The notes under the pieces: model-generated
Told to the model about the DNA's origin: nothing
The model's database searches: none
Seen by the model: only the letters and a program-made list of their open reading frames with translations
Shown: one piece after another, positions 1 to 64,000 of the stretch
How the letters are laid out: the number at the start of each line of letters is the position of its first letter
Numbering within the stretch: position 1 is the stretch's first letter
Made by a program: the position numbers and the translations under genes
Origin: Closterium sp. NIES-65
Taxonomy: Eukaryota; Streptophyta; Zygnematophyceae; Desmidiales; Closteriaceae
DNA: 64,000 nucleotides
Direction: 5' to 3'
Assembly (NCBI GenBank): GCA_948144175.1
Contig: CANXME010002524.1
Span: 62,001-126,000 of the forward strand

Positions 1-34
<34 letters not shown>
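1..34. repeat. (TA)n microsatellite
   Basis: Uninterrupted TA dinucleotide repeat at the window edge, so its full length is unknown. Confidence 0.95.
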
Positions 35-36
<2 letters not shown>

Positions 37-512
37 GTCCTCTTGATATCAGGGTAAATCACCCTTATGGCCCTTACTAAAAGGGTGGGTTTAGGTGTTC
101 ACCCTGATTTTACAGAGTTGTATTTTAGGGCACCCTTACAATATAAAGTGAATTTTTGTGTAACACTGATATTTCAGACCGACCTGGTGTACTCGCCCTA
201 ATGACATCGAGTAGTGTTGGGTACCACCCTGATACAAATTTTTAGAGGGGGGGGGGGGGGGGGGGGGGTGGGGGGGGTTGATTCACCGACGTGATTTCTG
301 CCGCGATTAGCGGCAATTTGCCCGAGTCACCAGAATTGCGCGTCGCCAAGACCGCTCGCGTCGCCACAGCCACAGTCCCGCAATTTGTACCCGTACCACA
401 TGCATTTTGCCTGCCTGGCGGTGACACACAGCGCCACACAGGTGTGCATCGTCCAGGAGAGTCCTGCTTGGTCCCTTCCTCCCTCCCCACCAGACCCCCA
501 CCCACCGACCAG
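35..512. other. Unassigned AT-rich flank with G-tract
   Basis: No gene is recognised. A G-run at 247-277, broken by a single T, is flanked by AT-rich sequence with several short CACCCT/AGGGTG-like words. The segment from about 290 to 517 is the left host flank of element A and joins directly to position 7555 if the element is removed. Confidence 0.6.
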
Positions 513-517
513 CCGCT

Positions 518-627
518 TGTCAGAATGAGGAATGGATGTTGCATTGATGTTGGTTGGGGTACATATGACAAACCCTAACTTCTGTACCCCCTAAGACAAA
601 CCTCACTACAGGCTACAACATTTGACA
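518..627 (-). repeat. 3' LTR of element A
   Basis: 110 bp with TG...CA termini. It is identical to the copy at 7440-7549 except for one C/T difference. It contains the AAACCCTA word also seen in the RPL15 promoter. Confidence 0.96.
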
Positions 628-680
628 CACCCCCATAGCCTAAGTGAGGGGTGTCTAGCAAAAAAAAAAAAAAAAAAAAA
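628..680 (-). other. Polypurine tract and A-run before the 3' LTR (element A)
   Basis: On the element strand the sequence ATGGGGGTG directly precedes the LTR, as in elements B, E and F. It is the expected primer for plus-strand DNA synthesis. An A-run (plus strand) at about 660-680 lies just beyond it. Confidence 0.75.
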
Positions 681-840
681 GAGTACGGTCACAAGACCAG
701 TCCAAAAGAAAACAAAGCTCAGAGTGGATCACAACGTCACCACACACTCTGAGCACAAGCAACAGTGGCCACAAGGCCAGTCCAAGAGATCACAAGTATA
801 TATAGTAAGTGTACAGACGAAGCAGGCAATAAACTCAAGT

Positions 841-3800
841 CTACGCATGACTAGAACCTGTGTCAACAAGGCCTAACTGCACACAACACCTCTGGTGGTC
901 ACAAGGCGGAAGCGCCTTGGTGAAGATGTCTGCAGTGTTGGCCTCGGACTCTACAAACTCGAAGCGAGCCTGTCCACGCCTCTGCAACTCTCGCAGAAGA
1001 AAGTACCTGACGTGAATGTGCTTCACTCTGCTCTCCAGTCGCGGCTCACGACAGAGGAGGATCGACGCCTTGTTGTCAGTAAACAAGGTCGGTGCAGAGC
1101 TCGGCCGCTCACCAAGGTCGGCGAGCAAGAAGGTCAACCACCGCAACTCCTGTGCCGCCATGGCACCAGCGTAAATCTCAGCCTCAGCTGTAGAGGTCGA
1201 GACAGAAGAGGAGCGCGTGGAACGCCAGGAAACAGCTCCAGAACCCAGACTGAAACAGTAACCCTGAGTAGACCTGTGAGTCTCAGCGTCGTCAGCGTAA
1301 GAGGAGTCACAGTGACCAGTGAGTACGACAGACTGCTGCCCTCCAAGAACTAGCCCCACGCCTGATGTAGTCGCTAGGTACTTCGCCACCCTCACAGCTG
1401 CCGTCCAGTGAACAGGACGGTGTCTCCCTGGCGCAACAAAGCGCGCAAGGATGCTGAGAGGGAAGGCGAGGTCCGGGCGAGTACAAGTCATCAGGTACAT
1501 GAGGCAACCCACAAGCTCTGCGTAGGGACCACTAGGCTCAAACGGCTCGTCAGGAAAGGGACCAGTGAGTCTGTGGTCAACAGCTAGAGGTGTGCGCTGT
1601 ACGGTGGAGTGCTGAAGCCCGAACCGCTGAAGGACCTGCTGCACCATGTGTGACTGTGAGAGTGTAATGGTGCGAGCGGCTCTGTCCCTGGTGATCTGCA
1701 GGCCAAGGTAGTGGCGCAGCTCACCAAGATCAGTGCACGTGTGTCTCTTCTGCAGTTCGGACTTCACGTCTGCCAAAGCAACCCTGTCCGAAGTGGCGAA
1801 AACGAGGTCGTCGACGTAGACCAGAACAAAGAACGGTGTGGAGCCACGACGAACGAACAGCGACGGGTCGGCAGAAGACGGCTGGAACCCAAGGTCAGAG
1901 AGGGTAGAACGCAGAGTGTCGTGCCACTCACGAGGGGCCTGGCGAAGACCGTAAACAGGTCGCCTCAGCCTCCACTAGGTCCCAGGAGGGAAATTGCCAG
2001 TGAAGGCCGAGGGACGACGTAACCAGACCTCCTCGTGTAGACTGCCCTGAAGGAAAGCAGTGGAGAAGTCAAGAGAGTGTAACTCGTAGTCTCTCTGTGC
2101 TGCTACGTGTAGTAACACCCGAAGAGTGGTCATCTTCGGGGTAGGTGCGAAGGTCTGAAAGAAGTCAACTCCCTCGCGCTGACTGAAACCTCTAGCCACG
2201 TAGCGCGCCTTGAAGACCGGGGGAGATCCCGGTGGCCGCTTCACCCTGTAGATCCACATGCCGTCGACTACGTTCGCCCCAGGGGGGGGAACCTCATCGA
2301 CGTAGGTGCCTGTGGATCTGTAGGAGGCCATCTCTGCGTCCATGGCAGCTCTCCACTGAGAGGCCCAAGGCCCTGACACTGCCTCAGCGTAAGTGCGAGG
2401 AGTCGGAATGTCAAGGGCGTCGGGGTCACCCTCAGGGGCGAGGAGCATGGCACAGAGATGAGGGGAAGCAGCCGCCAGGAACTCTAGCTCAAACTGCCTG
2501 TCCTCTAGGGCGTCACAGCCAAGGGCAGACACACCCCCGACGGCCAGAGGACTGGTAGGAGGAGCAGCCACAAGCGTGGTGGCGTAGTCAAGGCGACGGG
2601 TAGAGGCAAAGTCAGTAACTGCGGCAGTAAGAGCGGACACAGAGGACACAGAGGCACGAGGGTGAGTAACAAGAGAGGCAAGAACACGAGAGAGAATAGG
2701 ACGGTACGTGCGGTAGTAGTCAGTGACAGGAGTAGGGAGCGACACAGTGAGGGCCGACTCAGGAGGGGACGGAAGCACAGACTGAGACGGACGAGGTGGA
2801 CTAGAAAGAAGGAAGGCAGTACGAAGGTCAGTGAAGGGAACAGGAGACGAGGGACGAGCACGAGGGGAGCGACGAGTAGCCCAAGAACGAGACGGAGGAG
2901 GAGAGGACAAAGGCGGAGAACTGGGGAAAACAGCGGGGGAGGAGTCAGGAGGAGGAAACGTGGGACCGTAGACAGGAGGAGAGGCGGAGGAGGGAGGAGA
3001 AGGGGAGGGGAGACCAAGGATCCGAAGACCCGAGACAGGAGGAGGAAGTGGCTGCTGCTGCTGCGGTTGCGACTGCTGCTGCTGCGGACCCGGCTGCTGC
3101 TGGGACTGCTGCTCCTGCGGGTCCAGCTGCTGCTGCTGCTGCTGCTGCTGCTCCTACGGCTCCAGCTGCTGCTGCTGCTCCTCCAGCCGCTGTAACTCCC
3201 TCTCCTCTCTCTCCAACGCCAGCTGCTCGTCACGGGCACGGCGAACACGAGCCTGGTGCCTAGTCGGGTAGGGGTGGGGGGGTGGAGTAGTGTCCGAAGC
3301 AGCGGCAGCTCCAGAGTCCACCTCAGAAGAACTAGGCGCACCACCCCCAGAGGCAGCACTAACACCAGCTCCAGAACCAGGCTCACCTGAACCCGAAGGA
3401 GGCGCACCCTCACCCCCAGACGCAGCACCCCCAGTGTCCGCGCGGCCAGCACCAGCTCCCGGACGACAAGAGTCCTCTGCACCCACCGGGTCAGCTCCAA
3501 CTCCAGAACCAGAAACTCCAGCTCCAACCCCAGCTCCAACTCCAGCACCCCCAGAACCAGAAACTCCAGTGCCAACTCCAGCTCCAACTCCAGCTCCAAC
3601 TCGAGCACCCCCAGAACCAGAAACCGGTACAGGAACAGGCGCCGCACCAACCTCTCGAGAGCTAGCACCAGCGGCACGCTGCGAGGAGGACTGTGGGGAG
3701 GGAGGCTGTACCGGAGGGGCTACCGAAGGAGGAGGGGTAGCCTGGGACACACATGACGGGGCTGGACCAGGGGGGGGAGGCTGTACCGGGGGAGCAGGAG

Positions 3801-4921
3801 GGGGAACGGCAGTCAGGAAGAGGGGGGGAGGAGGAACCGGGAGACCTCGACTGGGGTACCTGACGTAGTACGGAGTGGACTCCTCGAAACGGACGTCACG
3901 GGAGTCAAAGAACCGGTGAGAGGGAGGGTGGTAAAAGGTGAAGTCAGAGGAGTCCTCAGGGAAACCAAGGAAGACACAGGGGACGGCACGAGGCGAGAGC
4001 TTGTCCGCGGAGGTGTCGCGGACAAGAGCCAAGCACCCCCAGACACGAAACCGCGACGCAACACCAGGGGACCCTGTCCAAAGACTGGTCGGTGAAACCT
4101 CTGGTCGAGAGACACGTGGCCAGAGGTTCAGCTGGTGCGCGGCGTACCTGACCGCGTAGGGCCACAGAAAATGGGGGGCACAGGCGTGAGTCAGGGAGGT
4201 GCGGGCGATCTCCATGACCAGGCCTATGCGGCGCTCAGCAACCCCATTCTGCTGTGGGGACTCTGGAAGCGTCCAGGACTGACGAATGCCCTGCTCGCGA
4301 CAGAATCCAGCGAGAATGCCGGAGCGAAACTCACCCCCACGGTCGGAGTGAAGACAGCTGACACGACGACCACGAGTGTCCTCCGTGGTGAGCAACCACC
4401 TGATCAGCGTAGAAGTCACCTCAGACTTCTTCGCCAGAGGGAACACTGTGGTGTAGCGGGAGAAGTCGTCAACGACCACCAGAAAGTAACGCTCACGCTC
4501 AGGGCCTAGACGAGGGGCTGGGCCCCAGACGTCCAAGTGAAGCGTCTCAAAAGGCTCGGTGGCCGGACGAAGGGAGGAGGAGTGAGGGGTGGCGCGCAGC
4601 CTACCCTCGACGCAGGGACGACACGGCGGCGCAGGCGAAGGCGGCAGCGACGGCAAGACACGTGGGAGGCCTAGGACAAGACGCTGACTAGACATAGCGC
4701 GCAGACGTGGAAGAAACGGGTGCCCCATCCGGTGGTGCCACAGAACGGTGGGGTGGGCAAGCGACCGGCAGGAGCACGACGCAGCGACTGGAACAGACGT
4801 AGGAACCTGACACGACACAGACACCTGGGGGGACGTAGCAACCTGGTGAGACGCGGGGACCCAAACGGGGGGGGGAACCGGGGGCAGTGGCAGTAGGGGG
4901 GGCTGCTGGTGCGGCCGCTGG

Positions 4922-4969
<48 letters not shown>

Positions 4970-6900
4970 GGCTGCGGCTGCTGCTGCTGCTGCGGCTGCT
5001 GTTGCGGCGCACGCGGGCCAGTGTGAAGAGTGTAGAGACCCGAGCCCGGCTCAGCAGTAAAGGTAGCAAGAGGCTGGTAAGAGTCTCCGTCAACACACAC
5101 CGCAGTCTCTCCAGAAGGCTCAAACCACACACCCACGTGCTGACTCACGAGGGGTCGCACGCCCTCCAAGTTCCGGGAGAACGAGGGGACGTGAAACCCA
5201 GTGAGAGACCCGGAGGGAGCAGCAGGACACGGTAAAGTGGTAGTGTGACGTGCAGTGACTGGTCCCGTAGTGGGATCAGCCAACGCTACAGAAACAAGCG
5301 CAGGAAGTGGTGTAAGTGTCGTGCTGTCCCGAAAGAAGCAGTGGGAGGCTCCAGAGTCCAGTGTGAACGACAGCGAAGTGTCCTCTGAGGTAGTTGCTGG
5401 TCTAGAGTCTACACAAGTACCTACACTAGCAACAGGCAACTGAGCAAGACTAGCACCTAAGCTAACAACACCAGAGTAAACAGAGTCAGAAACACTAGAG
5501 TCAACAACAGCATGCATAGCATGAGGAGCACTAATCAGATCAACTAACTGCTCAGCAGACATGCCCCACAGAGCGGAGCCGTAGCGCTGAACCAGAGGAA
5601 GCCAGTCAGGAGTAGGACCGCCAACCCCGTAGGTCAACCGGACCGTGTCAGTGAGCTGAGCAAAGCACTGACCAGGGGGGTGAAAGCGGCCACAAGGGTG
5701 GCCCCGACGAGGACCTGTCTGAACCTGGTAGGGGCAGGGAGGGTAAGCAGCACCGCGCTGGGGCTGACGCAGCCCCGACCCCGGAGCCAGCTGCTGACGC
5801 TGCTGCTCCTGAGGCTGCTGGGAGGAAAGGGGCTGCTGCTGCTGCTGAAGGTGCTGCTGACGCTGAGCCTGGTACCACGCCGCTGCTCCACCTAGCGGGG
5901 CCGGCAGTACAGGAGGCGACTGACGAGTTCGAGGGTCGCCGCCACCAGCAGGTGCAGTGGAGTCACCAGCCGCTGCACGAGGGGTCTCTCCAGACGCTGC
6001 ACTCCCACCACTGCCAGTCGCAACAGCACCCCCACTACCTCCGCTACCTCCGCCTCCACCTCCACCGGAACCACCTTTCTTGCCCCCCCTGCCGCGGGAC
6101 CGCGACGCAGTCGTAACAGCAGCCGCAGTCGCGTCAGTAGCGGCAGTGGCAAGAGAGGCAGTGAAGGTGGGTAACTGCGGGACTGTGCACCCGTGGAAGA
6201 GTGGGGGGGACACAGTACCAGAGGCGGCAGCTACCGAACGAAGGTTGCTCTCGACGTCCTTGAGTGCAGACTCAAGGACCTCGATAGTCAGCTCACTAGG
6301 GTGCTTCAGCAGAAGCGCGTCACGAACGGAGGCAAGGCGGTCAGGGAGGCTAGTGGCGATGAAATAGACAGTAATCGCCATGGGGGGAGGAAGCAGTGCA
6401 AGCTGTGCCTCAGTGCAAGCAGCGCGATAACTAGCGTCGAGCGAGCGGAGGTGAGCGATCAAGTCAGCAGAGCGCTCAAACGAGGCAAGATCAGGAAACA
6501 GGAACGGGAGGAAAAGACGGCCGAGAGAGACAGTTGCGGGAGTAGAGTAGCGGGCCTTAATCGCAGTGAGGTACGCAGCAGCGGTGCGAACCTGAGTAAA
6601 GTGGACCTCCTCGGACTCAGGGAGGAGGCTGCTGAGTGCGATGCAGGCCGCAGTGTCACGCGACGTCCAAGCCGTCCGGTCAGCGCGCTGACGGGCAAAG
6701 CGAGCCGTAGCAGCGTTGTCAGGAGCAGGGCCTAAAGCTGTAGGCTCGGGGGGCTCGGGGAGGTCACCAGTAGCGTGTGACCAGAGGGTCTCGCCCCCCT
6801 GGACCTGACTCTCTAACAGACGACGAGCGCGAAGAAGCCAGACGGAAAAGTCAAGGGGTCTACCGTCGGCGTCGAAACGAAGAACTCGCGGAGTCGCCAT
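841..6900 (-). CDS. Gag-Pol polyprotein of element A, with two in-frame ambers
   Basis: A single frame of about 2,020 codons runs from an ATG at 6898-6900 to a TAG at 841-843. Approximate residues: Gag 1-480, with a C-x13-C-x3-H-x4-C knuckle near 388-412; aspartic protease LDSGAS near 515; integrase HHCC finger near 722-765; integrase Asp/Asp/Glu near 792, 852 and 889, the last in QNGVAERR; reverse transcriptase from about 1,550 with YVDD near 1,697; RNase H from about 1,860. I checked the frame by hand across both breaks. The only interruptions are TAG at 3154-3156, inside a glutamine run, and TAG at 1975-1977, where related copies have CAG before WSLRRPVYG. There is no frameshift. Either the copy is dead by two point changes or amber codons are tolerated. 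The IN-RT linker is Pro/Gly/Ala-rich and built of 15-bp repeats near 3490-3640. Confidence 0.93.
4919..4998. repeat. CTG/CAG triplet run in element A coding region
   Basis: Nearly pure CTG repeat on the plus strand. It encodes polyglutamine on the coding (minus) strand, just before the integrase zinc finger. Confidence 0.85.
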
Positions 6901-6999
6901 AGTGAGAACCAACGCGAACGAACAGGCGAGTAACAACCGGGGGGGAAGAGGACTCAGTCGCAGCGGAAGAGCGGGCTAGGGCGACGGGCCAAGACGTAG

Positions 7000-7305
7000 G
7001 GTAGGGCAACGGGCCAGGGCCGAGGGTAGGGCGACGGGCCAGAGCCTAGGGAGGGCGACGGGCCAGGGCAGGGCGACGCGACGGGGTAGGGCGACGCGAC
7101 GGGACAGGGCGACGGGACAGGGCAGGGCGACGCGACGGGACAGGGCGACGGGACGGGGGGGGTAACAGGCGGGCGCGACGCGACGGGGGGAACGGGCGCG
7201 ACGCGACGGGGGGGAACGGGCGCGACGCGACGGGGGGAACGGGCGCGACGCGACGGGGGGAACGGGCGCGACGCGACGGGGGGGAACGGGCGTGACGCGA
7301 CGGGG
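7000..7305. repeat. GC-rich tandem repeats in the leader of element A
   Basis: Degenerate units built on GGGCGACGCGACGGG and a roughly 23-24 bp unit. They lie between the primer-binding site and the Gag start codon, with no reading frame of interest. Confidence 0.8.
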
Positions 7306-7406
7306 GAGATGGCGCTAGGCTCGGTACTAGGCGCGGTAACAACGAAACTGGTACGAACGAGAGGTAGGATCAGGCTCGGGAGGTACGAACGGAGAACGGA
7401 GGAACG

Positions 7407-7422
7407 GGATCCCATAGGATCC
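7407..7422 (-). other. Leader hairpin of element A
   Basis: GGATCC, a 4-nt loop, then GGATCC: a 6-bp stem 17 nt inside the 5' LTR. Hairpins at the same place but with different stem sequences occur in elements B, C, E, F and G. Confidence 0.7.
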
Positions 7423-7430
7423 TAACCTAG

Positions 7431-7439
7431 CTGATACCA
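7431..7439 (-). other. Primer-binding site, element A
   Basis: TGGTATCAG on the element strand, directly abutting the 5' LTR. It is complementary to the CTGATACCA end of initiator-Met tRNA. Confidence 0.9.
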
Positions 7440-7549
7440 TGTCAGAATGAGGAATGGATGTTGCATTGATGTTGGTTGGGGTACATATGACAAACCCTAA
7501 CTTCTGTACCCCTTAAGACAAACCTCACTACAGGCTACAACATTTGACA
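7440..7549 (-). repeat. 5' LTR of element A
   Basis: 110-bp partner of 518-627. The right copy of the CCGCT target duplication follows at 7550-7554. Confidence 0.96.
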
Positions 7550-7554
7550 CCGCT

Positions 7555-8398
7555 CTCACCCAACCCCAACCCAGTCAGTTCATTTTATTCATCCAGTTTT
7601 CCTCCTCGTGGTCTCGTCTAGGGTTTGCAGACCACGCCTTCCTCCTGCTATTATAAGCATAGCTCCAGCATCTACGGTACCTCCAAGTCCCTCGTCATGG
7701 CTGTTGTCACCAGCGGTGAGGATGACGACGAGGCTCGTCCTCAGGTCCTGCACGCACCCTCATGAAAGGGCCTTCGCCTTTTAACAGTGCCTTCTAAGCA
7801 ACTGCTTGAACCAGAGCCCGTCGTTGCCTCTACTGAGGCTGAGACCGCGCTGGCTGAAGCAGGGCGTGACGTGCACCACGACGCCTGAAGTGACACCACG
7901 AAAAGCGCAACACGTGTAATGGAGAATACCGCTGCTGCTCACAACTGTGCTGCCAAGAAGCTGAAATCCGGTTCGTGTTCGGCACGGCAGAAGTGGCTAA
8001 GTCGAGTTTCACTCGCGGGGCTCATGCATACGGTAGCAATGTTCAATGCTGGCAAGAAGCGCCGCCCTGCTCAAGAGTTCCTATACCGTATTAACTTGTG
8101 CTCACTGCTAAGCTTATTCTGTTAGAACCAGGCACTGGTGCTTTAGTTGCTCTGTTAGTTAGTGCCATCTTTAATATGTAATCCATGCTTAAGTCTAAAC
8201 ATGAAAGGGAGAAAACAATGTGCACACTGATGAGCAAGAGTACCTTTCCAGCTGACACTGATAAAAATGATTGACATGGCTGACCCACCCTTACTGAAAG
8301 ACCAACTTCAGCGAACTGGCCTTGCGAGTAAGAGTGCCCTAAATCCTATCCAGAGGCCTTATATATATATATATATATACTTTATGCACAGGCAAGTC
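7555..8398. other. Unassigned host sequence
   Basis: No gene is recognised. A short frame from ATG 7697 to 7765 is too small to call. A (TA)n run lies at about 8361-8380. On the minus strand this would be downstream of the PB1-domain gene and may hold its last exons or 3' UTR, but no domain is visible. Confidence 0.5.
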
Positions 8399-8695
8399 AT
8401 ATGTGAAAGCCAGGAGCGGTTACAGTAGATGCAGGAATGGTCGCAGCAGGAGCAAGTGGACATCTGGGTCGACTCAAAAGCCAACTTGGAGTTTCCTGGG
8501 AATTCTCCTAGCCTTCCGTTTTATGTATTGGCAAGCCCCAGGTGAAACCCTTGTACTGATGCAGGTCCAGTCGCAGCAAGAGCTAGTTGACTTCCGAGTC
8601 GACTCAAAAGTAACTCGATTTTCTTCTGAGAATTCTTCTCGCCTTCCGTCTCGACGTATTGGCAAGCCCCAGGTGAAACCCTTGAACGATTTTAT
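8399..8695. repeat. Tandem duplication with palindrome copies
   Basis: Two diverged copies of a unit of about 126 bp. Shared landmarks are the CGCAGCA(A/G)GAG word, the GTCGACTCAAAAG half-palindrome at 8468-8480 and 8598-8610, and the block at about 8529-8552 repeated at 8661-8684. The second palindrome (8590-8611) is nearly complete. Confidence 0.75.
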
Positions 8696-9959
8696 TAAAT
8701 GCAGGATCAGCCGCAGCAGGAACAGCACGGGCGGGGGTGCCGAAAGCAGGAGCAGCAGGAGTGGGAGTGCCAAACGCAGGAGCAGAAACAGGAGATGGAG
8801 TGGCAAAACCAGGAGTGGCACGAGCAAGCGAAAACAGAGACCCTGAGTCACTTTTCTTTGACACTGGAGCAGAGAGATGCACATGACCGCTCCTAAAAGG
8901 ACCAGCCGCTGCTGCAGCAGGAGCGGAAGTACGAGGAGCGCCGAAAACAGGTGGACGAGCAGCAGGAGTGGGAGTTGAAGCACCAATAAGCGGGGCGCCG
9001 AAGACAGGAGCAGCAGTTGCAGTAGGAGCGGCACGAAGAGGAGTGCCGAAGACAGGAGGACGAGCAGCAAGAGTGAAAGTTGAAGCACCAAAAATTGGAG
9101 CAGGGGCAGGAGAAGTGGAAGCAGGAGCACCAAAGACAGGAGCAGCAGCTGCAGAGGCGGGAGCGGGGGCGGTGGCAGATTTAGGAGGAGGAGCAGAGGT
9201 GGGAGAGGGAGCAGAGGCAGGAAAGGGAGCAGAGGCAAAATAGGGAGCAGTTGTGGGAGGGAAGGCGGAGGCAGGAGCAGTGGCGGGAGGGGGAGCGGTG
9301 GCAGAGTCAGGAGGTAGTGGTAGGTGAGACGACTCTAAAGCAGAGGTGGATGAGGAAGCAGAAGTGGTAGAAGGAGCAGAGGCAGGAGCAGCGGCAGTAG
9401 ATGAGGCAGCGGCGGGAGGGAGAGCGGTGGCAGCATCAGAAGGTGGAGGTAGATGAGTCGATTCGGAGGAGGCAGGTAAGGGAGGAGCTGCAGCAGCTGG
9501 TGCTGTTGTTGCTGCTGGTGCTGCTGCTGTAGCTGCTTCTGCTGCTGCTACTGCTGGTGCTGCTGGGGCTGCTGCTTCAGAGGAGGAGAGGGGTTGAATC
9601 AGCTCAGGAGGGGTGCTGACGCCGACAGAAACGCTGGCGCCGTGGGTAGCAGTACCACAGCTGACGTGAAATTTTGCGCTGACTGAGTCTGTCAAACTGA
9701 CGGAACCAGTCACCCCGTCACTGTCATACAGTCTCACTGTCAGCGGGTTCTGCTTCTGGAGAACAAACGCGTCATAAAGCTCATCGCTAGTGGAAAGAGT
9801 CAGCACGTCTCCATCCGTGTCAGTGTATCTGAGCCGGAGGCGCTGCTCGGCGGGGATTCTGAAGTGCTTGCGGATTCGAAGGTCGACCAGGTCGAATGGC
9901 GGAGGGACGCAGTCGAGAAACGCGATGCGACGAATAGTACTAGGTTCGCCGAGATAGGC
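8604..9959 (-). CDS. PB1-domain protein exon (partial gene model)
   Basis: The exon opens at 9959 after a pyrimidine-rich tract and CAG on the minus strand. Its first 85 or so codons form a PB1 domain: an STIRRI first strand, a basic RIRKHFRIP segment, then the acidic OPCA-type core YTDTDGDVLTL followed by SDELYDAF. PB1 domains mediate head-to-tail protein interactions. The rest is low complexity (Ala/Pro/Ser/Thr) with recurring VFG(A/T)P motifs, somewhat like the FG repeats of nucleoporins. The reading frame stops at 8604, but the last codons run into the tandem duplication at 8399-8695, so the true exon may end earlier, near 8690. The first exon, which should hold the start codon and the opening lysine of the PB1 fold, was not found upstream of 9960. 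An NBR1-like or other PB1 protein is possible; the family cannot be fixed. Confidence 0.65.
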   Translation of the reverse strand, partial: AYLGEPSTIRRIAFLDCVPPPFDLVDLRIRKHFRIPAEQRLRLRYTDTDGDVLTLSTSDELYDAFVLQKQNPLTVRLYDSDGVTGSVSLTDSVSAKFHVSCGTATHGASVSVGVSTPPELIQPLSSSEAAAPAAPAVAAAEAATAAAPAATTAPAAAAPPLPASSESTHLPPPSDAATALPPAAASSTAAAPASAPSTTSASSSTSALESSHLPLPPDSATAPPPATAPASAFPPTTAPYFASAPFPASAPSPTSAPPPKSATAPAPASAAAAPVFGAPASTSPAPAPIFGASTFTLAARPPVFGTPLRAAPTATAAPVFGAPLIGASTPTPAARPPVFGAPRTSAPAAAAAGPFRSGHVHLSAPVSKKSDSGSLFSLARATPGFATPSPVSAPAFGTPTPAAPAFGTPARAVPAAADPAFNKIVQGFHLGLANTSRRKARRILRRKSSYF

Positions 9960-10169
9960 CTGCAATTTGGGGAAACGAGGGGGGATTTGGGGGAATATGG
10001 AAAGGGGTGGAAAGGTGGGGAGAGCGGTGAGAGAGGGGGTTGTGGGGGAGAGGGGAAAAGAGGGGAATTGGAGAAAGAAGGTGGAGAGAGGTTGGGAGGA
10101 AGGAGGGAGAGGGAGGAGGGAGGTCAGACGGCGGAGAGAAGCAAGGAGGCTAGAGGCGGCGTAGAACAC

Positions 10170-13110
10170 GGTGGAGCTAGATCTGAGTTTCGATTGAAGG
10201 ATAATAACTGAAAGGAAGGGAGGGAGAAAAGGAGGCCTGGGAGGGCCCTTCTAGTCCTCAGAGGCGATCCGAGTTGGAAACTATCCGCGGGCGAGGAGGG
10301 ACTTCCGCCATTTACACGATCTTAACAAGTCCGCCATGAACTTGAATCGACTCAAGAAGTATGCGCGGGCGAGGAAGTCAACTAACCGACCGGCGAAACC
10401 TTTTTATGTGCTACTTGTTTGCGTGCTAACACACAAGGTACAAGCTCTTGGTGATATAATGATAATAAAGGCGGAAGAATCGATGTCCTTTTTCGCGATT
10501 GCGTCAATCGCGCGCTCGCACTAGAGAACGCGGCAATGATTTAGGAAAACTAATCATGCAGCCGCACTTGTGCTCACCTTGATTACAAAGGGCGTGCGAC
10601 ACATGGTGAAATTACAGCCGCACGGTCGACAGGAACATGATGGGAGAACGTCCGCCATGGATTGGCAACTCGGAAACGCGTCGACGGTCATAGCTAATAG
10701 TAGAGGTCAGGTGGGATTGACAGTCACAACGAAAGACTGAGCTGGAAACCGTAAAATTAACAAGGTTGCTTGATAAAGATTGCGTGACACCTAGCGTAAC
10801 GGAGGAGGCTCAGATGCTAGAACGGAGATGCGACGATGACGAGCGTGGGGCAGGCGTGCACGCTGATGCTCAACCTCCAGCTTATAACTTGTGCTTTGAG
10901 AGTCTCAAGCGCAGCTTTTGACGGCCTTTCAAAAGTAAACGCTGGGCTTCCTTGAGGTGTACGAAAGTTCATTGTCACAACGAGAACCAGACCTATGAAC
11001 CGAAATCTTCGCACTCCACCACTAATTAACTAACTAGGCTGGGCCAAAAACCGCGGACCAAAATCTTCGCAGAAATATATGATGGGGTAGCAGCAGCCAC
11101 TTCAGCCAAACGAAATAGCAGATTTGGCCAGACGCAATTCGAGCCGCGGATAGCTGTTGAGTCATAAGCAGCAGAAACCCCTCTCAACCGATTCTAAAAA
11201 CTACAAACAAACACCCAACCACGTAGTTGCCCAACCTAACCCACACGTCAATCAGGGCGCGTGTCTTTTGCTGTAGACGTTCGGCAAGAAAATTGAGCTT
11301 TTGCAGGTAACCTGTTTCCGCACAATTCGTTAAGTTTTTCGCAAGGGAGTCGTGTGTCTTCAAACTGTGGAAAGGAAGTTGGATACAAACTAAAGTCGAC
11401 CTCGCATGCGGATTTTTACGTTGACGTTATTCCAATCGTGTGTTCTTCTGCACACGCACGAAGATTACCGAGATTCACGACAGTCACGAGGTAAAGCCTA
11501 CAGTGTTACCGAAGCTGTACTCGCGAACGAACAGCTGTACGAATCTAGATAACCTACGAAAATTTAGCGCGACTCGTTATGTAATGTATAAAGTTGAACT
11601 TCGAAAGTCGAATTTTGTTGTTCCATGCGCGACTCGGGCTTGTTAACACTGCTCCTCGACCACCGAAAGTCTAGATAGTCGAGCACAGGTCGACCAAAGT
11701 TATGTGAAAGTTCAACAAAAAAACATGAACTTCAACCAAATTTGCCAAAGACACGCGTCCTTAGGTCCGCCCCTCCAAACCTCAAACTTTCTCTGCACAC
11801 AAATCAAGTCGCGCTCTGCTTTGCGCGCGACATTCTGAACGATTCGTCGGTTTGAAGTTTTCGCGTCGCAAGCGTGTTACAGACATCTATTGTTACCCAA
11901 AAAGAACGAGCTAAGTATTGATTCAAGGGGAGTTAACCGAGGGTTGTTTTCCAATCAAATGATGACTACCGAGCTAACATCTTGGCTGAAACATGTGAGA
12001 TCATATTTGCCCCTCACAATACACAGATGGAGCCAAGTGACAACACGCGCGGCTGCCATGCATATTTTCAATCCATATTCAGCCTTTCCTTGCTAGTTCA
12101 GCCGCCTTTTTCTCCCTGTATCTCATACCCAGGCTAGATTATTAGCCTATTTAGTGATGGAATGAGTCTAAATGTGCAATTTGTGCTACCGGTACCTAAG
12201 TCTGTGAAACCAGCTGCCTCAAAACCAGTCTTGGGACCTTTGACGCACATAGTTGTGAAGAATCAAAATTGGAGCGTGATTGGAGGTGGAGGGGTGCATC
12301 TAACCTAAATGTCGTAACACCTGAATTCTACGAGCTTTAAGGTTCTAGGTTTAGAGACAGGGTAACTAGGAAAGCATGAGGGACGTAAACGTGGGCTAAC
12401 GAGAAAGAGAAAGGAACGAGTCAATAGGCTGGGTGGGAGAACATAGACTCGGAACAATGTATGGAAGAGCAGGCGCGCGCAACATACAGGAGGAGAGACA
12501 GAATACGGGGGGAAACGGAGAGGGGAAAACAGAGGGGGGGAACGGAAAGGGGGGTGCGGGGAGGGCTTGACAGAGAAAGGCGAAAGAGGAGGTGTACCGT
12601 AAGGGGGGGGGGCGGAGAGGGAAAGAGGGAGAGGGGTAGACGGAGGGGGGAAAGCGGGGGAATGAAGAGGGGTGACGTAGACGGGGAGATGAAACAGGGG
12701 AGATTGAGAGGGAAAGGACTAGGATGATGGAGAGAGGCCGAAGGTGGAGGAGAGAACAAGAATACATACATGACGAGTTAGAGAGAGGGGAAAAGCAGGG
12801 TGTGGGTGGGCGAGGCGGGGCAGGTGATACCAGAGAAAGGAGGATTCGGAGGAAGATAACGGCAGGCGACAAGACCAAAAGAAAGAGAAAGTGGACTATG
12901 ATCTGTTTGAGAGAAAGGGTTCAAGTTGGTGCCAGTTGTCCTTAGGACGCCATTGTCACAATGTGTCGAGTAGTTTATCGCATCAAACGGAGTTGGCCAA
13001 CGAACGTAACGATTTTGAGTTACAGCAATGTTAACGAGAACAAGGTACTTCATTAAAAAAATGCGAAGAGCAGAACAAAAAATGCTTCTTATTTTTCTCA
13101 AACAATCTAT
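10170..13110. other. Gene-poor interval, purine-rich block inside
   Basis: No coding or RNA gene could be supported. Base composition is balanced to about 12350. From about 12450 to 12730 the plus strand is strongly purine-rich (GGGGA/GAGAG), which yields long but meaningless open frames on both strands. The last 200 bp or so are the likely 3' UTR side of the ferredoxin gene. Confidence 0.6.
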
Positions 13111-13578
13111 TTACGTCACCAGCTGGAGGCTGAGCAGCTCCTCTTCGGGAATGACGCGGATTTTACAGTCGGACTTCGGGTATGACGCGCACATGAGCGC
13201 GTAGCCCTGCTCCATGACGTCATCGCTCAGCATGCCTTCTGATTGGTCCACCTCACCCGAGATCAGCTTCGCAGGACATGTCATGCACACGCCGAGCTTG
13301 CAGTCGTGAGGGAGATCCAGACCAGCGTCAATCGCGGCGGAAAGAATTGTCTCATCCTCGGGAATCTCGAGAATGTGTGTTTTTCCCTGATGCTCGACCT
13401 CCACCTTATGTGCGTGCACAACAAACCGCCTTCTCCCGCCGTTTGAAGCGCTGAGAGCGTTGGACCGGATCGGCCCGCTGAGGACGCGTGGACAGGCGAC
13501 GAAGTTGGATTTCAGAACTGTGGAGGAGACGAGTCCCGCGACCGGAGTCACGGTCATGTGCAGCCGGCACGCAGCCAT
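13111..13578 (-). CDS. FDC1: Ferredoxin C1-type plastid [2Fe-2S] protein
   Basis: An intronless 155-residue protein; ATG at 13576-13578, TAA at 13111-13113. Residues 1 to about 56 are basic and Ser/Ala-rich without acids, as in a plastid transit peptide. The mature part (57-155) is a plant-type [2Fe-2S] ferredoxin with cluster ligands Cys93, Cys98, Cys101 (CKLGVCMTC) and Cys130 (ALMC). The extended C-terminus containing PEEELLSLQL and the VDQSEGMLSDD loop are hallmarks of FdC1, which differs from photosynthetic ferredoxin by this tail. It is expected to act in the chloroplast stroma as an electron carrier accepting from photosystem I but serving other partners than FNR. It lies 557 bp downstream of RPL15 on the same strand; no shared regulation is implied. 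Confidence 0.9.
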   Translation of the reverse strand: MAACRLHMTVTPVAGLVSSTVLKSNFVACPRVLSGPIRSNALSASNGGRRRFVVHAHKVEVEHQGKTHILEIPEDETILSAAIDAGLDLPHDCKLGVCMTCPAKLISGEVDQSEGMLSDDVMEQGYALMCASYPKSDCKIRVIPEEELLSLQLVT

Positions 13579-14135
13579 GGCGAACGACTATGGATTGCTT
13601 CACGGAACGAGAATCCAGGGACGGAGAGCAATCCACTAAGTTACAATCGTAGGAAGTGCGAGAAAAAAGGGTGAGTGAATTCAACAAAAGTGGAAGCGGT
13701 AGAGGACTCCAGTAACTAGGAGGTCCAGAGTCAGGACATATGCGATGAACGGCATCGCAACATTCTGGGATGGGTAATCCATGGCAAGGTTCAAGGGGCT
13801 GCCAGGGAAGGGCCACGTCATCAGTGGAAAGCCGAGTGGTGTAGCCTCTGTTGGCAGGAACGCAATCCAATTTTACGACGTGGCGCACTCGAGCCACCAA
13901 TGGGAGGCCAAAGGTTTCCGCAAAAGCGCACCACGAAACTTGAGGTGATATATGCTGCTGCGACACCCACAGAGAACAGATTGTAATTGTAGCAATAACA
14001 GACAGCAATCCATGGATTGGATGCCTATGGTAATTTGCATTTCTTTGCAGCTGAGAATCGTGTGAACGAAAGGTGAATCATAGATGAGGGTTAACAACTT
14101 ATAAAAGCGTTTGTTTACACAATGTACCACCACCC
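13579..14135. other. Intergenic region between FDC1 and RPL15
   Basis: It holds the 3' UTR of RPL15 at its right edge and the promoter of FDC1. No further gene or clear TATA element was identified. Confidence 0.6.
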
Positions 14136-17100
14136 TTATGCAGTAACTCCCTTGGAAGCCAGGAATTCAGCCATCTGTGCCTGTCTCTTCTCAGCCAGTG
14201 CAGGGAGGAACTTCTTCCTGCCAGGTACAACCTCGAGTGTGCAACCAGCAGCCTCAAGCTTTTCCCGGGCAGCTTCGCTGAAAGAAGCCGCCTTGATGGT
14301 CACCTTGGTGGAGATCTCGCCATCACCCAAGATCTGAAGGAAAAAAAGACGGAAGAAATGAGGGAAATAAGAGAGATGTTAAGAGATGAGGGTAAAAAGA
14401 GGGATAGCGCAGGATAAGAGGGGCAAAAGAGGAAAGACCAGTGATGAGAGGAGAAAAGCTAGACATCCATTTCCTCCAGAATTCAGGTCCCCCAAACCCA
14501 CATTCTTGGCCAGTGATGGTGGAACAGAAAGGGTCCACCAACACATGCTTAGGCAGCAGCAACGCATCCGTTCCACCATGCCCAAACCTCCCCCACGACC
14601 CCATACCCGCAGAATCGCCCCCCCTAAGTCCTCCATCTTTCATAATACCAGGCTCTACCTTTAAGGAGAGCCTGTGCCTGGTTCACAACCAGACAGGGTT
14701 AGTTAGACCTCCATCCTGGCAAAGAACCGTGTTTAGAGTCGCCCCAAAACACGTCTCTTCCTTCAATGAGAGCCTGTGCCCGGTTCGCAGTCAGACAGGT
14801 TCAGGACTCCATCCCTTACAATGTACTTCACAGAAGCCACCTCGCCTTCCTCCAGCCCCATCTCCTGTCAATCCCCCACAGTCAACAAAAGTCAGCAGTA
14901 GTCAACGCGAGTCAACGCACCTTGAGTGGCAGCCGGCGGTCGCGGCCAGAGGGGTTGAGAATGCCATCCTCAACAAGGCTCTCCAGAGACACCTCCTCGC
15001 CCTCCTCCAACCCCATCTCCTCCAAATCCCCCACGTTCAGCGTCACATACTTGGGCAGACCCGCGCCCATGCCCCCCGCAATGCCCTTCAGCTTGGGGAG
15101 ACGCCTGTACAGGGGCATCTGCCCACCCTCGAACCCGTGCCTCACGCCCGGCCCGGACCTGGACTTCTGCCCGCGCATGCCGAACCCGCAGCTCGCGCCC
15201 TGGCCTGCCGCGTGCCCGCGCCCCTTGCGCTTCTCCTGGCGCCGGGATCCCGGCTGGGGGGCCAGGTTGTTCAGACGGAACCGCTCTGCACGTGGGGGAG
15301 AAAGGGGGAGAAGAGGCAAGATGCGGGGTGGGGGGGGGGGGGGGGGGGGGGAGGAGGAAGGCGGAATGGGCGTGAGCAGGAGCAATAAGGGGCAATGGGA
15401 GTGAGAGGGGAAAGAGCAGGATGGGCGCTGGAGGGAAAGGATGGGGGCGGAGCAGGAGCGGGTAGTGATGAGAGGGTAAGAGCAGGGGAGACGTCGAGAA
15501 AAGATGAGAGGATGAGAGAGAATGAGAGGGGGAGGGAGTGGATGGTTTAGGGCGACGTCAAACACAAATTGCGAGTGGCATCAGAAAGTTATTTTCTCTT
15601 TCAATGAGAGCGAGGCTCTCTAAAGAAGTACGAATACAAATAGTAACAAACGCATCACGCGCCACTGAGAGTGCGAGCTAAAACTAAACGCCTGTTGAAG
15701 CAACAAACAAAAAAATGCCGCAAATAAAGAGACAGATGGCAAATGGAGAGAAAAGAACGAATGGAAGACCATGGATGGAAAGAAAAAGGTAATGGCCCTG
15801 AGGCTTTTGTGTCAACACCAGAACCGAGACATTCGTAGAAAGGGAGAGACGGAAGAACCAGGGAAGCGAGGCCACGGGAGGCAAATCGAGCGGCTCTCAG
15901 AACAAAGCGACAGTAAATCGTCATGCTGAAACGTCAGGGCGTTGGGACTATTTCTGACATCCTAGAGCCGGTGACCAGACAATGGTACGGACACGAGGGG
16001 CGTCGTCAACGAGGGCACGAGGGGAAGGCTGCCGACGGTAGAATCGAGACGAAAAGGACGAACGGAATGAGAGAGGAAAGGGACGACGAGACGGAAGATC
16101 CAGGGAATCGAGACCACGGGAGGTAAATCGAGCGGCTCTCAGTGAAATGCGACAGTAAATCGTCATGCTGAACGTCAGGGCGTTGGGACTATTTTTGACA
16201 TCCTGGAGCCGGTGATTTGACATTTTCAAGTACGGCAACCGACGCTGGAGAATTTCACGGGGAAACGAGAACGCTATTAACGAGGAAGAAGAGGGGAAGC
16301 CTGATGACGGTGGAATGAGACGAAAGGGGCGAACGGAACGAGGGGAAAGGGATGAAGTGAGAACGACGAACGCGACAAGCGACCACGCGCCAAACCGGGG
16401 GAGGAGGTACGAGTGGCTGCACACTTCAGAATCAAGAAACTCGAGCAAATGGAAAGAACTGAGAGTTGGAAGAACCAGGGGAGCGAGAGGACGGGAGGTA
16501 GATTGGGCGGCTTTCAGTGAAATGCGACAGTAAATCGTCATTCTGAACGTCAGGGCGTTGGGACTATTTTTGACATCATCAAGCCGCGATCTGCAACCGC
16601 AATCTCGACACTTCAAATGCTGCTCCCGATCGATATCATTCCCAACCACATCGTTTAAAATCAAGCTCCGTGACGTCTCAAAACTGCTCCCCGTCGGTGT
16701 GAACTCGCGTAAGAAGTGACAGAGAGGTACCAGTTAAATCGCTCGAAATCTTTCTCACGCTGCCTGTCCTGATCCCATCAAGCACCTAAACCCTAGTCGA
16801 TGCTAGTATTGAGGGCTGAAAAAACCCTGAAAACAAGTCTCCAACTGAAACTGAGGCCCGAGATGAGAATCAGCATCTCTTAACAACACTGTTATAGAAG
16901 CTCTCCGGAGAACCTGCCATTTGCTGCCACAAACTGTACACGTACTCTAAAGATACGACTGTCTCAGGTCTCGACGCTAGCTATCAACATCCCTCAGACT
17001 CGCTAAGTTTTCAAAAACGCCTCCGTCAACGGCGCCGTAAATGGTCCCGTCAACGAGTCCGTTGAACGGTTCGCCAAGTCGAGCTGATTAAAGTCATGGC

Positions 17101-17802
17101 TCTGCTCTACAGCAACTCAGTGGTGGAACAGCTACATTACTGCAGCACTGATTCCTAACAGCTGCTCCTTCTACATTACAACCAAGCAAATTTCATGCTT
17201 AAAGGGCTCTTCTTGACAGCTCTCCTGTAAGGAGCTCCTACATCGTCCGTCTAGCCACAACACCTGTTACCGGTTCTTCATACCACTAGCCCTCTGCCTA
17301 AGTGACTTTTGAGTCGACTCAAAAGTCACCTCCTACATCGTCCGTCTAGCCACAGCACCTGTGACCTGTTCTTCATACCACAGGTCCTCTGCCTAGCACA
17401 GCCGCTCACCTCACCTTGCGTGGCGGCGTCGGCGGAGGCCTGCGCGCGCACGGCAACGGCGGAGGGAGTCGCCGTGGCGGCAACTCGGCGGGGAGCGGAG
17501 ATGGCTGCCCCGCGGAAAGAGACGGAGGCGGACGAAGAGAGGGCCTGGAGAAGACGGAAGAGAGACAGATCCAGAATGAGTGAAGGAGAAATATAGATAT
17601 AACGAGAGGAAGAGGTGTTAAATGATTAAACGGGTGAGTGGTCGTGAGGGAAACAATCACATCGAGTGGGAAAAGAGCTGGCGTGTGTTGGTGTTCTGGG
17701 AAATGCCAATGAAGCCTCTACGAAGCTCACATTCTGAGATCTCGACGCAGCGAGCGAGAGGCTGCTCATCTGCGCTTGCGCAGGCGCTAGGAGCGACGCC
17801 AT
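14136..17802 (-). CDS. RPL15: Plastid ribosomal protein uL15c (RPL15), four exons
   Basis: Exons on the minus strand: 17802-17731 (24 codons), 17544-17415 (43 codons plus 1 nt), 15285-14921 (2 nt plus 121 codons) and 14333-14136 (66 codons with TAA). All introns are GT-AG and the phases 0, 1, 0 join cleanly, giving 254 residues. Exons 1-2 encode a Ser/Ala-rich plastid transit peptide. Exon 3 opens with the uL15 signature [15 protein letters not shown], then a Gly/Arg-rich segment [18 protein letters not shown] and the [11 protein letters not shown] block. Exon 4 holds the KLEAAGC...PGRKK end of bacterial-type L15. The protein is part of the 50S subunit of the chloroplast ribosome. Intron 2 is about 2.1 kb and carries repeats. 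Exons 1-2 and the promoter have an inverted duplicate at 48240-49110 that serves a PPR gene. Confidence 0.9.
15331..15351. repeat. G-run
   Basis: Mononucleotide G tract just upstream (on the gene strand) of RPL15 exon 3; on the minus strand it is part of the pyrimidine-rich 3' intron end. Confidence 0.8.
15860..16590. repeat. Three dispersed copies of a ~100-bp repeat in RPL15 intron 2
   Basis: Copies around 15870-15975, 16109-16215 and 16490-16590 share CAGTAAATCGTCAT followed by AACGTCAGGGCGTTGGGACT and TGACATC. They are spaced about 240 and 375 bp apart and diverged by several substitutions. Confidence 0.85.
17235..17396. repeat. Direct repeat flanking a 28-bp palindrome (RPL15 intron 2)
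   Basis: A 66-bp segment (17235-17300) recurs at 17330-17396 with few changes. Exactly between them, 17302-17329, is a perfect 28-bp palindrome whose core is CTTTTGAGTCGACTCAAAAG. Confidence 0.92.
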
Positions 17803-18198
17803 GGCTGGCCCAGAACACAGCTACCTTGAATCGCGGAGAAATAATACCCAAGCACCAAAAGAAAAGGAAAATAGCCTCCTTGAAAACCCTAGAGAGGAGG
17901 GGAGGGTGAGCACAGAGAAGCTAGGAACATGAAGCAGGAGAGGAGTGGGAGTCCCTGCTCGCGAATTCAAGAGTGTGAGGTCGCTGCTCAAACGATTTGT
18001 GAACGAAACGCCCGAATCGAAACTGTGGTCTCGCAATATTTCGCCAGCTGGTTCTCGAATTCTTGCGACCGAATTTCTACTGCCAGTTTGGGGCAGAAAC
18101 TGCCCTGTCACCACCTTCTGGGCTTTGGTGTGATGGGCGAAGACGTGGCGACCCAGGCCTTTCCGGATGACGCTGACGTGGCAGCCAAGTGAAAACAA
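17803..18198 (-). promoter_or_regulatory. RPL15 promoter and 5' leader with telo-box
   Basis: AAACCCTAG at 17884-17892 reads TAGGGTTT on the gene strand, about 85 bp before the ATG. This telo-box is typical of plant ribosomal-protein gene promoters. About 370 bp upstream is CCACGTCAGCGTCATCC. Both are conserved in the duplicated promoter at 48240-48629. Confidence 0.7.
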
Positions 18199-18637
18199 CC
18201 ATTCCCAAGGGTTCAGGGTTCAAATTCGGTAAGCTGAACCGGTAGACTGACATACTGTTCTGTACGTTCACCCATCTTACGAAGTACGTACACTCCAATA
18301 AGCTTTGCGCAATATCTAACCATGCTGGTACCGTATCACCCCGGATAGTACCGCATATGCACTTATAATAAGGATAATTTTTTTAGGGGGGGCGCTTGTA
18401 ATTGAGTCTAGGGCATAAGCGCATGCTCTTAGATAATGACAATCACAAAATAGATTTTCGGAGCACCAAATTGTACATTTACTTCTTTCCATTTCAACAG
18501 AGTCGGAATTTGAACGAGTTGGACACCCCCTTAGGGCATCTCTAGCGCATACGTTTTGGGTAATTTAGTACCTTCTCATATCTCGTAGTTCAAAAAAACA
18601 CGTTGTACCTAAAAACGAATCCAGGGCGGGTCTAGTC
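18199..18637. other. Unassigned host sequence
   Basis: No gene is recognised; moderately AT-rich. The word GGACACCCCCTTA near 18520 recurs near 19083 without other detectable similarity. Confidence 0.5.
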
Positions 18638-18771
18638 TGTCACACGTTATACCTACTATACATGTTTAGGCTGTAGTGGGGTAGCCAATATGGGGTACAA
18701 CCCACTTTAGGGTTTCATATTTGTACCCAACTCTTCCATAGTTCAATCATTCCTGCTGCTAGATTTTAACA
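18638..18771. mobile_element. Solo LTR of a copia element
   Basis: A 134-bp sequence starts TGTCA and ends TAACA. It shares the LTR core GTAGTGGGGTAGCCAAT...GGGTACAACCC with elements B-F. The 5-bp target duplication TAGTC lies at 18633-18637 and 18772-18776. No internal element sequence remains, so the full element was lost by LTR-LTR recombination. Confidence 0.9.
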
Positions 18772-18776
18772 TAGTC

Positions 18777-19730
18777 CATAATGGCTGTGCGTTCCAAAGC
18801 GCAGACACAACCACCCCCCACGCAAATTTCTACCGTGCTTCGATCGTCTCGCAAGAATTCCCACACAAGCGAAAATTATTGTTGTGGGCAGGACGCAATT
18901 CTGTACCCTTGTTCGAGCATACATTGATTCCAGCAACGTGAGTCAGACGACTCGATGTACGTGTAGGGGGCGTGCCATCTCGTGAACAAAAGCTGGTCTT
19001 GTCCAAACTTTCTATAAAAGGCAGTGTTACAACCCGAAATGTGATAACCGAGCGGGTTTATGAGTTGTAAATGAACGCGCTGGACACCCCCTTACTAAAC
19101 TTTCATCCGACGACTAAGGGAAATGGGGAAAGATCAATCAGATTTGGGACTCATTTTGGTACCTTATCTCATGCATGACCAATTTCAGACGAAGTGAGAG
19201 AGAGCTGGGTAAAAATCACATCCAAAGTGCTCAGTTTGTGACCGTCAAGCGCGGTAGCTAAGATGTGCGCGCTGGATTCCGTTGGATTAATTTGGAAGGA
19301 CACATATAGGCGATTGTAGTATCGTTCGGATGACGGAGGCGCTTACCATGCCGCTGTCTGTCTCACTGTCGCATCAGCGTCAGCATAATCAAAACGGATC
19401 TCAGAATCCCTCCGTGACAGCGCGTGCGGCCCGTGCGTCGCCCGTTAGTAGCCCGCGCGACCCGGCGGTAACCCGGCGGTAACCGTGCGTCGCTCCTAAG
19501 ATCCGCACGCGCGGGCCTTTTCGCCACAGCCTCTTCCTCGCTAAGTACCCCAGCAGCGGCGGGAACAAGCTCCCCCAGAAAAGCCTCCTTCAACCAGCTC
19601 CAGTTCCGACTTCGTCTCAAAACGAATTCCAAGACAACAATCCCGGCCAAATCCCCCCTCTCATTTATATGAATTCTCAAAATCCACCTCGCCGGAACCC
19701 TCATCTCATTCTCGGCTCATTCATCACGTC
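18777..19730. other. Unassigned host sequence, left flank of element B
   Basis: No firm gene. A minus-strand frame at 19363-19704 (113 codons) starts with a plausible ATG but has no recognisable domain. Part of it (19424-19463) nearly matches the leader of element B at 20004-20043. Confidence 0.5.
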
Positions 19731-19735
19731 TCAGG

Positions 19736-19870
19736 TGTCAAACTATATATGATTTATAATAAGGTGTAGGCTTTAGCGGGGTAGCCAATGTAGGGTACAA
19801 CCCCTTAGGGTTCTCATCCTTGTACCCAACTCACTCGATAGTCAAACATTCCTAGCTACCTACTCTAACA
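19736..19870 (+). repeat. 5' LTR of element B
   Basis: 135 bp, TGTCA...TAACA; partner at 30234-30368. Confidence 0.95.
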
Positions 19871-19900
19871 TGGTATTAAGAGCAATTGGTCCTTAGGACC
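19871..19900 (+). other. Primer-binding site and leader hairpin, element B
   Basis: TGGTATTAAGAGC abuts the LTR, a diverged form of the initiator-Met site. A perfect hairpin GGTCC-TTA-GGACC follows at 19888-19900. Confidence 0.8.
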
Positions 19901-19979
19901 TTAGGAGCGTTTTTTTTTCGGGCCCACCACCTACCACTTGCGGTTACCGAGCTACTCCGCGCCCTGCACTGCCCTAGCC

Positions 19980-20430
19980 CCGCGCACGTCTCGCTAGGAG
20001 CCCGTGCGGCCCGCGCGTCGCCCGTTAGTAGCCCGCGCGACCCGCTAGTCGCCTCTGCTGGCCCGTGCGCCGCCCGCTAGTAGCCCGCGCGACCCGCTTG
20101 CCGTCCGTGCAGCCCGCGCGCAGCTCCTGCCGGCCCGCGCGCCGCCCGCCAGCAGCCTCGCAGGCCCTGTAGCCGCGTGCGCCGCCTGCTCCTACCGCGG
20201 CTGCCTGCTACGCCCCACGCACCGCTTGTCGCGCTGCCCCGCAGCCCCGTGCGCCGCCCGCCCTGCTGATCTGCCGGCCGCTAGTCGCCCCGTGCGCCGC
20301 CTGCCCTGCTGCCGCGGCTGCCTGCTGCACCTAGGCGTCGCCCGCCCTGCTACTGCAGCCGCCCATTAGGCCCTGCGTGCGGCTCGCCCTGCTGCCCTGC
20401 CGGCCGCCTGTAACCCCATGCGCTGTCTGA
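19980..20430. repeat. GC-rich leader repeats of element B
   Basis: Degenerate tandem words such as CCCGTGCGCCGCCCGC and TAGTAGCCCGCGCGACCC between the primer-binding site and Gag. Confidence 0.7.
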
Positions 20431-20829
20431 AATCCTAGCGTGCTGCTGCACTAGAGTTGCTGCTGCTGCTACTACTTGCTGCAGCTGCTCCCTCTTGCTG
20501 CTGCTGCTCCTCCTTGCTGATGCTACTGCTACTTGCTGCAGCTACTCCTGCCGGCCCCCTGCAGCCCCGTGCGCCACCTGCCCTGCTGCCGCGGCTGCCT
20601 GCTGCGCCCACCCGCCGCCCGCACTGCTGCTGCAGCCACTACTACGCTTCTGCAGCCGCGCTGCACCGCCCGAGCCGCGCTGCAGTGCCAGAGCCGAGCC
20701 GTGCTGCCTAGTTGCTTGGCAGATCGGTTTCTACTGCTGCACTCTACTATTACTGCTGCTAGTGCTAGTGCTGCTGCTACTGCTACTTGCCTGCAATCGC
20801 TCTGCCCTGCTAGTCCCGCGCCAGCAGCT

Positions 20830-23800
20830 ATGGCCACCCTTCGAGTTCTGTCGTTCGATGCTGAGGGCCGCCCGTTTCAGTTCGAAACCTGGCTAGATGA
20901 CCTGGAGCTGTTCCTAATGAGCGATAAGGACAGTGCCTCGCTCTATGACCACACGTCTGGTGCCTCAGTCGCTCCCGCTGCCACTGCTGAGCTTAGCGCC
21001 CGTTCTCAGTGGCAGACCCGTGATGCTGCTGCGCGCCTAGCCGTTCGCAATCACCTTCCGTTAGCCAAGCTCACGCATTTTGGCGAGTACAAAACTGCTA
21101 AGACCCTGAACGACGCTGTAGTTGCTCGATACTCCTCCCCTGCCACAGTTGATCTTAGCCGCCTCATGCTGCCCTACGTGTTTCCTTAGCTGTCAACCTT
21201 TGCCACAGTTGCCGATCTCATTACCCACCTTCGCACTAGCGACACCCTCCTTCGAGCCGCCCTCCCCAAAGAGTTATGTACTAAGCACCCGCCTCCGATG
21301 TACTGGACCCTCCACTTCATAGTCATCCGTCTCCTTGACTCTCTTAGCTCGGTTAGGGACCACTTTCTCGCTCGCTGTCCCACCGACCTCACTGTCGACC
21401 TCCTAGAGGAAAACCTCCTTGCAGCAGAGAAGAGCATTGTCGCTGTAGGTGCTGCTCGTGGCGCTCCTCGCACCCCCATCTTTGAGGGGTGCTCTCCCTC
21501 TCCCCTTGCCCCCTCCTACGCTACTACCACTGCTGTTGACTACCTTGGTGCTGAGTCTGTTGGTGCTGCTTCTGCTCCTAATGGGAGGCGCCGCAGCGGC
21601 AAGGGCAATTGAGCCAAGAGTAGCGGAGGTGGCACCGGGGGGTGGTGGTGAAGGCGGTGGAGGAGGAGGAGGTGGAGGAAGGGGTGGCGGCGGGAGTGCT
21701 GGCGGGAGTGGTAGCGTTGGTAGCGGCGGTGAAGGCGGTGGTGGCGGAGGGGGTGGCAGCGGCGGCGGTGGCGGTGGAGGCAGCAGCAGTGGCGGCCGGG
21801 GCGGTAGTGGCAGTGGGGGTAGTGGTCGGGGTGGAGGCACGGGCGCTGGTCAGAGGCAGCAGCAGCAGCAGAGTCCCCAGACGACCCAGCAGCTTCGTGA
21901 GTGGCTTGCTCAGCGTGGGAGGTCTGGGGGTGGTGGTCGCTGCATGTATATCATTCTCACAGGTGACCGCAAGGGTCAGACTTGCGGGAAGTTCCACACC
22001 CAGCACCGCTGCTTCTCTCGCCTTGACGACGCATGGCGTGAGGAGATGGGCGAGGACTATGAGCGCCCTCGCTGGTATGAGCTACTTAGGGCTGGTGTAA
22101 GCATCTTTGCTCTTGACTATGACGCTATTATTACAGCCATGTATGCATTGGAGATTAGTGCTGATGGTGACTGATAGTTGTGTGTGTTATCGAAACTGAA
22201 ACGAGGATGATCAAGTTTAACTAGGGCATAGACCCTGGTATAGAGACTAGTACTTAAGGTGCTGGTGAGGTTGTTGCCTTAGGTGCGAGCGAGTCTGCTC
22301 TGTCAGGTACTGCGCTTGCTGAGGTCTTGCACACCTTCACGCTTGACTCGGGTGCTTCCCGCTACTTCTTACTTGATAGTACTGCACTCACACCACTCCC
22401 TGCACCTGCTGCAGTCTCTCTAGCTGACCCCTCAGGGGGCCCAGTTCTTGCACGATCCACCACTGTGCTCCCGTGCCCGCCGGTTCCGTCTGGCTCTCTG
22501 TCAGGTCTCCACCTCCCCTCGTTCTCTACGAACTTGGTGAGCACTGCTGCCCTCCAAGATGCGGGGGTTGACACCTTTACCCCTGGTCGGCAGCATGTGG
22601 CGATCTGTACGTGCTCCCAGATCGGCCGCCACCTGACCACGTTTATCCGTAGGCCAGGGTCGAGTCTTTACACACTGACGACTGCGCCTCCTCAGGTAGC
22701 TGGTACTCGTCAGGTGTCTGCGTCAGGTCAGATAGCCTCCCCCTGTGAGTGTCGCTCCCTGTTGCACCAGACTCTTCTATGGCACCACCGCCTAGGTCAC
22801 CCCTCCTTACCACGTCTCCGTGGCATGCATCGTTGTCTCCTTGTGTCTGGTCTTCCCAGGTCTCTCCCTCCCCTCCCTGCCTCGCCTGCGCCGCCCTGCC
22901 TTCCTTGCGTCGAGGGGCGGCAGTGCGCCGCTCCTCACTCCTCCTCGTTTCCCCTGACAGAGGCTCCTCTGTAGACCCCCCACATGGACGTGTGGGGCCC
23001 AGCCCGCGTTCGTGGACAGGGTGGTGAGCGGTACTTTCTGCTGGTTGTCGACGACTACTCGCGTTACACCACGGTCTTCCCCTTGCGCACCAAGGGTGAG
23101 GTCCCTGCTGTCCTGATCCCTTAGATCCGAGCACTTCGTCTCCAGCTCCGCCGCAGGTTCCGCCAGGACCTGCATGTCCTGTATCTGCACTCTGACAGAG
23201 GTGGTGAGTTCACCTCCGACCTCTTGCGTGCCTTCTGTCAGGGGGAGGGCATCGAGCAGTCGTTCACGCTTCCGGGCTCACCGCAGCAAAATGGGATTGC
23301 TGAGCGCCGCATTGGCTTTGTCATGGAGGTCGCTCGTACCTCCTTGATCCATGCGGCGGCTCCCCATTTTGTGTGGTCGTTAGCGGTCCGGTACGCCGCG
23401 CAGCAGCTCAACCTCTGGCCCTATGTCTCCTTGACGGAGACCTCGCCCACATTGCGTTGGACGAGAGAGGTTGGCGATGCGTCGCACCTTGGTTTTGTCC
23501 CTGACGCACCTGGCTGGCAGTTTTACCACCCCACCTCGCGCCGTGTCTTCCCCTCTCAGGACGTCACCTTTGATGAGTCGGTTCCTTTCTACCATCTCTT
23601 CCCCTACTGCACTGCCCCTCTCCTTCCCCCGTCGCTTTTCCTCGCTCCAGGTGCTGCTTCGGTAGACCCCCTCCCCTCTTAGGGTCCTGCTCCTTCTGGG
23701 GTGTCTCAGGTAGACTCGCCCCCCTTGTCTGAGCCTGTAGAGGTCACTAGCGACTCAGGTGCTGCTGCGGGAGGTGCTGCTGGGGGTACTGCGTCTGGGG

Positions 23801-26020
23801 GTGCTGAGCCTGCGCGTGAGGTGCTGGGAGTGCGGAGCCTGAGGGTGCTGAGCCTGCGGCTGCGGAGCCTGGGGGTGCTGAGCCTGACCATGAGGTGCTG
23901 GGGGGTACAGAGCCTGGGGGTACTGCGCCTACGAGTGCAGAGCCTGGGGGTGCTGAGCGGGGGGGTCCCGAGTCTGCTGGCGTTCCTCTGGGTCTCGTTT
24001 CCCGACGCGGGCCTTTCTCACCACAGCAAGCACGACAGTGGCTTGCGTCGCGTACCCGCCTGAGGAGTCGTGCTGCTGGAGCTGCTTGTCGTAGAGGTGC
24101 TGGGGGTGCTAGTGTCTCTAGTCCTGGAAGAGCTCGTACTGGAGGTACTCGAGCTGCTAGGACTAGTGCTGCTCCTAGAGCTGGAGGTGTCGGCTCTGGG
24201 GGTGGTGTTGCTGGAGAACCTGGGGCTGGAGGTGCCGGTTCTGGGGGTTTTGCTACTGGTGGCGCTGGAGCTGGAGGTGCTGCTGCTGGAGGAGTTGGAG
24301 CATAAGTTTCTAGAGCTGCTGGAGGCGCTGGAGCTGGAGGTGCTGCTGCTGGAGGCACTGGAGCTGGAGTTGCTGCTGCTGGAGGCACTAGAGCTGGAGG
24401 TGCTGTTACTGGAGGCACTAAACCTGGAGGTGCTGCTGCTGAAGGCGCTGGGCCTGGAGGTGCTGCTGCTGGAGGCACTTGAGCTGGAGGTGCTGCTGCT
24501 GGAGGTTTGAAGCTGCTGGAAGCGCCGGAGCTGGAGGTTTTGGAGCTGCTGAAGGCGTTGGAGCTACTTGTACTGGTGGCACTGCACAGCCGCAACTGTT
24601 TTTCGCTCCGCCATCACCGTCGTCTCTGCCACCGCCTCACTCCGTGCTTCGCCAGGTTCTTAGCCTCCCGTCTTCTACTGGCCTCCCATTACAGCCCGGC
24701 GCACCACTGCCTGCTCCTTCATCCACACTCGCTTACAGAGCGTCATGAGCCTGTGTCTCGTCCTGCCTTGCCTGTTCGCGCTGGTCACACTGGTTGTCGT
24801 GTTCCTTGTGAGCGTCCTCCTCCTGTCCCCGGCACGCACACTATGGCACTTCCTCATTCCTCTGTTCCACAGCGTGTCCCTCTGTCGTCTCCACCTGCGT
24901 CTTCTTTGCCAGACGTAGAGGACCCAGAGTCTGACATGGTTCGTGCTGCTCACCCTACTGTCACGTGTCTGCTAGCCACAGTTGTCACTGACTCGTCGTT
25001 TTAGTCTTCTGCTGCGTCTGCCTTAGTTTCTGAGCTTGTTGACTTTGCTGCTGCCTGTCGTCTTGACTTCGCTGCTAGTCTTGTTGCTGAGTCTGGATCT
25101 GTCTGACCTCCCTCCGTCGGGGGTGAGAATGCTCTTGGCACGGACGTCCTTGAGGACAGGCAGGAGGACTTTGAGTGTCTTGCAACCGATGCGCCTCATC
25201 TCGTAGCCATGCTGCTTGCCCCTGAGGGAGACCCGGATGCTCAAAACATCCCGACCCCGCGCTCTTATGCTGAGGCGATCGCGGGTGAGTACTCCTCTCA
25301 GTGGTATATAGCCATGGACGCAGAGATAGCATCATGGAAGTCCACAGGCACTTACGTCGACGCAGTTCCCCCTCTTGGGGCGAACGTAGTCGATGGCATG
25401 TGGATTTTCAGGGTGAAGCGGCCGCCGGGTTCTCCGCCTGTCTTCAAGGCTCGTTACGTTGCACGAGGCTTCAGTCAGCGACAGGGAGTTGACTTCTTCC
25501 CGACCTTCTCCCCCACTCCGAAGATGACCACTCTTCTGGTACTACTGCACGTCGCCGCTCAGTGTGACTACGAGCTTCACTCTCTGGACTTCAGCACAGC
25601 CTTCTTAAAGGGCAGCCTGCATGAGGAGATCTGGCTGCGCCGCCCACCTGGCTTCACTGGGTCGTTCCCTCTTGGTACCCAGTGGAGCCTCCGCCGGCCG
25701 GTCTACGGTCTCCGTTAGGCGCCTCGTCAGTGGCACGGCACACTGAGGACAACACTTGCGGCTCTTGGGTTCGCACCTTCCACGGCTGTCCCGTCGCTGT
25801 TTCTGTGCAACGACACTTTGTTGCCGCCATTCTACATCCTCGTGTACGTCGACGACTTGGTCTTTGCCAATGCCAACTCTCAGGCTCTCGCCCTTGTGAA
25901 GTCAGAGCTGCAAAAGAGACACAAGTGCACAAACCTGGGTTAACTACGCAGCTACCTTGGCTTGCACATCACCCGGGACAGAGAACGCCGCACCATCACA
26001 CTGACTCAGTCACACATGGT
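20830..26020 (+). pseudogene. Broken Gag-Pol of element B
   Basis: Starts at ATG 20830. Gag is interrupted by TAG 21187 and a frameshift with TGA near 21610; Gly-rich tract and C-x13-C-x3-H-x4-C knuckle at about 21945-22020; stops near 22170. Protease LDSGAS is near 22345, the HHCC finger near 22785-22910, integrase core 22984-23330, and reverse transcriptase from about 25370. Further breaks include TAG at 22972 and 23680 and 25716 (each where relatives have CAG), a stop in place of Trp near 23124, stops near 25003 and 25106, an integrase C-terminal deletion near 23483, and TAA near 25940. The frame ends where it joins inverted element C at 26020-26022. Confidence 0.92.
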
Positions 26021-28643
26021 GCTAAGAGGGTATGCAAGGTCAGGTCGTGTGCAGGTCATCAGGTACATGAGGCAGCCAACAAGCTCTGGGTACGGGCCAC
26101 TCGACTCTACGGACTCATCCAAAGGCAGAGCTGAGAGCCAGTGGCGAGTAGGCAGAGGAGTGGCCTGAGGCGAGGAGTACGTGAAGCCGAAGCGTTGAAG
26201 GACCGGCTGCACCATGTGTGACTGAGTTAGGGTAATGGTGCGGCGTGCTCTCTCCCGAGTGATCTGCAAGCCAAGGTAGCTGCGCAGTTCACCCAGGTCA
26301 ACACCTCAGTGACATCACCCTTGCTGCGCAAGGGGAAGACTGTGGTGTAACGCCAGTAGTCGTCAACCACCAGCAAGAAGTAGCGCTCGTGACCCTGTCC
26401 ACGGACACGGGCTGGGCCCCACACGTCCATGTGAAGCGTCTGCAGCGGGGACTCTGTCGGAAGAAACTCTAAGGAGTGAGGGGCAGCCCGCTGCCGCCCC
26501 TTGACACAGGGGACGCAGGTAGGGCCAGGCCCCGGAGGAAGGGGAGGGAGGGATCGGGGAAGATCAGAGACAAGGACACGGGAGGCCATGCTTTGGAGAC
26601 GACGCAGGGAGGGGAGACCAAGGCGGTGGTGCCAGAGGAGAGTCTCGTGAGACAGGAGGCGACACGAGCAGGGGGCAGACTCAGGACCAGACCTGGACGC
26701 TGCACCTAACACCTGACCCGACGCAGCTACCTGACCAGACGCAGGGACTGGAGGAGACGGAGTGGTCAGTGTGTACACGCTCGTCCCCGGCCGACGTGTA
26801 AACGTGGCCAGGTGTTGGCCTGTCCGAGCGTCCGTGCAGTGGGTCACCCGCTGACTCGCAGGAGTGAACTGGTGAACCCCCGCATCCTGTAGGTTAGCAC
26901 CACTCACCAAGTTCGTAGAGAACGAGGGGAGGTAAAGACCAGACAGGGTGCCAGAGGGGGCTGCCGAACACGGGAGGACAGTGGAGTAGTGAGCAAGGAC
27001 AGGACCCCCAGAAAGGTCTGCTAGAGAGACTGCAAAAGGCCGGCCAAGCGGCGTGAGTGTGGTGCGGTCTCGAAAGAAGGAGCGAGAAGCCCCCGAGTCA
27101 AGTGTGAAGGTGTGGGAGGCCAAAGCCGACGCAGTACCTGAGAGCGCAGACTCACCAGTACCGGAGGAAGCAGACACACTAGCACCTAGAGCAGCAGCCT
27201 GGCTAGCACCAAGAGCAGCAGCCTCACCAGCACCTAGAGCAGCACTCGCAATGCCCGGGTCGGGAGGGAAACACCGCTAATAGTCACCCTCCTCATTAAT
27301 AGACACAGTATACATAGCAACAAGAATAGTATCAAAGTCAAGGTCAAAGATAGCTACCCCTGCCCTAGACAGCTCGCCCCAGCAAGGGATCTCAGTGGCC
27401 TCAGGGAACAGGTGACACCAAGCGTCCGTCAGGCGGCCAAAGCAGCGCTGGGTGGGGTGCGCACCCCCACACTGCTCACCCGCACGGTCGCCGGTGTGCA
27501 GGACGTAGGTGCACGGACCAGTACCCCCACCCCGCTGGCGTGCAGCGTACCACTCACGGAGGTGGTGAGGGGACAGGGTCTCCCGACTGCGCCGCTGCTG
27601 CTGGCGCTGACCACCACCGGAGCCACTCCTCTGCGAAGAGCCACGACCTCCTCCTCCTCCTCCTCCGCCACCGCCTCCTCCACCTCCGCCACCTCCACCA
27701 CCTCCGCTCCCACTGCCACCGCCGCCGCCGCCTCCGCCTCCACTGCCGCCGCCGACACCTCCACCCCCGCCACCACTCCCACCACCACCCCCACCCCCTC
27801 CATTGCCTCCACTGCCACCTCCACCGCCCCCGCTAGCTCCTCTAGCGCCCCTGCCCCCCTTGCCCCTGCCAGAGCGACGCTTCCCTCTAGGGGTAGACGC
27901 CGCACTGACCGACTCCAGACCAACAAGGTCGGCCGCAGCAGCAGAGGCAACAGAGGGCAAAAGAGGGGAGGGGGAACACCCCTCAAAGTTGGGGGTGCGC
28001 GGGTCACCACGAGAGGCCCCTGCAGGGACTATGCTCTTCTCCGTTGCTAGGATGGCCTTCTCGAGGAGGTCAACAGAGAGAGTGGTGGGACAGACTGAGA
28101 GAAAGTGGTCCCTGACTACGCGAAGGGAGTTAGGGAGCCGGGTGACTATGTAGTAGAGAGTGATGTACATGGGGGGGGGGTTCTTGGCGCAGAACTCAGC
28201 AGGAAGCGCAGCGCGGTAGCGAGTGTCACTAGTGCGGAGGTGCGTAATGAGGTCAGCGACTGTGGGAAAGGCAGCAAGGTTAGGGAAGAGGTACGGTAGC
28301 ATGAGGCGGCTCAGTGCAGCAGTGGCAGGGGAGGAGTAGCGTGCAACTACAGCGTCGTACAAGGTCTGAGCACTCTTGTACTGGCTAAAGTGCGCACGCT
28401 CAGAGGTAGGCAGGTGGCGACGCACAGCAAGACGTGCAGTAGCATCGCGCGTGGCCCACTAAGAACGGACAGTGGCGTCAGCATCAGCAGCAGGGGCAGG
28501 AGAGGCACCAGAGGTGAGGTCAAATTGAGAGAGAGACCGTCCGCCCTATCGCACTGTAAGAAAAGCTGCAGGTCATCTATCCAGACGTCAAAGTCAATGG
28601 CTCGACCCTCAGCGTCAAAAGCGAGGACACTAGGGGTAGCCAT
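26020..28643 (-). pseudogene. Gag-Pol remnant of element C
   Basis: ATG at 28641-28643. Gag has an amber at 28459-28461 where relatives have CAG (Ser-Gln-Trp), then a long Gly-rich tract and the x13 zinc knuckle, then protease LDSGAS near 27100. The integrase zinc finger and first catalytic Asp are present down to about 26305, where the frame jumps into reverse transcriptase (DLGELRSYL): the rest of integrase and most of RT are deleted. The RT/RNase H connection continues to 26022. Confidence 0.9.
27650..27890. repeat. Gly-codon repeat in Gag of element C
   Basis: CCTCCGCCACC-type repeats on the plus strand, encoding polyglycine on the Gag strand. The same tract occurs in B (about 21630-21840), F (about 37250-37440) and E (about 40700-40930). 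Confidence 0.8.
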
Positions 28644-28699
28644 GACAGCAGTAGACTAGCAGCGCAAACAGAAGGGTGAGGGCAGTGCAGTGATAGAGG

Positions 28700-29660
28700 C
28701 GCTGCTCTTACTAGACAGGGCGGCTCGGGCGGCTCGGCTGCAGGGCGACTCGGCGGCTCGGCAGCTGGGCGGTAGGCGGCTCGGCAGCTGGGCGTCTCGA
28801 CAGCTCGGCTGCTGGGCGGCTCGGCGGCTCGGCTGCTGGGCGGCTCGGCGGCTCGGGTGCTGGGCGGCTCGGCGGCTCGGCTGCAGGGCGGCTCGGCGGC
28901 TCGGCTGCTGGGCGGCTCGGCGGCTCGGCTGCTGGGTGGCACAGCGGCTTGACTGCTGGGCGGCTCGGTGGCTGGGCGGCTCGGCGGCTCGGCTGCTGGG
29001 CGGCTTGGCGGCTCTGCTGCTTGTCGGCTCGGCGGGGCCGCAAAGGAGGCGGCGGAAGGGCCGTTGAGAGGGCGGCGTGCGGGGCCGCTGAGAGGAGGCG
29101 GCTGGGCCGCCGAGAGGAGGTGGCGGGGCTGCAGAGAGGAGGCGGCGGGGCCGCCGAGAGGAGGCGGCGGGGCCGCTTAAAGGAGGCGGCGGGGCCGCTG
29201 AAAGGGCGGCGACGAGGCCGCTGCAGGGGTAGTGGCGGGGCCGGTGAAAGGAGACGGCGAGGCCACTGAAAGGAGATGGCGGGGCCGCTGAAAGGAGACG
29301 GCGGGGCCGCTGAAAGGAGACGGCGGGGCCGCTGAGAAGGGCGGCGACGGGCCGCTGAAGAGGGCGGCGACAGAGCCGCAGGGAGGGCGGCGTCAGGGCC
29401 GTGCATGGGCGGCGACGAGGCCGCTGGTGAAAGGGCGGCGAGGGGTCGCAGGGGGAGAGCGGCGACGGGCCGCGAAGGGTGGCGGATCGGGGCCGCAAGA
29501 GCGGCGGATCGGGGCCGCAAGAGGCCGCTAGGGGGCCGTGAGGGCGGCTTGGGCGGCGCGACGCGGCCGTTCGGGCGGCGCGACGCGACCGCTAGGGCAG
29601 CGCGACAGGGCCGCTAGGGGCCGCTAAGGGCGACGCGACGGGGCCGTGAGGGGCCTAGCG
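28700..29660. repeat. GC-rich leader minisatellite of element C
   Basis: Tandem copies of GGCGGCTCGGCGGCTCGGCT (about 24-bp period) at 28720-29030, followed by a GGCGGGGCCGCTGAAAGGAG-type repeat to about 29400 and looser repeats beyond. Confidence 0.85.
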
Positions 29661-29761
29661 AGGGCGCGACGGTAAGGAAAGCACACGAGGCGCGACTCGG
29701 GCCTAAGCGGAGCGCGCTCCGGGCAGGAAAAAAAAATTCGTCGTGGTGGGCCCTAGGAATC

Positions 29762-29790
29762 GTTCCCGTTAGGGAACCTGCTCGATACCA
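29762..29790 (-). other. Primer-binding site and leader hairpin, element C
   Basis: TGGTATCGAGC abuts the LTR. The hairpin GTTCCC-TAAC-GGGAAC lies at 29762-29777. Confidence 0.8.
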
Positions 29791-29914
29791 TGAGAAGAAA
29801 CGAGAATGAACTATGAATGAATTGGGTACAAGTACTAACCCTAATTGGGTTGTACCCCTTATGGGCTACCCCACTATAGCCTACACAATATGCATGAGCT
29901 ATAATGTTATGACA
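29791..29914 (-). repeat. 5' LTR of element C
   Basis: 124 bp, TGTCATAAC...TCTCA on the element strand. Element B's pol resumes at 29915 with the codons for VFTKAL. Confidence 0.9.
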
Positions 29915-30002
29915 ATGTGTTCACCAAGGCCCTTTCGGCTGGTGATCATCAGCGCTTCCGCATTGCTCTAGGCCTGGTGCCTACGTTTCCTCACTTGCTG
30001 TA
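29915..30002 (+). pseudogene. 3' end of element B pol
   Basis: Encodes the RNase H C-terminus (VFTKAL...DHQRF...LGLVP) ending in TAG near 30000. It is followed by non-coding sequence and the polypurine tract. Confidence 0.85.
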
Positions 30003-30233
30003 GACTCTGGTTGTACTGTGATCTACATATATATACCTGCATGTTTACTCTTGCTAGGTAGTGATCACTATACTGTTATTGTTGTATATATACCTGTGCA
30101 TGTGAACTAGCCTTGTGGCTCCTTTGCTTGTGCTCAGAGTGTGTGGGGACGTTGTGATCCACCCTGAGCTTGCATTGCTTTTCTTGACTGGTCTTGTGAC
30201 CCATTGCTCTTCCCCACTTTGCCTATGGGGGTG

Positions 30234-30368
30234 TGTCAAACTATATATGATTTATGATTAGGTGTAGGCTTTAGTGGGGTAGCCAATGTATGGTACATTC
30301 CCTTAGGGTTCTCATCCTTGTACCCAACTCACTCGATAGTCAAACTTTCCTAGCTACCTAATCTAACA
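30234..30368 (+). repeat. 3' LTR of element B
   Basis: 135-bp partner of 19736-19870, preceded by the purine-rich ATGGGGGTG. Confidence 0.95.
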
Positions 30369-30373
30369 TCAGG

Positions 30374-31002
30374 TAACCAATGTGTTAGATGTCAGCGCAT
30401 TCAGAACCCGCCACGCATGCCTGGCCAATCACGTCGCGCGGTGCCTCTACTACGTGCCGCGCCTGCTCCCCTGGATGGAGCCATCAACCAATGGCTTGGG
30501 CGGCTGGCAGTGTGACATGGCATGGACCGCGATGTGTCTGCCACGTCTGCTAGTGATGGTGATGGGAAGGGTGCTGCGAACGCGCCCACGTCAGGTGGTG
30601 GACACGTGGCATGGGAAGAAGCTGATAAGGTGGTGTTGTAAGGGCTGTCAGCAGGGGATTGGTGGGTGAGGCAAGCGGTGAAGTACCGATAGTTACTGCA
30701 TAGGACATGTGGGCGGTGGGAGGATGTGGGGAGCAGTAAGATAGCGGAGTTGCTTAATGGGAAGAGGATGCTTATATGTTAAAATAGGTAATTTACTAGT
30801 AACTTGGGAGGCATTGGGGTTTGACTAGAGAGGAATAATGTCGAGAGAGTTTTGCCAAAAGGTGAGTTCAATGTTGAGCAAGCAGTACAAATAGGCAAGA
30901 AGAAACAGGAAGGGTGCACCACCAAACAGTAAAATGCTATGACCACAGTAATCAATCCCACAGGCTGTTATATATAGAAAATCTAACTTATATTTTCAGA
31001 CA
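30374..31002. other. Unassigned host sequence
   Basis: A 95-codon plus-strand frame (30382-30669) has no recognisable domain. Nothing else is supported. Confidence 0.5.
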
Positions 31003-31556
31003 TTATGGTGGGTGGTTCTATAAGCGGGATGCTGTTTTTTTCCCTGAGGAACCACGGAAGCAGAACCGATAAGTATCAGCAGCAACAACAAAATCAAAAG
31101 CAGACATGGAAGTTTCTGGGAAGGTTTTCGCCAGGGACATGGTCCCTGGGTTCTACAAGGAGAGGACTGAATTTGCTGAGTTGGCAGCGCGGCCTGCGTT
31201 GGCGATATGTAATGAATTAAAGGCGGAAAATGCGCCCGTCGAGTATATAAGAGATGACGTTCTTTGCACGGCAACCAATCCTGTAGTTATTTTTCCTGGG
31301 CAGATTTCCATACCCTTGTTCGACCAAATTCAGCGTGGTACAGGAACATCCATTCTTTTATATACCGTTGGGCGCATTATAGAGAAGATAGTCAGTTCAT
31401 CCCTCAGTTAAACGAAACTCTTAGTAAAGTGCGAGCAGCTGCTCCTAATCTGCTGATTAAATACCGCAGCACTCCACTTGGACATGCTCATTGCGGCCAG
31501 TTGAAATCGCCTCTTAGAAAGCGGTAAAACCTGACGAAACTTCCATTTCGACTAGG
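31003..31556 (+). pseudogene. 5' part of a disrupted host gene, perhaps SGNH/PC-esterase
   Basis: Short open stretches read in neighbouring frames: WFYKRDAVFFPEEP near 31015-31060, a 102-codon frame from 31106, and an overlapping frame to 31526 containing LLIKYRSTPLGHAHC. The last motif resembles the segment before the catalytic Asp-x-x-His of plant PC-esterase (TBL-type) O-acyltransferases. The matching C-terminus lies beyond the nested insertion at 47471. The frames do not join without frameshifts or unproven introns, so the gene was probably decayed as well as split. Family assignment is an inference from short motifs. Confidence 0.4.
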
Positions 31557-31561
31557 GTGAT

Positions 31562-31619
31562 TGTCGAAATAGCAGGCTAAAACGAGAAACAGGAAAGAGG
31601 GGTTTTCACTAGCATGCAG
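31562..31619 (-). repeat. Left LTR of element G, outer part
   Basis: 58 bp ending at the insertion site of E; the rest of this LTR is at 46016-46100. Confidence 0.9.
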
Positions 31620-31752
31620 TGTCAGAACATTATAGCTTATACATTTGTGTAGGCTGTAGTGGGGTAACCCATAAGGGGTACAACCCAATTTGGGTTAGTA
31701 CTTGTACCCAACTGTTTCATAGTTCATTCATTTCCATTCTCACTTCTCATCA
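31620..31752 (+). repeat. 5' LTR of element E
   Basis: 133 bp, TGTCAGAAC...TCATCA; partner at 45878-46010. Confidence 0.95.
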
Positions 31753-31780
31753 TGGTATCGAGCAGGTTCCCGAGTGGGAA
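31753..31780 (+). other. Primer-binding site and leader hairpin, element E
   Basis: TGGTATCGAGC followed by TTCCC-GAGT-GGGAA at 31767-31780. Confidence 0.8.
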
Positions 31781-32000
31781 TACTACCTAGGGCCCACCAC
31801 GAATTTTTTTTCTCCTTCCCTGCCCGGAGCGCGCTTAGCTCCTAACCAGAGTAGCGCCTCGAGCTGCCTTAGTGGCCCCTATTGGCCGCCCTTACTGCCC
31901 CTCGAGCCGCCCTCTACGGCCTCGCTTAGGCCGCTACGGCCCCGCTACGGCCCCGCTTAGGCCCCGTCGGCCCCGCTACGGCCCCGCTTAGGCCCCGTCG

Positions 32001-32131
32001 TGTGAAGAAGTGAACGCGAATGAATGAACTATGAATGAAGTGGGTACAAGTACTAACCCTAATTGGGTTGTACCCCCTATGGGATACCCCACCATAGCCT
32101 ACACAAAAGCATAAGCTATAATGTTATGACA
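32001..32131 (-). repeat. 3' LTR of element F
   Basis: 131 bp; partner at 38825-38955. Confidence 0.95.
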
Positions 32132-32346
32132 CACCCCCATAGGCAAAGTGGGGGAGAACAAGGGGTCACAAGACCAGTCAAGCAAAGCAAAGCAAAACAA
32201 GCTCAGGGTGGATCATAACGTCACCACACAGTCTGAGCACAAGGTCAAGGCCACAAGGCCAGTTCACATGCGGGAGGAGACATATTTATATATAAGTCTA
32301 AACAAGCAAGAGTAGGTATATAAATATGCAAGAGTACAAGTAAGGT

Positions 32347-35300
32347 CAAGAGGTGAGCAAGTGAGGCAAGACTGGGACAAGTCCCAGCTGAGTGCAGAAG
32401 CGCTGATGATCACAAGGCGGAAGTGCCTTGGTGAAAACATCAGCAGTGTTGGCCTCAGAGGCCACGTACGCAAGTCGCAACTAACCACGCTGCTGCAGCT
32501 CACGAGCAAGAAAGTAGCGGAGAGCAATGTGCTTCGTTCTGTGCTCCAGGCGCTGCTCTCGACACAAGGCCAGCATGTCCTTGTTGTCTACGTACAGAAC
32601 TGGAGGAGAACGAGGCGGCTCTCCAAGGTCAGTCAGCAGGTAGGTGAGCCAGCGAAGCTCCTGAGCAGCCATGGCCCCGGCGTAGATCTCAACCTCACAA
32701 CTGGAGCCGAGAACAGAAGACGAGCGAGTAGCCCGCCACGAAACAGAGCCGGAACCAAGACTGAAGGTGTAACCCTGCGACGACTGCTGAGTAGCCTGGT
32801 CGTCAGCCCAAGAAGCGTCCGCGTGCCCAGTGAGGACCACTGGACTCCGCCCTCCAAGCACTAGCCCCATGCCCGACGTGCTGCACAAGTAGCGCAACAC
32901 CCTCTTCGCTGCAGCCATGTGCTCTGGTCGGTGTCTCCCAGGAGCAACATAGCGTGCCAAGATGCTAAGAGGGTATGCAAGGTCAGGTCGTGTGCAGGTC
33001 ATGAGGTACATGAGGCAGCCAACAAGCTCTGGGTACGGGCCACTCGACTCTACGGACTCATCCGAAGGCAGAGCTGAGAGCGAGTGGCGAGTAGACAGAG
33101 AAGTGGCCTGAGGCAAGGAGTACGTGAAGCCGAAGCGCTGAAGGACCTGCTGCACCATGTGTGACTGAGTCAAGGTAATGGTGCGGCGTGCTCTGTCCCG
33201 AGTGATCTGCAAGCCAAGGTAGCTGCGCAGTTCACCCAGGTCTGTGCACGTGTGTCTCTTCAGCAGCTCGGACTTCACGTAGGCGAGTCCAGCAGTGTCC
33301 GCTATGGCAAAGACCAAGTCGTCGACGTACACGAGGATGTAGAACGGCGGTAGAGAAGTGTCGGTGCGCAGAAACAACGACGGGTCAGCAGTAGAGGGAG
33401 CAAACCCAAGAGCCGCAAGCGTAGTCCTCAGTGTGTCCTGCCACTCACGCGGTGCTTGGCGGAGACCGTAGACTGGCCGTCGGAGGCTCCACTGGGTGCC
33501 AGGAGGGAAAGTCCCAGTGAAGCCAGGTGGACGGCGCAGCCATATCTCCTCGTGCAGGCTACCCTGCAAGAAAGCAGTGCTGAAGTCAAGAGAGTGGAGC
33601 TCGTAGTCGCGCTGAGCGGCTATGTGCAGCAGCACCCGAAGAGTGGTCATCTTCGGGGTGGGAGAGAAGGTGTGAAAGTAGTCAGCTCCCTGCCGCTGAC
33701 TGAAGCCACGAGCCACGTACCGCGCCTTGAAGACAGGTGGAGAGCCCGGCGGCCGATTCACCCTGAAGATCCACATCCCACTGACGATGTTCGCCCCAGG
33801 AGGGGGAACGGCGTCAACGTAGGTGCCTGTGGACTTCCAGGAAGCCATCTCTGCATCCATAGCTGCCTGCCACTAAGAGGAGTAGCGACCCTCTACGGCC
33901 TCCGCGTAAGAGCGCGGAGTCGGGATGTCTAGTGCATCCGGGTCTCCCTCAGGGGCAAGCAGTACAGACGCGAGATGAGGTGAAGCAGCAGCCAGACACA
34001 GAAACTCCTCCTGCCTGTCCTCAAGGACGTCTGTGCCAAGAGCACACTCACCCCTGACGGACGGAGGACAGACAGACGCAGACTCAGCAACAAGACTAGC
34101 AGCGTAGTCTAGACGACAGCGAGCAGCAAAGTCGACGAGCTCAGCAACAAGAGCAGACGCAGCAGTGGACTCAAACGAGGGGTCAGTGACGACAGTAGCA
34201 AGGAGACGCGTGACAGTAGGACTGGCAGCACGAAGAGATTCCGACTCAGGGTCGGCAAGCGCAGGAAGAGAGGACTCAGGAGGAGAGGGCAAAGGGGCAC
34301 GCAGAGGAGCAGTGGACAGACGCAGAGACATCTGGTGCGTGCCAGGGACAGGGGGAGGACGCTGACTCGAACTGCGACCACTAGTGCGAGCAGCACGAAC
34401 AGGCGATGCAGGACGAGACGCAGGCTCACGACGCTCAGCAAGACCTCCAGTAGGACCAGTGTAGGGAGACGGAGAAGGGAGTGGTGAGGCCGGCGGTAAC
34501 TGTGACTGCGACTGGACAGGCAGTGGACACTCTAAGAGAGGAGGAAGACCAAGAACCTGCTGAAAGAGCGGAACAAAGTACGGCCGAGGCTGCGCGGCGG
34601 CACCAGACACAGTAGGGACAGCATCAGCACCCTCAGCACCTCCGGCAGCACCATCGCCAACAGCACCTCCAGCGGCAGGACCTCCAGCAGCACCAGCAGC
34701 ACCCGCAGCAAGACCACCACCAGGATAGTAGTAGTCTCAGAACCAACACCCTCAGCAGCTCCAGCTCCAGGCGGACCCGCAGGCCCAGCAGCTCCGGGAC
34801 CGGCGGCACCAGCACCCTCAGCGGCCGAAGAAGCGCCAGCTCCAGCAGTACGCCTCCAGCGGCGAGCAAACCACTCACGCAGCTCCTGTGGAGAGAGTGG
34901 CTCCCGCCGAGACGAAACACCCGGAGAACCTCCAGGCCCAGCACCGCTAGACGCCACAAGGGGAGGTCCAGTGGCCGCAGGCTCCACACCTCCAGGCTCA
35001 GCAGCTCCAGACGCAGCACCCCCAGGCTCAGCACCCTCAGGCTCAGCACCCACGCGCGCAGCACCCCCAGAGTCAGCACCCCAAGGCTCACCACCCCCAG
35101 GCTCAGAACCACCAGAGGCAGCACCCCCAAGCTCAGCACCCCCAGGCTCAGCACCCACAGACCCAGCACCCCCAGGCTCAGCACCCCCAGGCTCAGCACC
35201 CCCAGCAGTACCTGAGTCACCAGCAACCTCGACCGGCTCGACTGCATCTACCTGGGACACACCTGAAGGGGCAGTACCCTGAGGGGGGAGGGGGTCTACC

Positions 35301-38237
35301 GGGGGGGTACCTGGCACAAGGAAGTGCGGTGGCGGCGGGAGGGAAGGAGTGCGGTAGAAGGGGACGGACTCGTCGAACGTGACGTCCTGGGAGGACAGAA
35401 CACGACGAGAGGAGGGGTGGTAGAACTGCCACCCTGGGGCGTCAGGGGGGAAGCCTAGGAAGACACAGAAGCAGCACCAGGGGACAGCTTGTCCGCACAC
35501 AGGTCGCGGACAAACACCCGAGATCCCCAGACACGGAACGCAGACGCATCGCCGACCTTCCCGTCCACAGCAGAGCTGGGGAGGTCTCCAGCCAGGAGAC
35601 CCTGGGGTGAAGGTTGAGCTGATGCGCCGCGTACCGAACCGCAAACGGCCACAGAAAATGGGGGGCAGCCGCATGTATCATGGACGTACGAGCATCGTCC
35701 ATGACCATGCCAATGCGGCGCTCAGCAATCCCATTTTGTTGTGGAGAGTCTTGAAGCGTGAAGGTCTGGCGGATGCCTCGTGCACGACAGTAGGCTCGCA
35801 GAAGGCCAGAGGAGAACTCTCCGCCTCGGTCAGAGTGCAGACGCAGAACAGGAAAGTCCGAGCCGAAGCTCGTCCTGAGCTGGAGACGAGCCGCGCAGAT
35901 TCAGTCGATCAACACCTCAGTGACATCACCCTTGCTGCGCAAGGGGAAGACTGTGGTGTAACGTGAGTAGTCGTCAACCACCAGTAGGAAGTAGCGCTCG
36001 TGACCCTGTCCACGGACGCGGGCCGGGCCCCACACGTCCATGTGAAGCGTCTGCAGAGGAGCCTCTGTCGGGGGAAACTGGGAGGAGTGAGGGGCAGCCC
36101 GGAGCCGCCCCTCGACACAGGGGACACAGGAAGGTCCTGGCCCCGAAGGAAGGGGAGGGAGAGACCGGGGGAGACCAGAGACAAGGACACGGGAAGCCAT
36201 GCCCCGAAGACGAGGCAAGGAGGGGTGGCCAAGACGGTGGTGCTACAAGAGAGTCTCGTGAGACAGGAGGCGACACGAGCAGGGGGCAGACTCAGGACCA
36301 GACCTGGACGCAACAGCAAACACCTGACCCGACGCAGCTACCTGGCCAGACGCAGGGACTGGAGGAGACTCAGTGGTCACGGTGTAGAGACTCGACCCGG
36401 GCCGACGCGAAAACGTGGCTAGGTGTCGGCCTGTGCGGGCGTCCGAGCAGTGGGTCACCCGCTGACTCGCAGGAGTAAACTGGTGAACCCCCGCATCCTG
36501 CAGGTCAGCACCACTCACCAAGTTCGTCGAATACGAGGGGAGGTACAGACCCGACAGGGTGCCCGAGGGGGCAGCCGGACACGAGAGGACAGTGGAGAAG
36601 TGAGAGAGGACAGGACCCCCAGAGGGGTCAGCCAGGGAGACTGCAACCGGCCGACCAAGCGGCGTGAGTGTGGTGCGGTCTCGAAAGAAGGAGCGAGAAG
36701 CCCCTGAGTCAAGTGTGAAGGTGAGGGAGGCCGAAGCCGACTCGGTACCTAAGAGTGCAGCCTCACCAGTACCTGAGAGTGCAGACGCACTGGCACCTAG
36801 AGCAGTAGCGTCACAAGCACCTAGCGCAGCAGTACCAATGCCCGGGTCGGGCGGAAAACACCGGTAACAGTCACCCTCATCACTAATAGTCACAGCATAC
36901 ATGGCAGCAAGGTTAGCATCAAAGTCAAGATCAAAGATCGCTACGTCAGCCCTAGACAGCTCTCCCCAACGGAGAATCTCACTAGCCTCGGGGAACTGCT
37001 GACGCAAAGCGTCTGTCAAGCGGACAAAGCAGCGCTGGGTGGAGTGGGCACCCCCACACTGCTCACCCGCGCGGCCGCCGGAACGAAGAACGTAGGTGCA
37101 CGGGCCAAGACCCCCACCACGCTGACGCTGCGTGTACCACTCACGGAGCTGCTGAGGCGAGGGGATGTCCCGAGACCGCTGCTGCTGCTGCTCCTGCTGC
37201 TGGCGGTGACCACCACCAGAGCCGCTCCGCTGCGGGGCACTACCCCGACCGGCTCCACCTCCTCCGCCACCGCCGCCTCCACCTCCGCCACCACTGCCGC
37301 CTCCGCTCCCACCGCTGCCGCCGCCACCGCCGCCGCCTCCGCTGCCGCCACCACCACCACCACCACCCCCACTCCCACTGCCACCCCCACTCCCTCCGCC
37401 ACCGCCACTGCCACCTCCACCGCCCCCGCCAGCTCCACCCGCGCCCTTGCCCCCCTTGCCCTTGCCAGGGCGGCGTCTCCCGCTAGGGGCAGACGCCGCG
37501 CCGACCGACTCAAGACCAAGCAGGTCGGCAGCAGCAGCAGAGGCAACAGAGGGCAGCAGGGGGGAAGGAGAACACCCCTCAAAGATGGGGGTGCGCGGGT
37601 CACCACGAGAGGCTCCTACAGCGACTATGCTCTTCTCCGCCGCTAGGAGGGCCTTCTCGAGGAGGTCGACAGTGAGGGTGGTGGGACAGACTGAGAGGAA
37701 GTGGTCCCTGACTACGCGAAGGGAGTCAGGGAGGCGAGTGACTATGTAATAGAGAGTGATGTACATGGGGGGGGGGTTCCTGGCGCAGAACTCAGCAGGA
37801 AGTGCGGCGTGGTAGCGAGTGTCAGAAGTGCGGAGGTGCGTGATGAGGTCAGCGATTGTAGGAAAGGCAGCAAGGTCAGGAAAGAGGTACGGTAGCATGA
37901 GGCGGCTCAGTGCAGCAGTGGCAGGGGAAGAGTAGCGTGCAACTACAGCGTCGTACAAGGTCTGAGCACTCTTGTACTGACTAAAGTGCGTGCGCTCAGT
38001 GGTAGGCAGGTGGCGACGCACAGCAAGACGTGCAGCAGCATCGCGGGTGGCCCACTGAGAGCAAACAGTGGGGTCAGCATCAGCAGCAGGAGCAGGGGAG
38101 GCGCCAGAGGTGAGGTCAAAGAGAGAAAGACCGTCCGCCCTATCGCACTGTAAAAACAGCTGCAGGTCGTCGACCCAGACCTCAAAGTCAATGGCTCGAC
38201 CCTCAGTGTCAAAAGCGAGGACACTAGGGGTAGCCAT
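32347..38237 (-). pseudogene. Broken Gag-Pol of element F
   Basis: ATG at 38235-38237. One open frame covers Gag, the Gly-rich tract, the x13 zinc knuckle (about 37030-37100) and protease LDSGAS, to an amber at 36243-36245 where relatives have Trp of LWHHRLG. The integrase core follows with TGA in place of Trp near 35898 and frameshifts near 35480-35700. The IN-RT linker holds 15-bp Gly/Ala/Glu repeats (34980-35215). A further amber at 33873-33875 replaces Gln of SSQWQ. RT and RNase H (33860-32484) are open with YVDD intact, then an amber at 32481-32483 replaces Gln, and the end is TGA at 32347. Confidence 0.92.
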
Positions 38238-38329
38238 GACGATAGACTAGCAGTGCAAGCAGTGGGGGAAGGGCACGCAGTAGCAGTGGGGCTGTGCTCA
38301 CCAGATAGGGCAGGTCGGGCGGCTCGTCA

Positions 38330-38775
38330 GTAGTGCGGCTCGGCTGCTGCTGCTGGGCGGCTCGGCTGTACTGCGGCTCGGCGGCCCAGCGGCTCGGCGG
38401 CTGCTGCTGGGCGGCTCGGTTGGACTGCGGCTCGGCGGCCCGGCGGCTCGGCGGCTGCTGCTGGGCGGCTCGGCTGCTACGGTACCGGGCGGCGTGGCGG
38501 GTGGTTGCTCGGGCGGCTCGGCAGGAGGGGAGACCGGCGGGGCCGCGAAGGTGTGGGCGGCGGAGCCGCGACGTGAGGGCGGCGGGGCCGCGAAGGTGAG
38601 GGCGGCGGGGCCGCGTAGGTGAGGGCAGCGGGGCCGAGAAGGTGAGGGCGGCGAGGCCGCGAAGGTGAGGGCGGCGGCGCCGCGTAGGTGAGGGCGGCGG
38701 GGCCGCGACGTGAGGGCGGCGGGGCCGCGACGTAAGGGCGACGGGTCCGCGTAGGTAAGGGCCTCGGGGCGCGCT
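38330..38775. repeat. GC-rich leader minisatellite of element F
   Basis: GGCGGCTCGGCGGCTGCTGC-type units, then GTGAGGGCGGCGGGGCCGCG-type units of about 23 bp. Confidence 0.8.
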
Positions 38776-38794
38776 TCGGTGGGCCCTAGGAACA

Positions 38795-38824
38795 GTCCCT
38801 AGGAGGGGACCTGCTCTGATTCCA
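38795..38824 (-). other. Primer-binding site and leader hairpin, element F
   Basis: TGGAATCAGAGC abuts the LTR. Hairpin GTCCC-6 nt-GGGAC at 38795-38810. Confidence 0.8.
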
Positions 38825-38955
38825 TGTGAAGAAGTGAACGCGAATGAATGAACTATGAATGAAGTGGGTATAAGTACTAACCCTTATTGGGTTGTACCCC
38901 CTATGGGATACCCCACTATAGCCTACACAAAAGCATAAGCTATAATGTTCTGACA
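38825..38955 (-). repeat. 5' LTR of element F
   Basis: 131 bp; partner at 32001-32131. Confidence 0.95.
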
Positions 38956-39480
38956 CGTCGGCCCCGCTACGGCCCCGCTTAAGCCCCGCTACGGCCCCGC
39001 TACGGCCCCGCTACGGCCCCACTACAGCCCTGCTACGGCCCCGTCGGCCCCGCTACGGCTCCGCTTAGGCCCCGTCGGCCCCACTACGGCCCCGCTTAAG
39101 CCCCACTACGGCCCCGCTACGGCCCCACTACGGCCCCGCTACGGCCCCGTCAGCCCCGTCGGCCCCGCTACGGCCCCGCTTTGGCCCCGTCGGCCCCGCT
39201 ACGGCCCCGCTTAGGCCCCGCTACAGCCCCGCTACGACCCCGCTACGGCCCCGTCGGCCCCGCTTAGGCCCCGCTACGGCCCCACGACGGCCCCGCTACG
39301 GCCCCGTCGGCCCCGCTTAGGCCCCGCTACGGCCCCGCTACGGCCCCGTCGGCCGCGCTACGGCCCCGCTACGGCCCTGCTACGGCCCCGCTACGGCCCC
39401 GCTTCGGCCCCGCTTAGGCCCCGCTACGGCCCCGCTGCGGCCCCACTTCGGCCCCGTCGGCCCCTCTACGGCCCCACTTA
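38956..39480. repeat. 12-bp leader minisatellite of element E
   Basis: About 40 copies of GCCCCGCTACGG with GTCGGCC and TTAGG variants. The array also covers 31905-32000, so it was cut in two by element F. Confidence 0.92.
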
Positions 39481-39900
39481 GGCCCCACTGCGGCCCCGTC
39501 GCCACCGCGGCCCCGTCGCCACCGCGGCCCCGCCCACCCTTGCGGCCCGCCGCCACCTGCGACCTCGCCACCACCTGCGACCCTGCCTCCCAGCGCCCGC
39601 AACGCCGACCAGCCAAACCGCCGGCCTCCCGAGCCGCCCAGCAGCTGAGCCGCCCGACAGCCGAGCCGCCCAGCACCGTGCAGCCGAGCCGCCCAGCAGC
39701 CGAGCCGCCCAGCAGCCGAGCCGCCTGACAGCCGAGTCGCCCCGCACCAGCAGCCGAGCCGCCCAGCAGCCGAGCCGCCCAGCAGCCGAGCCGACCTACA
39801 GCCGAGTCGCCGGACAGCCGAGCCGCCGAGCAGCCCGATCGCTCCACCTACCTGATAAGAGCACAGTCTCTGCCACTGCACTGCCCTGCCTCCTGCTGTT

Positions 39901-42900
39901 ATGGCTTCTCCTAGCGTTCTCGCCTTTGACGCTGAGGGTCGGGCAGTGGACTTTGAGGTATGGGTAGATGATCTGCAGCTTTTCCTGCAGTGCGATAGGG
40001 CAAACGGCCTCTCCCTATTTGACCTCACTTCTGGTGCCTCCCCTGCCCCTGCTGCTGATGCTGACGCCGCTGTTCGCTCACAGTGGGCCACACGTGACGC
40101 TGCTGCTCGCCTTGCTGTGCGCCGCCACTTACCAACCACTGAGCGTGCACACTTTAGCCAGTACAAGAGTGCTCAGACCTTGTACGATGCTGTAGTTGCA
40201 CGCTACTCTTCCCCTGCCACTGCTGCACTGAGCCGCCTCATGCTACCGTACCTCTTCCCTGACCTTGCTGCCTTTCCCACTGTTGCTGACCTCATTACGC
40301 ACCTCCGCACTAGTGACACTCGCTACCGCGCTGCGCTTCCTGCTGAGTTCTGCGCCAAGAACCCCCCCCCCATGTACATCACCCTCTACTACATAGTCAC
40401 CTGTCTCCCTGACTCTCTCCGTGTAGTCAGGGACCACTTCCTCTCTGTTTGCCCCACCACTCTCACCGTTGACCTCCTCGAGAAGGCCCTCCTAGCGATA
40501 GAGAAGAGCATAGTCGCTGTAGGAGCCTCTCGTGGTGACCCTCGCACCCCCGTCTTTGAGGGGTGCTCTCCCTCCACCCTCTTGCCCTCTGTTGCCTCTG
40601 CTGCTGCGGCCGACCTCGTTGGTTTCGAGTTAGTCGGCGCTGCGTCTGCCCCGAGCGGGAGACGCCGCACCGGCAAGGGCAAGGGGGGCAAGGGCACTGG
40701 AGGAGGTGGAGGGGGCGGTGGAGGGAGTGGTGGAGGCGGTGGAGGGAGTGGGGGTGGTGGTGGGAGTGGTGCTGGGGGTGGCGGCGGCGGCGGCAGCAGT
40801 GGAGGCGGCGGAGGCGGTGGAGGTGGCGGAGGGAGCGGAGGCGGCGGAGGTAGTGGAGGAGGCGGAGGTGGAGGAGGTGGCGGAGGCGGCGGAGGCGGCG
40901 GCGGCAGCGGAGGCGGCGGTGGTGGAGCGAGTCGCGTCTCTGCGTCGAGGAGTGGCACCGGTGGTGGTCAGCGCCAGCAGCAGCAGCGGAGTGGTGTGAC
41001 CCTGTCCCCTCAGCAGCTTCGTGAGTGGTACACTGCACGCCAGCGCGGTGGGGGTTTTGGTCCCTGCTCTTACGTTCTCCGTACCGGCGACCGCATTGGT
41101 GAGCAGTGCGGGGGTCCGCACTCCACCCAGCGCTGCTTTGGTCACCTGACGGATGCGTGGCGTCGCCAGTTCCCTGAGGCGTCAGAGATCCCTCCCTGGG
41201 GAGATCTGGCTAAGGCCGGGGTTGCTATCTTTGATCTTGACTTTGATGCTATTCTTGCTGCCATGTATGATGTTGTTGATAGTGTTGAGGGTGCCTGTTA
41301 CCTGTGTGTACCGCATGACCCAGGCATTGAGGCTACTGCGCCAGGTGCTGGTGAGATTGCTGCTCTAGGTGCTAGTGCGTCTGCTGCCCCAGGTGCCAGT
41401 GCGTCTGCCGCCCCAGGTGCTGGTGAGTCTGCTCTCTCAGGTACTACGTCGGCTCAGGCCTTCCACACCTTCACCCTGGACTCGGGTGCGTCCCGCTCCT
41501 TCTTTCGAGACCGCACCACTCTTACGCCGCTTAGTCGGCCGGTTGCAGTCTCCCTAGCAGACCCCTCTGGGGGTCCTGTCCTTACTAGCTTCTCCACTGT
41601 CCTTCCGTGCCCTGCAGCCCCCTCTGGCACCCTATCTGTTCTCTACCTCCCCTCGTTCTCTACGAACTTGGTGAGTGGAGCGGACCTACAGGATCGAGGG
41701 GTTGACCAGTTCACTCCTGCGAGTCAGCGAATGACCCACTGCACGTGGGCTCGGATAGGCCGACACTTGGCCACGTTCACCCGTTGGCCAGGGTCGAGCC
41801 TGTACACCCTTACTGCTGAGTCTCCTCCTACTGCTGAGTCTGCCCAGGTAGCTGCGTAGAGTCAGGTGTTTGCTGCGGCGTCCAGGTCTGATCCTGAGTC
41901 TGCCCCCTGCTCGTGTCGTCTGCTGTCCCACCAGACTCTCCTTTGGCACCACCGCCTTGGTCACCCCTCCTTGCCTCGTCTCCAAGGCATGGCTTCCCGT
42001 GTCCTTGTCTCTGGTCTTCCTCTGTCTCTCCCTCCCCTACCTCCGGGGCCTGGCCCTACCTGCGTTCCCTGCGTCGAGGGGCGACAGCGCGCCGCCCCTC
42101 ACTCCTCCAAGTTTCCTCCGACAGAGGCTCCGCTGCAGACTCTACACATGGACGTGTGGGGCCCAGCCCGCGTCAGTGGGCAGGGGAGAGAGCGGTACTT
42201 TCTGCTGGTCGTTGACGACTACTCGCGTTACACCACAGTCTTCCCCTTGCGCAGCAAGGGTGACGTCACTAAGGTGTTGATCGACTGGATCCGCGCAGCT
42301 CGTCTCCAGCTCAGAGAGAGTTTCGGCTCGGACTTTCCTGTTTTGCGTCTGTACTCGGACAGAGGAGGGGAGTTTTCCTCTGTCCGTCTGGGAGCCTTCT
42401 GTCGAGCACAGGGCATCCGCCAAACCTTCACGCTTCCGGACTCTCCACAGCAAAATGGGATTGCTGAGCGCCGCATTGGCATGGTCATGGACGTCGCGCG
42501 TACGTCCCTGATGCATGCGGCTGCCCCCCATTTTCTGTGGCCATTTGCGGTTCAGTACGCGGCGCATCAGCTCAACCTTCAGCCCCAGGTCTCCTTGCCA
42601 GAGACCTCCCCCGCCTTGCGGTGGACAGGGAAGGTTGGCGATGCGTCTGCGTTTCGGGTCTGCGGATCTCGGGCGTTTGTCCGCGACTTGTCTGCGGACA
42701 AGCTGTCCCCCCGTGCTGTTCCTTGCGTCTTCCCTGGCTTCCCCCCTGACGCGTCTGGCTGGCAGTTTTACCACCCCACCACGCGCCGTGTTCTGTCCTC
42801 CCAGGACGTCACCTTTGACGAGTCGGTGCCTTACTACCATCTCTTCCCCTACCGCACTGCGCCCCTCCCCCCGCCGCCGCTCTTCCTTGCGCCAGGTGCT

Positions 42901-45662
42901 ACTCAGGTAGACCCCCTCCCACCTCAGGGTCCTGCCCCTTCAGGTGTGTCCCAGGTAGACGCAGTCGAGCGTGTCGAGGTAGCTGTAGACTCTAGTGCTG
43001 CTAGAGGTGCTGAGCCTGCGGGTGCCGGGTCTGGGGGTGCTGAGTCTGGGGGTGCTGGGTCTGAGGGTGCTGAGCCTGGGGGTGCTGAGTCTGGGGGTGC
43101 GGAGCCTGGGGGTGCTGGGTCTGTTCGTGTGGCCGCCGGCGGTACTTCGTCGAGGCGGGAGCCACTCTCTCCACAGGAGCTGCGCGTGTGGTTTGCCCGC
43201 CGCTGGAGACGTGCTGCTGAGTCTGGGGGTGTTGGCGCTGGTGTTTCTACAGGTGCTGGTGCATCTGAGGGTGCTGCTGAGGCAGCTGGTGCTCACGGTC
43301 CTACTGGAGTTGGTGCTACTGGAGCAGGATATGCTGGGGGTGTTGGCGCTGGTGTTTCTACTGGTGCTGGTGTGTCTTGGGGGTGCTGCGGAGGCAGCTG
43401 GTGCTGATGGTCCTACTGGAGTTGGTGCTGCTGGAGCTGGAGCTGCTGCGGGTGTTGGCGCTGGTGTTTCTACTGGTGCTGATGGTCCTACCGGAGTTGG
43501 TGCTGCTGGAGCTGGAGCTGCTGGGGGTGTTGGCGCTGGCGGTGCTGCTGGCGCTGGTGCTTCTAAGGGTACTGGAGTTGGCATCGTGAGCCTGCGTCTC
43601 GTCCCGCGTCACCTGTTCGTGCTGCTAGCACTAGTGGTCGTACTGCGCGTCCACGTCCTCCTGCGGTCCCCGGCACACACCAGATGGCACTGCGTCCTTC
43701 CACTGCTCCTCTGCGTGTCCCTTTGTCGTCTCCTCCAGAGTCCTCTCTTCCTTCTCTTCCTCACCCTGATTCTGACTCCCTTCGTGCTGCTAATCCTTCG
43801 ATCACGCGCCTTCTTGCTACTGTCGTCACTGACCCTTCCTTTGAGTCTGCTGCTGCGTCTGCTCTCGTTGCTGAGCTTGTCGACTTCGCTGCTCGCTGTC
43901 GTCTAGACCACGCTGCCAGTCTTGTTGCTGAGTCTGAGTCTGTCTGTCGTCCGTCCGTCGGGGGTGAGTGTGCTCTTAGCACGGACGTCCTTGAGGACAG
44001 GCAGGAGGAGTTCCAGTGCTTTGCGGCTACTTTGCCCCATCTCGTGTCCACGCTGATCGCCCCTGAGGGAGACCCGGATGCACCTGACATCTCGACTCCT
44101 CGATCGTACGCTGAGGCGATCAAGGGTCCCTACTCCTCTCAGCGGCAGTCGGCCATGGACGCAGAGATGGCTTCCTAGAAGTCCACAGGCACCTACGTCA
44201 ACGAGGTTCCCCCACCTGGGGCGAACATCGTCAGTGGGATGTGGATCTTCATGGTGAAGCGGCCGCCGGGCTCTCCGCCTGTCTTCAAGGCGCGTTACGT
44301 GGCTCGAGGCTTGAGTCAGCGGCAGGGAGTTGACTACTTTCAGACCTTCTCTCCCACCCCAAAGATGACCACTCTTCGGGTGCTGCTGCACATAGCCGCT
44401 CAGCGCGACTACGAGCTTCACTCTCTTGACTTCAACACTGCTTTCCTGTAGGGCAGCTTGCACGAGGAGATCTGGCTGCGCCGCCCTCCTGGCTTCACTG
44501 GGTCGTTTCCTCCTGGCACCCAGTGGAGCCTCCGGCGGCCAGTCTACGGTCTCCGCCAGGCGCCCCGTGAGTGGCACGACACACTGAGGACTACACTTGC
44601 GGCTCTTGGGTTCGCTCCTTCTACAGCCGACCCGTCGCTGTTTCTACGCACCGACACCTCTTTGCCGCCGTTCTACATCCTCGTGTACCCCTGGTCTTTG
44701 CCACTGCTGACACTGCTGGACTCGCCCACGTGAAGTCCGAGCTGCAGAAGAGACACACGTGCACAGACCTGGGTGAAATGTACAGCTACCTTGGCTTGCA
44801 GATCAACCGGGACAAAGCACAGCGCACCATTACTCTGACTCAGTCACACATGGTGCAGCAGGTCCTTCAGCGCTTCGGCTTCACGTACTCCTCGCCTCAG
44901 GCCACTCCTCTGTCTACTCGCCACTCGCTTTCAGCTCTGCCTTCGGATGAGTCCGTAGAGTCGAGTGGCCCGTACCCAGAGCTTGTTGGCTGCCTCATGT
45001 ACCTGATGACCTGCACACAACCTGACCTTGCATACCCTCTTAGCATCTTGGCACGCTATGTTGCTCCTAGGAGACACCGACCAGAGCACATGGCTGCAGC
45101 GAAGACGGTGTTGTGCTACGTGTGCAGTACGTCGGGCATGGGGCTAGTGCTTGGAGGGCGACGTCGAGTAGTCCTCACAGGTCACGCTGACGCTTCTTGG
45201 GCTGACGACCAGGCTACGCAGCGGTCGTCACAGGGTTACACCTTCAGCCTTGGCTCCGGCTCTGTTTCGTGGCAGTCTACTCGCTCGTCCTCTTTTCTCT
45301 GCTCCAGCTGTGAGGCTGAGATCTACGTAGGGGCCATGGCTGCACAGGAGCTACGCTGGCTCACCTATCTTCTGACTGACCTAGGAGAGCCTCCTCGTTC
45401 TCCTCCAGTTCTGTACGTAGACATCAAGGCCATGCTGGCCTTGTGTCGGGAGCACAGACTGGAGCACAGAACGAAGCACATTGCTCTCCGCTACTTCCTG
45501 TCTCGTGAGCTGCAGCAGCGTGGTCAGCTCCGCCTCACCTACGTGGCCTTTGAGGCCAACACTGCTGATATCTTCACCAAGGCCCTTCCGCCTTGTGATC
45601 ATCAGCGCTTCTGTACTGTGCTAGGTCTTGTGCCTACCTGGCCTCACTTGCTCACTTCTTGA
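39901..45662 (+). pseudogene. Broken Gag-Pol of element E
   Basis: ATG at 39901. Gag, Gly-rich tract (40700-40930), x13 zinc knuckle (41065-41136) and protease LDSGAS (about 41480) are open to an amber at 41857. Integrase is open with HHCC finger and full D,D,E set, then the 15-bp-repeat linker (43000-43130) and a frameshift in the linker near 43400. In RT, Trp is TAG at 44176 and Gln is TAG at 44449. The catalytic YVDD is gone: near 44687 the text reads GTACCCCTGG, a small deletion with frameshift. RNase H is open to TGA at 45660-45662. It cannot be autonomous. Confidence 0.93.
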
Positions 45663-45877
45663 TCTTGTTTGTACTGTCTTCTTTCTATACCTGCCCCTGC
45701 TTGTTTTACCTTTTTATATATGACCTTGCATGTGAACTGGCCTTGTGGCCTTACTCTTGTGCTTGGACTGTGTGGTGACTTTGTGATCCACCCTGAGCTT
45801 GCTTTGCTTTGCTTTGCTTTGCTTTGCTTGACTGGTCTTGTGACCACTTGTTCTCCCCCACTTTGCCTATGGGGGTG
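45663..45877 (+). other. 3' untranslated region and polypurine tract of element E
   Basis: Non-coding, with a CTTTG pentamer repeat near 45802-45829, then ATGGGGGTG directly before the LTR. F (32132-32345), B (30003-30233) and A have related sequence here. Confidence 0.8.
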
Positions 45878-46010
45878 TGTCAGAACATTATAGCTTATAC
45901 ATTTGTGTAGGCTGTAGTGGGGTAGCCCATAAGGGGTACAACCCAATCAGGGTTAGTACTTGTACCCAACTGTTTCATAGTTCATTCATTTCCATTCTCA
46001 CTTCTCGTCA
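45878..46010 (+). repeat. 3' LTR of element E
   Basis: 133-bp partner of 31620-31752. Confidence 0.95.
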
Positions 46011-46015
46011 TGCAG

Positions 46016-46100
46016 TTGAGTACATATAGCAAACCCTAGTTTGGGCTATACTCGCTATAAAGTACCCCACTGCAGGCTACATAAACATCATATTCTGACA
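46016..46100 (-). repeat. Left LTR of element G, inner part
   Basis: Continues 31562-31619 after the insertion of E and ends TGACA. Confidence 0.9.
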
Positions 46101-47327
46101 CACCCCCATAGTCAAAGTGGGGTACAATCAACACAACAAGCAGGCAAAGCAGTAGTTCACAATTATAAGCAAAGCTAGAGGCTATCTCAGAGGGCAAGTG
46201 AGGAGGAGGGGAACTGTGGGGGCGAGCAGATGGGAGGCGACGACTGAAGCTGCAGACACACGGGCAGCAGGAGTGCGCAGCACTGTCGCTACCAGGCTAA
46301 ACCCAGACTACACGGCGACAGACGCAGCTGGCTCACTGTGCTCCCATGAGTGCTCAGACTGTATTCACCGGGCGCAGAGCCCCGGACTACTCAGGCCACA
46401 GGGGGTCGTGGCTCTCTGGACTACCAGGAGTGCTCACACTGTGGCTACCGGGCGTAGAGCCCCATACTACTCAAGCCACAGGGGGTCGTGGCTCCCTGGA
46501 CTTTAGGCACTGCGAACGACAAGTCGGCTACCTCCGGTCAACCTCCCCCAACTGTCCCACACCCGTGTCACACACCCCCTGCTGCACCTCTAGCACTGCT
46601 CACACGCCACCCCCCTCGTACCACTCCGACGGCTCCAACACATCCACTCCCTTCAGCGGCAGCCGCAGCAGTGGGAGACGGAGGAGGAGGAGGAGGAGTA
46701 GGGGACGGCTCATACACACGGCACCCCCATACTCTCCACCCCCAAACCCTAACACAGGAACGCGGGCAGCAGCGGGGGTGGGGCGCAGTCAGAAGCTCGG
46801 GGGACGGCGTGCGGCACAGGGGAAGACGGTACGGGCCGCGCACGGGCCTGGCGCAGGCCGGACGAACCGCGTGCGGGCCTGGCGCAGGCCGTACGGGCCG
46901 CGCGCGGACCTGACGCAGGCCGTATGGGGCGCAGGCCGTACGGGCCGCGCGCGGGCCTGGCGCAGGCCAGACGGGCCGCACGCGGGCTATACGGGCCGCG
47001 CACGGGCCTGGCGCAGGTCGCGCGGGCCGCTACGGGCAACAGGGGGCGACACACGGGTCCCCGGGGGCGCTGCGACGGGCGACGGGGGGCGACGCGCGGA
47101 TCGACGGAGCAGAAAACCGCCGCGCGCCTCGGGGCGCACGGCGGGCAGAAAACCGCCGGGCGCCCCGTGCGCGCGGCGGGATGAAAAATACGCCGTGCAC
47201 CCGAGTGCGCGGCAAGCAAAACACGTCGCGCGCCCAGGGCGCGCGATAGGCAGGACAGCAGCGAAAGCATTAGGTGGCGGGCCCATCTACAGGATCGACC
47301 CAGGAGGGTCGACCTGCTCTGATAGCA
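46101..47327 (-). other. Interior of non-autonomous element G
   Basis: No Gag-Pol similarity in any frame. It contains a ~75-bp duplication (46350-46500) and GC-rich units around CGGGCCTGGCGCAGGCC (about 46830-47040). A 7-bp hairpin TCGACCC-AGGA-GGGTCGA lies at 47295-47312, then the primer-binding site. Confidence 0.8.
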
Positions 47328-47470
47328 TGTCGAAATAGCAGGCTAAAACGAGAAACAGGAAAGAGGGGTTTTCAGTAGCATGCAGTTGAGTACATATAGC
47401 AAACCCTAGTTCGGGCTGTACTCGCTATAAAATACCCCACTGCATGCTACACAAACATCACATTCTTACA
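47328..47470 (-). repeat. 5' LTR of element G
   Basis: 143 bp; right target duplication GTGAT at 47471-47475. Confidence 0.93.
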
Positions 47471-47860
47471 GTGATTTCGTTGGTCAGAATGTTGTGGCGC
47501 AGCAGTTTGTGGAGGGAATCAGCGGGGAATTTCTAAATGTAGACCCGATGACGGTGCTGAGACTGGATGGGCATCTGGAGCCGCCTAGGGATTGCCTGCA
47601 CGACTGCCTGTCTGGTCCGTCGGATGAATGGGTGAGACTATAGTATCATATTCTGAAGGACTTGGTCTTATCTGTCGCCTAGTGATGGGCCTTTGGAGCC
47701 GCCTAGGGGCTGCCTGCACTACTGGCTGCGTGGTCCACCGGATTAATGGTTTAGACTACTGTATCATATGCTGAAGGACCTGCTTTGACCTGGTCTGGTG
47801 CTGAATCAGCTTGTAGTAGCCGCCTAGGGGTTTCCTACAGGAGCTGCTGGGTGGAAAACA
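47471..47860 (+). pseudogene. C-terminus of the disrupted host gene, in tandem copies
   Basis: DFVGQNVVAQQF is followed by RDCLHDCLSGPSDEW (about 47586-47630). The D-x-x-H plus Gly-Pro...Trp pattern resembles the end of plant PC-esterase/TBL proteins. A second copy (47686-47787: RGCLHYWLRGPPD, then LLYHMLKDLL and TGA) and a third short one (47814-47850) follow at about 121-128 bp spacing. Copy 1 has TAG and copy 2 has TAA inside. Confidence 0.45.
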
Positions 47861-48239
47861 GGACGAGGAGGTTAGAAAGTTAGAAGCGGGGAACTAGGAG
47901 CAACAATGAAGGGGAGAAATGGAGGAAGGAACACGAGGTACACAACATGTACAGAGGAGATAGTTAAGAAAAAAAAGGTGATTTAGTCAATGGGCGAATC
48001 CATTGATTGTTTCGATTCCCCTCATTGATTTAATTAATATTCTTGTGATTGAATATATTGTAACATGAGATTGTAGAAGGCAATGATAGCTACAAGACAT
48101 TAGTAATGGTGGGCTTATCATAAGGCACATATTTGTTTGGTTATACCTACTTGTAGACCTCAGGTAGGCTTGTAGCCAGAACCGCGTGCACACTGAAGAG
48201 CCATGAACCTCGAGATTGGCCCCTCTCAACTTCCTGACA
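47861..48239. other. Unassigned intergenic sequence
   Basis: AT-rich and without a recognisable feature. It separates the decayed gene from the PPR promoter. Confidence 0.5.
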
Positions 48240-48629
48240 TCCCATCTCAGCTTGGCTTCCCTTACCACGTCAGCGTCATCCAGAAAAGCCTGGGCCGCCA
48301 CGTGATCAAACCCAGAACACCGATACCCAAAATGATGACGTGTCAGTTCTCGTCGCAGAACAGCCAATCTTCACCCATAGTTTTCTACTTTCGCGCGAAC
48401 TTTTGAGTGTTCGTTTAGGGTTCGCTTATGTTCGCCGCTTCGTCGAACTCAGGGACTTAACTTCCCTGGTCCTTCTGAGATTCACATCCCCAGCTTCTAG
48501 GTACTCTCCCTAACCTCCCCTCTCCCTAGGGTTTCCGAGTTCCTACTATCCTACTGTACTTCCTCCTTGGTCCTCAGTGTAGATTTCCCCGTGACTTGAG
48601 GTAGCTGGTGGCTGTGATCTCGGCCAGCC
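48240..48629 (+). promoter_or_regulatory. PPR gene promoter, duplicate of the RPL15 promoter
   Basis: CCACGTCAGCGTCATCC near 48258, GGGCCGCCACGT near 48291, CAGCTTCTAGG near 48491 and the telo-box CCTAGGGTTT at 48525-48534 occur in the same order and similar spacing as on the minus strand at 18190-17880. The ATG follows about 100 bp after the telo-box. Confidence 0.8.
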
Positions 48630-48701
48630 ATGGCGTCGCTTCTAGCGCCTCCGAAAGCGCAGATGAGCAGCATTTCTCTCGCTGCGTCGACGTCTCAGAA
48701 T
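48630..48701 (+). CDS. PPR gene exon 1 (transit peptide)
   Basis: 24 codons starting MASLLAPPKAQM, ending CAGAAT before GTGAGC. RPL15 exon 1 has the same length and differs at only a few residues. Confidence 0.85.
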
Positions 48702-51700
48702 GTGAGCTTCTAGATGCTTCCGTAGCTTCTGTCACGATACGCCATCACATCCTTGTTCATTTCCCAACCCGTTAGCCTTCTGAATTTCCTTTATGAATTT
48801 GATGTTTTTGGTTCTCGTATACATATTCACCCATTTACTAGCTTCTCAACTGCTTCCTCTCTCTGCATCCCTTTCCCTCGGCCTGTCATTAGTTATCGCT
48901 CTCACCGCTTCCTCTCACTGCCTTCCGTCTCCTCCAGGCCCTCTCGTCGACCGCCTCCGTCTCTTTCCGCGGGGCAGCCATCTCCGCTCCGCGCCGAATC
49001 TCCGCCGCGGGGACGGTCTCCTCCGCCGTTGCGGTGCCCGCGCAGGCTTCCGCCGCTTCCGCCGCCGACGCCGCCGACGGCGCCGCTCAAGGTGAGGTGA
49101 GCGGCTGTGCTAGCATCTGGTCACTTGATTTTTCTTGCATTGTTGACCGTTGAATGAAAGCCGCTCAAGATGAGGCGAGCGGCTGTGCTGGCATCTGATT
49201 CGTTGAATTCTTGCACTCCCCCCTCTTCCGGCCATTCCCTTCTCCTTCCCCCTGCACCCCTCCCCCACCCCCTTCCCGCCCTCCCCCAACACTTTCTCTG
49301 CGCAATCCTCACAGGGGACGCCAGGGGAGGTGCAGGAGGGGGTGCAGCGGGCACTGGCGGCAGTGAAGAACTCGCCAGCAGGCACGCCGCTGTCGTTGCT
49401 GCAGCGGCAGCTGGCATCCGTACTCACGCCGTTCGCGGATAGACTGGATTCTCGAGCCTTGAGCAGCATCATGAAGCAAGTGAGTGAGTGAGAGTGTGTC
49501 TGTGGTCACTTGCTAGGTTGGGCTGGGATTCTCTTAGGGATTCGCCAACAGGCACGCCGCTGTCGTCGCCGCAGTGGCAGCTGGAGTCCGTACTCACGCC
49601 GTTCGCGGATAGGCTCGACTCGCGCGCTCTCAGCAGCATCATGAAGCAGGTGCGTGAGTGAGTGAGTGAGTGAGGGAGTGAGTGAGTGAGTGACTGAGTG
49701 AGAGTGATGTGAGGGTGAGTTGTGTCAGGCTGGATTCGGACTGGATCACATACTTAAAGGGTAGTTCCCGTCGGTGCTCACGCCGTTCGCGGATAGGCTG
49801 GATTCGCGCGCTCTGAGCAGCATCATGAAGCAAGTGAGTGAGTGAGAGAGTGAGCGACTTTTGAATCGACTCAAAATTCAGCTCGTTACAATGTCACTCA
49901 GAGAAGCAGCACCACGAAGCAGTCTGGAGTCTCAGTAGGATAGGACAACTAGCGCCGACCGAGAAACAGGTGAGCGAAGGAAGTGGAGAAATAGAACCGA
50001 CCAACCAACGAATAGCTTCAAGTTTAGCCGCGTCAGAGAGAAAGGTATGTGGTCAAACGGAACGGCCCACTGCATGCTGCTGCCCGACCACCTCTCCCTG
50101 TCAACCGATCCCTCCTTTTGAGGCGCCTCAAAAGCCGCCTCAAAAGTCGCCTGAAAAGGCGCCTCAAAACTTTTGCGGCGCCTCGCAAGTCGGAATGGCC
50201 TGCGTGCATACTGCCCGACCACCTCCCCCCCTGTCAACCGATCCCTCCTTTTGAGTCGCCTCAAAAGCCGCTCAAAAGTCGGAACGACCCACTGCATGCT
50301 GCTGCCCTACCTCCCCCTGTCAACCGATCCCTCCCTGCATGCATGGTCGGGTGGTGAAGCAAAGCAGCCGTTTCTCTCCTCCCCCCTGCTCTGACCCCCC
50401 GTCGTCTTCCCTTTCCCAAAACTGCCCAATCTGCCAGCATGAGGCGGACTGGCGTGTCGTGGTGGCGCTCTACGATTGGATGGCGGGGCAGGGCATTTCG
50501 CGCAGCGCAGCATCCATTCCATTCCATTCCATTCGATTCCTGCATGAGTTTGTGATAGGAAGGATGATTGGATGGCATTCCTTCTGGTGATGATTGTGGT
50601 AGCAAGCACACGGATCTGGTTTTTGTAAATAAATGTGCTTTTCTCCTTGTCTCCCCATCCCTTTCCCCCCTCCCGTTTCTCCCCTCCCCTTCCTCTCCCT
50701 CCGCTCCCCCATCTACCCCCATCTGTCAGCAAGAGGCGGACTGGCGTGTCGTGCTGGCGCTCTACGATTGGATGGCAGGGCAGGGCATTCCGCGCAGCAT
50801 CCACGTGTACACGGTGGTGCTCTCGTGCCTGGGGCGGACGGCGCAGTGGAAGCACCTGCAATCCGTCTTGGACGATATGGCGAGACTAGGTGAGGGAGGG
50901 AGAGAACTGTATAGGCTGCGAGCAGCAGTGCATGGGATAGCCTGCACTGGCATGGGAAGGCTGTGCTCTCGTGCCTGGGGCGGGCGGCACAGTGGAACCA
51001 CCCGCAATCCGTTTTAGATGACAATTCACGACTGGGTACGTAGGGAGAGAGAGACAGGGCGGTTGGGGGAGAGAGGTCGGTGAGAGGCTGACATAGAGGT
51101 AGACTGGGACTCGGAGCAGAGAGGGATAAATCTGCATAGCATCCACGTGTGCACCGATGGTGGTACTCTCGTGCCTGGGGCGCGCGGCACAGTGGAACCA
51201 CCTGCATCCACAGTGCCTGTCAAGACTAGGTGAGTCCACTCCACTCTCACTTCCCCTCCATTCCGCATCCACGTGTACACGGTGGTGCTGGCGTGCCTGC
51301 CTGGGGCGGGGCGGGGCGGGCGGGTTGCGCAGTGGAGCCATCTTCAATCCGTGCTGGATGATATGGCAAGACTAGGTAGGAAGGGTATTTGGGCTCGGGG
51401 CGTTCCGCGCAGCATCCACGTGTACATCCACGGAGCGAGGAGATGCACTCTCTCACTCACTCACTTCCATTCCGTTCCGCATCCATGCATGCATGTGTGT
51501 GTGCACGGGCTGGCGGTGGTGCTCTGCGCATGCGTGCATGCCTGCGATGTTAGGCGCAGTGAAAGCACCTGCACTCCGCTCCGCGCTGGCTTACAATGCG
51601 CGCTTGCTCTTGTGCCGCCGCGCGTACAACACGCTCATAGTCGCCTACTCCAATGCTGAATGCTCACCTCTATCCCACCATGGCACGCCCCGCTCTCCCT

Positions 51701-54382
51701 GCTTCTCTGTCTTCCGCTCTTTCAAATAATTATCACAGGAGTGCCCATGGACGAGTACGTGTACAACACGCTCATAGTCGCCTACTCCAATGCTGAATGC
51801 TCACCTCTCTCCCACCATGGCACGCCCCGCTCTCCCTGCTTCTCTGTCTTCTGCTCTTTCAAATAATTATCACAGGAGTGCCCATGGACGAGTACGTGTA
51901 CAACACGCTCATAGTCGCCTACTCCAATGCTGAATGCTCACCTCTCTCCCACCATGGCACGCCCCGCTCTCCCTGCTTCTCTGTCTTCCGCTCTTTCAAA
52001 TAATTATCACAGGAGTGCCCATGGACGAGTACGTGTACAACACGCTCATAGTCGCCTACTCCAATGCCGGTCGCTTCAACGAAGCTCTAGGGTGGTTTGA
52101 GCGCATGGAGAAGGCGGGTTGCATGCCCAACCAGGTGAGGACGAGAGACGAGAGGTGACTGTCACAAGAAGCTCTAGGGTGGTTTGAGCGCATGGAGAAG
52201 GCGGGTTGCATGCCCAACCAGGTGAGAACATCAGAAGAGATCAGGATCTTCTGTATCTTCTTGTCTTGACCCTCATCCCCTCTCCCCTCCCCTGTGGTTC
52301 GAGCGCATGCCAAATCAGGCGAGGACGAGTGATGAGATGTGGAAGCAGTTTCAGAGAAGGTGTTTGTTTGTACCGTTTCCTGTCTTTACCATCGTCCCCT
52401 CTCTCCCATGGTTCGTTTCAATTTGAGCCGCATGGAGGATGCCGCTGCAAGCTGAATCAGGTGAGGACAAGAAAAGAAATTAATTCTACAAGGTCCCTTT
52501 TATCGTCCCGTCGTTACCATAGGATGATAGGACTCTTCATCTCTGTACAGAGAAACGTAGATCCGTCCATCTCTGTGTTTAAATGGTTAACGTCTACGTT
52601 TAAGCACATGGAGAAGGGGGTACGTGCCAGGCGACAGGAGAGACGATTTGGACCCACCAGGTGACAGGAGAGACGATTTTGATACGAGAAAAATGGCTTC
52701 TGTGTTCTCCTGTGCTACCGTCGTTCCGTCTTCGTGTGCCCCTCCTATCCTCATTGTCATCTCCCTCCCGTCCCTTTCCCGTGCACGCCCCCTTGCGCCC
52801 ACGCATGCCCCCTTGCGCCCATGCATGCCCCCTTGCGCCCATGCATGCCCCCTTGCGCCCATGCATGCCCCCTTGCGCCCATGCACGCCCCCTTGCGCCC
52901 ATGCACGCCCCCTTGCGCCCATGCACGCCCCCTTGCGCCCATGCACGCCCCCTTGCGCCCATGCACGCCCCCTTGCGCCCATGCATGCCCCCTTGCGCCC
53001 ATGCACGCCCCCTTGCGCCCATGCACGCCCCCTTGCGCCCATGCACGCCCCCTTGCGCCCATGCACGCCCCCTTGCGCCCATGCACGCCCCCTTGCGCCC
53101 ATGCACGTCCCCTTGCGCCCATGCACGCCCCCTTGCGCCCATGCATGCCCCCTTGCGCCCATGCACGCCCCCTTGCGCCCATGCACGCCCCCTTGTGCCC
53201 ATGCACGCCCCCTTGCGCCCATGCATGCCCCCTTGCGCCCATGCACGCCCCCTTGCGCCCATGCACGCCCCCTTGCGCCCATGCACGCCCCCTTGCGCCT
53301 ATGCATGCCCCCTTTCCCCGCGATGAAGCTCTTTGCTTGGGCGGGAGGGTCGGGTCGCGTGGCGCGCATTGCTGAGACTAACAGCCCTCCCGCTCCCCCC
53401 CGCTCCCCCCCGCTCCCCCCCGCCCCCCCCCGCTCCCCCCCGCTCCCCCCCGCCCCCCCCCGCTCCCCCCCGCTCCCCCCCGCTCCCCCCCGCTCCCCCC
53501 CGCTCCCCCCGCTCCCCCCCGCTTCCCCCCGCTTCCCCCGGCGCTTTACACGGGAGGTGCTTCCCATCGCTTTCCCTCCCCCTCCTTCCTTCCCCTCACC
53601 CCCTCTCTCCTCTCCATCCGTCCAGCAGGTAATCTACACGTCAGTGAAGAACTGTTTGCACGGGCGTGCAGGAGGGATGGTGTGGCATTTTGAGTCTGCT
53701 TTTGAGTCGACTCAAAAGCTGTCTCATTACACGCAGTTTTGAGTCGACTTAAAAGCAGACTCATAACACGCGGTTTTGAGTCGACTTAAAAGCAGACCCA
53801 TTACACGCGGTTTTGAGTCGACTCAAAAGCAGGTAATCTACACGTCAGTGATGAACTGTTTGCACGGGCATGCAGGAGGGATGGTGTGGCATGCATTGCT
53901 GAGGCGAACAGTCCCCCTTGTGCTCTCCCTTTCTCTTCCTTCCCTCTCTTCCCCCATTCATTCGTCGCACCAGGTGATCTACACAACGGTGGTGAAGCTC
54001 TTTGCCCGGGCGGGCAGGACGGATGGCCTGGCATGCATTGCTCTCAGATTAACAAGCTTTGTTCTCCTCCCTCCCTCTTGTTCCCTCACCCCATTCATTC
54101 GTCACACCAGGTGATCTACACTACAGTGATGAAGCTCTTTGCACGGGCGGGCAGGACGGACGGCGTGGCACGGATCGCCGCCCTGCTCAGGGAGGAGGGC
54201 GGCAGGGAGGACGGCCTTTTTCGGCTGGATTCGAAAACGATATGCGCGTTGATCGCTGCGTACAACAGCATGGGGGACCTGAATTCTGCGCAGGAGGTAT
54301 GGTTTCTGAGAGGATTTCTGAGGCTTCTCCTCGTATATATGTATAATGTGCTGATATATTTCATGTATTTACATATACACAT

Positions 54383-54417
<35 letters not shown>

Positions 54418-57400
54418 TACATATACATATGTACGTATGGATGTATATATGCAACACTGTTCCGCATGACCAGGCATTGCCTTAGGGGAGTGGCACCGTG
54501 GGACGTAGTGGCGTGGAGTGGACTGCCTTGGTGGCGCATATGGGCTGCAGCAACCGCTCTCCACCCCAAAGAACCCATCCTCCCTCTTCTTTCCTGCTGC
54601 ACCCCCCTCCCTGTCTCCATAGGAGATTGAATCCGCACGAGAAGGTATGCCCCCAGGCGAGTGGGACATGGTAGTCTGGAACGCCATGGTGGCCGCGTAT
54701 GGGCTCTCCAGCAGCACCAACCGCTCTCCACCACACAGAACCCACTCATTGCTTCCCTCTGTGTTCCGTCATTCACAGGTGTTTGAGGCGGCACGGGCAG
54801 GCACGCCCCCAGGCGAGTGGGATGTGGTGGTGTGGAACGCCATGGTGGCTACGTATGGGCGGGCGGGCAAGGTGAGGCAGGCAGAGGAGCTATTGCTGCA
54901 GATGGAGGCACAGGCGGACAGGGGTGACGGGCGGAGTGAGGGGGAAGAAAAGGCACGTGGGGTTGATACAGGGGAGTGGGGGAGTGTAGAGCCTGATTGG
55001 GGGAGTGCGGAGGCAGATGGGGGGGGGAGCGTTGAAGCGGATCGGGTGGGCCAGAGCATGGGAGAAACAGGGGGAGCGGAGTCAGTGGGTAGGGTGCAAA
55101 GGGGTGCTGCTGGGTCGATTATTTCGTCGACTAGAAACGTCAGCAGGGTGCAAGGGGACGTTGAGGCGTCTCAAGCGACTTGTGAGTCGACTCAAGAGCA
55201 TCTGGGCAGGGCTGCGACAGAGGCAGAGGATTCGGCTTCAGAGGCGCCTCAAAAGGCGTCTGAGAAGTACATGGACTGGGTGGCAGAGAGAGAGGATTTG
55301 CTGGTGGTGCAGATGGGTGCAGAGGGGTTTGAAGGAGAGGCGCTGCAAGGGCGAGCGCCTGGCGGTGGTGCTGACAGTGCTGACAGGGCTGGTGTTGCTG
55401 TAGGAGCTAAGTCAGCAGCAGCTGGTGTTGCTGCATCAGCAGCTGTGGCAGCAGAAAGGCCTGTAGCAGCAGAGACATCTGTAGCAGACACCTTTGAAGG
55501 CTCTTTCTGGTCCAACCCTGGGCTGCAGGGAACCCAGCCTCACCCATCTCCGCTCCTTCAACCTGCCCTTTCCTGCTCCGAACCAGCTTCGATGGGCTCC
55601 GAGCCTCGGCCAGAGGTTCAGAGCAAGGCTCGGGGTGAGCTTTGGAGCGAGGCTCGGGAGGGGCTAGTGGCTGCAACTGTGACTGTATCCCCAGTTTCAA
55701 GGCTGGAAAGGCAAGGTATCAGCGAGAGTGACAGTGAGAGCCAATATTCCGGTGGTGAAAATGGCAGTGCTGGTGTGGGTAACTGGGATAGTGGCAGTGG
55801 TAGTGTGGTAGCCGCTGGTGGTGGCGTTGGTGTTGGTGGCGATGGGGGTTTCGTGGCTGCAGGTGTAGATAGTGGTGGAACGGGAAATTCTGGGGGTATA
55901 CCGTTGGTTTCCCCTCCTCCCCCTCCCCCTCCCCCTCCGCCTCCTCTTGTTGCAACGGTTTTGAGAAAGCCTACGCCGCTACCTTCCACTGCTAGCAGCA
56001 GCAGCAGCAGCAGCAGCAGCCCCAGCAGCAGCAGGAACGATGGCCGTAGCAGTAGCAGTAGCACAGGCGATGGCCGTATAAGCAGCAGCAGGAGCAGCAG
56101 CAATGACAGCGGCAGCAGCAGCACCAATCAGAGAAGTAGGGGCAGCTTAGGTGAACCCTCAGGTGGATTCTCAGGTGATTTAGAAGCAGAAGGAGCAGGA
56201 GGAAGCGGGGAGGATGGCAGGGAGGAGGAAGAGGAAGGGAAGGAGATTGATAGGGAGGTGGAAAGGAGGGAGATGCTACGGCGGGAGGGAGGGGGAAGGA
56301 GGGGAGGAAAGTCGACCAGGGGATATTCCGGCAGCACTGGTGCGAGGAGAGGAAGGGAAAGGGTTGGAAGAGGCGAAGGCGGAGGAACCAGAGGCGGATT
56401 GGAAGGAGGGAATCGGGAGCTGTCGCCCCCAAGGTTTGGGCCAACGTTGAATGCGTACAACTCTCTGCTCAATGCCTATGCCAAGGCGGGAGATGTTGAC
56501 AAGGCAGAGAAGACGTTTAAGGTAGGCTTGAGACGAGGTCTTGAAGTGGATGGGGAGGCACTGAATGCGTACAACTCACTCCTGAACGCGTATGCGAAGG
56601 CGGGGGACGTGGACAAGGCAGAGAAGACCTTTAAGGTAGGCTCAAAACTTGGTTTACAGCAGGGCAGTCATGAGCTGTCTCCCCTCGGTTTGGGCCGACA
56701 CTGAATGCATACAACTCGCTGCTGAACGCGTATGCCAAGGCGGGAGACGTGGACAAGGCAGAGAAGACGTTCAAGGTAGGCTTGAAAGACGAGGCAGAGA
56801 GAAAAGTCTTGTTTTGAGGCACCTCAAAGCAAGACGAGGCAGAGAGAAAAGGGGAACGTTTAGTTGAAGAGATGACTTTTGAGTCGACTCAAAAGTCAAG
56901 ACGTGGACAAGGCAGAGAAGACTTTCAAGGTAGGCTTGAAAGATGAGGCAGGGAGAAAAGGGGGATGTTTTAGTTGAATGCTCACAACTAGCCGCACTCC
57001 GTCTGTGTCTGCTTTTGAGGCGCCTCAGAAAAGGGGAATGTTTAGTCGAATGCTCACAACTCGCCGCACTCAGTCTGTGTCTGCGCCCTCCCCTCAACCC
57101 CCCTCTTCTCTCCCCTTCCCCACCCCACCCCTTCCCTCCGCAAACCTCAACAGCGCCTCATGGCTCGCGGATTCTACCCGTCAACTGTCACATTCAACAC
57201 GCTGTTCTCGCTCTACGCCTGGCTGCCCTCCTCCTCAATCTCTGTCCTATCCCTTCCCAACTGACCCGTTCCCCCATTCCCTCCTTCCCTCGCCCCCCTC
57301 CCAGCGTCTCATGGCTCGCGGATTCTACCACTCAACCGTCACATTCAACACGCTGTTCTCGCTCTACGCCTCGCTGCCCTCCTCCTCCTCCTCGCTCTCT

Positions 57401-60400
57401 GCTGCCCGCCGCCTGCACGCCCTCATGCTGCAAATGGGCGTCCCCCTGGACGTGCCTCTCCACGTGTACTTGTGCTGTTCTTTGAGTGGCCTGCTCAGCC
57501 GGTTTTCACCGCTAACACCCCCTTGTCTTGCTCTTCTTCCCCCACCCTCTTTGTGTCTGCTTCTCCCACCCACCCGCCCTCCCCAGCGCCTCATGGCACG
57601 GGGGTTCTACCCGTCAACAGTCACATTCAACACGCTATTCTCTCTCTACGCCTCGCTGCCCTCCTCCTCCTCCTCGCTCGCTGCTGCCCGCCGCCTGCAC
57701 GCCCTCATGCTCCAAATGGACGTGCCTCTGGACGTCTACTCGTGCTGCTCTCTCATTGGCCTGCTCAGCCGCTCCGGGCAGGTTGAAGAAGCGGTCGGGC
57801 TGTTTGAAAGAATGAAGGCGCAGGGCGTGCAGGTGTGTGTGTGGGTGGGGGTGTGTGCATGGGTGGGGGCGTTCAGGTGCATGCTTGTGCGAGGGTGGGT
57901 ATGGGTAGTTGTTGGTGGGTGTGGGTAGGTGTTGGTGGGTGTGGGTAGGTGTGGGTGGGTGGGGTTGAAGAAGCGGTCGGGCTGTTTGAAAGAATGAAGG
58001 CTCAGGGCGTTCAGGTGTGTGGGTGGGTGGGGGCATGGCGTGCAGGTGCATGCTTGTGCGAGGGTGGGTGTGGTGTGGGTAGGTGTGGGTGGGTGGGTGG
58101 GGTTGAAGAAGCGGATGGGCTGTTTGAAAGGATTAAGGCACAGGGCGTGCAGGTGTGTGTTTGTGCGAGGGAGAGTGGGTATGTGTGGTTGTTGTGGGTG
58201 TGTGTTTGCCTGCATTTGCGTGCACATTCGTGTGTTTGAAAGAATGAAGGCGCAGGGAGTTCAGGTGTGTGGTGTGGGTGTGTGTGCATGGGTGGGGGCG
58301 TTCAGGTGCATGCTTGTGCGAGGGCGGGTGGGTGGGCGTGGCGTGGGTTTGGGTGTAAGTGGTTTGGGTGTAAGTGGGTTTGGGTGTAAGTGGGTTTGGG
58401 TGTAAGTGGGTTTGGGTGTAAGTGGGTTTGGGTGTAAGTGGTTTTGGGTGTAAGTAGGTTTGGTTGGGTGTAAGTGGGTTTGGGTGTAAGTGGGTGGCGA
58501 TTTTTTGTTCAAAATTCCCTTTTAAAAAGTGATTTTCTAGGCACCTCAGACATTGTTTGTGTCCCTTCCTTCCCTGTTCGCTCCCTCCCTCCCTCCACAA
58601 TCTGAAGTTCCAGACCTCTCTCAGCTGACTTTTGAGTCGACTCAAAAGTCACAATCTGAAGTTCCAGACCTCTCTCAGCAAAAAATCCATACCTTTCACC
58701 ACCCCCCTCCCCCCTCGCTCTTTCGATGCACTTCCTCCTCCCCCTCCCCCCCACCAGCCGGACTCGCACGTGTTCAGTGCAATGATCGCCATGTTGGCCC
58801 GCCGCCACGGCAAGGTGGACTTTCAAACGCACAACCAACCAAAGTCTCACCCTGATCAATCCCTTACCCCAATTACCTCCACCCTTCCTGCCCCCCACCC
58901 CCACCAGCCGGACTCGCACATGTTCAGTGCCATGATCGCCATGTTGGCCCGCCGCCACAGCAAGCTGGAAACATGTAGCTCAATCTTTTGTCTTCTTTCT
59001 CCCACCCACCCTTCAACCCCACCACCATCACCCCCCCCACCCCCACCAGCCGGACTCGCACGTCTTCTGTGCAATGATCACCATGTTTGCTCGCCACGGC
59101 AAGCTGGAGTACCAAGGTGCAACCAACCAGAGCCTACCTGTTCAATCCCTTTCCCCCACCAACCCTCCCCCCCCACCAGCCGGGCTCGCACGTGTTCAGT
59201 GCAATGATCGCCATGTTCGCGCGGCACGGCAAGCTGGAAGCCGCGCTGAGAACCTTCCTGGAGATGAAAGCCATACCCTAATCCCTCCCTTCCCCCATCC
59301 ACCTCCATCCACCCGCACCAGCCCGACTCTCATGTCTTCAGCGCAATGATCGCCATGTTCGCGCGGCACGGCAAGCTGGAGGCCGCGCTGAGAACCTTCC
59401 AGGAAATGAAGGCGGCAGGGTGTGCAGTGGACATGCCCGTGCTGACGTCCATGATCGGCGTTTACCACCGCTTGGGTCTGCTGGAAGAGGCTTCTACAGC
59501 TGCAATGGACGCTATTGTGAGTGGAAGTTTGAGGTGCCTTCACGATGCATGTCCCAGAGCTCACTGCATGTATGTACCACCACCGCCGCCTTCCCTGCCC
59601 TGGTGTTACATGCCCATGGCATGGACGCAATTGGGAGTGGAGTGGAGGTTTGAGGTTTGAGGTGCCTTGATTACGCATGTGCTTGTGCATGCCCATAATG
59701 CATGTGCATGTGTCGGCGCTGACTGTGTGACGTCTTATGATGGGCATGTACCACCACCAGCTTCGCTGCCCTCCCTTCCCCTCCCACCCCAGACTCAGGG
59801 CAGCGGGCATCTGGACTGGATCCTGTGATTGCCAGCACCATCATCTCCCTCTTCTCATTCGCCAGTCTCCCTTTCATTCCCAACTTCCCAATTGTCCTCT
59901 CTATGTGCCTCCCTCTTTCTTTCTAACCTTCTCCCCCCCTCAGACTCAGGGCAGCGGGTACCTAGACCCTTCTCTCACTTCTCCGCTACCCAACCACACA
60001 CCCTCCTGCCCAACACACCTTTTTCTTCTCCCCTTTCCTGTTCAGACTCAGGGCAGCGGGCATCTAGACCCTGTGATTGCCAGCGCCATCATCTCCCTCT
60101 TCTCCAAACAAGGCCGGCTCGGGGACGCGGTGAGAATATTTCGGGCTGCCCGGGGCATGGGCAGCCAGCAGATCCAGCCGGGCAGCATCGGCGAAAATAG
60201 TGTGAGCACCTGGAGTAGGAACAACAGCGTCTGGAGTAGAAGCAGCAGCGGCGGTAGTAGCAGTGGCAGTAGCAGTGACAGCGAGAGCAGCAGCAGTGGT
60301 ACTGGCGAGAAATCAAATCGATCAGTAGCAGATGTAGAGTCAGAAGAAGCAGCAGGAGCAGAAACCGGAGCAGCAGCAGCAGCAGCAGCAGTGGCAGAAG

Positions 60401-63400
60401 TAGCAGGAGCAGCACGGGCAGCAGCGGCGGCAGCAGCAGGAGAAGGGACAGTAGCAGCACCATCAGCAGCAGCAGGATCAGCATCAGCAGCACGAGCAGC
60501 AGAGGGAGCAGAGGCAGCAGCAGCAACAGAGGCAGCAGCAGGAGCAGCTGCAGGAGCAGCAGCGGCAGTAGGGGTAGCAGCAGGAGCAGCTGCAGGAGCA
60601 GCAGTGGCAGCAGGGGCAGCAGCGGTAGCGGCAGCGGCAGGAGGGGGCAGTTCTCGCAAGAGGGGTCACAGGGGGAGGGGGAGGGGGAGGAGGCGGGGGG
60701 GGCGGGTGGATGCAGTGCTGCTGAGCACGATGATGGACGCTTACAGCAAGGCAGGCCAGCTGGACGCTGCTGAAGCTCTGTTCGCTGAGATCCTGGTGAG
60801 TGGTGGGGTGTGGTTGGGTACGGTGTGGCTGGGTACGGTGTAGCCTCTTGCTTGCTTCTGAGTAGATGTGGTGCTGCTGAGCACGATGATGGACGCCTAC
60901 AGCAAGGCGGGCCAGCTGGACGCTGCTGAAGCTCTGTTTGCTGAGATCCTGGTGGGCGAATGGTTAATGTGTAGCAGCCCAGTTGAGTGCATGGGTAGGT
61001 TGTGTGTACATGCAGTGGATGCGGTGCTGCTGGGCACGATGATGGACGCTTACGGCCAGGGGGGGTAGGTATGCTGTTTGCTGAGATCCTGGTGAGTGGA
61101 TGAGAGTGGGTGGGTTTGGGTGGGTGGATATGGCGTGGATGGGTGGTGATGGGTGAGTAGGGGGTTAGCATCTAGTGTTGCTGCTGCTGGCTGTGCTGTT
61201 AAGAACGATGATAAATGCGTGCAAGGCAAGGCAGACCAACTGGATGCCGCTGAAGCTCTTTTTGCTGAGATCCTGGTGGGTATGGATGGGTATTGATTGG
61301 TGAGTGAGCTGGTAGGAGGAAAAGTGCCGTTTTTTTTTTTTTTTTTTTTTTTTTTTGGCGCCTCCCCTCCCTCCCCCGTTTCCCCTCTTCAGGCGGATGA
61401 GTCAGGCAGGCAGTATAGCGGGCCTGGCAGCACACACCACCATGATCAGCGTGTATGGGAAGCACACTGGGTCACATTGTATAATCAAATTTTCCACCGC
61501 CCTCCTCCTCCTCCTCCTCCTCCTCCTCCTCCTCCTCCTCCTCCTCCTCCTCCTCCTCCTCCTCCTCCTCCTCCTCCTCCTCCTCCTCCTCCTCCTCCTC
61601 CTCCTCCTCCTCCTCCTCCTCCTCCTCCTCCTCCTCCTCCTCCTCTTCCTCCCCCCTTCTCAGCTTTCCCTGGTACTCCCTTCTCAGCTTTTCCTGGGAT
61701 CCCCTGGGACCTCCTCCTCCTCCTCCTCCTCACCACCATAACTCAGCTTTCCCCCCTTCTCCCACCCACCACTTGTTCCCCCCCACCACGCATGCACGCC
61801 CCTTCAGGCGGATGAGTCCGGTAGCATAGCGGACCTGGCAGCTCACACCACGATGATCAGCGTGTATGGGAAGCATGGGCTGGTGGATAAGGCGAAGGTG
61901 CGTGAGGGAGGGTGATGTGGGAGACGAGGGGATTATGTGTTTGTGAAAAGGGGGATATCACACTCCACCATGATTAACGTGTATGGGAAGCATGGGCTCG
62001 TGGATAAAGCGGTGAGGGGGAAGGGAAGGCGGGAAAGGAAGCGAATAGGGGGATGTGTGTGAAACGAAGTGAAATGTGAAATGTGAGAAGAAGGGAGATG
62101 TGTGTGTTCGCATCGCAGTGCATGTGAAGGGAGGACTAGCATCAGAGCTCACACCACGATGATCAGCGTGTATGGGAAGCGTGGACTGGTGGAGAAGGCG
62201 AAGGTACGCAAGGAAGAAGAGAGATACGAGGGGGATGCGTGTGAAGCAGGGAGATCTGTCGAAAGGGGGAAAAGGGGGTAGAAGGGGAAGAAAGAAAAGA
62301 GGGATGAACGAACGGCCATATTCTCCTGTTCTTCCCACGGAGGTAGCACTACTGAGCCTGAATAGTGGACTAGAGCAGGGGCAGGAAAAAAACTCAACCA
62401 AATAAAAAATGCGCCCAGGTTAGCTAAGGGTTTCCTTTTTTTTTTTTTTTTTTTTTTTTGTTCTGGCCTGCCCTGAACGGATCAGTAGTGATTCGGCCGC
62501 ACACACATGACCCTGTGCTGTCGCCCTCCATCCTCCCTTTCCCTGGTGCATCCCTGCAGCTGCTTTTCACAAGCCTGAGAGGGTCGGGCAGGGACTTGGA
62601 TGCAGTGATATGGAACGCCATGCTGAGTGCGCTGGGGAAGAACGGAAAGGTGGAGAGGAGAGTAGGCAGCCACGAACACAATATTTCATCCTTCCATTCT
62701 CTCTCCTCATTCCCCCCACCCACTCACTGTTGGATCCCTTCAGCTGCTGTTCACGAGCCTGAGGGGTTCGGGCAGGGACTTGGACGCAGTGATATGGAAC
62801 GCGATGCTGAGTGCGTTGGGGAAGAATGGGCTGTGGAGAAAAGAACCATGGAACGCACATAACCGCGATGCTCACTCCTTCCATTCCCCGCCTCTGCTTC
62901 CACTTCTGTGCAGCTGCTGTTCACCAGCCTGAGAGGGGCGGGCAGGGATTTGGATGCGGTGATATGGAACGCCATGCTGAGTGCGCTGGGGAAGAACGGG
63001 CAAGTGCAGGAAAGCCAGCTACATCTGTCTTTCTGTTCCCCGCCTCCTCTTCCCCTTGTGTGCAGCTGCTGTTCACAAGCCTGAGAGGGTCGGGCAGGGA
63101 CTTGGACGCAGTGATATGGAACGCGATGCTGAGTGCCCTGGGGAAGAACGGGTGGACGAGGGGTGAATAACAAGTCCTCTAGGCCGCACACATATATTGT
63201 TCGACAAACGTGTCCCATCCTCTCTCCATTCCCCCGACACGCCTCCCTTTTTTTCTCATTACAGGTGCTGTTTACCAGCTTAAGAGGGTCGGGCAGGGAC
63301 TTGGACGCAGTGATATGGAATGCCATGCTGAGTGCCCTGGGGAAGAACGGGCGGGTGGGTGGGGAAGAGACAGATGCATCAACTCATGCACTCTCCCTAC

Positions 63401-64000
63401 GTTCCTCACGTCCTCCTCCCTTTCGGTGCAGCTGCTGTTTACAAGCCTGAGAGGGTCGGGCAGGGACTTGGATGCAGTGATATGGAATGCCATGCTGAGC
63501 GCCCTGGGGAAGAACAAGCGGGTGGAGGAGGCGAAGGAGCTGTTTGCTGACATGCAGGAGAATGGGCCGGCACCCACTGTTTATTCCTACTCCATTATGA
63601 TTGACGCGTGAGTTGATGCGAGAGTGGGTGTTGTTGGGAAAGAATGAGAGTGCAAGGGAGTGAGGGGGTTGGAGGAGGTAGGGCTGCTGTTTGCTGACAT
63701 GCAGGAGAATGGGCCGGCACCGACCGTTTACTCCTACTCCATTATGATTGACACGTGAGTTGATGCGAGAGTTGGTGTGGACGGCTGTGGAGCAGTTAGG
63801 AAGTTTGTAGAGAGAGTGTGCAAGGCAGGAGAGTCGGCTGGCGCCGACTGTTTATTCCTACTCCATTATGATTGATGCGTGAGTTGATGCGAGCGTGGGT
63901 GTGGAGGGGGGGAGAATGAGAGTGTGAGGGGGTGAGTGATGGTGGGGGAGGAGGCGAAGGAGTTGTTTGCTGACATGCAGGAAAGCGGACCGGCGCCCAC
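48630..64000 (+). CDS. Plastid-targeted P-type PPR protein gene (12 exons, incomplete)
   Basis: Exons: 48630-48701, 48938-49091, 49325-49479, 50730-50889, 52013-52134, 54111-54296, 54779-56521, 57587-57832, 59322-59516, 60046-60795, 61808-61897, 63432-63607. All introns between them are GT-AG, every phase matches, and the joined frame is open for 1,349 codons before it leaves the window. Exons 1-2 are a plastid transit peptide shared with RPL15. From exon 4 on, about a dozen 35-residue PPR motifs follow one another across exon borders, such as YNTLIVAYSNAGRFNEAL and NAMLSALGKNKRVEEAKELF. No DYW or E motifs are seen so far, as in P-class proteins, which bind organelle RNA. Two long disordered inserts interrupt the motif array. 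Introns are filled with partial copies of neighbouring exons. The gene model comes from phase and motif continuity, not transcripts. Confidence 0.82.
48938..49091 (+). CDS. PPR gene exon 2 (transit peptide)
   Basis: 51 codons plus 1 nt, opening [23 protein letters not shown]15 exon 2 opens [20 protein letters not shown]. The donor GTGAGGTGAGCGGCTGTGCT is identical in both genes. A partial copy of the exon end with damaged donor lies at 49161-49215. Confidence 0.85.
49325..49479 (+). CDS. PPR gene exon 3
   Basis: 2 nt plus 51 codons. It follows the acceptor GCCAG; the AG ten bases earlier would give the wrong frame. It encodes a helical segment ending RALSSIMKQ. Two donor-side copies follow at about 49540-49649 and 49763-49833. 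Confidence 0.75.
49540..49833 (+). repeat. Donor-side partial copies of exon 3
   Basis: Both copies keep CACGCCGTTCGCGGATAGGC and the ATGAAGCA(A/G) end followed by a GT donor-like sequence. GAGT repeats fill the spacer. Confidence 0.9.
49857..50334. repeat. Palindromes alternating with a threefold direct repeat
   Basis: A unit of about 50 bp (GCATGCTGCTGCCCGACCAC ... ACCGATCCCTCC) occurs at 50066-50114, 50198-50248 and 50288-50334. Palindromes CTTTTGAGGCGCCTCAAAAG (50115-50134) and CTTTTGAGTCGCCTCAAAAG (50248-50267), plus degraded ones, lie between the copies. Another near-palindrome is at 49857-49878. Confidence 0.88.
50438..50507 (+). repeat. Acceptor-side partial copy of exon 4
   Basis: Starts after CAG, as exon 4 does, and matches its first 70 bases or so before diverging into a CATTC repeat. 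Confidence 0.88.
50730..50889 (+). CDS. PPR gene exon 4
   Basis: 53 codons plus 1 nt: QEADWRVVLALYDWM and the first clear PPR helix pair (VYTVVLSCLGRTAQWKHLQ). Acceptor CTGTCAG, donor GTGAGG. Confidence 0.85.
50945..51580 (+). repeat. Donor-side partial copies of exon 4
   Basis: Copies end at about 51035, 51229 (CAAGACTAG then GTGAGT) and 51375 (CAAGACTAG then GTAGGA). Fragments lie at about 51400-51430 and 51548-51580. Each contains CTCGTGCCTGGGGCG or a derivative. Confidence 0.88.
51600..52012 (+). repeat. 137-bp tandem copies of the acceptor side of exon 5
   Basis: Nearly identical units with exon starts at 51739, 51876 and finally the true exon at 52013. Each has TTATCACAG, the first 53 or so exon bases and about 80 bp of intron. 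A decayed copy is near 51610. Confidence 0.95.
52013..52134 (+). CDS. PPR gene exon 5
   Basis: 2 nt plus 40 codons: VPMDEYVYNTLIVAYSNAG, a full PPR motif, ending at the CCCAACCAG donor edge. Confidence 0.87.
52168..52640 (+). repeat. Donor-side partial copies of exon 5
   Basis: Exon-end copies at 52168-52221 (exact over more than 50 bp), about 52293-52318 and about 52405-52459, and a fragment near 52600. The first three end in (A/C)A(A/G)CAG or ATCAG followed by a GT-type or GC donor. Confidence 0.88.
52781..53313. repeat. 20-bp minisatellite, about 26 units
   Basis: Unit ATGCACGCCCCCTTGCGCCC with C/T variants. Because 20 is not a multiple of 3 and the unit lacks stops in every frame, it creates long spurious frames on both strands. 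Confidence 0.97.
53391..53540. repeat. 10-bp minisatellite
   Basis: CGCTCCCCCC repeated about 15 times. Confidence 0.95.
53698..53830. repeat. Array of four palindromes
   Basis: Palindromes at 53698-53719 (perfect, 22 bp), 53737-53758, 53772-53793 and 53809-53830, spaced about 36-39 bp and separated by CAGAC-(T/C)CATTACACGC-type linkers. Confidence 0.93.
54111..54296 (+). CDS. PPR gene exon 6
   Basis: 62 codons: VIYTTVMKLFARAGR, then KTICALIAAYNSMGDLNSAQE. In phase with exons 5 and 7. Confidence 0.87.
54366..54432. repeat. CA/TA microsatellite
   Basis: ACATACACAT-type repeat in intron 6. Confidence 0.9.
54623..54700 (+). repeat. Acceptor-side partial copy of exon 7
   Basis: It matches the start of exon 7 (GCCCCCAGGCGAGTGGGA and GGAACGCCATGGTGGC) and follows CCATAG. 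Confidence 0.85.
54779..56521 (+). CDS. PPR gene exon 7 with a long disordered insert
   Basis: 581 codons. The start, VFEAARAGTPPGEWDVVVWNAM, and the end, LNAYNSLLNAYAKAGDVDK, are PPR motifs. Between them about 500 residues are acidic/Ser/Gly-rich, with a Pro run near 55910-55945 and Ser runs near 55990-56130. Palindrome relatives lie in frame at 55161-55174, 55178-55199 and 55236-55255 and encode ESTQE and EAPQK. Confidence 0.83.
56787..56851. repeat. 20-bp exact direct repeat flanking a 25-bp palindrome
   Basis: AGACGAGGCAGAGAGAAAAG at 56787-56806 and again at 56832-56851. The 25 bases between are a near-perfect palindrome centred on TTGAGGCACCTCAAA. Confidence 0.93.
56873..56898. repeat. 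26-bp perfect palindrome
   Basis: Core CTTTTGAGTCGACTCAAAAG, with TGA/TCA ends. It is followed at once by the third donor-side copy of exon 7. Confidence 0.95.
56956..57085. repeat. 55-bp direct repeat flanking a palindrome
   Basis: Left copy 56956-57012, right copy 57029-57084, sharing GAATGCTCACAACT and GTCTGTGTCTGC. Between them is TTTTGAGGCGCCTCAG. Confidence 0.9.
57154..57500 (+). repeat. Acceptor-side partial copies of exon 8
   Basis: Exon-start copies at 57154 (about 80 bp) and 57305 (about 195 of the 246 exon bases) before the true exon at 57587. Confidence 0.92.
57587..57832 (+). CDS. PPR gene exon 8
   Basis: 82 codons: RLMARGFYPSTVTFNTLFSLY, a Ser run, then a second PPR motif ending VGLFERMKAQGVQ. 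Confidence 0.87.
57833..58330 (+). repeat. Donor-side partial copies of exon 8 within GT-rich DNA
   Basis: Exon-end copies at about 57964-58014, 58101-58151 and 58231-58264, each followed by GTGTGTG(G/T). The spacers are GTGGGTGGG-rich. Confidence 0.92.
58335..58496. repeat. 16-bp minisatellite GGGTGTAAGTGGGTTT
   Basis: About 9 units. Each contains GTAAGT, the consensus 5' splice site. Confidence 0.93.
58597..58679. repeat. 29-bp exact direct repeat flanking a 25-bp palindrome
   Basis: 58597-58625 and 58651-58679 are identical. The 25 bases between, plus the first base of the right copy, form a perfect 26-bp palindrome (58626-58651). Confidence 0.97.
58758..59275 (+). repeat. Acceptor-side partial copies of exon 9
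   Basis: Four copies start at 58758, 58908, 59050 and 59180, each after CACCAG and each opening CCGG(A/G)CTCGCAC; the true exon starts at 59322. Spacing is 130-150 bp. Confidence 0.95.
59322..59516 (+). CDS. PPR gene exon 9
   Basis: 65 codons: PDSHVFSAMIAMFARHGKLE and VLTSMIGVYHRLGLLEEAS. Confidence 0.87.
59610..59695 (+). repeat. Donor-side partial copy of exon 9
   Basis: ATGGACGCAATT followed by GGGAGTGG and GTTTGAGGTGCC, matching the edge of exon 9 and intron 9. Confidence 0.75.
59793..59975 (+). repeat. Acceptor-side partial copies of exon 10
   Basis: Copies at 59793-59857 and 59944-59972, both opening ACTCAGGGCAGCGGG after CAG or CCAG. Confidence 0.93.
60046..60795 (+). CDS. PPR gene exon 10 with an Ala/Ser-rich insert
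   Basis: 250 codons: HLDPVIASAIISLFSKQGRL, about 170 residues of Ser then Ala-rich low complexity (GCAGCA repeats), then VLLSTMMDAYSKAGQLDAAE. Confidence 0.83.
60866..61276 (+). repeat. Donor-side partial copies of exon 10
   Basis: Copies end at 60952, about 61092 and about 61276, each with GCTGAGATCCTG followed by GTG(A/G)G. Confidence 0.94.
61331..61356. repeat. T-run
   Basis: About 26 T, 36 bases before the acceptor-side copy of exon 11. Confidence 0.9.
61393..61474 (+). repeat. Acceptor-side partial copy of exon 11
   Basis: GCGGATGAGTC after CTTCAG, matching to GTGTATGGGAAGCA. Confidence 0.9.
61500..61646. repeat. (CCT)n microsatellite, about 48 units
   Basis: Pure triplet repeat in intron 10; it opens all frames on both strands. 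Confidence 0.97.
61808..61897 (+). CDS. PPR gene exon 11
   Basis: 30 codons: ADESGSIADLAAHTTMISVY, then GKHGLVDKAK. Confidence 0.85.
61950..62203 (+). repeat. Donor-side partial copies of exon 11
   Basis: Copies at about 61962-62011 and 62148-62203, ending GATAAAGCG then GTGAGG and AAGGCGAAG then GTACGC. Confidence 0.92.
62435..62459. repeat. T-run
   Basis: About 25 T in intron 11, ahead of the exon 12 copies. Confidence 0.9.
62560..63355 (+). repeat. Five acceptor-side partial copies of exon 12
   Basis: Exon-start copies at 62560, 62744, 62914, 63066 and 63265 (true exon 63432), spaced 152-199 bp. Each has about 90 bp of exon (CTGCTGTTCACAAGCCTGAG to GGGGAAGAA) behind its own pyrimidine tract and AG. 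Confidence 0.97.
63432..63607 (+). CDS. PPR gene exon 12
   Basis: 58 codons plus 2 nt: DAVIWNAMLSALGKNKRVEE, then PTVYSYSIMIDA; donor GTGAGTTGATG. Confidence 0.85.
63679..64000 (+). repeat. Donor-side partial copies of exon 12
   Basis: Copies end at 63755 and 63879, both with ATTATGATTGA followed shortly by GTGAGTTGATG. A third starts near 63950 and is cut by the window edge. Confidence 0.95.

Follow-up and report, generated by a model that had tools for sequence, protein, structure and literature searches.

Plant patch-mediated repair yields small tandem duplications, and one-sided invasion, known from plant gene targeting, combines homologous repair at one end of a break with end joining at the other, which predicts a duplicated flank beside the copied tract. 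Exon-derived copies also lie beside their parent in introns after tandem exon duplication, where they are complete, have both splice sites and serve as mutually exclusive exons. Introns gained through tandem duplication of an AGGT site likewise carry neighbouring exon sequence, with the start of the next exon at the intron start and the end of the preceding exon at the intron end. Finally, small tandem duplications formed in break repair by Pol alpha-primase/CST fill-in and end joining are short head-to-tail copies beside their parent, which start out identical throughout (available text of PMC8355091).

Here we describe a gene of Closterium sp. NIES-65 whose introns carry partial copies of its own exons, which we call echoes. 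Like the break-repair duplications, echoes are short head-to-tail copies beside their parent, but they carry synonymous differences, and the identity of neighbouring spacers falls below 85% in 21 of 24 pairs. The duplicated flank predicted by one-sided invasion fits the echoes; that process is familiar from induced breaks and transgenes, whereas the echoes are a natural pattern extending along a whole gene, and we know of no such gene-wide case of one-sided invasion. In contrast to mutually exclusive exons, none of the 49 echoes is complete (the largest covers 76% of its exon), and the order of exon parts is the reverse of that in AGGT-type introns. No description of exon-edge echoes was found in the literature searched, which was mostly without subscription papers, and the available text of the Closterium genome paper (PMC10407611) makes no mention of them. 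The parts of the process are of known kinds; the gene-wide pattern and the coding-type divergence look new.

A PPR gene and the partial copies of its exon edges

The window, the whole stretch of 64,000 nucleotides that was analysed, contains at 48.6-64 kb a PPR gene of 12 GT-AG exons (48630-63607), which join into a single open frame of 1354 codons (table 1). The piece encoded by exons 9 and 10 matched the PPR profiles of Pfam (PF01535, E 4e-15; PF13041, E 2e-12), and comparison of residues 1-333 with solved structures placed designed PPR proteins at the top, with PPR10 and PAP2/pTAC2 also matched. Judged by eye, the N-terminus looks like a transit peptide. Homologous predictions exist for the Closterium strains NIES-64, NIES-65, Naga37s-1 and Yama58-4. 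The NIES-65 prediction P0007 showed no differences from window 54623-55411 over 263 residues, NIES-64 differed from the window gene at one of 635 compared residues, and the NIES-64 prediction P0002 indicates that the gene extends past the window end.

Unguided local alignment of each exon and its flanks against the neighbouring introns, followed by refinement within regions set by hand from its result, gave 49 echoes at 11 of the 12 exons, 24 upstream (acceptor edge) and 25 downstream (donor edge); for exon 1 the unguided search found none. The first-pass annotation had counted about 45 copies at 11 of 12 exons, and its examples (five upstream and three downstream of exon 12, four upstream of exon 9, three downstream of exon 10) were all recovered. 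The counts of codon positions, indels and spacers rest on the same hand-set regions. The exon parts of echoes were 78-100% identical to their exon, with a mean of 89%. The earlier description of the introns as largely made of echoes was overstated, as alignments to an exon edge account for 33% of intron DNA (3,601 of 10,914 nt). The introns also contain arrays of minisatellites and simple repeats, with units of 20 bp, 10 bp and 16 bp and of CCT, at 52780-53320, 53385-53540, 58340-58500 and 61490-61650.

Table 1. Exons (E) of the PPR gene with their upstream (U) and downstream (D) echoes, and the uL15 echo, in window positions.
Feature	Position	Strand	Remarks
Exon 1	48630-48701	+	start codon, transit-peptide-like; open frame, GT donor
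Exon 2	48938-49096	+	open frame
E2 downstream	D1 49160-49197	+	GC replaces GT
Exon 3	49315-49479	+	open frame
E3 downstream	D1 49542-49675, D2 49771-49852	+	refined alignment
E4 upstream	U1 50425-50506	+	refined alignment
Exon 4	50730-50889	+	open frame
E4 downstream	D1 50963-51050, D2 51131-51234, D3 51265-51385, D4 51398-51426	+	D4 without junction
E5 upstream	U1 51621-51656, U2 51725-51793, U3 51862-51930	+	true tandem repeats, 137-bp period; U1 without junction
Exon 5	52013-52134	+	open frame
E5 downstream	D1 52168-52240, D2 52305-52341, D3 52422-52477	+	
E6 upstream	U1 53322-53372, U2 53615-53687, U3 53830-53899, U4 53955-54041	+	U1 without junction
Exon 6	54111-54296	+	open frame
E7 upstream	U1 54513-54545, U2 54618-54704	+	U1 weak, without junction
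Exon 7	54779-56521	+	PPR at both ends, long low-complexity middle; open frame
E7 downstream	D1 56562-56642, D2 56672-56794, D3 56899-56948	+	
E8 upstream	U1 57145-57236, U2 57281-57501	+	
Exon 8	57587-57832	+	open frame; PPR by Pfam
E8 downstream	D1 57963-58030, D2 58101-58163, D3 58233-58280	+	
E9 upstream	U1 58748-58819, U2 58895-58969, U3 59037-59109, U4 59166-59271	+	
Exon 9	59322-59516	+	open frame; PPR by Pfam
E9 downstream	D1 59621-59656	+	short; GG replaces GT
E10 upstream	U1 59790-59856, U2 59940-59970	+	
Exon 10	60046-60795	+	open frame
E10 downstream	D1 60862-60954, D2 61015-61099, D3 61190-61281	+	
E11 upstream	U1 61384-61464	+	frame-shifted; same frame-shifted peptide in NIES-64 P0002
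Exon 11	61808-61897	+	open frame; E11/E12 junction agrees with P0001
E11 downstream	D1 61961-62011, D2 62146-62216	+	alignment of D1 ends short of junction
E12 upstream	U1 62555-62655, U2 62741-62826, U3 62904-63011, U4 63060-63161, U5 63262-63367	+	
Exon 12	63432-63607	+	open frame; gene continues beyond window (P0002)
E12 downstream	D1 63667-63778, D2 63825-63902, D3 63944-64000	+	D3 cut by window end
uL15 echo, donor side	14785-14879	-	plastid ribosomal protein uL15 gene; copy of its exon at 14940-15034

Upstream echoes carried the exon start in 21 of 24 cases, with the AG kept in all 21, and downstream echoes carried the exon end in 22 of 25, with the GT kept in 19; the splice dinucleotide was intact in 40 of the 43 junction-bearing echoes. 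Six echoes, some of them short, had no visible junction (E5 U1, E6 U1, E7 U1, E4 D4, E11 D1 and E12 D3). No upstream echo touched the end of its exon and no downstream echo its start. These counts bore out the proposed rule that upstream copies hold the AG and the first part of the exon and downstream copies the last part and the GT, and complete exons indeed occur once, between the two stacks.

As a check of polarity independent of the hand-set regions, we used the first and last 100 nt of each exon as probes. All 57 matches lay in introns adjoining the probe's own exon, and none was obtained from the gene's other introns, from introns in reverse or from positions 1-45000 of the window. Twelve of the 57 seemed at first to break the polarity; these were mid-exon parts of known echoes, none touching the edge that the rule forbids. 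Exon 11 is the exception in this test, as its 90 nt are shorter than the probe and the whole exon counts as both ends. Copies adjoin their parent on the same strand (the plus strand was searched). Chance similarity was rejected, since the probes matched adjoining introns only and the controls gave zero, and the locality of the copies likewise rejected capture of exon pieces from anywhere.

Duplication across an acceptor places a start-half upstream and duplication across a donor places an end-half downstream, so the polarity follows once selection has eliminated additional complete exons and duplications within an exon. Because any duplication spanning one splice junction obeys the rule, it is no evidence for border targeting. 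The first-pass annotation was right about copying across splice borders, but the automatic polarity of the copies gives no separate sign of targeting.

Coding-type differences, spacers and other strains

Comparison of echoes with their working exon revealed 58, 40 and 215 differences at codon positions 1, 2 and 3 (887 sites each), with a pN/pS of 0.153 (by-exon bootstrap 0.11-0.22). Between echoes on the same side, the corresponding counts were 75, 40 and 186 of 757 each, with a pN/pS of 0.207 (0.11-0.36). The synonymous divergence of the echoes was pS 0.33. When the same alignments were read in the two wrong frames, the excess shifted along with the frame. We then simulated neutral copies budding from their own exon (160 runs at four ages, with the real-exon omega of 0.07 and a kappa of 2). 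Simulated echo-versus-exon pN/pS had means of 0.50-0.57 and a minimum of 0.39 (0.49 for the two ages whose pS came closest to that observed), echo-versus-echo pN/pS was 0.71-0.75 with a minimum of 0.48, and the third-position share was 0.42-0.44 with a maximum of 0.51, compared with 0.69 observed. As none of the 160 runs reached the observed pN/pS or third-position share, neutral decay of own-exon duplicates was rejected for the set as a whole. This suggests that the differences arose mostly in coding lineages.

Terminal changes at positions 1, 2 and 3 numbered 24, 16 and 39 (of 495, 533 and 352 sites) in echoes other than the outermost, and 4, 1 and 25 (of 240, 251 and 188 sites) in the working exon. 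The third-position excess on terminal echo branches could reflect constraint on the echoes themselves. A mutation bias towards third positions was rejected, as per-base rates at positions 1 and 2 predict 13.7 changes where 39 were observed. Gene conversion or unequal crossing-over within one lineage, as a source of the low pN/pS, was rejected on theoretical grounds only: since no more than one copy can be the working exon at any moment, half or more of the time separating two copies would be unconstrained.

A single stop codon in the exon frame was present across all 49 echoes. Their exon parts (3,241 nt) contained 18 frame-breaking and three in-frame indels, a few of which lie close to ragged ends; 33 of the 49 echoes had no exonic indel. 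With 18 of 21 indels frame-breaking, the reading frame is not protected overall. Exon extension by read-through was rejected, since an open, in-frame extension was possible for only four of 43 echoes. By eye, several upstream echoes have no usable donor. By their nonsynonymous sites, indels and splice dinucleotides, the echoes seem to have been non-coding for a short time, whereas their synonymous sites (pS 0.33) point to deep divergence.

The three spacer pairs of at least 85% identity lie upstream of exon 5 (99%, in 137-bp units), downstream of exon 8 (93%) and downstream of exon 12 (88%). When each of the 24 pairs was scored against 30 shuffles, 12 exceeded all 30 and 12 were no better than the best shuffle; by eye, several of the former differ about as much as synonymous sites do. 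In the self-alignment, 17 of 63 pairs were offset by 114-200 bp. If an exon's own edge had recently been duplicated in tandem, neighbouring spacers should be alike and synonymous differences rare.

Predictions P0002, P0003, P0004, P0005 and P0007 (451-1274 residues) include echo or spacer sequence as protein, as seen by eye and partly by alignment, while P0001 (89 residues) contains neither. P0002 of NIES-64 holds the frame-shifted exon 11 echo, with 20 residues identical to window 61393-61452, P0007 of NIES-65 reads E7 U2 and its spacer as coding, and P0005 of Naga37s-1 aligns across E8 U1 and U2 (56% over residues 602-687). By eye, P0004 of Yama58-4 has three further copies of the exon 9 end, compared with one short copy in the window, and the number of copies downstream of exon 9 varies among strains. 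Strain residues were compared only at single sites judged well aligned and in the NIES-64 comparison; P0001 outside exons 11 and 12, P0004 in exon 5, and P0003 and P0005 in exon 12 were set aside as non-matching PPR-repeat alignments. At exon 4, where the local exon has threonine and lysine, the downstream echoes carry the alanine of Naga37s-1 in three of three cases and its asparagine in two of three; these residues could equally be the ancestral state. Other sites keep the local residue, for example in E9 U4 and, at codon start 118, in E12 D1 and D3. In Naga37s-1, the PPR gene is predicted on two contigs, which differ at four of 211 residues in exons 3-6.

The uL15 gene, palindromes and other repeats in the window

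A donor-side echo is also present in the gene for plastid ribosomal protein uL15 (table 1). It differs from its exon at 8, 6 and 7 of 27, 27 and 26 sites at codon positions 1, 2 and 3, with no codon bias on these small numbers. Behind it, 14653-14716 is a weaker repeat of 14755-14814 that aligns to the exon over 10 nt only, and is perhaps a second uL15 echo. The DNA before and over the first two exons is common to the PPR gene (48265-49113) and uL15 (17393-18181, minus strand), at 70% over 508 nt and 77% over 86 nt; this likeness suggests that one of the two genes acquired its promoter and targeting signal from its counterpart. An exon-like fragment at 47482-47839 shows a match, too weak for the Pfam cut-off (E 3e-4), to the end of a PC-esterase/TBL protein, and a copy of its donor-side end was found downstream. 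By eye, several Copia-like retrotransposon frames surround host genes in 1-46000.

A palindrome with the core TTTTGAG-NCGN-CTCAAAA forms 12 clusters (up to two mismatches), nine of them in the PPR gene; sites include 14728, 17302, 50248, 53696-53832, 57013 and 58626. Direct flanking copies of 28-66 bp, within 12 nt on both sides, accompany six of the 12 clusters (four of nine in the PPR gene), compared with 10% of 600 random intron positions of that gene. The palindrome looks like an insertion with a long, variable target duplication. Palindromes sit between the echoes E6 U2 and U3 and between E7 D2 and D3, and one cluster lies within exon 7 (55179-55255), in a stretch that by eye is absent from the Yama58-4 protein. 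One exact 20-base form of the palindrome had no match in bacterial/archaeal or viral collections, and a stretch of exon 12 had none in a plasmid collection.

Origin of the echoes

The reading we favour, tentatively, is that echoes arise when recombination between diverged copies of this gene goes wrong. A break would occur in an exon, and the broken end would invade the corresponding exon in a diverged copy, which could be a homeolog, a paralog or a hybrid partner; exons would be the invasion sites because only they are similar enough. Synthesis would continue past the exon edge into the intron of the donor copy, and the new end would be joined without homology to the other broken end, leaving a break point inside the exon. 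The outcome would be one complete exon with a donor-derived edge, while the former half-exon would be displaced together with its splice site; the direction of repair would decide whether the echo lies upstream or downstream. Half-exons without a partner splice site could persist, probably unused in mRNA; a complete extra exon would instead be included by splicing and so be lost. A diverged copy might, with the same reserve, resolve the conflict between the signs of a short non-coding history and the deep synonymous divergence, as the differences would be present at birth and of coding type, and the donor's intron would supply the spacers.

In the Closterium complex, genes vary in copy number, one strain is derived from a hybrid, and sequences that differ in origin have recombined (available text of PMC10407611). 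The Naga37s-1 residues in the exon 4 echoes and the two contigs with predictions in that strain are in line with a donor. In the NIES-64/NIES-65 group, the same text reports that duplicated genes form a clade in 216 of 246 families, read as recent duplication with gene conversion as the alternative; an old donor within the genome is less likely on this account. The small difference between the two Naga37s-1 predictions hints at less divergence than a pS of at least 0.33 needs. Also against a donor, other echo sites keep the local residue, the uL15 echo lacks the coding pattern, and the echo arrays do not, by eye, fall into two clean alternating alleles.

Plain short tandem duplication over exon borders, such as could arise when staggered breaks are filled in during repair, is possible but rather doubtful. 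Selection would filter the products, so that only outcomes with a single complete exon survive and half-exons decay. Geometry and polarity would then be automatic, and such repair is already described (available text of PMC8355091). The neutral pattern of the uL15 echo, the spacer pairs that beat their shuffles, the self-alignment offsets and the alike spacers at exons 5, 8 and 12 agree with it, and the repeats upstream of exon 5 indicate that ordinary tandem duplication happens too. Against it stand the simulations, which never reached the observed values, and the low identity of most spacers despite the high identity of the exon parts; duplication followed by decay, in its simple form, is rejected for the echo set as a whole. 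The first-pass annotation had taken repeated short tandem duplication as the simplest explanation, which holds for some units and for copying across splice borders but leaves the coding-type differences unexplained.

It is unlikely, though worth weighing, that many echoes are old duplicates under coding constraint, sometimes translated as alternative exon edges. Nearly the same substitution pattern would be expected as for a diverged donor, and the spacer pairs above their shuffles, some near synonymous-level divergence, would fit old duplication with constrained echoes as well. Coding-type differences on terminal echo branches, the single stop codon, the AG intact throughout and the echoes free of exonic indels are in line with constraint, as are the four echoes that extend their exon in an open frame and the coding use of echoes in the NIES-65 and NIES-64 predictions. 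This explanation fails mainly on indels, most of which break the frame; in addition, open in-frame extensions are rare, no usable donor is seen by eye in several upstream echoes, and gene predictions are not transcripts.

Retention of the echoes as decoy splice sites that tune gene expression is very improbable: most junction-bearing echoes keep their splice dinucleotides, but decoys need splice signals and not amino-acid conservation, copy number at exon 9 varies among strains (by eye) and uL15 has an echo too. There is hardly any chance of an assembly artefact in which similar gene copies were collapsed or chained; the genome group has many gene copies (available text of PMC10407611), but translated echoes in the NIES-64, NIES-65, Naga37s-1 and Yama58-4 predictions, including the same frame-shifted exon 11 echo in NIES-64, make a single faulty assembly unlikely, and echoes terminate inside exons beside other sequence.

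Extended further, faulty recombination between diverged copies could make the introns a fossil library of exon edges that are older or foreign, in which every echo would be a half-exon displaced when another gene version supplied the working edge. Introns would then grow by failed exchange between diverged copies, and the array at each exon would document earlier hybridisation or exchange between paralogs, a possibility that we regard as somewhat doubtful. If the echoes do stem from diverged copies, exchange between gene copies could be read from introns, and this would be a new route of intron growth in the algal class that is sister to land plants. Regardless of their origin, echo arrays mislead gene prediction, and the passing over of so many partial splice sites poses a direct question for splice-site choice.
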